Shown: positions 1-48,043, counted from the stretch's first letter. The stretch is 48,043 bases of DNA from Deltaproteobacteria bacterium (GCA_025361065.1 JANYAY010000013.1:1-48043), one strand, 5' to 3'. Notes: generated by a model not told the origin, from the sequence alone. Program-made: numbers and translations.

Positions 1-141
1 TGACGGAGGTGGACTAAGGAGTGCCAATGTGTAAATTATTAATATTACAGCCACTTAAAAAACATCCACCCCCTTGCCCCCGCCAGCGGGGGACATTACG
101 AATAGACTGCAATCAGCATCTGTCAATTGCGACACAGTCTC
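1..141 (-). repeat. MITE-like element, inverted copy truncated by the window edge
   Basis: Reverse complement of the elements at 10985-11189 and 16174-16377 (shared GTCCCCCGCTGGCGGGGGCAAGGGGGTGGAT and TTAGTCCACCTCCGTCA blocks); ends in ATTGCGACACAGTCTC. Confidence 0.8.
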
Positions 142-519
142 GAAAGTCGGGAACCAGATACAATGAAAATACTGGATTCCCCCGTATCGCTTATGGGGCA
201 GGCTCTTCGTCGCGCTGCGCTGGAATATAATCCGGCGTATTCTGGATGGAATGACAAGAACGGGGATTACGACACAGTCTCGCTTGCCGGGTGGCAATCT
301 TCATGTGTTCAGCGATATTATCATTGATTTGGAAATGGAACTAGGGCAGCAGGTTTTGAGTACGAAGCGCAGTGATGCCGCCCGTGGGCTCTTTCCGGAT
401 AGTTCTGGTGTTGGCCAAGGGGTTTGAAAACGGCGACCACTTCATTGTTTTCCCGTTCGTAAAACGACGATTGAAGTCCCGGCCGATTACCAAGTCTGCA
501 AACCATGCCGTAAGGGCTG

Positions 520-1656
520 TTAAATAGAATCGTCCCCTTTATTTCCTCGGGCTTGAGCCGCCTGATGGTCCATCATGAATTGCATGACAAAATCCCTTCC
601 CGTTTGCGGCGGGTCATGCACAATGTCCCGCTGCTCCAGCTTGAGGGATTGACTCTTGCATTTGTAGACACACACGCCACAGCCTATGCACAACTCCGGC
701 TCAAGAACCGCTGCTACTCCTTTTTTGTTTTTTGCAGCGGGATGGTTATCCAGGCGTAGTGCCTTCATCGGACAGCGCTTGACGCACAGACCGCAGCCCA
801 GGCAAACTTCGGGATGGGTGCGGACCCGATAGTTCGAAGGGGTGAGGCTACCCGCGTGATGCAGCTTGAAACGCCCGGTAAACCACATGCAACAGCATGG
901 GTCGCAGTTGCAGATTGTATCGATACCCTCCTGCTGATTGGATATGCCGTGCACTAAACCCGCCTCGGCACTCTTTTTAAGGATCTCCGCCGTTTCCTGC
1001 TTCGTAATCTCGCGTCCAAGGCCGTTATCCACAATGTAATGACCGAGCTTATCGAAGTGCAGACAGACCTCCGCAGGATAGGGACAGTCGGGTTCTTGGG
1101 GATCGATATTTTTGATATGTTTGCAGGGGCAGGTGGTCACGACAAAATAATCGAAGGAATCAAGAAGCCGGACCACATCTTCATAAGGTCGCACCTCGCT
1201 TCTGTCCTCGATGGTTTCATCTATCGGCAGCACGCGCAAACCCTTTTCTCTGACGGGCTCCCACGGATCGAGAAAGCCGTGCTCCCAGTAATGGTTTGCC
1301 GGCGGGGCAACAGCCCGGCTGTATTCATCGGTTCGTCCCGGCCAGCCGAATGTCCGCATGCCGAAAAAGAGATCATTCAAGCCGTAACGCAGGCTTCCAT
1401 TTTTCTCATCCCGGTAGACCAGTCCCTTCCGGGCCATTTGATCCAGTCTCTCTTGAAGCTGCTCCGGAGGCATTTCCTTTTGCACCGCGAGTTCTTGCAG
1501 CGGCTTCGGTGCAAAAGGCATCCCCGTGAGCAGTGCCGCCTCCTCTTTCGTAAAGCGCGCACGGATCAGCGGCAGGGCCTCTTCCGGCTGAGGCACACCG
1601 TACCAGGATTGTTTCAGCCATGCGATAAATCGTTCGTAAATGTCTTCCGTTTCCAT
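520..1656 (-). CDS. 4Fe-4S ferredoxin-type iron-sulfur binding protein
   Basis: 378 aa ORF; two C-terminal motifs CLGCGLCVKRCP and CIGCGVCVYKC, plus upstream Cys-rich stretches (TTCPCKH, CNCDPCCCMWF). Confidence 0.85.
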   Translation of the reverse strand: METEDIYERFIAWLKQSWYGVPQPEEALPLIRARFTKEEAALLTGMPFAPKPLQELAVQKEMPPEQLQERLDQMARKGLVYRDEKNGSLRYGLNDLFFGMRTFGWPGRTDEYSRAVAPPANHYWEHGFLDPWEPVREKGLRVLPIDETIEDRSEVRPYEDVVRLLDSFDYFVVTTCPCKHIKNIDPQEPDCPYPAEVCLHFDKLGHYIVDNGLGREITKQETAEILKKSAEAGLVHGISNQQEGIDTICNCDPCCCMWFTGRFKLHHAGSLTPSNYRVRTHPEVCLGCGLCVKRCPMKALRLDNHPAAKNKKGVAAVLEPELCIGCGVCVYKCKSQSLKLEQRDIVHDPPQTGRDFVMQFMMDHQAAQARGNKGDDSI

Positions 1657-2245
1657 ATGGCATCCTCTCTCTGCATTCAGACTATTTGATTAAACGCCCA
1701 TAATTGTCAGGACACAAAACAACTTCACCGGATACTTTACGTTAATGCCCATAGTCACCATTTGCTGCATTATCCTCCAGCGATACTAAAAGATGGATTG
1801 AATTAAATGGAACCAGCCTGTTTATTCCCACGTTCTCTGCCTGAGAGCATCAGAGAAACTTAGAATTTTACGGGTGTCCCCCTAATCCTCATATGGCATC
1901 CTCTCTCTGCATTCAGACTATTTGATTAAATGCCCATAATTGTCAGGACACAAAAAAACTTCTCCGGATACCTTACGGTAATGCCCATAGTCCCCATTTG
2001 ATGCATTATCTTCCAGCAATACTACAAGATGGCTTGAATTAAATGGAACCATCCCCTTTATTTCCACGTGCTCTGCCTGCGAGCATCAGAGAAACTTAGA
2101 ATTTTAGGGGCGTCCCCCTAACCGCCTTATCCTCCAGCGATGCTACAAGATGGATTGAATTAAATGGAACCATCCTGTTTATTTCCACGTACTCTGCCTG
2201 CGTGCATCAGAGAAACTTAGAATTTTAGGGGCGTCCCCCTCGTCC
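1654..2245. repeat. Tandem repeat: two ~236-bp copies plus a partial third (~120 bp)
   Basis: CATATGGCATCCTCTCTCTGCATTCAGACTATTTGATTAAA recurs at 1654 and 1890; TTATCCTCCAGCGATRCTAMAAGATGGATTGAATTAAATGGAACC recurs at ~1770, ~2006 and ~2128. Confidence 0.9.
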
Positions 2246-2249
2246 CTAG

Positions 2250-4217
2250 TCATATTCCACAAACGTTATCTAAACCAAACCAATCTTTTGCTTTATTGAT
2301 TACTGCATCCGATGGATTATTAAAATATACTGCTAAGTTTTCTTTTGCACGTGTGCAACACACATAAAATATCTTTTGGGTCCTTAATAAGATTTTGGGG
2401 TGTGACTCAATCTTGCTTCTATTTTTACTTTTATTCAATTCTAATTCATTCAAAGATCCTTCCGGATTAAATAAATATTCAAAATTGTAATCAGACCACC
2501 TACCATTATCCAAAACGACTAAGACATTATTAAATTCAGTCCCTTTTGTTTTATGTTGGGTTGAAAACGGTGTATATCCCTCAAGATAATTGTAGAGATT
2601 TTGAAATTCAGAATATTTAATGCTCTTGACACGATTATAAACATATTCCTTTTCAGATATAAATCTTGATAGTTTATCGTCTTTTCTACAAATTCCGCAT
2701 TCATCAGCCTTGTTGATGATCTCCTCTATAGTTTTACCGCCAACATTATCTGATAACTCTTGAATGGTTTCTTTCAGTTTTATTTTATCAGCCATAGAAG
2801 ATATTTTATATTCCGTTGCTCTTATAAATTCATTATATTGCTCTGTTTTATATAGTGAGATGTTATTTTGAATTTTAAAAAGATGCTTTATTAAGTCATC
2901 TCTTTTTGAGCCTTTTTTATTTTCATCATCTACGTCTTGTTTCTTGTCATCAATCAAGGAATCTTTATCTAGGTATATCTTAGAAATAATATTGTAGTTG
3001 TAGGCTTTTGCAGAATCGTACAATTCTCTATTAGAATCTATAAACTGTTGCATTCCTTCAGTGGGTCTAATTTTCTTTAATTCTGATGCCGTTTTACCAT
3101 CTTCTAAAATCGCTATGACTTCACCAAAGGTTTTATCAGAAAAATCAATTTTGATTTTATAGTCGTTAATATATTTTTTCACTCTATCTTTATAAGATAT
3201 AATTTTATCGCCATCATAGATTCCCATTAAACTTGAAAATCCAGCTTTTGGCGCTATTAAATTATGAGTTAAATTTAATATTTTAGTTTCTTTGGCATTT
3301 CCAAAATTCCAGGCTATCTTCTTTTTTGCTAAATCCAAATCATCACTATTAGAATAATAAAAGTTTATGTTGCCTTCCTTGATATTACCACCGATCATAT
3401 TTGGAGCAGTTGAATCAGATGAGGGAACTTGGATAATACCATCTGTTCTAAGTTTATTCGCAAGCTCAATAACTAGTCTAGGATTTCTTCGGTTTTGTGC
3501 TTTTTTTACTTCTTTTACTTTTCCACTTTCGCTTCCTTTATATATATTCAATTCGCCCACGCCATCTGGATAAATAGATTGCATTGCATCACCAAAAAAA
3601 CCAATTACGCTTTTCTTTTGCGTCTGGCTTAAATGTTCGAGAAAGATTTCGACAACTTCTCTTTGAGTGTCTTGATACTCATCTATAAAAATAAGCTTAA
3701 ATTTATCTTTCAAGATATCACATAATTTAGGGAATGTTTTAAACATGTGGTTAGCCAGTATCAAAACCTCATCGTGAGAAATAATACCATCCTTCAACTT
3801 TAAATATTCTTTGTATTGGATTCCTTCCTCTAATGCGTCAAAATATGCTTCGGGTATAGTTGTGTCTTCCGGATTTTTAATATTAGGTTCCAGATCATCG
3901 TTCAGTATGTCAATTAAAGAGCATTTCAATTCTTTCTGGAAATGTTTAATATTATCCCATAAAAAGTCATGGATAGTAGATACAGTTAGATTCTTATGGT
4001 TTACTCTCTCATCAATTTCTTTGACTGCTGCGTTTGTATAAGTCACGCAAGCTATTCTAGAACTCGGTTTTTCCAAGATTACTTGTTTTATAACTTGTAC
4101 CATAGAATAGGTTTTTCCGCTGCCAGCGCCACCGCTCAATAAAAAATTCTCGTCATTGTCAACATGACTTAGTATTTTTTGAACTTCAGGTTCTAATTTT
4201 GATCTATTTTCAACCAT
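2250..4217 (-). CDS. gajB: UvrD/Rep-family superfamily 1 helicase, Gabija GajB-like
   Basis: 655 aa; Walker A GGAGSGKT, motif II FIDEYQDTQ, GDAMQSIY, QHKTKGTEFNNVLVV and YVCCTRAKENLAVYF; follows and overlaps an OLD-family gene. Confidence 0.8.
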   Translation of the reverse strand: MVENRSKLEPEVQKILSHVDNDENFLLSGGAGSGKTYSMVQVIKQVILEKPSSRIACVTYTNAAVKEIDERVNHKNLTVSTIHDFLWDNIKHFQKELKCSLIDILNDDLEPNIKNPEDTTIPEAYFDALEEGIQYKEYLKLKDGIISHDEVLILANHMFKTFPKLCDILKDKFKLIFIDEYQDTQREVVEIFLEHLSQTQKKSVIGFFGDAMQSIYPDGVGELNIYKGSESGKVKEVKKAQNRRNPRLVIELANKLRTDGIIQVPSSDSTAPNMIGGNIKEGNINFYYSNSDDLDLAKKKIAWNFGNAKETKILNLTHNLIAPKAGFSSLMGIYDGDKIISYKDRVKKYINDYKIKIDFSDKTFGEVIAILEDGKTASELKKIRPTEGMQQFIDSNRELYDSAKAYNYNIISKIYLDKDSLIDDKKQDVDDENKKGSKRDDLIKHLFKIQNNISLYKTEQYNEFIRATEYKISSMADKIKLKETIQELSDNVGGKTIEEIINKADECGICRKDDKLSRFISEKEYVYNRVKSIKYSEFQNLYNYLEGYTPFSTQHKTKGTEFNNVLVVLDNGRWSDYNFEYLFNPEGSLNELELNKSKNRSKIESHPKILLRTQKIFYVCCTRAKENLAVYFNNPSDAVINKAKDWFGLDNVCGI

Positions 4218-6304
4218 AACAATCCCTTTTTAATGTAATCCGGTATCAACCAGTTACAAAATTGTTTCCCACTAGAATAGTCTGTTTTGCTATTTAGTAG
4301 AATCTCTATGGCAAATGGTGGTTTTTTATCTATACAATTCTTTGCTAGATCGTATGCATCCATTTTCTCATTTTCAAAATCTTCAATATTTTTTAAACTA
4401 TTAAATCTCTCTTTATTATCGATAATAAATTTACGATTTAAATGAAAAAATGAATCTTCAAAACTTCTTGCATGGTATGCAACGCCATCCGAATTTTTCT
4501 CGTTTGTTTGATATATACAGACCAAACATCCATCTTTTTCTTTAATCCATTTCATTATTTTAGAACCATTTTCATCTACCTCTACCTTCTTTAACAACAT
4601 TTCTTCTATTTGTTTATTTTTAAAATCATCAAGTTTATTTGAACCATAAAAAAATGTTAATGAAGAGTTTGTCGTAATAGTTGCATCACTATCTGCCACT
4701 TTACGTTTTTGCTCTTCATCTTTCTTCTTTTCTTTTGCAGCTGAATCTATGTCAGTAATAATTAGAGATTTTACACCGATAAAATCAATAAACTTTTCAA
4801 AAATATGAGAATAATTACCTACCTCTATGATGGATATATTTTGAGAAAGCAGTGGGTTCTCTGGATACTCCTGATCAATCTTTTTCATCATCGCCGGCAA
4901 TAAAATTCTTTCGGTATCACCCTCAATAAAAATTGCTTTATCAGCAAAAAACAATTCCGCTCTGTGCAGAGTTAAATATTGCTTTAGAAACTTATAATTC
5001 TGTTCTTCACCATTTATTTTGTATTCATTCTCTAAATCTTTCAAGTCCTTCGCAATAACGCTATTGTTTTCTATTTTAAAATATTTAATGTCGTCAAAAT
5101 CACTTTCAGCAACAATATGCGAGGAGTGTGTGCTAATAATGTATTGCAGATCTCTTTTTTCACCATCGTCTCTGTTTACTCCATTTTTTAAAAGATTTTT
5201 TATATTATTGATAAATACGTACTGCATTTGGGGATGGGTATGCGCTTCTGGTTCTTCAATAAAAAGTAAGTTTATATCAGCGGGTTTTTTCGCTTTCGCT
5301 CTTTCGAATTCATTTAATTTTATCTCAATCTCAAAAATTATACATATGAGGTTCATGTAGCCTAATCCATTGTAGCTTTCTGGTAGATCATGGTTATTAT
5401 GAGCATACACAACGGTCGTATTACCTTCTAATAAGTTTCTATGCTGTAAAGTTGAAGTTATCTTGATAACTGTATCGTCTTGTTTAATTCCTCCAAATTT
5501 TTTTACTTTCTCTATTACTTTCTTGAATATACTTTCGTAAATACCACCTAATGTGACATCTGTATCACACAAAGCATCTTTGAATTTGTCTATTTCAGCC
5601 AGTTGATTAACATCAGCTTCGATTTTCTTATAAATGCGGGAAGAAAGTGACGATAGCGATTTGTCTGGTTCTTTATTAGAAACATCTCTATCGGCTTTAA
5701 TGAATTTATAATTAATGACTTCTTCAAGAGAAATTTTTTCTTTTTCTAAATCAATATAATTCTGATCATTTTCTCTCTGATCTTTAAACTCAATAGTTTT
5801 TTTGTATCTGTGAAAATAATCCGAATGTTTTTCTTTAAGAAAATTATTTAGTCCTTGAGGTACTTTTGTTCCTTCTTTGGTTTTTTTAAATAGTTCATAA
5901 TCTTCTTTTAATTTCTTTATCTTATCAAGAATCAAAACATATTCGAAAAGCAGAACTATTGTCTTGTTTTCTGGATCCAAATCCATCATCAACTTACTAA
6001 TATTAGCAAGATTATCGCTGTTATTGTACTCAATAAATATTTTTAAGGTTATGCCAATTGGCTTATATGATTCTTCCGAGATATCTGATTCAATAACTTG
6101 TTTTAATTCAGTTTGAAAGTCGATACTAAAGTCATCAAAAAGAAAACTGCCAGCGTTAGAATTTATGAACTTGTCCATAACTGATAATAAAGAAGTTTTC
6201 CCGCAATTATTCTTCCCAATAATTAAAGACAAATCATCCTCTAGATCAATTGAAAAATCTTTTAGCAACCTGTAGTTTTGAACTTTAATTTTTTTTATTT
6301 TCAT
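4193..6304 (-). CDS. gajA: OLD-family ATP-dependent endonuclease (AAA15 ATPase + TOPRIM), Gabija GajA-like
   Basis: 703 aa; Walker A IIGKNNCGKTSLL, Walker B-type LLFIEEPEAHTHPQMQ, TOPRIM-like FIEGDTERILLP and IITDIDSA; 25-bp overlap with downstream helicase ORF. Confidence 0.8.
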   Translation of the reverse strand: MKIKKIKVQNYRLLKDFSIDLEDDLSLIIGKNNCGKTSLLSVMDKFINSNAGSFLFDDFSIDFQTELKQVIESDISEESYKPIGITLKIFIEYNNSDNLANISKLMMDLDPENKTIVLLFEYVLILDKIKKLKEDYELFKKTKEGTKVPQGLNNFLKEKHSDYFHRYKKTIEFKDQRENDQNYIDLEKEKISLEEVINYKFIKADRDVSNKEPDKSLSSLSSRIYKKIEADVNQLAEIDKFKDALCDTDVTLGGIYESIFKKVIEKVKKFGGIKQDDTVIKITSTLQHRNLLEGNTTVVYAHNNHDLPESYNGLGYMNLICIIFEIEIKLNEFERAKAKKPADINLLFIEEPEAHTHPQMQYVFINNIKNLLKNGVNRDDGEKRDLQYIISTHSSHIVAESDFDDIKYFKIENNSVIAKDLKDLENEYKINGEEQNYKFLKQYLTLHRAELFFADKAIFIEGDTERILLPAMMKKIDQEYPENPLLSQNISIIEVGNYSHIFEKFIDFIGVKSLIITDIDSAAKEKKKDEEQKRKVADSDATITTNSSLTFFYGSNKLDDFKNKQIEEMLLKKVEVDENGSKIMKWIKEKDGCLVCIYQTNEKNSDGVAYHARSFEDSFFHLNRKFIIDNKERFNSLKNIEDFENEKMDAYDLAKNCIDKKPPFAIEILLNSKTDYSSGKQFCNWLIPDYIKKGLLWLKIDQN

Positions 6305-6654
6305 CGTTTCCTCTTAAATAAAGAAAGCATTCTATTCTTAGAGCTCATTTTCCCATAGGTTTAATGCTATACAATAAATCGTGTTGGGTCTTAAAACATC
6401 AGCTTTCAGCCCACAGTTATCATTTCACAAGTATTTGATGATGTGTTTTTGAGATGTGTCATAATCCCCATACGTAGCGCTTAGGGGATAATTGAAGACT
6501 CTGGTTGCGCCCAACTCAGAGAACTTCTATACTTAATGTATTTGATGATTTGTTTTATTTGCCCGCAGCACTAGTTGCATGCAACTAGACTACATAGGCA
6601 ACGTAGCCAACTTACAAGTTTCAGTGCACTGCTATTCTGAAAATTGAGTCTCGC

Positions 6655-6695
6655 GAATAATACAACTTCTCAAAAACATTGCAAGAAAAAACAAT
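6655..6695 (-). repeat. Relict of the MFS gene 5' end/upstream region
   Basis: GAATAATACAACTTCTCAAAAACATTGCAAGAAAAAA closely matches 9821-9857 (GAATAGTACATCTTCACAAAAACAATGCAAGAAAAAA) at the start of the MFS gene. Confidence 0.6.
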
Positions 6696-6698
6696 TGG

Positions 6699-6731
6699 CG
6701 TATTCAGGGGACATAACATCTAATTCGAACA
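6699..6731. repeat. Dispersed repeat TATTCAGGGGACATAACATCTAATTCGAAC
   Basis: Same family as copies at 7611, 7660, 7811, 8468, 10311, 44111 and 47890. Confidence 0.8.
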
Positions 6732-6916
6732 AACTTTTTCGTAAAGAGATTCCGGTGCGCCATCGGCTCCGTTGGGCCAGGCAATTGTGCCACCTTCAAT
6801 TTTAGTTTTTCGGAAAAAATTTTTATCTTTTAAAGGTTCAAAAACGGTCCCCTACCTAAATATCCGCTGAAGTCTACATCGCCACTTTTGCCGTCAACAA
6901 AAAATATTCGATAAAT
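6720..6916 (-). pseudogene. DUF2442-family pseudogene
   Basis: Near-identical to the 3' ~190 bp of the intact DUF2442 ORF at 10327-10584, with a 1-nt deletion (frameshift) in the ACGGTCCCCTACC segment and loss of the 5' end. Confidence 0.8.
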
Positions 6917-7107
6917 GCGGGTACACAACACCAAATCCTATGTTAGTTCTGGATAATTAAATAGAATGTCTCTTTAAATTCCCGTGGCTGCCCAGATTAA
7001 CTTGATTTTATTCAAATAGTTATTTATAGTTCGACACGCAAGAGGAATGGATAGAGATATGATATTAGGACAATGTTCCGCATCATTGAAACAGCAGGTC
7101 ATCTAAT

Positions 7108-7377
7108 ATGGATATCAGATATTCTGAAAAAGCTGAAAGACAAATCAAAAAGATACATAAAGGGGACAGGAAGAGCGCTGCAATGATTATTGAGGCAATT
7201 GAAAACTTCGCAGCTTACTCAAGTGGGAAAAAAAATTTTGACATTAAAATCCTTAAAGGAAAATATGGCGATTTCAAAAGATTGCGCGTCGGAAACTACC
7301 GCGTCATATTCGAGGACAATGGTACGATAATGCTTATTTACGAGGTTAAACACAGGCAGGAGGCATATCATGATTAA
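7108..7377 (+). CDS. RelE/ParE-family toxin
   Basis: 89 aa; MDIRYSEKAERQIKKI...LKGKYGDFKRLRVGNYRVIFEDNGTIMLIYEVKHRQEAYHD is typical of the RelE/ParE fold; overlaps a small antitoxin-like ORF. Confidence 0.85.
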   Translation: MDIRYSEKAERQIKKIHKGDRKSAAMIIEAIENFAAYSSGKKNFDIKILKGKYGDFKRLRVGNYRVIFEDNGTIMLIYEVKHRQEAYHD

Positions 7378-7555
7378 AACTCAATTGGTTAAGCAAGACA
7401 ACAAACCCGTGGCCGTCGTGATTGACTATAAAGAATATCTGCGATTAAAAGAAATCGAAGAAGATCGGAATGATTATTACGCGGCGCTGGATGTTAAGCT
7501 TAAAAATAAAAAATGGAAATCACACTCTGATTTAAAAAAGGAACTTAAGCTTTAA
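7370..7555 (+). CDS. Phd/YefM-like antitoxin
   Basis: 61 aa; MIKTQLVKQDNKPVAVVIDYKEYLRLKEIEEDRNDYY; 8-bp overlap with the toxin ORF. Confidence 0.65.
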   Translation: MIKTQLVKQDNKPVAVVIDYKEYLRLKEIEEDRNDYYAALDVKLKNKKWKSHSDLKKELKL

Positions 7556-7610
7556 ATAACAGAATTCCTGGAAGAAGGAAAGGGGTCAAATCTGCCGTTG
7601 ACCTTTTGCG

Positions 7611-7690
7611 TATTCCCGGTATTCTGGGGACATAACACCTAATTCGAGCTACAGCTCGGTATTCAGGGGACACAACACCTATTTCGAACA
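7611..7690. repeat. Two adjacent copies of the GGGGACAYAACACCTA dispersed repeat
   Basis: TATTCTGGGGACATAACACCTAATTCGAG and TATTCAGGGGACACAACACCTATTTCGAAC. Confidence 0.75.
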
Positions 7691-7735
7691 AACTTTTTCG
7701 TCAAGAGATTCCGGTGCGACATCGGCTCCGTTGGA
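7678..7735 (-). pseudogene. Short fragment of the DUF2442 3' end (third copy)
   Basis: TTCGAACAAACTTTTTCGTCAAGAGATTCCGGTGCGACATCGGCTCCGTTGG matches the 3' end of the ORF at 10327. Confidence 0.75.
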
Positions 7736-7785
7736 ATTCGATCATGCGGAATAATTTTTTAATTTCATTGTGGAAGAAACAGCTA

Positions 7786-7811
7786 AGCTTTATCATCGTC
7801 AATTGTGAGCG
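7786..7811 (-). repeat. Fragment of the MFS gene 3' end
   Basis: ACAGCTAAGCTTTATCATCGTCAATTGTGAGC matches ACAGCTAAGCCTTATCATCGTCAATTGTGGGC at 8529-8560, which spans the MFS stop codon. Confidence 0.7.
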
Positions 7812-7850
7812 CATTCCGGGGACAATAACCTAAATAATACCAGGGGAATT

Positions 7851-8141
7851 TTATATTCGATCCTTCCAATAGTCGGGCTTTCTGTGAAGATTGGCAATTG
7901 CCACCACCAGGATTTCATGTTCTCGCATTTGATAAATAATTCCATACGGGAAGCGCCGAGTTTGACATCGTCTTGTCCGTTTTGAACATTGATGCCAAGC
8001 TTCCGGATATTTGCTAATACGGCTGAAGGCCTCCAAAATTTCGGTCAAGAACGCATCACCGAGACCTGGTATCTCATAATTGTAGTATTTGATTGCATCA
8101 TCCAATTCAACTTGAGCGATTTCCAGAAAATTTATCTTCAT
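7851..8141 (-). CDS. RelE/ParE-family toxin
   Basis: 96 aa; EIAQVELDDAIKYYNYEIPGLGDAFLTEILEAFSRISKYPEAW...RRFPYGIIYQMREHEILVVAIANLHRKPDYWKDR is a typical ParE-like sequence. Confidence 0.88.
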   Translation of the reverse strand: MKINFLEIAQVELDDAIKYYNYEIPGLGDAFLTEILEAFSRISKYPEAWHQCSKRTRRCQTRRFPYGIIYQMREHEILVVAIANLHRKPDYWKDRI

Positions 8142-8147
8142 TATTTC

Positions 8148-8360
8148 TCATTTATATTTTTGAACGACCTTTTCTAAGGGTATCGCTTTGATCTTTCCTT
8201 GATCATAAGCATCAATCCTGTCCTCAGCTTCCTTTGCCCACAATTCGTCGATTTCTTGATCAGACTTATCAAGGCTGGCCAGCAACCTATCTATTAGCTG
8301 TGCTTTCTCGAAAGGCCGGAGAGTTAATGCTTCTTTGAGTACATTCTCTGTGGTTATCAT
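8148..8360 (-). CDS. Addiction-module antitoxin of the TIGR02574 type
   Basis: 70 aa; EALTLRPFEKAQLIDRLLASLDKSDQEIDELWAKEAEDRIDAYDQGKIKAIP; immediately upstream of the ParE-like toxin. Confidence 0.88.
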   Translation of the reverse strand: MITTENVLKEALTLRPFEKAQLIDRLLASLDKSDQEIDELWAKEAEDRIDAYDQGKIKAIPLEKVVQKYK

Positions 8361-8467
8361 ATTATCACCTCAAAATTATATGATTTGATTATGATGATAT
8401 CACATGTCTCTTCTTTTCAGAAGGGGATATTACATGGTTACAGGTGGACTTCTCGAAGTTGTCTTGC

Positions 8468-8525
8468 GTATTCCGGTGTGGGCTTATTCCGGGGGCTTAT
8501 TCCGGGGACATAACACCTGATTCAA
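8468..8525. repeat. Dispersed repeat with three nested left ends
   Basis: GTATTCCGGTGTGGGCTTATTCCGGGGGCTTATTCCGGGGACATAACACCTGATTC. Confidence 0.75.
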
Positions 8526-8532
8526 GCAACAG

Positions 8533-9837
8533 CTAAGCCTTATCATCGTCAATTGTGGGCAGCAGGAAACCCAGAATGACCATTCCAATATTGGCAAATC
8601 CCAGGTAAACCAGCGTTTGCGAGGCGTTATGATTCAAGCGCACGTAAAGCTCTCCCACAATGCTGGGAACAGTGCCGCCCAGACACCACGCCCAGCCCAT
8701 CAGGATCGCTGATACGATGCTGACATTTTCCCGGAGAGCTATCCTTTGACCGAATGCCACACCCAGCGGATTTACTGATCCGGAAACCGCCCCGCACACG
8801 AGGCAGAGCACAATAAAAGCCGGCAGCGGCAGAGTCAGACGGACGACAACATGATAGCTGATAGCCGAGAGAATTATCGCTGCAATCAGCGTCCGGCGCC
8901 GGCCGATGCGGTCGGCCAGGTGCCCCATCGGCACCATGAAAATCGTCGCACCCAGTACAAGTATGGCGAAAGCTCCCCCCTGTCCGACCCAGGCCGGATA
9001 CCCTTTCTCGTGGGCTAATTCCGGCAGGAGAAAAAACAGTCCGCTGTTCACACCAGCCAAAGTAGCCAGAATCAGGAACAGAACAAGGATAGACCCCGCC
9101 ACCGGTCGCAGAGATTTAATGGAGGCAATGACGGATATCCTTTGCGAGTTTAGAGGTTCAGTCGGCCGGCACCATTTCCAGATGATAATCCAAAGAATTA
9201 TCACAGGTATAAAAAATATTTCGGTGTGATGTCCGAGAGCGTTGTAAGCGGTGCGAAACCCGATCTGGCTGAGACCATAGCCGATGCTACCGACGGCAAT
9301 GAACACGGCAAGGAATGTTGATCCGCGCCGGGCGGAGAAATTGCCCGCCAGACCGGCCCCTGCCGGGTGAAACATATCCTGGCCGAGACGACCGGCAGCA
9401 AGTATTATGAACACAACAAGATAAAAGCCGCTTAAGCCAAATAGTGTGGGCAACTGGCTGTCCAGTGTCGCCCGATAATCAACAAGCGGGCCGAGAAACA
9501 AGGCCAGTGAAGTGAGCAGTGTGCCCAGCAGGACGACACGCCGCGGTCCGAAACGGTCGGCGATCGAACCGAACAGCGGCTGCAATGCTGTTCCGCTCAT
9601 GGCGATGATCGTGGCTATCCAGCCGGCTTTGGCAACATCCAAACCGGCCAGCGTCTTGTATACAGGCCAGACGCTCATACCCATGAAATCAACCATAATA
9701 TGCCCCAGAACAATGGCGATGAACGTGCCTACTGCACGGCGTGATATATCGGTATCCGGTGTTCTGCCGTTGGAAATTGTCGGAGATTGCATGAGGTCTG
9801 GGTTCCTTTTAAAGTCGCCAGAATAGTACATCTTCAC
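8533..9837 (-). CDS. MFS transporter, fosmidomycin-resistance (Fsr)-like
   Basis: 434 aa; 12-TM-like hydrophobic protein with FGSIADRFGPRRVVLLG and MGHLADRIGRRRTL MFS loop motifs. Confidence 0.8.
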   Translation of the reverse strand: MKMYYSGDFKRNPDLMQSPTISNGRTPDTDISRRAVGTFIAIVLGHIMVDFMGMSVWPVYKTLAGLDVAKAGWIATIIAMSGTALQPLFGSIADRFGPRRVVLLGTLLTSLALFLGPLVDYRATLDSQLPTLFGLSGFYLVVFIILAAGRLGQDMFHPAGAGLAGNFSARRGSTFLAVFIAVGSIGYGLSQIGFRTAYNALGHHTEIFFIPVIILWIIIWKWCRPTEPLNSQRISVIASIKSLRPVAGSILVLFLILATLAGVNSGLFFLLPELAHEKGYPAWVGQGGAFAILVLGATIFMVPMGHLADRIGRRRTLIAAIILSAISYHVVVRLTLPLPAFIVLCLVCGAVSGSVNPLGVAFGQRIALRENVSIVSAILMGWAWCLGGTVPSIVGELYVRLNHNASQTLVYLGFANIGMVILGFLLPTIDDDKA

Positions 9838-9988
9838 AAAAACAATGCAAGAAAAAAAGCAGGCTGAAGCCTAAAGTCAACGAGATAAACTCTCTGGTGA
9901 TGTGCAAAAAGATTAATTCATTGGGGATTGTACTACGAAAAAGCAACATGATTTTGTTTCCCGGATTCCCCAGCATCCCCAGGCATGC

Positions 9989-10181
9989 GAGACTGTGTCG
10001 TAATCCCCGTTCTTGTCATTCCGTGCAAGCGCAGCGCGACACGGAATCCAGTATTTTAATCAAATATTCTGGTTCCCGACTTTCGTCGGGAAGACGTCTG
10101 GATGCTGGTTTTCATAACCTGAAGGTTACAAGACCGGCATGACGGTGTTGATAATTTTAAATGCTATTGCGACACAGTCTC
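9989..10181. mobile_element. MITE-like element with GAGACTGTGTCGTAAT...ATTGCGACACAGTCTC termini
   Basis: 193 bp bounded by near-perfect terminal inverted repeats; internal palindromes; no coding capacity. Confidence 0.65.
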
Positions 10182-10310
10182 ATGCGTTGGAATGAAGGGG
10201 CAAGAATTGATGATTATTAAACTGGATACCGGCATGCGCCGGTATGACAGCGTAGGGGAATGACAAAATAATCAACAACCTTGCATCAAACTGTCGGGAT
10301 ATGAAATGGG

Positions 10311-10334
10311 GTTATTCCGGGGACACCTAATTCG
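10311..10334. repeat. Dispersed repeat at the 3' end of DUF2442
   Basis: TTATTCCGGGGACACCTAATTCGAAC. Confidence 0.7.
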
Positions 10335-10584
10335 AACAAACTTTTTCGTAAAGAGATTCCGGTGCGACATCGGCACCGTTAGGCCAGGCAATTGTGCCAC
10401 CTTCAATTTTAGCTTTTTTGAAAAAATTTTTATCTTTTAAAGGTTCGAAAACGGGACCCTTACCAAAATATCCACTGAAGTCCACATCGCCACTTTTGCC
10501 GTCATCAAAAAATATTCGATAAATGAATTCTTCTTTATATTCTATTTTTATTACATCATTCATATTCCACATGGTGTACCTCAT
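10327..10584 (-). CDS. DUF2442 domain-containing protein
   Basis: 85 aa; [72 protein letters not shown] is characteristic of DUF2442. Confidence 0.88.
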
Positions 10585-10871
10585 TCCAACGGAGCTATTT
10601 TCTTAACTTCCTTGCCGGACTTTGCCAGTTCCCAATCTTCCTGCAACTCATTAATACGCAAATCTATCCATTCTCTTACAAGTCTTGTTGCTGTCTTGGA
10701 ATTCAGATTTCCTCTTATGATATTGCCGTTAAAATCAAATACTCCTTTATGGCCTTGGTATTCAGCGTGAAAATGCGGCGGATCGTGTTCATCAAAAAAC
10801 ATTCTGATGATTATCCCGAAGAATCTGCTGATTTCAGGCAGTGATCCTCCTTCTGGTAATTTCACAAACAT
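10581..10871 (-). CDS. DUF4160 domain-containing protein
   Basis: 96 aa; [43 protein letters not shown] is characteristic of DUF4160; overlaps DUF2442 by 4 bp. Confidence 0.88.
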
Positions 10872-10984
10872 AATATCAGAATGTTAAAAGCAGTCAATAT
10901 TTTTATGCTGAATAAACATATGGTTGCCGGACAAAAAAATCCCCCTACGATACGCTTACTGGATAATGGCTTGCCCAGGCATGC

Positions 10985-11189
10985 GAGGCTGTGTTGCAAT
11001 TGACAGATGCTGATTGCTGTCTATTCGTAATGTCCCCCGCTGGCGGGGGCAAGGGGGTGGATATTTTTGAAGCAGCCGTAATGTTCATGAGTTACACTTT
11101 GGTACTACTTAGTCCACCTCCGTCACTACGTGACACCTCCGCCAGCGGAGGACACGAAATGGCAATTTATCCTATTGCGACACAGTCTC
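10985..11189 (+). mobile_element. MITE-like element (205 bp)
   Basis: GAGGCTGTGTTGCAATTGACAG ... TATTGCGACACAGTCTC; full-length homologue at 16174-16377 and inverted at 1-141. Confidence 0.75.
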
Positions 11190-11259
11190 ATGCGCCGGGG
11201 TTTCCTGCTGGGCAGGCTGTCTTCTTGGGAATGACTGCGGAGACTGGAGTCCGGCGAGC

Positions 11260-11491
11260 GAGACTGTGTCGTAATCCCCGTTCTTGTCATTCCATCCAGC
11301 ATACGCCGGATTATATTCCAGCGCAGCGCGACGAAGAGCCTGCCCCGTACTCGATAAGGGGGAATCCAGTATTTTCGGTAAGTTCTGGATACCCCCGGCA
11401 GTCGCCGGGCTTTGGGCCGGAGTAAGACCCGGCGTATGCCGGGCCGGTATGACTGCTTTTATAGCGCTTCTTGCTACTAAGACACAGTCTC
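11260..11491. repeat. Composite palindromic repeat bounded by GAGACTGTGTCG / GACACAGTCTC
   Basis: Contains CATTCCATCCAGCATACGCCGGATTATATTCCAGCGCAGCGCGACGAAGAGCCTGCCCCGTA (inverted at 141-283) and GGATACCCCCGGCA...GGCCGGTATGAC (second copy at 11998-12066). Confidence 0.7.
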
Positions 11492-11619
11492 TTTCGTCGG
11501 GACGACGTCTGGATGCCGATGTTCATCGGCATGACACTCGTGATAGCACTTTTGCTATTGTGGCACAGTCTCATGCGCCGGGGTTTCCTGCCGGTCTGAC
11601 AGCGTAGGGGAATGACAAA

Positions 11620-11725
11620 ATAATCAACCATCTTGTAGCATGCTGTCGAGGTATGAAGTGAACGTCATTATATCGCGAGCTCGCTGCAGAGAATTAACGC
11701 TCGTCCACCAACAGCGGGATTAAAG
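11620..11725 (-). repeat. ~100-bp dispersed repeat at the hrpA 3' end
   Basis: AACGTCATTATATCGCGAGCTCGCTGCAGAGAATTAACGCTCG; inverted copy at 17150-17255. Confidence 0.75.
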
Positions 11726-14700
11726 TGTATTTTCAATTTCGCGGATAAGCGAATCGAGCTTTTTCGGTGAGACAGGGTAGGGCGTTTTGAGTTCCTGGGC
11801 AAACAGCGATACCTTGTATTCTTCAATCATCCAGAATAATTCTTCTATCTTATTTATTTTTTCTTCAGTGAACTCCTTAAATATGTCGCCATCTTTATTT
11901 GTCAGTCCGGGCAGGCAAAGCACGACCAGGCTTGTGCCCTTCAGGGTGAATCCGGGATCATCTTTTAAATTGTTTCCGGCCTTAGCCGGAATGGCCTCTG
12001 GATACCCCCGGCATTCGCCAGGCTTTGGGCCGGAGTGAGACCCGGCGCATGCCGAGCCGGTATGACGATTGGAATTGATATCTTGTCTTGTATCAATCAT
12101 CATTTGCTGAAGCTGCCGGGAATAAACGTCAATGCTGTCCATTTTTATCCGGGCAGAGGCGAGATTGAGGCTGCCGCGCTCGGCGCGCATTGCGAGCGCT
12201 TTCATATAGCGGGGCAGTTCTTTCATGCGCTCGACTGAATAAAGCTCGGGGAAATCCGGGGGAACCAAACGCTGAAGTTCCGCGGAAGTATCTTTGAGGA
12301 AAGCAAGCTGCGGATTGTTGCCGGTATTCTTCGCGGCAAGTTTCTGCAAAAGTGCCTGTGTCTCACTGAAGGCTTCTAACACAGGATCAATGGAAGAAAG
12401 AAGCTGCTGACCGGATGGCAGGATTTGGGCATCAACAATTTTGGTATGATTGAAGAACTCGCTCTGTGTCCGCCACGGTCTGCCGAATAAATCTGTTTTA
12501 ATTCTTCGCAACAGCGACTGCTCCAGGATTTTGGGATTGCCGATTTTTGCCGCCCATAATTTTGATAGACCGGTGAGAGTAATATTTTTTTTGAGCTGCT
12601 TTAGTTTATCGGTAAAATGAATGCCGTAAAGGGCGGCAATGCCCCGGATATGGTTGGCTTCACTTTCGCGTTGATCGGAAAAGAGCCGCAGATTGATCGC
12701 CTCGTCTGCATATTGCAGCGCGGGATAGGCATAGCCCAGCAGGCCATGCTGATTGGCGAGCGGTATCTTCTCCGGCAGTTCGCCGAAATCCCAGCTGGTG
12801 ATATCTTCCTTTTCCCATTGCGGACGGATTTTATCGAGAGCGCCGAAATTAACCGTATCGGCCAGTTCTTCCCGCAGTTGGCCCAGATCCCGGCTGTTTT
12901 TTACTTCTTCGCCTTTTTCGTTGATCACGCTGTAAAGAACATTTAAATGCACCGGCAGCTTTTCCAGATTCCACGCATTAAGCGGAATGGTAATCCGGTA
13001 TTGATCCTGGATAAATTGGCTCAAGGCATGGGGCAAAGGCTTTTGGGAATCGGTGATCGCGCCTGCGAACTGACCGGCAATCTGTGCTGCGGCGGGTAAT
13101 TTCTGCCGTAAACCTTTGGGCAGAGACTTCAGCAAATGCAGGGTTTTTTCCTGCACCAGACTGGGCAGGAAACGCTCGACATTTTCCGTCGCCGCCCTGG
13201 AGACCAGCCCCAGCGGGATTTTCATTGTTACGCCGTCATTATTCCTGCCGGGCGCAAAATGGTAATGACAGGGCAGGGCCGCATCACCCATTTTTATTTT
13301 ATCCGGGTATTTGGCTACTTCATCTTCATCCGGTTCCACGGCGATAAAATCTTTTTCCGCAAAGCGCAGGAAATCGTCGCTGCCCTTATCCCTGATCAGC
13401 GAGAGCAGCGATCGGATATCGGAAATAACGGGCAGTCTTTGCTCGTAGAGGCGGGCAATTGCTTCCTCATCGATGACAAGACCGCGCTTGCGCAATTTTT
13501 CTTCCAGAGTCAGCGCCTTTTCCCAAAGGGATAAATTATATTCCAGAAAAGGAATCCTGCGGCTGACTTCCCCCGTGACCAGAGCTTCCCGAATGAATAT
13601 TGATCTGGCTTCATCCGGGTTAATTCTTTCATAAGCCACCGGCCTTTTTTCGACAATGGTCAGGCCGAAAAGGGTTACCTTTTCCAGCGCGACAACCTGA
13701 CCGCGGCTTTTCTCCCAATGGGCGGCCGCATAGGTATAGCGGCAATTATCCCGGCCCACTTCTTCGAGCCATTCGCTTTTGATATTGGCGACGTTGCGGG
13801 CAAACAAACGGGAGGTTTGTGTAATTTCGGCAGCCACAATCCAGCCCCCCGCGCGGTTAAAAAGGCCGGAGCCCGGATAAATCATGACTTCCCGGCTTTT
13901 GGCGGCCAGGTAGAAGTTTTTTTCCTTCTTCAGGGCAATGTGGGAAAGATAACCGCTGAGGATGCATTTATGAATTTTGTCATAAAGTATCTGGTCAATT
14001 TCTATCTTGACGTGCTTTTTTGCCTTGGGCTGTATTTTATCTCCCGCGATGATGGCGGTAATCTGCTGGTAAATATCGCGCCACTCGATCATCCGCTTAT
14101 ATGAAAGAAAATTGTCGTGGCAGAATTTTCTGAGCTTGTTTTGGGTCTGCAATTTCTCCCAGATATCGTGGTAATGATTCCAGATGGTAAGATAAGTCAG
14201 AAAATCGGATTCGGGATGTTGAAAAAGAGCATGAGCGCGGGCGGCCTGGTCGGTTTTCTCATAGGGGCGCTCCCGGGGGTCCTGGATGCTGAGCGCCGCG
14301 GCGATGACGGCTACTTCATTTACGCACCCTTCCTTTTGGGCTGCAATCAGGATACGGGAAATGCGCGGATCAAGCGGAAGCTGCGCCATTGCCCGACCGG
14401 TGGCTGTCAGTTTGTATGTGCCCGTCTCCTCCTCGGAGGTGATTTTTTCAATTGCGCCCAGATCATCCAGAATATCCAGGCCGTCCCGAATGCTCTTCGG
14501 GTGAGGACGATCAATGAAAGGGAAGTTATGGACAGAGCCCAGATTAAGGGAGAGCATCCGCAGGATAACGCCAGCCAGATTGGAGCGCATTATTTCCGGC
14601 GCGGTATAAAGCTGCCGTTCTAAATAATCATCGGCTGAGTATAAACGGATGCAAATGCCATTTTGCACGCGGCCGCAGCGGCCCTTGCGCTGTTCGGCGC

Positions 14701-15880
14701 TGCTGCGGGAAATGGGCGAGATGGGCAGGCCGGTTGTCTGGCTGCGGGGATTATATTCCAGATGCCTGGCGAGTCCCGAATCGATCACATATTTAATGCC
14801 GGGAATTGTCAGAGAGGTTTCGGCAATATTGGTGGCCACGATTATTTTCTGCTGGTCTATTTTATCAAAAACAAGTCGTTGCTGAGAGCCGGAAAGCCGC
14901 GCATATAAAGGCAATACAAGCCCGGAGCATCTTTTGGATAAGCGTTCGCAGGTTTCCCGGATATCGAGCTCGGTAGGCATAAAAATCAGGATGTCATCGT
15001 AACGTCTTTCATTTTGCAATTTTTCCACACAGGCGATGGCTTCATCGACATAGGTGGCTTCGCCCTTTTCTTCGGCAACAGGATCGACCGGCTGGTAGCG
15101 GACTTCCACCGGGAACATGCGGCCGGAAACTTCGATGATCGGCGCATTATGGAAGGCCTCGGAGAACTTGGCCGTGTCAATTGTTGCCGAGGTGATGATC
15201 AGTTTTAAATCTTTTCGGCGATCGAGCAGTGTCCGCAAAAAGCCCAGAATGAAATCAATATTGAGACTGCGTTCATGGGCTTCATCGACAATAATCGTAT
15301 CGTAAGCCAGCAATAGAGAGTCGCTGACAGTTTCCGCAAGCAGAATCCCGTCCGTCATAACTTTAATCAGTGGTTCGGCTGACGTCTTTTCTTCAAACCG
15401 GATTTTGTAAGCAATGGATTTTCCGCAGGGCTCGCCAACTTCTGCGGCGATGCGCGCGGCAATGCTGGTGGCGGCGATCCTCCGAGGTTGGGTGAGCCCG
15501 ACCATCCCCCGCAGGCCCCTGCCTGCCGCCAGACACATTTTGGGGATTTGCGTTGTCTTGCCGGAGCCGGTTTCACCGGTGATAATAACCACCTGATTTT
15601 TCTGTACTGCCTCGATAATTTCATTTTTCTTGATCGAGATGGGCAAATCTTTCGGGAAACGCAAAGGCGGAAGGCTCTGCGCCCGCCGCTCCCGACGTTG
15701 CTGTGAATAATTCTCTCTTTTTTGCAGGCTGATTATTCTTTTCGAAGTAACGTCAGGCTTGTTGCCGGCTCTGTTTTGTTCCAGAGCTCGGAGAGATTCG
15801 CAGATATAGTGATAATCGACAGCCATTATCCTGTCGATATTTTTATTTATTCTATGAATATAATGACTTATGGAAGGCAA
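11720..15880 (-). CDS. hrpA: DEAH-box ATP-dependent RNA helicase HrpA
   Basis: 1386 aa; GETGSGKTTQIPK, DEAHERSLNIDF, SATIDTAKFS, QRKGRCGRVQ; C-terminal WMIEEYKVSLFAQELKTPYPVSPKKLD typical of HrpA. True start may be the internal Met at 15826. Confidence 0.95.
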   Translation of the reverse strand: MPSISHYIHRINKNIDRIMAVDYHYICESLRALEQNRAGNKPDVTSKRIISLQKRENYSQQRRERRAQSLPPLRFPKDLPISIKKNEIIEAVQKNQVVIITGETGSGKTTQIPKMCLAAGRGLRGMVGLTQPRRIAATSIAARIAAEVGEPCGKSIAYKIRFEEKTSAEPLIKVMTDGILLAETVSDSLLLAYDTIIVDEAHERSLNIDFILGFLRTLLDRRKDLKLIITSATIDTAKFSEAFHNAPIIEVSGRMFPVEVRYQPVDPVAEEKGEATYVDEAIACVEKLQNERRYDDILIFMPTELDIRETCERLSKRCSGLVLPLYARLSGSQQRLVFDKIDQQKIIVATNIAETSLTIPGIKYVIDSGLARHLEYNPRSQTTGLPISPISRSSAEQRKGRCGRVQNGICIRLYSADDYLERQLYTAPEIMRSNLAGVILRMLSLNLGSVHNFPFIDRPHPKSIRDGLDILDDLGAIEKITSEEETGTYKLTATGRAMAQLPLDPRISRILIAAQKEGCVNEVAVIAAALSIQDPRERPYEKTDQAARAHALFQHPESDFLTYLTIWNHYHDIWEKLQTQNKLRKFCHDNFLSYKRMIEWRDIYQQITAIIAGDKIQPKAKKHVKIEIDQILYDKIHKCILSGYLSHIALKKEKNFYLAAKSREVMIYPGSGLFNRAGGWIVAAEITQTSRLFARNVANIKSEWLEEVGRDNCRYTYAAAHWEKSRGQVVALEKVTLFGLTIVEKRPVAYERINPDEARSIFIREALVTGEVSRRIPFLEYNLSLWEKALTLEEKLRKRGLVIDEEAIARLYEQRLPVISDIRSLLSLIRDKGSDDFLRFAEKDFIAVEPDEDEVAKYPDKIKMGDAALPCHYHFAPGRNNDGVTMKIPLGLVSRAATENVERFLPSLVQEKTLHLLKSLPKGLRQKLPAAAQIAGQFAGAITDSQKPLPHALSQFIQDQYRITIPLNAWNLEKLPVHLNVLYSVINEKGEEVKNSRDLGQLREELADTVNFGALDKIRPQWEKEDITSWDFGELPEKIPLANQHGLLGYAYPALQYADEAINLRLFSDQRESEANHIRGIAALYGIHFTDKLKQLKKNITLTGLSKLWAAKIGNPKILEQSLLRRIKTDLFGRPWRTQSEFFNHTKIVDAQILPSGQQLLSSIDPVLEAFSETQALLQKLAAKNTGNNPQLAFLKDTSAELQRLVPPDFPELYSVERMKELPRYMKALAMRAERGSLNLASARIKMDSIDVYSRQLQQMMIDTRQDINSNRHTGSACAGSHSGPKPGECRGYPEAIPAKAGNNLKDDPGFTLKGTSLVVLCLPGLTNKDGDIFKEFTEEKINKIEELFWMIEEYKVSLFAQELKTPYPVSPKKLDSLIREIENTL
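11998..12066. repeat. Palindromic dispersed repeat inserted in frame inside hrpA
   Basis: CTGGATACCCCCGGCATTCGCCAGGCTTTGGGCCGGAGTGAGACCCGGCGCATGCCGAGCCGGTATGAC, near-identical to ~11385-11453. Confidence 0.85.
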
Positions 15881-15919
15881 GCAGGAACTCCTTTAAGAGA
15901 GCTTTGCATAACCACACTA

Positions 15920-16040
15920 ATTTGTCATACCGGCGAAAGCCGGTATCCAGGAAACCATTGATAATGCTGGATTCCCCCGTATCGAGTACGGGGCAGGCTC
16001 TTCGTCGCGCTTCGCTTGCACGGAATGACATAATTGTTAG
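15920..16040 (-). repeat. Dispersed palindromic repeat block
   Basis: CATACCGGCGAAAGCCGGTAT hairpin plus CTGGATTCCCCCGTATCGAGTACGGGGCAGGCTCTTCGTCGCGC shared with 170-220 and inverted at 11320-11370. Confidence 0.75.
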
Positions 16041-16173
16041 TTTTATGTAGTTGTGCAAAGGTCTCTTTAAATCTCTAAGCTGAAGTGTATATTTCATATG
16101 TAGAGGTATGCTGTCAATCGGGAATGATCTGTGCCTTCCTCTCCTCTGCCGGCGGAGGTATCACCAGGCATGG

Positions 16174-16377
16174 GAGACTGCGTCGCAAATGACAGATACT
16201 GATTGTAGTATATTTGTAATGTCCCCCGCTGGCGGGGGCAAGGGGGTGGATGCTTTTGAAGTGGCCATAATATTCATAATTTACACATTGGCACTCCTTA
16301 GTCCACCTCCGTCACTCCGTGACACCTCCGCCAGCGGAGGACACGAAATAGCAATTTATCTTATTGCGACACAGTCT
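16174..16377 (+). mobile_element. MITE-like element (204 bp)
   Basis: GAGACTGCGTCGCAAATGACAG ... TTATTGCGACACAGTCTC; homologous along its length to 10985-11189. Confidence 0.75.
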
Positions 16378-16652
16378 CTTTCGCCGGTATGACTGCTTTT
16401 ATAGCGGTTCTTGCTATTGTGACAAAGTCTCATGGGCCGGGCAAACTCCGTTTGACGGAGGTGGACAACTTGTTTTCCAATATGACGATAATGCTAATGA
16501 TTTTTGAAATTGTGATACAGGCAATTGGGGAGGGGGCAATCAATATCTGATTGTCTCACAATCTCCGGTTGCCGGGAAAGTATGAAATCAAATATTTCTT
16601 GACAGGGAAAAATAGTATGGTTTAATATATTCTAAACTGGAATGGTTCTGAA

Positions 16653-17087
16653 ATGAAAATAATGAAAAAAGAAGACCTGATCGGCCAATTAAGGGAAAAA
16701 GGCCTCAAGATCACCCCACAGCGCCTGGCAATTATCGACGCCCTGGTGGAAAACCGCACTAGGCATCCCGGCGCCACGCTGATTTATAATGAAGCAAAGA
16801 AGAAGGCCAAACGGGTCAGTTTGTCAACCGTTTATGCAACACTCAAAGAATTATCCGCAAGCGGCCTGATCAAGGCCATGGAGTTCGACCGGATGGAGAA
16901 CCGTTACGACGCCAATCTATCCGAACATCTCAATCTCATCTGCAAACGATGTGGGGCCATTGTTGATTTCAATCTCCCTGCTACCATTGAACAGAAGGAC
17001 ATCACCCGAAAAACGGGGTTTGTCGTCACGGATACCAGGATGGAATATTACGGGTACTGCGGCGACTGCCTGAAACGCCCAGAGTAA
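16653..17087 (+). CDS. Fur-family transcriptional regulator, PerR-like
   Basis: 144 aa; GLKITPQRLAIIDALVEN, VSLSTVYATLKELSASGLI, HLNLICKRCGAIVDF, YYGYCGDC; upstream of katG in the same orientation. Confidence 0.9.
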   Translation: MKIMKKEDLIGQLREKGLKITPQRLAIIDALVENRTRHPGATLIYNEAKKKAKRVSLSTVYATLKELSASGLIKAMEFDRMENRYDANLSEHLNLICKRCGAIVDFNLPATIEQKDITRKTGFVVTDTRMEYYGYCGDCLKRPE

Positions 17088-17149
17088 TCTTCTTATCCGG
17101 CAGCCTCGCGGCATATCAAGCGACGGTCAAAGAAGCACGATTAGCGGCT

Positions 17150-17255
17150 TTTATCCCGCTCACGCGGGGCGAGCATTAATTCTCGGCAGCGAGCTCGCGA
17201 TATAATGACGTTTATGTCTAACCTCGACAGCCTGCTGCGAGGTGGTTGATTTTTC
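17150..17255 (+). repeat. Dispersed repeat between the PerR-like gene and katG
   Basis: ATTAATTCTCGGCAGCGAGCTCGCGATATAATGACGTT...ACCTCGACAGCCTGCTGCGAGGTGGTTGATTTT; inverted copy at 11620-11725. Confidence 0.75.
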
Positions 17256-17405
17256 ATCTGGAATCATTCCAGAGTGGAGAAAGGAAAGAAAATAACCGTT
17301 AACTCGAATTTTGAAAGTCTAAAATGTTTAAGTGATCGTGTGTATAAGGAAGAGCTGCCCCTGTCTCGTCAAACTTGTGGCAAGGGATGCTCAGAAGTTC
17401 AATAA

Positions 17406-19649
<2,244 letters not shown>

Positions 19650-20193
19650 TTTGAGAATAACCGTCTTCGATGGTTCCGGAAAGAGCGGGAAAAACATGGT
19701 ACTGGCAACGGTGACAGCGGATGGCGTAGCGCCGCCGCTGAACCGGAACATTATGCGGCAAATGGATGAACATAACAGCGTTCTTCTGCTCGCCCCATCG
19801 GCAGCTGTCACAAGCCCGACCCTGCCTCTGGCGAAGATGTCGCAAAAGTAATCGGTGTCAGCCTGGTTGAAGTACGAACCAATTGATCCAGTGATTGGAA
19901 TACGGCAGAAACTGCGTAAAAGGCAGTTCCTGTCGTACACTGGACAACTTCATATCAAGATGCATGTTGTGCTATTTTAAATTAATAATTGACAGTCCGG
20001 TGGGAAGTCCCACATCCCGTCGTCCCTGTCTTGTGACCTTCATGTTATGAAGGCCGGGGTCCGGAATATGTGCAGTAATCCTTTTAAACGGGACTGACTC
20101 AGCGTAGTTATAAAAATAATGGATGCGATAATTGACTTCGCCGCTCCTCTGTTATAGGATGCATGCATCTTAAATGTTGCGAGGAATGTCAGC

Positions 20194-22080
20194 TTGCTTT
20201 CCATTACCATAGAAAATAACAAGAAACGCTATCTGGTTTACAATAATTTCCGTAAAAATATATTTTTAAAAAATTCACCCAAAGACGCCCCGGTGATTCT
20301 TTATATTCTGCCGTGGCTGCTGAGCGTCAATCAGCCTTTGGTGCCCGGCTATATTAAAGAGTTAAAAGAACCTTTTCATGTATTTAACATTGAAAACAAT
20401 AAAGAAATTATCAAACAGGAAAACATTTTTAAGAGAACATTCGGCATCAAAGAAGAAAAATCATTAGTCCGCTCTCATTCACAATGTCCGCAAATTCTGG
20501 GAATTTATACAATTGGTTCGGTCGGCACGATCAGTCAAACATCCCATTCCGACTGCGATATCTGGATTTGTATTGATAAATCTGATTTTACGGCGAAAAA
20601 TCTCCAGTATTTGAAAGAAAAATTAAATTTCATTAAAGATTGGCTGGATGCAAAATTAAAAATTCCCGTTTACTTTTTTTTAAGTGATATCGCAGACATA
20701 AGGCAATGCAACTTCGGGAATCTGGATTTTGAAAGCAGCGGATCGGCACAAAGAAATGTTTTGAAAGAAGAATTTTATCGCACGACAATTCTCATCGAGG
20801 GCAAAATCCCGTTTTGGTGGGTTTGTTATGAAGCAGATGAATATGTAGACTATGATCAGGCTTTAACTCAAAATGCCGGAAGTGATTTTGGAGAGCGTGA
20901 CTTCATCAATATGGGTAACCTCGAAGAGGTAAAGAAGGACGAATATTTTGGCGCGGCGCTTTGGCAATTTAATAAATCTTTGACCCACCCGTTGAAATCA
21001 ATCATCAAAATGCTGCAATTAAAAATGTTTCTGGAAGCGCCTCGTGAAGATCTCTTGTGCCATAAATTCCGCCAAACGGTTTTCGCAGGAAAAGATAAGA
21101 CGGCATTTCCCGATCCCAGCTTATTCACAATGAACGCCGTGCTTGATTACTATTCTCAACATGCCAGTGATGAATATTTCGAATTCATTAAACAGTGTTT
21201 TTACCTGCGCTATGATTTGAAATTGCTGTCGAAAACACAGACACTGAAAGAAGAAATGACCGCAGAGATATTTAAAAAATACAAGATTGATCGCCGTGAT
21301 ATTTACCGGCTCAATGAATTCGAATCATGGCAATTGCGCGAGAAGGTTGCCTTTGGTGAGTTAATGTTCAAATTCCTTATCGATATTTATAAGGATATTG
21401 TTCGGATACGGAAGGGCATAAGCGGGGAAATTGCACCACAGGATTTAACAATCATCGGACGTAAATTGTCTTCTTCTCTGGAATTAAAAGAACATAAAGT
21501 ATCCGTATTGCATGTACCTACGGAAAATATCAATTTGCCGGCGTTCACTTTTTCTCCCGCCGGGAAAGTATGGCAGGTTAATTCATCTGATGAACGCTCA
21601 TTGCCGTTGATTACCAATGGGAATATAATATTTTGTATAGCATATATTGTCTGGAATGGTATTTACGATCCGGCACAGACAAGAATGTTACCCAATCAAA
21701 CAGCGGTTACGATACAGGAAATAATAAATCTCGGGAAAAAGATCAGAGATGTTTTCGGCAGTTTCGATATATCCGGTGTGTATTTCGGCAATTTCCTGCA
21801 AAAAGAGACTGTTTCTAAAATGCTTATTGTTGTCAGCTTTGAAAATCAGAAGACGAATATAGATATTTATGATTTTTGCATCATCTATAAAAATAACTGG
21901 GAAGAACTTTTTGTGCGCAGATTTACTTCAATAGAAAAGATGAAGACATTTATGGGAAATATAGGTGCAATCTCCCATAATCTGGAAACACATTATTACA
22001 TTCAGAGAAATAATATATATTATGAAAAAATAATTGACCGCGTGAAAAATATGGTGACGCAAATGCTGGCAAACAATTAG
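20194..22080 (+). CDS. Class I adenylate cyclase-like protein (CyaA catalytic region)
   Basis: 628 aa; GIYTIGSVGTISQTSHSDCDIWICID and ESSGSAQRNVLKEEFYRTTILIEGKIPFWWV resemble the nucleotidyltransferase core of enterobacterial CyaA. Confidence 0.75.
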   Translation: MLSITIENNKKRYLVYNNFRKNIFLKNSPKDAPVILYILPWLLSVNQPLVPGYIKELKEPFHVFNIENNKEIIKQENIFKRTFGIKEEKSLVRSHSQCPQILGIYTIGSVGTISQTSHSDCDIWICIDKSDFTAKNLQYLKEKLNFIKDWLDAKLKIPVYFFLSDIADIRQCNFGNLDFESSGSAQRNVLKEEFYRTTILIEGKIPFWWVCYEADEYVDYDQALTQNAGSDFGERDFINMGNLEEVKKDEYFGAALWQFNKSLTHPLKSIIKMLQLKMFLEAPREDLLCHKFRQTVFAGKDKTAFPDPSLFTMNAVLDYYSQHASDEYFEFIKQCFYLRYDLKLLSKTQTLKEEMTAEIFKKYKIDRRDIYRLNEFESWQLREKVAFGELMFKFLIDIYKDIVRIRKGISGEIAPQDLTIIGRKLSSSLELKEHKVSVLHVPTENINLPAFTFSPAGKVWQVNSSDERSLPLITNGNIIFCIAYIVWNGIYDPAQTRMLPNQTAVTIQEIINLGKKIRDVFGSFDISGVYFGNFLQKETVSKMLIVVSFENQKTNIDIYDFCIIYKNNWEELFVRRFTSIEKMKTFMGNIGAISHNLETHYYIQRNNIYYEKIIDRVKNMVTQMLANN

Positions 22081-23642
22081 CGGCGCCATCCTAAATCCAG
22101 GTCCATATCTTTCGGTGCTTCCAGTTCTATGGTGTTTTGAATAGTCACTTTCTGCCGGGCAGGCACCTCAATCACCCAAATAAATTTAGAATGATCTTTC
22201 TCCAATGGTTCGGGATTCTGCTTGAATAGCAGACGTATTCTTTCATCGCGAGCCTGGGGCACCGGTTCTTCAATCCGCAATTTTATGTTGTTGCCGCTGG
22301 AATTTTTTGCTTCGATTGACCATTGCCAGAGTTGAGTTTGTTTGTTTTGAAAAACAGTTTTTGCGCCGGCTTTATCAGCCAGGGTAGAACTGGTCACGGA
22401 AATCAACGGGCTTGTCCCGAAATAAAGGAATCCTTCCGCTCCGGCAAAAGCAAAATTTCGCTTGCCTAAAACTGCTCCATCGATCAGGAATAATGCTTCG
22501 CCGGAAGGTATTTCTATGGAGCTGGCAAGCTTGACTTGAGCACGAACGAAAGCTTGCTTATCTAAACTGGGGCGGGCAAGAAAGAGGAAATCTGCCGGCC
22601 AGTTCTCGTCTTTAATTTTGAGTCGCTGCCGACTCCCGGCAGGAACGTCTTTTTTGCCGATAGACCATACGGAATAAGTGGTTTTAACTGTTTCTTCAAT
22701 AGCGGAATCCTGATTTTCCTCAACGGCAGAAGACCTTTTTTCCATAGCCGCTCTGGGCATTACGCTATCCTCACGCAGGGATTTATAAATCCGGGGAACG
22801 CGTTTTTTAATTATCCACTCCGGTAAATCGGGAGGTATTACGGTGACGGCAGGTTGCAGAGTGGCCAAATTTATTTGTACCTGCTTCCAGTCAACACCGG
22901 AAGATTGCCACAATTGTGCATCCCAGGAAAAGGAAACTTTATTTTCTGCAGGCAGCGCCTCGATCCGATAAAGAGGCAGCCAACCGCAACCGCCAAGATT
23001 GTAATTATAGGAAATAGCTATTTCATTCTGACTGAAGCCGGCGAAGGTTAGCGTTGCTTCCCAGGCTGTTTCTTTGCTGCCGGTGGCTGAATTCAAGCCC
23101 TCCTGGAGTTCTTTTATTTGTTTATCAATCTTTTCGATCTCGGCTTCAATGATAAATTTTTCCTGGCTGGATTTTTTAACATTTCTGCCGATAGCTGCGG
23201 CCAGATTATCGGCATCGGCTACGGTTTTTGTTTTGGCTTTGGTCTGCATTTGCCAGAATTGCAGCTGTACATCCAAGGCCTGCAATTTGGCCTGCAGGGT
23301 CTTGCGATCACTCTTAACTTTACTGAGTTGTTTGCGCAGTTCGGAAATCCTGGTTTCATCCTGGCGGGTGACCGCCTTTATCTGTATATCCTCGATTTTT
23401 ATCCGGCTGTTTGCCGGCAGCGAAACGATAAGTGACTCCGGATCGGCCTGGGGCGGCAAAGTTATTGCCGCGCGACATTTCTCATTGCTTCCGCATTGCG
23501 GATGAATCTTCGCCGTTTCCGTTACCCTTGCGGCATGGGGAAAGATAGTTACTTCTTTAACAGTTGCGTGGCCGGCAGAAGATAATGACAAAACAAAGGA
23601 TATTGATACCAGCAAGGAAACAAAAATTGTTTTAATATGCAT
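22077..23642 (-). CDS. DUF4139 (MuiA-like) exported protein
   Basis: 521 aa; signal peptide-like N-terminus, coiled-coil (LRKQLSKVKSDRKTLQAKLQALD), VTIFPHAARVTETAKI N-terminus and IQNTIELEAPKDMDLDLGWRR C-terminus. Confidence 0.75.
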   Translation of the reverse strand: MHIKTIFVSLLVSISFVLSLSSAGHATVKEVTIFPHAARVTETAKIHPQCGSNEKCRAAITLPPQADPESLIVSLPANSRIKIEDIQIKAVTRQDETRISELRKQLSKVKSDRKTLQAKLQALDVQLQFWQMQTKAKTKTVADADNLAAAIGRNVKKSSQEKFIIEAEIEKIDKQIKELQEGLNSATGSKETAWEATLTFAGFSQNEIAISYNYNLGGCGWLPLYRIEALPAENKVSFSWDAQLWQSSGVDWKQVQINLATLQPAVTVIPPDLPEWIIKKRVPRIYKSLREDSVMPRAAMEKRSSAVEENQDSAIEETVKTTYSVWSIGKKDVPAGSRQRLKIKDENWPADFLFLARPSLDKQAFVRAQVKLASSIEIPSGEALFLIDGAVLGKRNFAFAGAEGFLYFGTSPLISVTSSTLADKAGAKTVFQNKQTQLWQWSIEAKNSSGNNIKLRIEEPVPQARDERIRLLFKQNPEPLEKDHSKFIWVIEVPARQKVTIQNTIELEAPKDMDLDLGWRR

Positions 23643-23657
23643 ATTTAATCAACTCCT

Positions 23658-24983
23658 TCAGGTTTGAAAACTTTTTTTGATTTCGACGGCAATTTCATTG
23701 ACTGCCTGCATGACTTCAGTTTCGTTTATTGTTAATAGTTGCCGGTTCTCCATAACGACTTTACCATTAATGATTACCGTATCAACATCAGCACCGTTTG
23801 CGGCATAAACAAGATGTGAATATTCATTATAAAGCGGAGTCAGGTGGGGCTTGTTGAGGCCTATAATGATGATATCCGCTTTTTTGCCCACTTCCAGTGA
23901 GCCGGTAATATTTCCCATCCCCAGAGCTTGGGCGCCTTCAATTGTTGCCATACTCACAACGGTTCTCGCATCCATCACTGTCGGATCGAGCCTGGCAACT
24001 TTGTGCAGCAGAGCGGCCGTGGACATTTCTTTAAACATATCCAGATTGTTATTGCTGGCACATCCGTCGGTGCCCAAACCCACGGTTATGCCGGCCTTGA
24101 GCATATCCGGCACAGGCGCTATACCGCTTGCCAGTTTCATGTTACTGACGGGACTGTGAGAAATATTACAACCGTAATGAGCAAACAGGCGCATATCATC
24201 TGCGGAAAGACAGACACAATGGAAAGCAATCAGCCGTTCGTGGAGATAGTTGATCTCTTTTAAAAAGGAAACAGCTCCTTTGCCAAATTTCTGCTGAAGT
24301 TGGCTTTCCTCCGCTTTGTTTTCCAGTAAATGAATACCCAGAGGCACGGAATAATCGCGAGCCAGTTTCCCGGCAGCGGCGAGCAGGGCAGGGGAGCAGG
24401 TATATAAAGCATGAGGTTCCACTATAATGTTAATCAGGGGATCGTTTTGCCATTTTTCAATGAGCATGCGGGTGTAAGCCAGACCTTCCTCAGGCGATTT
24501 CACATTCGGCGAAGGGAAATCAAAAAGGACTTCGCCCAGAAGGCAACGAAGCCCTGCCTGTTTTGCGGCCCGGGCTGTTTCATCTTCAAAAATATACATA
24601 TCACAGAAGGTAGTCGTCCCTGATTTAATCATTTCGGCGGCGGCCAGCAGCGAGCCCCAGTATGCCAGTTCTTTATTGACATTTTTGGCTTCGGCCGGGA
24701 AGATATAATTGTTGAGCCAATCCATCAGTTCCAGATCGTCGGCCATGCCGCGGAAACAGGTCATGGCGGCGTGAGTGTGGCAATTAACAAAACCGGGCAT
24801 AACCAGGGAATCCTGGGCATTAATTGTTTTTCTTGCTTGATACTTTTTTCCTAATTCTGCGGCTGGACCGATGGCAATTATCTCACTTGAATTGATGGCT
24901 ATGGCCGATTGATCCGGCGCAGCATTGCCGGGATCGGGCAGGATTGTCTTTGCGCCGGTGATGATGATGTCGATTTCCTGCAT
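23658..24983 (-). CDS. mtaD: Amidohydrolase, 5-methylthioadenosine/S-adenosylhomocysteine deaminase-like
   Basis: 441 aa; PGFVNCHTHAAMTCFRGMADDLELMDWLNNYIFPAE, GTTTFCDMY, HLLENKAEE, FHCVCLS, SHSPVSNMKLASGIAPVPDML, GLGTDGCASNNNLDMFKEM. Confidence 0.9.
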   Translation of the reverse strand: MQEIDIIITGAKTILPDPGNAAPDQSAIAINSSEIIAIGPAAELGKKYQARKTINAQDSLVMPGFVNCHTHAAMTCFRGMADDLELMDWLNNYIFPAEAKNVNKELAYWGSLLAAAEMIKSGTTTFCDMYIFEDETARAAKQAGLRCLLGEVLFDFPSPNVKSPEEGLAYTRMLIEKWQNDPLINIIVEPHALYTCSPALLAAAGKLARDYSVPLGIHLLENKAEESQLQQKFGKGAVSFLKEINYLHERLIAFHCVCLSADDMRLFAHYGCNISHSPVSNMKLASGIAPVPDMLKAGITVGLGTDGCASNNNLDMFKEMSTAALLHKVARLDPTVMDARTVVSMATIEGAQALGMGNITGSLEVGKKADIIIIGLNKPHLTPLYNEYSHLVYAANGADVDTVIINGKVVMENRQLLTINETEVMQAVNEIAVEIKKSFQT

Positions 24984-25050
24984 GGGAGAGATGCCTTTCG
25001 TTTTCGGTTATTGTGTTTAACATATAAGCCGTCTTATCTTCAAGAAATAA

Positions 25051-25213
25051 AGACTGAAGACTGAAGGCTGAGGGCTGAAGGGCGAAAGGAGAAAGGCTGA
25101 AGGCGAAAGGATAAAGGCTCAAGGTTAAAGCTAAAGGGCGGAAGCTCAAAAATAACCTTCAGTTTTCAGTCTTCAGTTCCTACCTTCAGTCTTCAGCCTT
25201 CAGTCTTCAGTCA
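25051..25213. repeat. Degenerate heptanucleotide repeat tract forming a long imperfect inverted repeat
   Basis: GACTGAAGACTGAAGGCTGAGGGCTGAAGGGCGAAAGG... followed by ...CTTCAGTTTTCAGTCTTCAGTTCCTACCTTCAGTCTTCAGCCTTCAGTCTTCAGTC. Confidence 0.85.
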
Positions 25214-25291
25214 ATTTTTTTAAGCAAATCCTTGACAGCGGGTATCAAAAATAATATAAGCCGAAGCGTTTCTACAAGTTAGTCAATCGTT

Positions 25292-25379
25292 GCCCGGGTG
25301 GCGGAACTGGTAGACGCAAGAGACTTAAAATCTCTCGCTCCTTGTGGGTGTGCCGGTTCGATTCCGGCCCCGGGCACCA
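25292..25379 (+). tRNA. tRNA-Leu (anticodon UAA), CCA encoded
   Basis: GCCCGGG...CCCGGGC acceptor stem, AGAGA-CTTAAAA-TCTCT anticodon arm, long variable arm, GGTTCGATTCC T-arm, CCA end. Confidence 0.97.
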
Positions 25380-25382
25380 AGA

Positions 25383-25430
25383 AAAAAAATGGCTTACGAG
25401 TATTTTCTAATTCGTAAGCCATTTTTCTTT
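25383..25430 (+). terminator. Rho-independent terminator downstream of tRNA-Leu
   Basis: AAAAATGGCTTACGA-gtattttctaat-TCGTAAGCCATTTTT stem followed by T-rich sequence. Confidence 0.85.
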
Positions 25431-25747
25431 TTCCTGCAAAGTTCATTTTATCCCGCTTTTATTCTGTTTTTTAATTTTTACACATAAAGAAACCCGGTCA
25501 TAAATTAAACATCTTCGCCCAGTATGATCCGGTGAATGATTCCGGGATTTTTCTCTGGCATGATGTTTTTGGGCGGTGCTGGTGTCTGAGTGATTAGGGT
25601 TCGTTGGTGTGAAAAAATCCGATGAGGTTTAGTGAGCCAATGTCTGATAATGCCATTTTAGCGGCACTCCGTCGTATGGGATACGTATAAAGATGAAAAT
25701 GGACAGATCACAGGGACCTATTGAAGGGCGGTGCAGCGATGATACTA

Positions 25748-25945
25748 TTTGAACTAAGAAACTATGCCTCGCTTGTCCTGAGACATGTCCCATTATGGAA
25801 CGTACATTATCGTATCTAAATATGATTTTCCATCATCTGTAATATTTATTTCTTATTAATATCATTATTTTAAACCAACGCTAAAGAATGAATGCTCTCC
25901 TCTGGCATAATATTTGGATTTCCTCACAACATCTCCAGAAAATAG
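25748..25945 (+). promoter_or_regulatory. Putative sigma54 promoter region, copy 1 (UAS + IHF-like + -24/-12-like)
   Basis: 27-mer CTGAGACATGTCCCATTATGGAACGTA at 25778, IHF-like TATCATTATTTTA at 25860, TGGCATAATATTTGGA at 25903; same spacing as at 29711-29851. Confidence 0.75.
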
Positions 25946-26132
25946 AAAAATATCAATAAAAAAAGAGCTGTTCTTGGGATGTAGCCATAGCTATTAATGA
26001 CAGCGGTATCATCTGCAGATCCGTCTATGGTCGGAGAGTTGTTTCCGGAGACGCAGAGAAAATAAATCACAACCTGTAACATTAGGGGGAAATTGATCCA
26101 CTCAAGTCAAAAAAAAAGGGGAGGGGAATATT

Positions 26133-27449
26133 ATGATGATTCGTTGGAAAGAGATGTACAAGCAGAAGCTGACAGTGCCGGATGAAGCGATAAAAATTGT
26201 CCAAAATGGTGATAAAATAGCGGTTCCAATAGCCAATGGACAACCACCGGCGCTTGTTTCCGCCGTCGCTAAAAGAGCCAAAACCGGAGAGTTAAAAGAT
26301 TCTGTGTATTTTGAAGTTCTTAACATACGTTGCCCGCAGATTTGCGCGCCGGATGTTGCCGGCAAAATCCACTACGAATGTGGATTCGTAGGACCATTGA
26401 GTCGCGGCATCGTAAACTCGGGAGTAGCTGAGTTTGTGCCAATCAGGTTTTCTTCCGGAAAACGTGTGTTAGTCGACGATAGAAAATTCAATGTTGTCAT
26501 GTTGACCGTATCACCTATGGACAAACATGGTTATTTCAGTTCCGGGACCAATGCAGATTATTCATACGCTATCGGCAAGGCTGCTTATCCTCACAAGATT
26601 CTGGTTGAAGTGAACGAGAAGATGCCCAGAACCTGTGGTAATAATCAGTTTCATATAACTGAGGTAGATGCTGTTGTTGAAAACACCCTTCCTTTAACCT
26701 GTTTGCCCGTCGAACCGCTGAGCAAAGAAGATGAGGCCATTGGCAGGTACATTGCAGAACAAATACCGGATGGCTCTTGTCTTCAGCTTGGTATCGGCGG
26801 GATTCCCAATGCGGTTGCAAAGTTCCTTGAGCATAAGAAAGATCTGAGTGTCCATACGGAAATGCTTTGTGATAACTATGTTGAACTGTACAAAAAAGGA
26901 GTTATAACATCGCGGTACAAGACCCATATGCCCAACAAATGGATATCAACATTTATCCTTGGCTCACAGGAGACCTACGATTTTGCAGATCAAAACCCCT
27001 TGGTTGAGATTTGGGGGGCAGAATGGGTCAACAACCCGCAAGTAGCTGCTCTGAACGATAACTTAATGACCGTAAACGCCACCGTAGAGGTGGATTTAAC
27101 CGGTCAGTGTGCATCGGAATCCATGAATTTCAAACAATTTTCGGGAGTCGGAGGTCAGGCTGATTTTGTTCAAGCTGCTGCTCAATCACGCGGAGGCAAA
27201 TCGTTTCTTGCCACCTATTCAACCTATACTGATAAGGAAGGTAATCTCCAATCCAAAATTGTTCCGGTTTTAAATAATTTCGTTACGATAAGCAGGATGG
27301 ATGTTCAATATGTAGTTACGGAGTATGGAATTGCCTACCTCAAAGACAAGTCCCTGAAGAACCGGGTGAATGAGCTTACGGCCATTGCCCATCCGGATTT
27401 TCGGGACTGGTTAAAGTCTGAAGCCAAGAGGTTTAAATTTACGATTTAG
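26133..27449 (+). CDS. Acetyl-CoA hydrolase/transferase family CoA-transferase (4-hydroxybutyrate CoA-transferase-like)
   Basis: 438 aa; LQLGIGGIPNAVAKFLEHKKDLSVHTEMLCDNYVEL, DLTGQCASESMNFKQFSGVGGQADFVQAAAQSRGGKS, VTEYGIAYLKDKSLKNRVNELTAIAHPDFRDWL. Confidence 0.92.
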   Translation: MMIRWKEMYKQKLTVPDEAIKIVQNGDKIAVPIANGQPPALVSAVAKRAKTGELKDSVYFEVLNIRCPQICAPDVAGKIHYECGFVGPLSRGIVNSGVAEFVPIRFSSGKRVLVDDRKFNVVMLTVSPMDKHGYFSSGTNADYSYAIGKAAYPHKILVEVNEKMPRTCGNNQFHITEVDAVVENTLPLTCLPVEPLSKEDEAIGRYIAEQIPDGSCLQLGIGGIPNAVAKFLEHKKDLSVHTEMLCDNYVELYKKGVITSRYKTHMPNKWISTFILGSQETYDFADQNPLVEIWGAEWVNNPQVAALNDNLMTVNATVEVDLTGQCASESMNFKQFSGVGGQADFVQAAAQSRGGKSFLATYSTYTDKEGNLQSKIVPVLNNFVTISRMDVQYVVTEYGIAYLKDKSLKNRVNELTAIAHPDFRDWLKSEAKRFKFTI

Positions 27450-27496
27450 AAATAAATTTGTGATGGTCTCGCAAAAAGTCCGTCACACCGGTGAAA

Positions 27497-27627
27497 GAGA
27501 CTGTGTCGTAATAGCACTTTGTCATTGCGAAACGCCTCTCAGGCGTTGTGTCAATCTAATGTTTCCAATAGATTATGAGATTGCTTTGCTCATTACATTC
27601 GCTCGCAAAGACATTATGACACAGTCT
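27497..27627. mobile_element. Short MITE-like element (131 bp)
   Basis: GAGACTGTGTCGTAAT...ATTATGACACAGTCTC termini, same as the family at 9989, 10985 and 16174; internal CGAAACGCCTCTCAGGCGTTGTG. Confidence 0.7.
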
Positions 27628-27639
27628 CTCCGGCACGGT

Positions 27640-29595
27640 TCACTGAAAACAGTTCAGTTTCCGGTATAGAGTGCTCCGGGACATGCCCAGTTTTTTGGCA
27701 ATTTGCCTCTTGGGAAGATTTGATTTGATCAGGTTTTCTATCAATGCACGTTCTATTGCATCGATCGTTCCCGTCTCTGAGTGACAGGCATAAAGGGTGT
27801 CTGTGATTTCTGGTGGCAGCAAATCAACAGTGAGGATGTTGGTGTGGGCAATGTTGATCATCCGCTCCAAAACATTTTGCAGCTCCCGTACATTTCCCGG
27901 CCAACCATAGTTTGTCAATATTCTTAAAACGTTGTCTTCGATCTTTTCGATTTTTTTGCCCAGCGATTTGCTGATGTGCTTAACGAAACTATCAACCAGA
28001 TGAAGAATGTCGTCTCGCCTTTCCCGAAGGGGTGTGATGCTAATCGTGAATACGTTCAACCGATAATAAAGATCTTCCCGGAAATTGCCTTTTCGCATTT
28101 CTTCTTTTAAATCTTTGTTGGTCGCAGCAAGGATCCGGACATCAATTTTTTTAACCCTTGTTCCCCCGATCTTGAGGACGGATTTGTCCTCAATAACCCT
28201 GAGAAGGGCTGCCTGCAGCTCCAACGGTGTTTCTCCGATTTCATCCAGGAAAATGGTGCCGCCGTCGGCGAGTTCGAATTTACCCTGACTTCCACCCTTG
28301 CGGGATCCCGTAAATGCGCCTTCGGAGTAACCGAATAGATCGCTGGTGATCAGGTCTCGGGGTATCGTGGCGCAATTGATGGCCACATACGGACCATCGC
28401 TGCGATGGCTGTCGTTGTGGATGGCTTGCGCAAGAATGTCCTTCCCCGTTCCGCTTTCTCCCAGAATAAGTACATTGGATATGCCCTGGGATGCTATTTT
28501 GGCTTGTCGGATGGTTTCCAGGAATATTTTATTTTGTCCGATAATATCCTGAAAACTGAAATTTGCTTTTGCCCCCATCATTTTTGTGGCTAGCGTCCTG
28601 GCTCTCTTGATCTCGCTCATGGTGATCACTTTTCCAACGGTGTCGTCCTGAGACAGGATCGGATAGCAGGATAACGTAAAGTCATCTTTGCTGTTTCCAT
28701 GGCAAACACGGACACCCACGTCGATAAGCGAGGTGCTGTTGCTTATTAAATCACTGATGTTTTTGTTATTAATGCCGATGACTGCGCCAAAATTTCTCTC
28801 CAATAACTTTTTTTCATCGTCGCCAAAAACTTTCTTGAAATTTTCGTTGACCATGGAAATGCAATTGTTGTTATCGATCGTAACAACAATTTCAGGAATA
28901 GAAGAAATCACCGTCTTTTGAAAGCAGTGGGCAATTCGCAATTTGTTCAGAGTATCTCTTAATTTAATTTCATTTTCAATGGCATATGCTGCTGCGACGA
29001 CCATCCCCAGCGTATGGGCGTGTGCTTTTTTATATGGCCCCGTCATGCAGATAAGGCCGATCAACTCGCCGCTTGTGCTATGAAGAGGTGCTCCTGAACT
29101 TGCCGAGTTGTGAGCACCCCGGCAATAACTTTCAGCAGCGTATATTTGAATCGGCCTGTCCAGTTTTAATCCGGTTCCCGCGGCATTTGTCCCCATCACA
29201 TCTTCCGCCCAGCAGCAGCCGGCGATGAAGTTGCGGCCTTTCAAATACTCCAGAACATCGTGATCTCCGAGCACATCCAGCATGTATCCACTGGCATCAA
29301 AGAGACCGACACAGAATCCCGATCCGTCGACAAAGCGATGAAGATTTCTCATGAAAGGAAGGCTTATGGTGATGAAATCTTTATTTTTTTCCAGTAATTC
29401 CGTTATTTTTTGTTTGTCGAGAACGGGAAGCTCCGGGAGATAAGGATCAATTCCGATTTTCTTAGACCTGGCCCATGATTCCTGAACAATGGGAGATATT
29501 ATGGCATAGTCAACAGGCATGCCATTCATAAATTTTTCCCATTCTACGAAACAGGCATTATATTTTTCTATATAATCCATAGTCAGCTCTCCCAA
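27640..29595 (-). CDS. sigma54-dependent enhancer-binding regulator (GAF + PAS + AAA+ + Fis HTH, AcoR/DhaR-like)
   Basis: 651 aa; LGESGTGKDILAQAIHNDSHR, GYSEGAFTGSRKGGSQGKFELADGGTIFLDEIGE, REDLYYRLNVFTI, C-terminal RQIAKKLGMSRSTLYRKL. Confidence 0.95.
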   Translation of the reverse strand: MGELTMDYIEKYNACFVEWEKFMNGMPVDYAIISPIVQESWARSKKIGIDPYLPELPVLDKQKITELLEKNKDFITISLPFMRNLHRFVDGSGFCVGLFDASGYMLDVLGDHDVLEYLKGRNFIAGCCWAEDVMGTNAAGTGLKLDRPIQIYAAESYCRGAHNSASSGAPLHSTSGELIGLICMTGPYKKAHAHTLGMVVAAAYAIENEIKLRDTLNKLRIAHCFQKTVISSIPEIVVTIDNNNCISMVNENFKKVFGDDEKKLLERNFGAVIGINNKNISDLISNSTSLIDVGVRVCHGNSKDDFTLSCYPILSQDDTVGKVITMSEIKRARTLATKMMGAKANFSFQDIIGQNKIFLETIRQAKIASQGISNVLILGESGTGKDILAQAIHNDSHRSDGPYVAINCATIPRDLITSDLFGYSEGAFTGSRKGGSQGKFELADGGTIFLDEIGETPLELQAALLRVIEDKSVLKIGGTRVKKIDVRILAATNKDLKEEMRKGNFREDLYYRLNVFTISITPLRERRDDILHLVDSFVKHISKSLGKKIEKIEDNVLRILTNYGWPGNVRELQNVLERMINIAHTNILTVDLLPPEITDTLYACHSETGTIDAIERALIENLIKSNLPKRQIAKKLGMSRSTLYRKLNCFQ

Positions 29596-29679
29596 TTAGG
29601 TCCTATTACTGCTATAGACGCTCCCGTATCCATAACTGAAATGAAAAAGATCCGGTGCAGTGGTTGGCAAGCGAAATCA

Positions 29680-29880
29680 AATTGAACAAAGAAGCTATGC
29701 CCCGCTTCTACTGAGACATGTCCCATTATGGAACGTAGATTGCTGCACCTAAACATAATTTTCAATCATCTGCAAATTTTTTTTCTTATTAATATCATTA
29801 TTTTAAAACAATGTTGAAGAATGAATGCTCCACTATGGCATAATATTTGGATTTCCTCACAACATTTCCAGAAAATTATA
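29680..29880 (+). promoter_or_regulatory. Putative sigma54 promoter region, copy 2 (UAS + IHF-like + -24/-12-like)
   Basis: Identical 27-mer at 29711-29737, TATCATTATTTTA at 29793, TGGCATAATATTTGGA at 29836; paralogous to 25748-25945. Confidence 0.75.
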
Positions 29881-29941
29881 ATCAGTAGATGATCATTAGT
29901 GTTCCCCGCAAGTCGCCGGAGGGGGCTTCACAATTGAAAGA

Positions 29942-30538
29942 ATGGTGAGCGATGAAAAACAATTGCACGGGGAATCTGTGAATTTGAAGGGTCAACTCCA
30001 TATCCATACGACTTTTTCCGACGGAAGGCTTACCCTTCAGGAAGTGTCCAATATCTATGAGGACCTCGGATTCGATTTCATTGTCGTTACCGACCATGAT
30101 CACCTCTTAAAGCCCGGTTATCGAGAGGCCATTGAAGGGTTAAGATCGAACCTGCTCGTCTTTTTCGGCGTTGAGCTCACATTGCATACCCGCTGGGGTT
30201 ATGTACATGTCAGTGAAATCGAAGGCAAAGAGGAGAAACTGTATATTTTCAACCACCCCTACGAATATGGGTTATCTTTGAAACAGTGCCGGGAATGCAT
30301 CAAGGATGTGACAAGGGTGCATAGGCTCGATGCCGTCGAAGTGTCGCATCAGGGTTTTTATACGCCTCAGTTTGACAGCGAATCCATTCCTTACCCGAAG
30401 GTAGCTACCGATGATTCGCACGCCAGAATGGGTTGCGGGCGGGCATGGATCGAGATTGTTTGCGAGAAGGATAAGGATACTATCCTGAGACAAATAAAGA
30501 AAGGAGAGTTCAAATATCGTTTTGTTAGAGGGCAGTAA
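29942..30538 (+). CDS. PHP-domain protein (putative metal-dependent phosphoesterase)
   Basis: 198 aa; LKGQLHIHTTFSDGRLTLQEVSNIYEDLGFDFIVVTDHDHL, FFGVELTLHTRWGYVHV, FNHPYEY, ATDDSHARMGCGRAWI. Confidence 0.88.
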   Translation: MVSDEKQLHGESVNLKGQLHIHTTFSDGRLTLQEVSNIYEDLGFDFIVVTDHDHLLKPGYREAIEGLRSNLLVFFGVELTLHTRWGYVHVSEIEGKEEKLYIFNHPYEYGLSLKQCRECIKDVTRVHRLDAVEVSHQGFYTPQFDSESIPYPKVATDDSHARMGCGRAWIEIVCEKDKDTILRQIKKGEFKYRFVRGQ

Positions 30539-30585
30539 ATTATTATGGCAAAATAATATGAACAATAGAACAGGAGGTGTGAGAA

Positions 30586-31731
30586 ATGAAAAGGGTTGCT
30601 ATCTGTGCGGTGGCACAACACGAGATTAAAGGCAACATTTGGTACAAGCGTTTTCAAGATATGTTGCTGGACATTCTCGAAGATCTGCAGGGGGAAACCG
30701 GATTTACCTTTGGCGGCGAAAATGGTGTGAAGAACGTATTAACCTGTTCCGACGATTTTTTTGATGCCAGAACTATATCAGACAATGCGGTGAACGATGT
30801 AGTCGGTGCTGCCAATTACCGGGGAGAACAGAAAATGGCGCAGGAAGGGCTTAACGGTATTGGATACGCAATGGCCGATATTCTGTCCGGACATGATGAT
30901 GTTATTTATTTTGCAGGACATTGCAAAGAGTCTCTTTCGGCAAGCAGGAATCAAATAGCGAACATGGCTTATGATCCGTTTTACTGCCGTTGCCTGGGGA
31001 TGGATTACCTTAATGCCGCAGGACTCCAGGCCAGAGCATACATGGAGAAAACCAAGATCACTCCAGAGCAGCTTGCGCAGGTGGTTGTGAGAGCGCGTCA
31101 ATGGGCGTCTCGAAATACATATGCCAATGAGAAAACGCAGCTTAATCTGGGCGATGTAATGTATTCATCCGTTCTTTGTGATCCGATAAGAAGCCTGCAT
31201 GCTTATCCGGTATCGGACGGTGCGGTAGCAATGCTTCTCGCCTCTGAAGAAAGGGCATATGAATTCACCGACAATCCGATTTGGATCACCGGTTTTGGGA
31301 ACTGTATGGACGATTATTTTATGGGCCGGCGTGATCTGGCGGCGAGCTCCGCTTTGAAAAAAGCCGCCGAGCAAGCCTACAAGATGGCCGGCATTAAGCA
31401 GCCGCGGAAATCGGTCAACTTGATGGAGGTTATGGACTGTTATGCTTATCAGCAACCCATGTGGCTGGAGGGTCTGGGTTTGTGCGATGAAGGCAAGGGG
31501 GGCGATTTCATCAATGAATATGGTCCGGCCAAATACAACGTCAATCTCTCCGGCGGCATGCTGGCCGGGAGGCCTCTCATGATTGGCGGTTTATACGGGG
31601 TGGCCGAGGCGGTTCTGCAACTTAAGGGTCAGGCCAATGAGCACCAGGCAGCTGACGTAAATTGCGCTGTTATCCAAAGCACGACGGGCGGGGCGGGACA
31701 GTTCCAAACGGTTGTTGTACTTGAAAGATAG
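30586..31731 (+). CDS. Thiolase-fold protein 1 (SCP-x/lipid-transfer-like), catalytic residues apparently absent
   Basis: 381 aa; DDVIYFAGHCKESL, MEVMDCYAYQ, NLSGGMLAGRPLMIGGLYGVAEAVLQLKGQA, TTGGAGQFQTVVVLER. Confidence 0.82.
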   Translation: MKRVAICAVAQHEIKGNIWYKRFQDMLLDILEDLQGETGFTFGGENGVKNVLTCSDDFFDARTISDNAVNDVVGAANYRGEQKMAQEGLNGIGYAMADILSGHDDVIYFAGHCKESLSASRNQIANMAYDPFYCRCLGMDYLNAAGLQARAYMEKTKITPEQLAQVVVRARQWASRNTYANEKTQLNLGDVMYSSVLCDPIRSLHAYPVSDGAVAMLLASEERAYEFTDNPIWITGFGNCMDDYFMGRRDLAASSALKKAAEQAYKMAGIKQPRKSVNLMEVMDCYAYQQPMWLEGLGLCDEGKGGDFINEYGPAKYNVNLSGGMLAGRPLMIGGLYGVAEAVLQLKGQANEHQAADVNCAVIQSTTGGAGQFQTVVVLER

Positions 31732-31742
31732 GGGGTCTCCAA

Positions 31743-32945
31743 ATGACGAAAAAGAAAAATAGAAATGTAGGTATTGTAGGAATCGGAATGACGGAAATAT
31801 CCAGTCATAAAGAAGACCAGAACCAGCCCGAGATGATCAACGAGGCGGTTAGGGCAGCCCTTGCCGATGCCGGAATAACTTTGAAAGATATAGACTGTGT
31901 TGTTCATGGAAACATGGAGTTGTTTGAAATGGTGCATCAGCCGGACCTGTGGCACATGATCGGTACCGGCGCTCTGGGCAAGCCCGAATTCAGGATTACG
32001 ACGGGGGGCACTACCGGTATGACCCTGATTGCCGCATCAGACAATCTTGTAGCGTCAGGCATGTATGATGTTGTCATGGCCATAGGATTCAATAAACTGC
32101 AGGAGGCGGGGAGTACCACTGGCGGCATAACAAATATGGCGGACCCTCTTTGGTATCGTCATTTGCAGACCGGCGCTTTGACCAGCACTTCGGCCAATAT
32201 GACCATTGAGGAATTTGGTGCAGAGCGGGCGAGAAAGGCTGCAATGAAGCATCGTATTATGATGGATAAACATGCCGGTCTCAACGAGAGGGCGCACAGG
32301 AGATTGGGGCTGGAATACAATCAGATGGAAGACCTTATGAAAAACTCGCCGCCGCTTATCGGTGATCTGAGGCTGATCCACATGTGCTCACAGAGTGACG
32401 GCGCATGCGTTATGATATTAGCTTCAGAAGAAAAAGCAAAAAAAATAAGTAAAAAGCCGGTTTGGATTAGAGACCATATTGCTGTCCACCGGGAGGAAAC
32501 CGCATCCAACGCCTATTTCCCCATCCTGAGTGAAAACTCTCATCGTGCCGCGGCCAGGAAACTTTTTGCCCGAAACGGCATCACCAATCCGGTCGAATAC
32601 TTTGATGTCTTTGAAATGTATGACCCATCCGCGTGGTGGGGTATTGAATGGCTGCGCGATTTCTTTCTCTTAAAAGGAGATGAAGCCATTAAGATGGTGG
32701 AGAATGGGGATTGGGATCTTGACGGGAAGGTGCCGGTCAACCCTTCGGGCGGCGTAACCGCCAGCAATCCCATCAGCGCAACCGCAATGTTAAAACCGGC
32801 GGAAGTTGCGCTTCAGATAAGGGGAGATGCGGGGACACATCAGCTTAAACGGGAAGTCAGGCACGGACTTGCTTCCGGGTTTGGTGGAGTTATGTGGACG
32901 GAGCTGATGATACTGGAAAAAGACTTAAATTGGCAGGGGGTGTGA
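31743..32945 (+). CDS. Thiolase-fold protein 2 (SCP-x/lipid-transfer-like), catalytic residues apparently absent
   Basis: 400 aa; VGIVGIGMTEISSHKEDQNQPEMINEAVRAALADAGITLKDID, FRITTGGTTGMTLIAASDNLVASGMYDVVMAIGFNKL, VPVNPSGGVTASNPISATAMLKPAEVALQIRGDAG. Confidence 0.88.
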   Translation: MTKKKNRNVGIVGIGMTEISSHKEDQNQPEMINEAVRAALADAGITLKDIDCVVHGNMELFEMVHQPDLWHMIGTGALGKPEFRITTGGTTGMTLIAASDNLVASGMYDVVMAIGFNKLQEAGSTTGGITNMADPLWYRHLQTGALTSTSANMTIEEFGAERARKAAMKHRIMMDKHAGLNERAHRRLGLEYNQMEDLMKNSPPLIGDLRLIHMCSQSDGACVMILASEEKAKKISKKPVWIRDHIAVHREETASNAYFPILSENSHRAAARKLFARNGITNPVEYFDVFEMYDPSAWWGIEWLRDFFLLKGDEAIKMVENGDWDLDGKVPVNPSGGVTASNPISATAMLKPAEVALQIRGDAGTHQLKREVRHGLASGFGGVMWTELMILEKDLNWQGV

Positions 32946-33430
32946 TGATGGCTAAAAATAAATTGAATACTCAGGCTGAGGAACTGATTTCCATACAAGT
33001 CGTAAACTCCATTGATTACTCTTTCCCCACCGGACCGATTATGGGGAAGTGGTTTCAGGGCCTGAAGGAGAAAAAGTTTTATGCGACAAAGTGTCCTTCC
33101 TGCGGTCGTACTATGACTCCGCCTCGGGGGTGTTGCGCGTTATGTGTTGTCCGTTCCGAGGAATTTGTGGAAGTTGGGCCCAAAGGTACCGTCGAAAATT
33201 ATGATATTGCGTACTATGCAAGCCCTGATCCGCTGACCGGAAAAGTACGCTCCACTCCGTACGCCGCGGTTTTCGTACGGATGGACGGATCCGATTGTGA
33301 CATCTTTACTCATGGAATCAAGGACGAGGATATTCCTAAGCTCAAGCGTGGGGTGAGAGTGAGGCCCGTATGGAATGAAGTAAGAACCGGGTGTATTGAA
33401 GATATGCTGTACTTTGAAATTGATGCTTAA
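32945..33430 (+). CDS. DUF35 (Zn-ribbon + OB-fold) protein 1
   Basis: MGKWFQGLKEKKFYATKCPSCGRTMTPPRGCCALC; GTVENYDI; start taken at the ATGATG overlapping the upstream TGA (ORF track start 32894 is probably too early). Confidence 0.85.
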   Translation: MMAKNKLNTQAEELISIQVVNSIDYSFPTGPIMGKWFQGLKEKKFYATKCPSCGRTMTPPRGCCALCVVRSEEFVEVGPKGTVENYDIAYYASPDPLTGKVRSTPYAAVFVRMDGSDCDIFTHGIKDEDIPKLKRGVRVRPVWNEVRTGCIEDMLYFEIDA

Positions 33431-33436
33431 GGAGAG

Positions 33437-33916
33437 TTGAAAATGAATACATGCAGAAATGAGATCAGTAAAGACTGTTTCGTTGTACCCGGAAAGATGG
33501 CTCTTCCCAACCAGTATTTTGCCGGCCGGGTAGGATCGAAGTTTATCATATCCCTGCGGGATTCAAGGAAGATACTTGGTGTCCGCTGCCCGAAATGTAA
33601 AAGTGTTTATGTTCCGCCTCTGGAATACTGTGAGAAGGATATGACAAAAATTGATGAGAATTGGGTGGAACTGGGGAATGAGGGAGTCCTTACCAACTAT
33701 ACGGTGGTGAACTACCGTGATGCGCACTTGCCCAGAAAAGTGCCGTATATCCTGGGGATGGTCCTACTGGATGGCGCGGAAACGCCGTTTGTCCACATCG
33801 TTTCGGGCATTGAGCCGGAAAATGTGGAGATCGGCATGAGGGTCAAAGCCGTGTTTGCCGACAAAACGACGAATACTATTTTGGATATCGATCATTTTGC
33901 GCCGGTCGAGGAATAA
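33437..33916 (+). CDS. DUF35 (Zn-ribbon + OB-fold) protein 2
   Basis: 159 aa; FIISLRDSRKILGVRCPKCKSVYVPPLEYCEKDMTKIDENWVELGNEGVLTNYTVV. Confidence 0.85.
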   Translation: MKMNTCRNEISKDCFVVPGKMALPNQYFAGRVGSKFIISLRDSRKILGVRCPKCKSVYVPPLEYCEKDMTKIDENWVELGNEGVLTNYTVVNYRDAHLPRKVPYILGMVLLDGAETPFVHIVSGIEPENVEIGMRVKAVFADKTTNTILDIDHFAPVEE

Positions 33917-33997
33917 AATGATAATTGTCACTGCCCGCTTGTTCTGAAATAAGAACCCGGCGGCAATAATAAACAGAAAGGGTTAAGGGTCAAAAAT

Positions 33998-35149
33998 ATG
34001 GATTTCAGAATAGCCGAAGAGCATCTTGCCATTGTGGAAAGCGTCGAAAAATTTGCCAGAAATGAGATGTTGCCGCTGGCGCAGGAGTTGGATGAAAAAA
34101 GCGAGTTTTCCAAACCTTTGTGGAAAAAAATGGGTGAATTAGGTTACCCGGGCCTGTTGGCTGATCAAAAATATGGAGGAAGCGGTCTGGGTGCGCTGGG
34201 GACGACGATGGCTCTTGAGGCTGCCGGGAGAGGAGGTGCGGATCAGGGCACCTTGCTTTCCTGGGCTGCTCATATGGTTATTTCCATGTTAAACATTGAG
34301 CACTGGGGGAACGAGGAACAAAATCAAAAGTATCTCCCGAAGATGGCAGTGGGTGATTGGATAGGAGCGATGGCCCTGACAGAACCCAATGCAGGTAGTG
34401 ACGCCAGCTCAATTACAACCAGGGCCGCACGTGAGGGAGATAAATACATTCTCAACGGCACCAAGCTGTTTATAACCAATGGGCCGATCTGTGACGTTGT
34501 AGTCGTAATAGCGCGTTCTGAGGCTGGTTCCAAAGGCGCCAACGGGACCACTGCCTTTATCGTTGATAAGAGCATGCCGGGATGGTTTTCGAGTAGAAAA
34601 CTGGACAAGATGGGGTTAAGGGCTTCACCGACGGGAGAACTGGTGTTTGATAATTGCGAAGTTCCGGTGGAGAACGTTTTGGGTGAGGTCGGTATGGGTA
34701 TAAAAAGTGTCGCTTTCTCTGGTGTCAACTGGGAGCGGACGATCCTGGCCGGTCATTTCCTGGGAGGTATGGAATTCAATCTGGACCAGTGTATAAAGTA
34801 TGCCAAGGAGCGAGTACAATTCGGGCGACCTATCGCCAGTTTTCAAGCGATACAGCATAAAATAGTCGATATGGCTGCGGATATTGAGGCGCTGAAGCTT
34901 TTATTCTACAGACAGGCCTGGATGATTGATAACAATATCCCTTGTATAAAAGAGACTTCGCTAACGAAAGCCATATTGGGCGGGATGATGCTCAGGAATG
35001 CAGATGAAGCGATCCAGATATTTGGCGGTTATGGGTTATGTAAAGAATATCCTGTGGAAAGGTTTTACCGTGATTGGAAGCTTGCCTCAATCGGGGGCGG
35101 TACAGCTGAGGTTAACAGGGATATCGCCGCCAAGATCCTGTTGAAATAA
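33998..35149 (+). CDS. Acyl-CoA dehydrogenase 1
   Basis: 383 aa; MALTEPNAGSDASSITTRAAREGDKYILNGTKLFITNGP, RVQFGRPIASFQAIQHKIVDMA, QIFGGYGLCKEYPVERFYRDWKLASIGGGTAEVNRDIAAK. Confidence 0.96.
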   Translation: MDFRIAEEHLAIVESVEKFARNEMLPLAQELDEKSEFSKPLWKKMGELGYPGLLADQKYGGSGLGALGTTMALEAAGRGGADQGTLLSWAAHMVISMLNIEHWGNEEQNQKYLPKMAVGDWIGAMALTEPNAGSDASSITTRAAREGDKYILNGTKLFITNGPICDVVVVIARSEAGSKGANGTTAFIVDKSMPGWFSSRKLDKMGLRASPTGELVFDNCEVPVENVLGEVGMGIKSVAFSGVNWERTILAGHFLGGMEFNLDQCIKYAKERVQFGRPIASFQAIQHKIVDMAADIEALKLLFYRQAWMIDNNIPCIKETSLTKAILGGMMLRNADEAIQIFGGYGLCKEYPVERFYRDWKLASIGGGTAEVNRDIAAKILLK

Positions 35150-35155
35150 TGGGAA

Positions 35156-35525
35156 GTTGTTCGGACAGTCAAAGGTTGTTTTTCCGGCGCGTCTCCGCTC
35201 CCCGTGGAAGTCATCAAGTCGTTCGAGGCCAAGACTGGTGCGCAGATATGCGAAGCATACGGGCTATCGGAAACAAGTCCCGGGGTTACGATCAACCCGT
35301 TGGGCGGCAAAACAAAGGCAAGTTCGGTCGGCCTTCGTGGTGATGAACCCTGGTCAACAGATGACAGCGGAAGAGGTGATGAAATTCTGCCAGGAGAAAC
35401 TGGCGAAATACAAGGTTCCGACTGCAGTCGAGTTTATCGACGCTCTCCAGAAGAGTGGTGTGGGAAAAATCCTCCGCAAGGAACTAAAAGCGGCCGAGCT
35501 GGAAAAGATGAAGACCGCGAAATAG
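35156..35525 (+). pseudogene. Remnant of an AMP-dependent acyl-CoA ligase
   Basis: VKGCFSGASPLPVEVIKSFEAKTGAQICEAYGLSETSPGVTINPLGG in one frame, then after an internal deletion FVVMNPGQQMTAEEVMKFCQEKLAKYKVPTAVEFIDALQKSGVGKILRKEL in another. Confidence 0.88.
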
Positions 35526-35666
35526 AATTCCATGGACTGACAGGGAGTAAGCAGTTCTCTAAGTTAACAGGGAACAGACGTAATGGCCGCAAAAGATCAA
35601 ATTTTATGCGGAAATTTCTTTAAGAAGCAAAATCTTACTAAAATATAAAAGGGGGAACATAACATC

Positions 35667-37256
35667 ATGAAGGGATTAACACCGTATGAAGAAAACGTAA
35701 TACGTCGCGTCGCCGTAGGTGATATGCTCATTCGAACCGCCGCCCGCTATCCGCATACGAAAGCTCTGCGCTTTCGCGATAGAACCTACACGTTCACCGC
35801 ATTGAACAAAGCCGTCAACCGCTGTGCTCACGGCCTGACTAAAATGGGTGTAAAGAAGGGCGACCGGTGTGCTATTCTGTCCCACAACTGCGACCAGTTC
35901 GTCATCCTCTGGTGGGGCCTGATGAAGATCGGGGCTGTCATTACCCCCCTCAACTTCATGCTGAAAAACGACGAGGTCAAATATATCGTCAATCATTCTG
36001 AACCTGTGGCCTTCTTTGTTGAAGACAAGCTCATTCCGAACATGCTAACCATCAAGGATTCGTTGAAAACAGTCCGAATCTTCGGCTACATCAATCTGGC
36101 CGGCGAAGCCGTCCCGGAGGGGTGGCTGAACATTGAAGATCTCTGGAAGGCCGACCTTCCCGCCACAGAACCGGAAGTCCTGATTTATCCGGATGATCCG
36201 GCGCTCCTTCTCTATACCTCCGGCACCGAGTCGGCACCCAAAGGCGTCGTCAACACGCATCTCAATTTTTTCAGTATAGTCCTGAGCGCCTCGGCGGACC
36301 TGCACATCGGCAAGGGGGACGTCACTATCGGCGGCATTCCGCTGTATCATGTCGCTGCGATGTACCTCTTTATTGCCTTTGTCGCCCTCGGTGCCACAAA
36401 CCTGATGGAATATGCCCCGGACCCGGTCGAGATCCTGAAGTTCACTCAGGAAGATAAGGTTACTATCTGGGTCTGGCCACCGACTTTGTACATCAACCTG
36501 CCGCTGTTTCCGAACTTTGACCAACTCGACTTCTCATCGCTCAAACTATGCATTGTGTTCGGCGCACTTTGTCCACCGGCTGTTCTGGAGCGGTGGCGAA
36601 CAAAGCTGCCTTCAACCCAGTTCATGAACTACTATGGTCAGACGGAGATGAGTCCCCTGGGTGCCTGTCTGCAGGATGAAGATTTCCCTGCGCATCCTGA
36701 TTCCATCGGCCGTTCCCATGTTCCGCTGGAATTGAAGGTCTTTGGTCTGGACGACAAGGAGCTGCCCCGGGGCGAAGTTGGTCAACTCGTTGCAAGAGGT
36801 CCGGCAATCATGCGTGGCTATTACAAGGAAGAGGACAAGACGGCAGCGACTTTCCGGGGCGGTTGGCACCATACGGGCGACATCGTCCGGATGGACGACG
36901 AAGGTTTTATCTACTTCGTTGATCGGGCCAAGGACATCATCAAGACCGGCGGAGAAAATGTCTCCTCACAGGAAGTCGAGGCGTTCCTGTACAAGCATCC
37001 GAAAGTGGCCGATGCGGCCGTCATCGGTATGCCCGATCCGGTCTGGTCGGAAGCAGTTACGGCGATCGTAGTCCCCAAGCCGGGTCAGACGCTGAACGAG
37101 AAAGAGATCATTGATTTTTGCAAAGAGTCTCTGGCTGTCTACAAGGTTCCGAAAAATATTTTCTTTATCGAGGCGCTGCCGCGCAATCCGAGCGGCAAGG
37201 TCCTGAAGAACATCCTGCGCAAGGAATGCGAGGACAAACTGAAGGCAAAGGTCTAA
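35667..37256 (+). CDS. AMP-dependent acyl-CoA synthetase/ligase
   Basis: 529 aa; LLLYTSGTESAPKGVVNTH, MNYYGQTEMSPLG, WHHTGDIVRMDDEGFIYFVDRAKDIIKTGGENVSSQEVE, NPSGKVLKNILRKE. Confidence 0.95.
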   Translation: MKGLTPYEENVIRRVAVGDMLIRTAARYPHTKALRFRDRTYTFTALNKAVNRCAHGLTKMGVKKGDRCAILSHNCDQFVILWWGLMKIGAVITPLNFMLKNDEVKYIVNHSEPVAFFVEDKLIPNMLTIKDSLKTVRIFGYINLAGEAVPEGWLNIEDLWKADLPATEPEVLIYPDDPALLLYTSGTESAPKGVVNTHLNFFSIVLSASADLHIGKGDVTIGGIPLYHVAAMYLFIAFVALGATNLMEYAPDPVEILKFTQEDKVTIWVWPPTLYINLPLFPNFDQLDFSSLKLCIVFGALCPPAVLERWRTKLPSTQFMNYYGQTEMSPLGACLQDEDFPAHPDSIGRSHVPLELKVFGLDDKELPRGEVGQLVARGPAIMRGYYKEEDKTAATFRGGWHHTGDIVRMDDEGFIYFVDRAKDIIKTGGENVSSQEVEAFLYKHPKVADAAVIGMPDPVWSEAVTAIVVPKPGQTLNEKEIIDFCKESLAVYKVPKNIFFIEALPRNPSGKVLKNILRKECEDKLKAKV

Positions 37257-37316
37257 GGACGACGGGATTGATGAAAGTAAAGACAAAATAATACAATAAT
37301 TATGAGGTGAAAACTA

Positions 37317-38234
37317 ATGAGCAATAAACGTATTGTTACCTGTGCAATAACCGGATCTATTAATATTCCCACTATGTCGGAGTACCTTCCCATCACACCC
37401 CTGCAGATCGCTCAAAATGCGCTGGATGCCGCTGCTGCGGGAGCGGCGGTGGTTCATATCCATGCCCGCAATCCGGAGAACGGCATGCCCTCGCCGGATC
37501 TTAATATCTTTCAGGAGATTATTGATCTCATTCGTGAAAAGAATAAGGAACTCATTATTTGTCTTACCACGGGCGGTGGCGCGGGAATGACGGTAGAGCA
37601 GCGGTTGTCGGTGGTTCCGCGGTTCAAGCCGGAGCTGGCTTCCTGCAATCTGGGATCCATAAATTGGGGAATATTTGTCATTGGCGAGAAATATAAAGAG
37701 TTCAAATATCCTTGGGAAAGCGCGATGCTGAAGATGATGGAAGGTGCCATCTTCCAGAATAGTTTTGCCGATCTTAAAGCGATGCTTCCCATAATGGCAG
37801 AAAATGGAACCAAACCGGAGTTTGAGGTTTACGATACGGGGCACCTCAACAATTTGGCCTACCTGATACAGGCAGGCCTCATTAAAACGCCAGTTTATTT
37901 GCAGTTTGTGACTGGTATCTTGGGAGGTATCGGTTCAACTCCTTACGATCTTATCAATCTGCACACGACTGCAGATCGGCTTATCGGTCCGGGGAACTAC
38001 GTGTGGTCTGCATTCGGTGCAGGACGGGCCGAGTTTCCCATCTGTGCCCAGGCGTTATTATTGGGAGGTAATGTGCGGGTAGGTATGGAAGACAATCTAA
38101 TGCTCACCCGCAAGCAGAAGGCAAAGAATAATGGGGAATTGGTGGAGAAGATGGTGAGAATCATGCGGGAATTCGATTTCGAGCCAGCCACGACGGAAGA
38201 GGCGCGGGAGATTCTGGGTCTAAAGAAGAAGTAG
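37317..38234 (+). CDS. BKACE / DUF849 family beta-keto acid cleavage enzyme
   Basis: 305 aa; VTCAITGSINIPTMSEYLPITPLQIAQNALDAAAAGAAVVHIHARNPENGMPSPD, PEFEVYDTGHLNNL, VRVGMEDNLML. Confidence 0.93.
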   Translation: MSNKRIVTCAITGSINIPTMSEYLPITPLQIAQNALDAAAAGAAVVHIHARNPENGMPSPDLNIFQEIIDLIREKNKELIICLTTGGGAGMTVEQRLSVVPRFKPELASCNLGSINWGIFVIGEKYKEFKYPWESAMLKMMEGAIFQNSFADLKAMLPIMAENGTKPEFEVYDTGHLNNLAYLIQAGLIKTPVYLQFVTGILGGIGSTPYDLINLHTTADRLIGPGNYVWSAFGAGRAEFPICAQALLLGGNVRVGMEDNLMLTRKQKAKNNGELVEKMVRIMREFDFEPATTEEAREILGLKKK

Positions 38235-38303
38235 CGTTGACATTGGTAAAGTTGGCAAAAGGGTTTCATTACGTCCACAACATATACAAGGAGTCAACGG
38301 ATT

Positions 38304-39446
38304 ATGAATTTTGATTTCAGTAAAGAAGAACAACTCATCCAAAAAGCGGCCAAAGAATTTGCGGACAAACGTATTGCACCGGTAGCCGGCAACATCCATC
38401 GAACCAATGCAATGCCTGCGGAGATCGTGGATGGTCTGGCCGATTTGGGTATGTTCGGAATCCCTTTTTTAGAAAAATACGGCGGAGGCGAGGCCGGTTA
38501 TCTCAGCTATATCCTGGCTTTGGAGCAATTGTCCAAAGCCTCGGCCGGTGTGGGGATGATCATCTCGGTCAATGCCGTGGGCCTGGCCGTCATTAACGTA
38601 TTCGGCACGGAGGAACAAAAACTTGCGTATCTGCCTCAGAGTATTGACGGAAAAAAGATCATGTCTTTCGCCTTTACGGAACCGGGCACGGGGTCTGATC
38701 CCAAACAACTCACGACAACGGTCAGCAGGGATAAAGACGGCTATCTCCTCAACGGAACCAAACGTTTTATCAGCAATGCGGGCTATAAAGGGCCTATGGT
38801 CGTTGTAGCCAAAGAAAGCGATACGGGCAAAGCAACGGCGTTTGTGATTGATAAGTTCTGCGACGGTTATTCCCTCTCCGCGCCCTGGGAAAAGATAGGG
38901 GCTCATGGCGGCGGCCTTTACGATGTGTATTTCAAGGATGTGAAAATACCGGCGGAAAACTTGCTAGGTCAGAATGGCGGCGGCCTTTCGGCGCTCAAGA
39001 TTGCCATGATTTATGGAAAAATCGGCCTGACGGGTTTATTCCTGGGCCAGGCACTGGCTGCATTTGAGGAGGGTCTTCGGTACGCCAATGAAAAGATGCA
39101 CCGCGGGGAATCCATTGGACACAAATTCGAGCACATCAAAATATCAGTGGCCGACATGGCGATGAAATATGATGCGGCCAAATGGCACGCGTATCACCTC
39201 GGGTGGGCTGCCGACAATTACAAAGACCCGTTGCAGTTGGCGAAAGAAGCGGCCTTATCCAAAGTGTTCGTTGCCGAAACGGCCATTGACATCGCCCGGA
39301 TCTCAATGGGCATCCATGGCTCCTATGGTCTGATGGAAGACTACAAAATATCCCAGATATGGGGCGATGCGATCATTGGTCCGCAGGTTGAAGGCACGGC
39401 GCCGCTCTTGAAAATAATGGGAGCTGGAATCATTCTGAACGGCTAA
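38304..39446 (+). CDS. Acyl-CoA dehydrogenase 2
   Basis: 380 aa; SFAFTEPGTGSDPKQLTTTVSRDKDGYLLNGTKRFISNAG, IGHKFEHIKISVADMAMKYDAAKWHAYH, MGIHGSYGLMEDYKISQIWGDA. Confidence 0.95.
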   Translation: MNFDFSKEEQLIQKAAKEFADKRIAPVAGNIHRTNAMPAEIVDGLADLGMFGIPFLEKYGGGEAGYLSYILALEQLSKASAGVGMIISVNAVGLAVINVFGTEEQKLAYLPQSIDGKKIMSFAFTEPGTGSDPKQLTTTVSRDKDGYLLNGTKRFISNAGYKGPMVVVAKESDTGKATAFVIDKFCDGYSLSAPWEKIGAHGGGLYDVYFKDVKIPAENLLGQNGGGLSALKIAMIYGKIGLTGLFLGQALAAFEEGLRYANEKMHRGESIGHKFEHIKISVADMAMKYDAAKWHAYHLGWAADNYKDPLQLAKEAALSKVFVAETAIDIARISMGIHGSYGLMEDYKISQIWGDAIIGPQVEGTAPLLKIMGAGIILNG

Positions 39447-39492
39447 GCCGTGTTCCGCCATGGTGGGGAGCAATAAACGTGGAGATGGATAA

Positions 39493-40794
39493 ATGGAACA
39501 AGAAGACGACTCACGATTTGATGCCATTGTCATCGGAGGAGGGCTGGCGGGACTTTCCGCAGCCTACACCCTCGCCGCGGAAGGTATGGAGGTCTTGGTT
39601 CTTGAACGGGGCGACTATCCGGGAGCCAAAAATGTAACGGGGGGCCGAATCTATGTGAGTTCCATCCGGGAGCTTTTTCCTGATTTGTGGACGAAGGCCC
39701 CGTTGGAAAGGTTCATCGCCCATGAAGAAATCTGCGTTATGGGCCGGGATAGTTCCCTGAACGTAAGGTATGACGGCAGTGAATTGCTCCGGGAGCCTCA
39801 TCAGAGTTACAGCATTTTGCGCGGAAAATTCGACAAGTGGTTTGCCAGGCAGGCCGAACACAAAGGCGCCACGATTATCTGCAAAACCAGGGTGGACGAT
39901 ATTATTATCGAGAACGGTCGGGTTGTTGGCGTTGTGGCGGCGGGAGACCGTCTGATGGCCAATGTTGTAATCGCCTGCGACGGTGTGCTGTCGTTTGCCG
40001 CCGGGAAGGCCGGGTTAAATAAGTCCGCAGACAGCGGTCATTTCGCCATCGGATTCAAGGAGGTGATCGAAATTGACCCCGCTGTTCTCGAAGACCGCTT
40101 CAATTTGACAGAGGATGAAGGTGCCGCCCGTCTTTTTATCGGCGACGTCACGGCGGGAAAATTCGGCGGCGGATTCCTTTATACGAATAAAAGCAGCGTC
40201 AGCTTGGGGCTTGTTTTAGGGATCGGCGCTCTAGTGGTGGAAGAACCAACCGTTCAAGTGCCGGAACTTCTGAACAAGTTCAAGCAACGGTCCGAAATAT
40301 CCAGATTGATTAGAGGAGGAAAAACCGTTGAGTACTCGGCGCATATGATTCCGGAAGGGGGCATAAAAGCCATGGGCAAACTTTACGCCGACGGCATCCT
40401 TGTCGCGGGAGATGCGGCGGGATTTTCCATTAATATCGGAATCACTGTCAGAGGCATGGAATACGCCATGGCTTCCGGCTACTATGCCGCCCGGGCCGTT
40501 ATCAACGCAAAGGAGAAAAACGACTATAGTGCAGCCACCCTGGCCGTGTATGAAAAGTTTCTGAACGACAGTTTCGTCATGACAGATTTTAAAAACTTTC
40601 GGGAGTCTCTCGACGTTCTGAAATATCCCCTGCTATATGGGCATTATCCCGAATTGATCGTCGGGATTATGAAAGATTTGTACGAAATGCCCGCGGGACC
40701 GAAAACCCGGATATTCCCCACCGTCAGAAAACATCTGGGGTTGCGCGAACTGTGGGCAATGGTTCCCCTCTGCCGAAGGATGATGAAAATATGA
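39493..40794 (+). CDS. fixC: FixC-like FAD-dependent electron-transfer flavoprotein:quinone oxidoreductase
   Basis: 433 aa; FDAIVIGGGLAGLSAAYTLAAEGMEVLVLERGDYPGAKNVTGGRIY, LVAGDAAGFSINIGITVRGMEYAMASG. Confidence 0.9.
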   Translation: MEQEDDSRFDAIVIGGGLAGLSAAYTLAAEGMEVLVLERGDYPGAKNVTGGRIYVSSIRELFPDLWTKAPLERFIAHEEICVMGRDSSLNVRYDGSELLREPHQSYSILRGKFDKWFARQAEHKGATIICKTRVDDIIIENGRVVGVVAAGDRLMANVVIACDGVLSFAAGKAGLNKSADSGHFAIGFKEVIEIDPAVLEDRFNLTEDEGAARLFIGDVTAGKFGGGFLYTNKSSVSLGLVLGIGALVVEEPTVQVPELLNKFKQRSEISRLIRGGKTVEYSAHMIPEGGIKAMGKLYADGILVAGDAAGFSINIGITVRGMEYAMASGYYAARAVINAKEKNDYSAATLAVYEKFLNDSFVMTDFKNFRESLDVLKYPLLYGHYPELIVGIMKDLYEMPAGPKTRIFPTVRKHLGLRELWAMVPLCRRMMKI

Positions 40795-41066
40795 GCGACT
40801 TGAAAGCTAAACTGGGATTGGATGTCTTCAAAGAAGATAAGGCCTTTCCCATTGCGATAAAAAAAGGACTTGAGCGCGACCCGCGCTTAAAAAAAATGGT
40901 TTTGATCTGTCCCGCCGGATTGTACGGCGAGGACGAGTCGGGGAAGATAGCCCTGAGTGCAGATGGGTGTCTGGAATGCGGGACATGCCTGCTGGTGTGC
41001 GGAGCGGATATATTGGACTGGCAATATCCGAGAGGCGGTGCGGGCGTGCAATTTCGTTTTGGCTGA
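40791..41066 (+). CDS. fixX: FixX-like ferredoxin
   Basis: MSDLKAKLGLDVFKEDK...ICPAGLY...CLECGTCLLVCGADILDWQYPRGGAGVQFRFG; ATG at 40791 overlaps the fixC stop; ORF track start 40752 is too early. Confidence 0.9.
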   Translation: MSDLKAKLGLDVFKEDKAFPIAIKKGLERDPRLKKMVLICPAGLYGEDESGKIALSADGCLECGTCLLVCGADILDWQYPRGGAGVQFRFG

Positions 41067-41197
41067 CAGGCCATTTCGGAGATGGAAACGAACCGGGGGT
41101 TGACATCCGTAAAACGGTTCGGGCGGTATGGTGGGGTTGCCGTATTTCCTGCCCTTTGTGCTTCTTATTGAACCATACACAAAAAGGAGGTTTTGCG

Positions 41198-41956
41198 GTG
41201 AATATTGTTGTAGCCATGAAGCAAATTCCCGATTTGCAGCAGATTAGAATCAGGAATCGGTGCCCCGTTCTGGATGATGTCCCTCTCACTCTCGGGAAAA
41301 TCGATAAAAATGCCCTCGAAGCAGGATTAAAAATCAGGGAAAACGCAGGAAATAAAGGCCGGGTTATCGTTGTATCAGCGGGGAACCGGGACATTGAGGA
41401 AACCGTCAAGGAAGCACTGGCAGCGGGAGCCGACGAGGCCTGCATCGTTGTTGACGAGGCCGCGAGCGATCTGGAAAGCTCCATCAGCGCTATTCTCCTT
41501 GCCGCAGCGATAAAAAGAATTGGAGTGGCGGATATAATTCTCTTTGGCGAAGGCAGCGGCGATAACTATTCGGGTCAGGTGGGGGCGAGAGTAGCGGAGA
41601 TCCTGGATCTTCCGCAGGTCGGCTACGCCGGCAATGTGGAAACTACCGGCCGGACGGCTAGAATCACCCGTGTTCTGGAAGATCGCGAAGAGATCGTCGA
41701 GGTCGAGTTGCCCGTCGTTGTCTGCATCCTGGCGGATATCAACGAACCGCGGATTCCTTCTGTTTCCCAGATATTAAAGGCGGGGAAAAAGCACAAGGAA
41801 ATAATTGAAATCGATGATCTGACTATGGAAACCAGTGGCCGCCGCATAGAAACCATCAGCAATCTGGCGCCGGAAACGGCACGCAAGCGTGAACCTGTGA
41901 ACACCTGCGGGGCATTGTGCGCAGTACTCGAAAAGGAAGGATTTTGGGCGAGGTAA
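41198..41956 (+). CDS. fixA: Electron transfer flavoprotein beta subunit (FixA-like)
   Basis: GTG start at 41198 after AAAGGAGG; VNIVVAMKQIPDLQQIRIRNRCPVLDDVPLTLGKIDKNALEAGLKIRE; GDNYSGQVGARVAEILDLPQVGYA. Confidence 0.93.
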   Translation: MNIVVAMKQIPDLQQIRIRNRCPVLDDVPLTLGKIDKNALEAGLKIRENAGNKGRVIVVSAGNRDIEETVKEALAAGADEACIVVDEAASDLESSISAILLAAAIKRIGVADIILFGEGSGDNYSGQVGARVAEILDLPQVGYAGNVETTGRTARITRVLEDREEIVEVELPVVVCILADINEPRIPSVSQILKAGKKHKEIIEIDDLTMETSGRRIETISNLAPETARKREPVNTCGALCAVLEKEGFWAR

Positions 41957-41960
41957 AACT

Positions 41961-42908
41961 ATGGCGGGAATACTCATCTACAGCGATCAGGACCCATTGA
42001 GTTTTGAGCTGCTAACAGCGGCCCGGTACATTGCGGAAAACACCGGTGCGGCGGTGAAAGCAGTAAGTATCAATAATCACGCGCAGGCGGAGGCGCTGGC
42101 CGGTAGAGGGGCCGAAAGCTACCGGATCGACGGCAAGGAGATCATCCTGGAAGATACGGCGGCTGTGGCTCGGGCGCTCAAAGGAGCCGTCGAGACTCTG
42201 GATACGGACGTTGTTCTCTTGTCGGCCAACCGCAGGGGCAAGGAACTGGCGGGACGATTGGCTCAAATGCTTGATGCAGGATGCCTGAGCGATGTGAACG
42301 CCCTGGCCGTCCGTTCGGGACGAATAGAATGTACGAGAAATGCGCTGGGCGGGGCTACTGTCGCCGTTCAGACGGTGACAAGCAAAAGGAAAGTGATTGC
42401 TCTTTCGGCCAAAGTATTTGCCGCCGCCCCGGACGGCGTCGGACATATCAGCGATCTTACGTTGGACGTCAAAGGGTCCGGAATCAAACTTATGGAATCA
42501 CGTGCGAAGGCGGAGGAGGCTGCCCATATTGAAACTGCCGCTGTTCTGGTGGTTGTAGGCCAGGGACTGGAAAACAGAAAGGATCTTGCGATTGTGAAGA
42601 GGATTGCAGACAGCCTGAAAGGAGAAGTCGCCTGTTCCAAGCCCGTAGCTACCGACAAGAAATGGCTTGCAGAAGACCGGATCATCGGGCTTTCGGGAAA
42701 AATCTGCAAGCCCGATTTGGCGATACTGCTGGGAGTCTCCGGTCAGGTTCAGTTCATGGTCGGGATCCGCGATGCCAAAACCATTGTGGCGATCAACCGT
42801 GACGAGAATGCCTGCATCATGCAAAACGCCGATTACATTATGACTGCCGATCTTCAGGATGTTCTGCCCGAACTCAGCAGAGCGCTGACGGGGACGGTGC
42901 CGTCATGA
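41961..42908 (+). CDS. fixB: Electron transfer flavoprotein alpha subunit (FixB-like)
   Basis: 315 aa; VVGQGLENRKDLAIVKRIADSLKGEVACSKPVATDKKWLAEDRIIGLSGKICKPDLAILLGVSGQVQFMVGI...AINRDENACIMQNADYIMTAD. Confidence 0.95.
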   Translation: MAGILIYSDQDPLSFELLTAARYIAENTGAAVKAVSINNHAQAEALAGRGAESYRIDGKEIILEDTAAVARALKGAVETLDTDVVLLSANRRGKELAGRLAQMLDAGCLSDVNALAVRSGRIECTRNALGGATVAVQTVTSKRKVIALSAKVFAAAPDGVGHISDLTLDVKGSGIKLMESRAKAEEAAHIETAAVLVVVGQGLENRKDLAIVKRIADSLKGEVACSKPVATDKKWLAEDRIIGLSGKICKPDLAILLGVSGQVQFMVGIRDAKTIVAINRDENACIMQNADYIMTADLQDVLPELSRALTGTVPS

Positions 42909-43054
42909 AAACCTTAACGGATGTGCCAATCGGTACCTAATGGCCATTTGACATCTCAATGGGCATCTGGTAGTTAAATCAAAGTATTTTACACTACAAA
43001 GCACCTTCCTTTTATTTCCCATCGTAACCCTTTGCCACGATTGCGGATTATTCG

Positions 43055-44110
43055 ATGAAAGATCCATCCAAGATAAGACAGAAACTCATCCGAAAGAAAT
43101 CAGGAACAAAGCACAAACAGACAAAAGCCGCACTTCAGGGGAGCGAACAAAATTACCGCCTGCTGGCCACTTTCCATAAACGGCTCAATGATATTTCCAT
43201 AGCTTTTATCGAGGCATCCGACACGGAATACCTGTTCAATATAATTGCTGAATCATTTCGTCATCTTACAGGCGCTATTGCCGCCACTTTTTCAGTTTAT
43301 AATCAGGAGAACCGGGCCTTGAAAGCCACAGCATTATCGATCGATCAGATATCAGGCGCCAAAGTAGGCTCAATCTTTGGACCCGAGCTGTTTGAAATGA
43401 GCATGCCGGTTAGTACAGATGACCTGGAGCAAATGCGCAGTCTAAGTGTGAGAAGACTAAAAGATCTGTGCGAGCTTTCCTTCGGTGTAATACCACAGGA
43501 AACCTCTGATGCTGTCATGGACTCCATCGGGTGCCGGCAAATAATTGCCCTCGCTATTAGCTATGCTGATGAACTGATCGGCATGTGCGTAGCATATTTG
43601 TCGGAAGATCAGCCGGTAGTGCCGGATGATGCATTGCAAACTTACAGTTATTTATCAGGTATTGCGGTAAAGCGCAGACGGGCGGAAGAGGCGTTGCAAT
43701 ATTCCGAGAAGCGCTATCGACGGCTCTTTGAAACGGCCAAGGACGGTATATTGATTCTCGATGCCTATACGGGCAGGGTGGTTGATGTTAATTCCCTCCT
43801 TTTGAATTTACTCGGCTATTCTAACGAAGAATTATACGGGCAGTATATCTGGGATCTCGGCGCATCCAAAGACGCTTTCCATATCCTGCAGGATAACGAA
43901 TATATTCGTTACGATGATTTGCCCCTGGAAACCCGCGAGGGGCATACGGTTGCCGTGGAATTTGTCAGTAATATTTATCTGGTGGACAACAGCAAAGTGA
44001 TTCAGTGCAACATTCGTGACATCAGCGAACGCAAGCAGGCTGAGAAAGAAAAATCAAAACTCCAGGACCAGTTCCTTCAGGCTCAGAAGATGGAGTCCGT
44101 GGGGCGTTTG
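43055..44110 (+). pseudogene. GAF/PAS sensor histidine kinase truncated before the kinase core
   Basis: LFETAKDGILILDAYTGRVVDVNSLLLNLLGYSNEELYGQ PAS; ends ...QFLQAQKMESVGRL and then reads into the dispersed repeat; the expected AGGxAHDFNN H-box, DHp and catalytic domains are missing. The ORF runs on to 44185. Confidence 0.8.
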
Positions 44111-44152
44111 GTATATTCAGGGGGTATATTCAGGGGACATAACATTCGATTC
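44111..44152. repeat. Dispersed repeat (two nested left ends) at the histidine kinase break
   Basis: GTATATTCAGGGGGTATATTCAGGGGACATAACATTCGATTC. Confidence 0.75.
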
Positions 44153-44317
44153 AGTGCTATTACCTTCCGAGAAAAACCGGGATAAATCTTAGGTCTTGCG
44201 ATCTCAGAAAATCAAAAAACATTTTCTATCGTCAATATTCAGCCAAACATTAGGCAACCTACTGGCCGGGGTAAAAGCAAGCACCGGCGGCAATGAAGGG
44301 TAAATCGTATTTATTAC

Positions 44318-44355
44318 TTGGCTAAAGTAACGAAAAGTGTTACTTTAGCTAAGCG
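44318..44355. promoter_or_regulatory. Inverted repeat, putative AbiEi operator
   Basis: TTGGCTAAAGTAAC-gaaaagt-GTTACTTTAGCTAA; 13/14 arm match directly upstream of the AbiE operon. Confidence 0.75.
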
Positions 44356-44375
44356 ATTGATACTGGCGGGACGAT

Positions 44376-45158
44376 ATGCATGCACAAGAATTCATATCCG
44401 GGTTGACGGCAAACGGGCGTTACAGCTTCACCACGGAAGACGCGATCAAGGTTCTAGGCGCTTCGCCCGTGGCGGCACGCGCGGCGCTCCGGCGTTTGCG
44501 GCAAAAAGGCGAACTGGCCATGCCGTATAAAGGTTTTTACGTCATTATTCCGCCGGAATTTAGAAATATCGGCTGTTTGCCGGCAAGTCATTTTATCCCC
44601 GACCTGATGAATCATCTGGGTGAAAAATATTACACAGGTTTGCTCAGTGCTGCGGAATTTTCCGGCGCGGCGCATCAACGCCCCCAAGTCTTTCAAGTTG
44701 TTTCAGCTAAGAACAAACCTCAAATCATCTGCGGGAAGGTTCGGGTGGAATTTATTGCCAGAAAAAACATGGAAAAAATCCCTACGCTGGATTTTAAAAC
44801 GCCCCGTGGTTACCTGAAAATATCAACGCCGGCGGCAACCGCTTTTGACCTTGCAGGGTATCCCCGTCATGCGGCGGGATTGGACAATGTTGCAACTGTT
44901 CTGGCGGAGCTTGCTGAAAAAATTGATGGCGGCGATTTAAGACGAATTGCAGAACTTTCTCCAATCGCCTGGACTCAACGTCTTGGTTATCTTCTCGACG
45001 TGGTGGGTGCGCAGGATAAAACGGAAGCATTGGCTGAGTATATTGCTCAAAAGAAACCCGTTGTGGTTGCGCTTGTTCCCTCTCAACCCCGACGGGGAAT
45101 CAGCCGTCTGGAACGCTGGCGACTTCTGGTCAACGCAAAAGTGGAGGCAGAGGTTTGA
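44376..45158 (+). CDS. abiEi: AbiEi-family type IV antitoxin / transcriptional regulator
   Basis: 260 aa; N-terminal winged-helix (SFTTEDAIKVLGASPVAARAALRRLRQKGELAMPYKGFYVIIPPEF), YYTGLLSAAEFSGAAHQRPQVFQVV, ISTPAATAFDLAGYPRHAAGLDNVATVLAELAE. Confidence 0.88.
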   Translation: MHAQEFISGLTANGRYSFTTEDAIKVLGASPVAARAALRRLRQKGELAMPYKGFYVIIPPEFRNIGCLPASHFIPDLMNHLGEKYYTGLLSAAEFSGAAHQRPQVFQVVSAKNKPQIICGKVRVEFIARKNMEKIPTLDFKTPRGYLKISTPAATAFDLAGYPRHAAGLDNVATVLAELAEKIDGGDLRRIAELSPIAWTQRLGYLLDVVGAQDKTEALAEYIAQKKPVVVALVPSQPRRGISRLERWRLLVNAKVEAEV

Positions 45159-45964
45159 TACCCGAAGACTTCATATCGGAATGGAAGATGTTTGCCCCCT
45201 GGCGCGAAACTTATCAGGTAGAACAGGACTTGATCATTTCCCGCACCCTGGTGGAAATCTTCAACCATCCCGCCGTGGCTGAAAATCTTGCTTTCCGTGG
45301 AGGAACAGCTCTTTATAAATTACATCTAGCACCGGTTCGCTATTCTGAAGATATTGATCTGGTCCAGGTGCAGCCTGGTCCCATTGGATCGCTCATGGAT
45401 GCCCTGCAAGAGAAACTCAATCCCTGGCTGGGCAATCCGAAGCGAAAGCAGTCTGAAGGACGGATCACGCTGACCTACCGGATGACTTCGGAGAGTGGTT
45501 TGCCGCTGAAACTCAAAGTGGAAATCAATTCCCGCGAACATTTCACGTTGCTGGGATTGGAAAGACGGAAGTTGGAGGTAGAGTCCCGCTGGTTTTCCGG
45601 CAGTGCCTCTGTTCTGACCTATTCACTGGACGAGTTGCTGGGCACCAAAATGAGGGCTCTGTATCAGCGGAAAAAGGGACGTGATTTGTTTGACTTGTGG
45701 AAAGCGCTGACAACCACAAATGCAAAGTCCCAACGTGTGGTGAATTGCTTTTTGCATTATATGGAAAGTGAAGGCCATAAGGTCTCCCGGGCAGAGTTCG
45801 AGCAAAACCTGCTTGTGAAACTTAGGGATGACACTTTTAGCAAAGACGTCGGTCCTTTGTTAATTACCGATGTTGCTTTCGATTTCTCGACGGCGGCGGA
45901 ATATTTGATGAGTCAACTGTTACCCTTGATTCCGGGCGAGCCGTGGCAAGGCAGAATTTTATGA
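45155..45964 (+). CDS. abiEii: AbiEii-family nucleotidyltransferase toxin
   Basis: 269 aa; LAFRGGTALYKLHLAPVRYSEDIDLVQ nucleotidyltransferase signature; LLGTKMRALYQRKKGRDLFDLWKAL; 4-bp overlap with abiEi. Confidence 0.92.
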   Translation: MIPEDFISEWKMFAPWRETYQVEQDLIISRTLVEIFNHPAVAENLAFRGGTALYKLHLAPVRYSEDIDLVQVQPGPIGSLMDALQEKLNPWLGNPKRKQSEGRITLTYRMTSESGLPLKLKVEINSREHFTLLGLERRKLEVESRWFSGSASVLTYSLDELLGTKMRALYQRKKGRDLFDLWKALTTTNAKSQRVVNCFLHYMESEGHKVSRAEFEQNLLVKLRDDTFSKDVGPLLITDVAFDFSTAAEYLMSQLLPLIPGEPWQGRIL

Positions 45965-46153
45965 TTTCAACTAATTTGATAGACGCTATTGGACGCACCT
46001 CCGGTTTGCATGACGTAACCGAAATCAGCGTAAATATCTCTTGCAATTAAAGTGTTTTTGTATTCTGACAATAGCGGAGGCTTGAAGATTAACGTGTGGA
46101 TCCATAGCCAAGACTATAAGAATAATCATAATTTTCTTAAGATATGTTAAGAG

Positions 46154-46780
46154 ATGGCGATGAACAGGACAGAGTATTATATCTGGTTCGATACGGAATA
46201 TTCAGATCTTAATCTGGAGAAAGCGAAGCTGCTTCAAGTATCCGCATTAATCACGGATACTTCATTGCGCCGCGTCGCCCCCCCGGAGGATGACGTAACA
46301 TTACCTATCCGCCTGCCGATTCGAGATAAAGTGAGTGCCTGGGTCGAACAAAACATCCCGGACCTGATAAGAGCATGCCGCTCTGAGTTAGCAGTAGATA
46401 TTGCCGTAGCAGATAAGCGGCTGGCCAATTATGTCGATGTGGTTGTCGGTCCTCCGGCAGCGAATGAGAGGGAAAGACCTATTCTGGCCGGCAACAGCAT
46501 CCATGCCGACTGGTGGATGATTCAGCACTTTCTGCCCCATTTTCAAGACAGGCTCAACTACCGCCATCTTGATGTAACCTCCTTCAAACTGGAATGGCAA
46601 CGGATCCACCCTGATATTGAATTTGAAAAAGAAAATTCTGCTACCATCCGTAAGTACTTTCCTCACGCGCTTATGCCTACTACCGGAACCCGTCACAATG
46701 CTTACTATGACTTGCAAGCTTCTATTGCGGAGCTTGCTTTTTATAGGAGACATTTTTTAAGACAGGGCAAGATCAAATGA
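46154..46780 (+). CDS. DEDDh 3'-5' exonuclease, oligoribonuclease-like
   Basis: 208 aa; YYIWFDTEYSDLNLEKAKLLQVSALITD, ILAGNSIHADWWMIQHFLPHFQDRLNYRHLDVTSFKLEW, HNAYYDLQASIAELAFYRRHFL parallel Orn motifs. Confidence 0.75.
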   Translation: MAMNRTEYYIWFDTEYSDLNLEKAKLLQVSALITDTSLRRVAPPEDDVTLPIRLPIRDKVSAWVEQNIPDLIRACRSELAVDIAVADKRLANYVDVVVGPPAANERERPILAGNSIHADWWMIQHFLPHFQDRLNYRHLDVTSFKLEWQRIHPDIEFEKENSATIRKYFPHALMPTTGTRHNAYYDLQASIAELAFYRRHFLRQGKIK

Positions 46781-46845
46781 TGGTTGCAGTAAGAACGATG
46801 GAGATTCCTATTAACGAAAACAGCGTGACAGTCCCTTCATTTCCG

Positions 46846-47643
46846 TCATTTTATAGTACGGCGGACCGCCAGGAGATCAAGGGCGCAAACCAGTTGGCGC
46901 ATATCCTCCGGCGGTTCGGCGCAACCTCCGGAGAACGACTTGAAAAAAAGAATGACATAGGTATCACTTTTACTATTGGCCGTTCGCATCTTGCGCCGGA
47001 TTTCTCCTTTGACCAGCACCTTATGAACGTCCATCTGCAACTCGACCTGCACTAGACTCTCCATGGGAAAGCCCCAATCCTCGCCTGCCGCTGCTTCAAC
47101 CTGGATTCCATCGTAGCTAATGTCATTGACGAGATAAGCCTTCCTGATCCGTGTCCCGTCTTTGATTGTGGCCGTCAAACCACTGTCGCGGGCAACGTCA
47201 ACCCGGAAAGACCGCCGTCTCTCCGCCAGGGCCAACTGATTGGGATATGCAAGCACGAGCGCTGGCATTTTCCCCGCACCGTCTTTTTCCTCGAAACGCT
47301 TGATTACCGAAAGGAAGACTCCGCCTCTACTGCCGGCCATAAACGAAACCGAGCACATTTCAGCAGGCTTGAACAAGTCGGCATGGAATTGAATCCCAGT
47401 CTCTGTTTGGCTGGAGGAGAGATGGAAAGAGAGGTCGGTCTTTTGTGCCAAGGCGAAACTCCCGTGGCAAATCGCTGCGGACTCCAGGCCGACGATCACG
47501 GCAGGAACAGAAGCTTCGCAGCACGCCTCAAGAAGCTTTCGTGCTTCCTCGTTGAGCTGGGACGCTCCTTCTTCCTTGGCCTCGGACTTCTTCTGTAGCG
47601 ATGTCGGTGTTTTTGTCATTGCGTCTTTGCCGAACCAATCCAC
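46846..47643 (-). CDS. PilZ-domain (YcgR-like) protein
   Basis: 265 aa; ERRRSFRVDVARDSG and VNDISYDGIQV fit the RxxxR / (D/N)xSxxG c-di-GMP motifs. Confidence 0.8.
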   Translation of the reverse strand: MDWFGKDAMTKTPTSLQKKSEAKEEGASQLNEEARKLLEACCEASVPAVIVGLESAAICHGSFALAQKTDLSFHLSSSQTETGIQFHADLFKPAEMCSVSFMAGSRGGVFLSVIKRFEEKDGAGKMPALVLAYPNQLALAERRRSFRVDVARDSGLTATIKDGTRIRKAYLVNDISYDGIQVEAAAGEDWGFPMESLVQVELQMDVHKVLVKGEIRRKMRTANSKSDTYVILFFKSFSGGCAEPPEDMRQLVCALDLLAVRRTIK

Positions 47644-47889
47644 GTCTCAACCATCAGTTTGCCCCCGCACCAGTCAACCAAGGAGATAGCCTTGGTGATT
47701 TGATTAGGATTACCTTTCAAGAAAGTCAAGTATAAGGAAGGAACGGTTTGTCTGTCAAGGCAATTTATCTGCACATAGATCAAATCAATGCATCGATAGT
47801 TCCCAGTTGCTGTTTGAAATAATCAACTACTTAGCCCTGGGCTGGCGGTAATACCACTGGAGTTGAGCGGGTGTGCTATCCTCGTCGAG

Positions 47890-47908
47890 ATATTCGGGGG
47901 ACATAACG
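47890..47908. repeat. Dispersed repeat fragment
   Basis: TATTCGGGGGACATAACGA. Confidence 0.55.
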
Positions 47909-48043
47909 AGCCTGTAGAAAAACGCATTTTTGCACAGTAATAATCTTCCAACAAGCTCGGATTTTTTCAAATCGTTAATTTTTTATGTTCGGTCTATTTT
48001 TTCCGGTAAATATTTTTGTATTTAATTCCGTTTATCTGTTTTT

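Follow-up and report, generated by a model that had tools for sequence, protein, structure and literature searches.

Why does the gene of a transcriptional activator lie between two near-identical pieces of non-coding DNA, one ahead of a CoA-transferase gene and the other ahead of an operon that begins with a PHP gene? The locus belongs to a Deltaproteobacteria bacterium (GCA_025361065.1 JANYAY010000013.1:1-48043), and the whole stretch of 48,043 nucleotides that we analysed is here called the window. An earlier note on this DNA had proposed a regulon in which one activator serves two flanking cognate promoters, and the promoters, half-sites and distances found in relatives support that proposal. 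The locus is very probably a local two-promoter sigma54 regulon, whose single regulator would switch on the CoA-transferase gene and the PHP operon together. Bacterial control of this kind is already known; the parts of interest are the duplication of a promoter, the exchange of a regulatory module and the operator of a regulator family.

A probable activator gene between two paralogous promoter-like blocks

Aligning the window with itself by blastn matched positions 25749-25943 to 29682-29876 over 195 bp without a gap (86.7% identity, E ~1e-56). Both blocks are read on the plus strand. Copy 1 stands upstream of the CoA-transferase gene and copy 2, divergent from the regulator gene, upstream of the PHP/thiolase/Fix run, the contexts that the earlier note had given. 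We considered and rejected the blocks as coding DNA, since none of their frames is open, and their description as paralogous non-coding DNA holds. Each contains the identical 27-mer CTGAGACATGTCCCATTATGGAACGTA (25778-25804 and 29711-29737), an IHF-like site, TATCATTATTTTA, one mismatch away from WATCARNNNNTTR (25860-25872 and 29793-29805), and a -24/-12 element, TGGCATAATATTTGGA, detected by motif scan (25903-25918 and 29836-29851, the latter 106 bp ahead of the start codon of PHP). All three motifs lie on the plus strand, and we reproduced their reported identity and coordinates, together with the spacings from GACATGTC of 78 bp to the IHF-like site and 121 bp to the -24 element in both copies. 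From the position of the -24/-12 elements, transcription is predicted to start near 25929 and 29862.

Flanked by the blocks, a gene on the minus strand (27640-29595) encodes a protein of 651 aa. By profile matches and motifs it comprises a GAF domain, a PAS domain (a weak match), the AAA+ domain of sigma54 activators, its lid and an HTH of the Fis type. Its proposed identity as a sigma54 enhancer-binding protein (EBP) is borne out by the AAA+ domain (PF00158, 7e-65), which carries GESGTGK as Walker A, GGTIFLDE as Walker B and GAFTGS, and by the C-terminal Fis-type HTH (PF02954). The last residue of GAFTGS is the same in all 24 homologs; D. vulgaris has EBPs whose targets are predicted or known and which carry GAYTGS or other variants (PMC4641369). 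In the genome no other EBP shares the regulator's subtype, and twenty-odd others match it over the AAA+ and HTH domains only. Its domain order, sensor domains followed by AAA+ and Fis-type HTH, is related to that of AcoR-, DhaR- and PrdR-like GAF-PAS EBPs, but it falls far below the NCBIfam equivalog cut-offs for PrdR (371.8 of 795 bits) and DhaR (356.9 of 551 bits), and its targets are different. The genome also encodes rpoN and HU/IHF-type proteins.

A probable family operator built from TGTCYCA half-sites

What sequence would such a regulator recognize? From other genomes we collected homologs of 47-65% identity, each with up to 20 kb of surrounding DNA. In nearly all of these loci, the intergenic DNA divergent from the regulator gene contains one -24/-12 element, for example TGGCATGATGAATGCT; the coding DNA there has almost no such elements. 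Across 21 dereplicated loci, with the window and its near-duplicates left out, we counted 27 TGTCYCA/TGRGACA half-sites where 1.2 were expected (maximum of 5 in 1000 dinucleotide shuffles). Their density in the DNA facing the homologous regulators is 22 times that in the rest of the same loci, and most lie about 90-155 bp upstream of the -24/-12 element. Half-sites form inverted pairs of the form TGTCTCA-N-TGAGACA in L055 and L062, read TGTCTCA-TAT-TGAGACA in L046, and recur as direct repeats at 10 or 11 bp in L035, L045, L054 and L132. Seven of the 21 loci lack half-sites altogether, which means that the family does not share one uniform operator.

The window 27-mer reads TGAGACA-TGTCCCA-TTA-TGGAACG from -124 to -101 relative to the -24 element. 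These putative activator sites (UAS) occupy 25779-25802 in copy 1 and, identically, 29712-29735 in copy 2, both on the plus strand; the former are identified by the enrichment of half-sites upstream of the sigma54 promoters of homologous regulators, the latter by the relatives' half-sites and by a pattern scan of the genome. In both copies half-sites lie at -117 and -124 from the -24 element, inside the range of about 80-200 bp typical of EBP sites. Since the 27-mer is built from the half-site of the relatives, GACATGTC, which had been taken for the palindromic site, is the seam between TGAGACA and TGTCCCA and not the operator. From its sequence, the operator is likely to be the dyad TGTCCCA-TTA-TGGAACG with an abutting half-site. 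The right half of this dyad, TGGAACG, has two mismatches to TGRGACA, and the arrangement of half-sites is unlike that of most relatives. A TGT-N11-ACA spacing agrees with the half-site spacings of D. vulgaris, where EBP motifs in three groups have TGT and ACA half-sites 9, 11 or 12 bp apart (PMC4641369).

The 27-mer, with up to three mismatches allowed, occurs at two places only in the 3.95-Mb genome (reversed control, zero), and the combined pattern TGTCYCA-N85..115-TGGCAYN6TGSW recovers the two blocks alone (control, zero), with no third site. Across the order, the UAS-promoter pattern was found in 30 of 155 genomes, and the control gave four hits. Among the loci that we inspected, about half have an EBP homolog within 1.5 kb, several more have the complete operator TGTCTCATTGAGAC at a remote operon, and others resemble chance matches in coding DNA. 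In the literature that we searched, nothing relevant was found on a TGTCTCA operator or on enhancer binding with sigma54 in Syntrophus. The half-sites offer a testable operator for an uncharacterised branch of sigma54 activators beside CoA-linked degradation genes, carried by syntrophic-type bacteria in which genetics is hard.

Promoter elements and the fate of the duplicate

How closely do the two promoters follow the sigma54 consensus? At -24 both read TGGCAT, in agreement with TGGCAY. At -12 both read TTGGA against a consensus of TTGCW: the spacing and TTG are kept, while C is replaced by G. The proposed sigma54-type element agrees with the consensus in its -24 half and its spacing and departs from it at -12, with GG for GC. 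Every promoter that we inspected in relatives has TGC at -12, and in D. vulgaris this element is tTGCt with a highly conserved C (PMC4641369). Because TTGGA is kept in both copies, the departure may be a tolerated one, or it may reduce basal activity. In L131, a locus of genome G076, the -24/-12-like sequence CGGCATAACCATTGGT also has GG at -12 and lies 126 bp before the PHP gene of a PHP-thiolase cluster. Another -24/-12 candidate in the window, TGGAACGTAGATTGCT at 29729, was rejected as a shared promoter, being present in copy 2 only and overlapping the UAS.

The sequence and position of the IHF-like site and its single mismatch were as the earlier note described. A site with at most one mismatch would be expected in such an AT-rich stretch with a chance of about 50% (shuffles) and is weak by itself, so the family, and not this site alone, makes IHF plausible: 14 of 17 relatives have an IHF-like site (at most one mismatch) within the 85 bp before the -24 element, where 6.4 were expected.

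Do both copies work? Since the blocks are paralogous by duplication, shared motifs alone do not prove function in both, and one could be a passive copy carried along when a local rearrangement moved the CoA-transferase gene beside the regulator; the leader of about 200 nt between copy 1 and its gene would also fit. We consider this unlikely. The copies differ at 26 positions, none of which touches the three motifs, 53 bases in all (P = 1.3e-4 under random placement, for motifs partly picked for being identical), which suggests that both copies have been maintained. A regulator flanked by two plausible sites also occurs in G057, whose homolog is 55% identical. There, a -24/-12 element with TGTCCCA/TGGGACA lies on the divergent side and a second one, with TGTCTCATATTGAGACA, downstream of the regulator gene; the two are not recent copies of each other, and G057 would be an independent case of promoters on both sides of the regulator. 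Promoter-like elements flank the regulator on both sides in G001 as well. In G057, a transposase-like open frame seems, from reading the sequence, to separate the divergent promoter from an HpaB-type gene.

The -12 departure also leaves room for a reading in which both blocks act as promoters of the sigma70 type and a repressor or other regulator uses the 27-mer as its operator; CATAAT within the -24 element, matching five of the six positions of the -10 consensus, would then be the -10 box. This is very improbable: no sigma70-type promoter on the plus strand of either block passes the scan, the sequence at the would-be -35 differs between the copies, and relatives have canonical -24/-12 elements at the same place. 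That the block represents a short repeat, mobile or dispersed, with no part in regulation, as the length of the duplicated intergenic DNA and the abundance of repeats elsewhere in the window might suggest, is an explanation of negligible probability, given that DNA searches with the whole block returned only itself and its twin in its own genome, nothing in a set of 59 genomes of relatives and nothing among plasmids, and that its motifs agree with the UAS and promoter found family-wide. As for the 27-mer, which the earlier note expected beside orthologues of the regulator, the block as such is absent from the relatives; its TGTCYCA half-sites are present there.

Probable target genes and exchange of the regulatory module

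The first target of the two-promoter regulon would be the CoA-transferase gene (26133-27449, plus strand), whose product belongs to the acetyl-CoA hydrolase/transferase family (PF13336, PF02550). Its best NCBIfam match, TIGR03948, is far below the cut-off, and no homolog above about 45% identity was found in the order. The second would be the operon at 29942-42908, a large and putatively acid-degrading gene cluster identified by profile matches and, from PHP to BKACE, by gene order in G032, a genome of the same family. All on the plus strand, its genes encode PHP, two thiolase-fold and two OB/zinc-ribbon proteins, an acyl-CoA dehydrogenase, an acyl-CoA ligase, BKACE, a second acyl-CoA dehydrogenase, a FixC-like protein and a FixA-/FixB-like, or ETF-like, pair; the Fix names come from reading the translations, that of FixC with backing from Pfam. 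BKACE is nearest to the 3,5-dioxohexanoate-cleaving family, below its cut-off (379.9 of 430 bits). A frameshifted remnant of the C-terminal part of an acyl-CoA ligase (35150-35560) lies between an acyl-CoA dehydrogenase gene and the intact ligase gene. The BKACE gene itself (37276-38227) is 92.5% identical in DNA to a copy in G002 (L049:5030-5980), where it is part of a different operon that starts with an HpaB-type protein and adjoins a homolog of the same EBP; its sequence suggests that this one gene was transferred between two operons belonging to the EBP family.

In G032, the genes from PHP to BKACE are kept in order, with 75-90% protein and about 80% nucleotide identity. The divergent neighbour there is an unrelated EBP of 1044 aa (L114:848-4357), and homology does not extend into the DNA upstream of the operon: the alignment begins at 29971, inside PHP. 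A near-perfect -24/-12 element, TGGCACCATTATTGCT, lies 127 bp before PHP in G032, with TGTCCATATAAGGACA 91 bp upstream of that element. An activator and a sigma54-type promoter before the same operon support sigma54 control and show that the regulatory module has changed hands. The window genome (G000) and G032 thus form a natural experiment, in which the operon is shared, the activators differ and sigma54-type promoters precede both. Sixteen more distant clusters of the same genes have no -24/-12 element (at most one mismatch) in the 300 bp before PHP (202 bp in one).

Where did the window's module come from? The regulator groups with those of Syntrophaceae MAGs and of family f16 and not with regulators of its own family (support 100/99, on a long branch). 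This grouping, and the CoA-transferase without a relative above 45% in the order, suggest that both were acquired. The only credible Rfam match in 25000-30200 is a tRNA, a tRNA-Leu (taa) at 25292-25379, some 370 bp upstream of copy 1, and it may mark the insertion point of the CoA-transferase region. Tentatively, one can go further and imagine an exchangeable regulator-promoter cassette: in one lineage the activator of the conserved PHP-thiolase operon would have been replaced wholesale and the new promoter copied, recruiting a foreign CoA-transferase gene, both promoters working with GG at -12. We regard this as possible, with the odds somewhat against it; if true, it would show clearly how a regulon can grow by duplicating a promoter.

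Proposed mechanism and comparison with known systems

From the sequence we infer that the regulator binds both promoters and that both fire. We also infer the ligand, the direction of duplication, the action of IHF and the activation itself, as follows. The regulator would probably sense a ligand linked to the pathway through its GAF (or PAS) domain and bind at the TGTCYCA half-sites, which precede each -24 element by about 110-125 bp. An IHF-like protein would help to bend the DNA, and the regulator would use ATP in opening sigma54-RNA polymerase at the two promoter elements (25903 and 29836). The CoA-transferase gene and the PHP-thiolase-BKACE-acyl-CoA dehydrogenase-Fix operon would be turned on together. 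The second promoter would have arisen by copying of the 195-bp block, placing the CoA-transferase gene under the same switch. What might the ligand be? The nearest regulators (L045, L046 and L049) have in their neighbourhood operons that encode HpaB-type proteins, CoA-transferases or a sodium:solute symporter. The HpaB-type family includes 4-hydroxybutyryl-CoA dehydratase. These neighbours are in keeping with CoA-linked substrates and give a hint of short-chain hydroxy acids as the signal.

The closest parallel we compared is orp1/orp2 of D. vulgaris, where the EBP DVU2106, sigma54 and IHF drive two operons from EBP sites at -131 and -88, with IHF sites between those and the promoter (PMC3897727). 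As in the window, one EBP gene stands alongside two sigma54 operons that are switched on together. However, the orp promoters are divergent and are not described as copies of each other, whereas those of the window point in the same direction and are 87% duplicates; the genes are functionally unrelated to those of the window. Reconstructions in Desulfovibrio (PMC4641369) and Clostridiales (PMC6615313) have yielded local sigma54 regulons that comprise one to four operons, and these too have an EBP gene adjoining its targets and palindromic or multiple UAS. The window differs from them in being Syntrophaceae-like (kin at the level of the order), in its TGTCYCA/TGRGACA operator and in its duplicated promoter.

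Elsewhere in the window, repeats of 30-230 bp, both direct and inverted, are numerous at 1-2240, 6655-12066 and 15934-17254, and a 236-bp tandem pair lies at 1654-2121.
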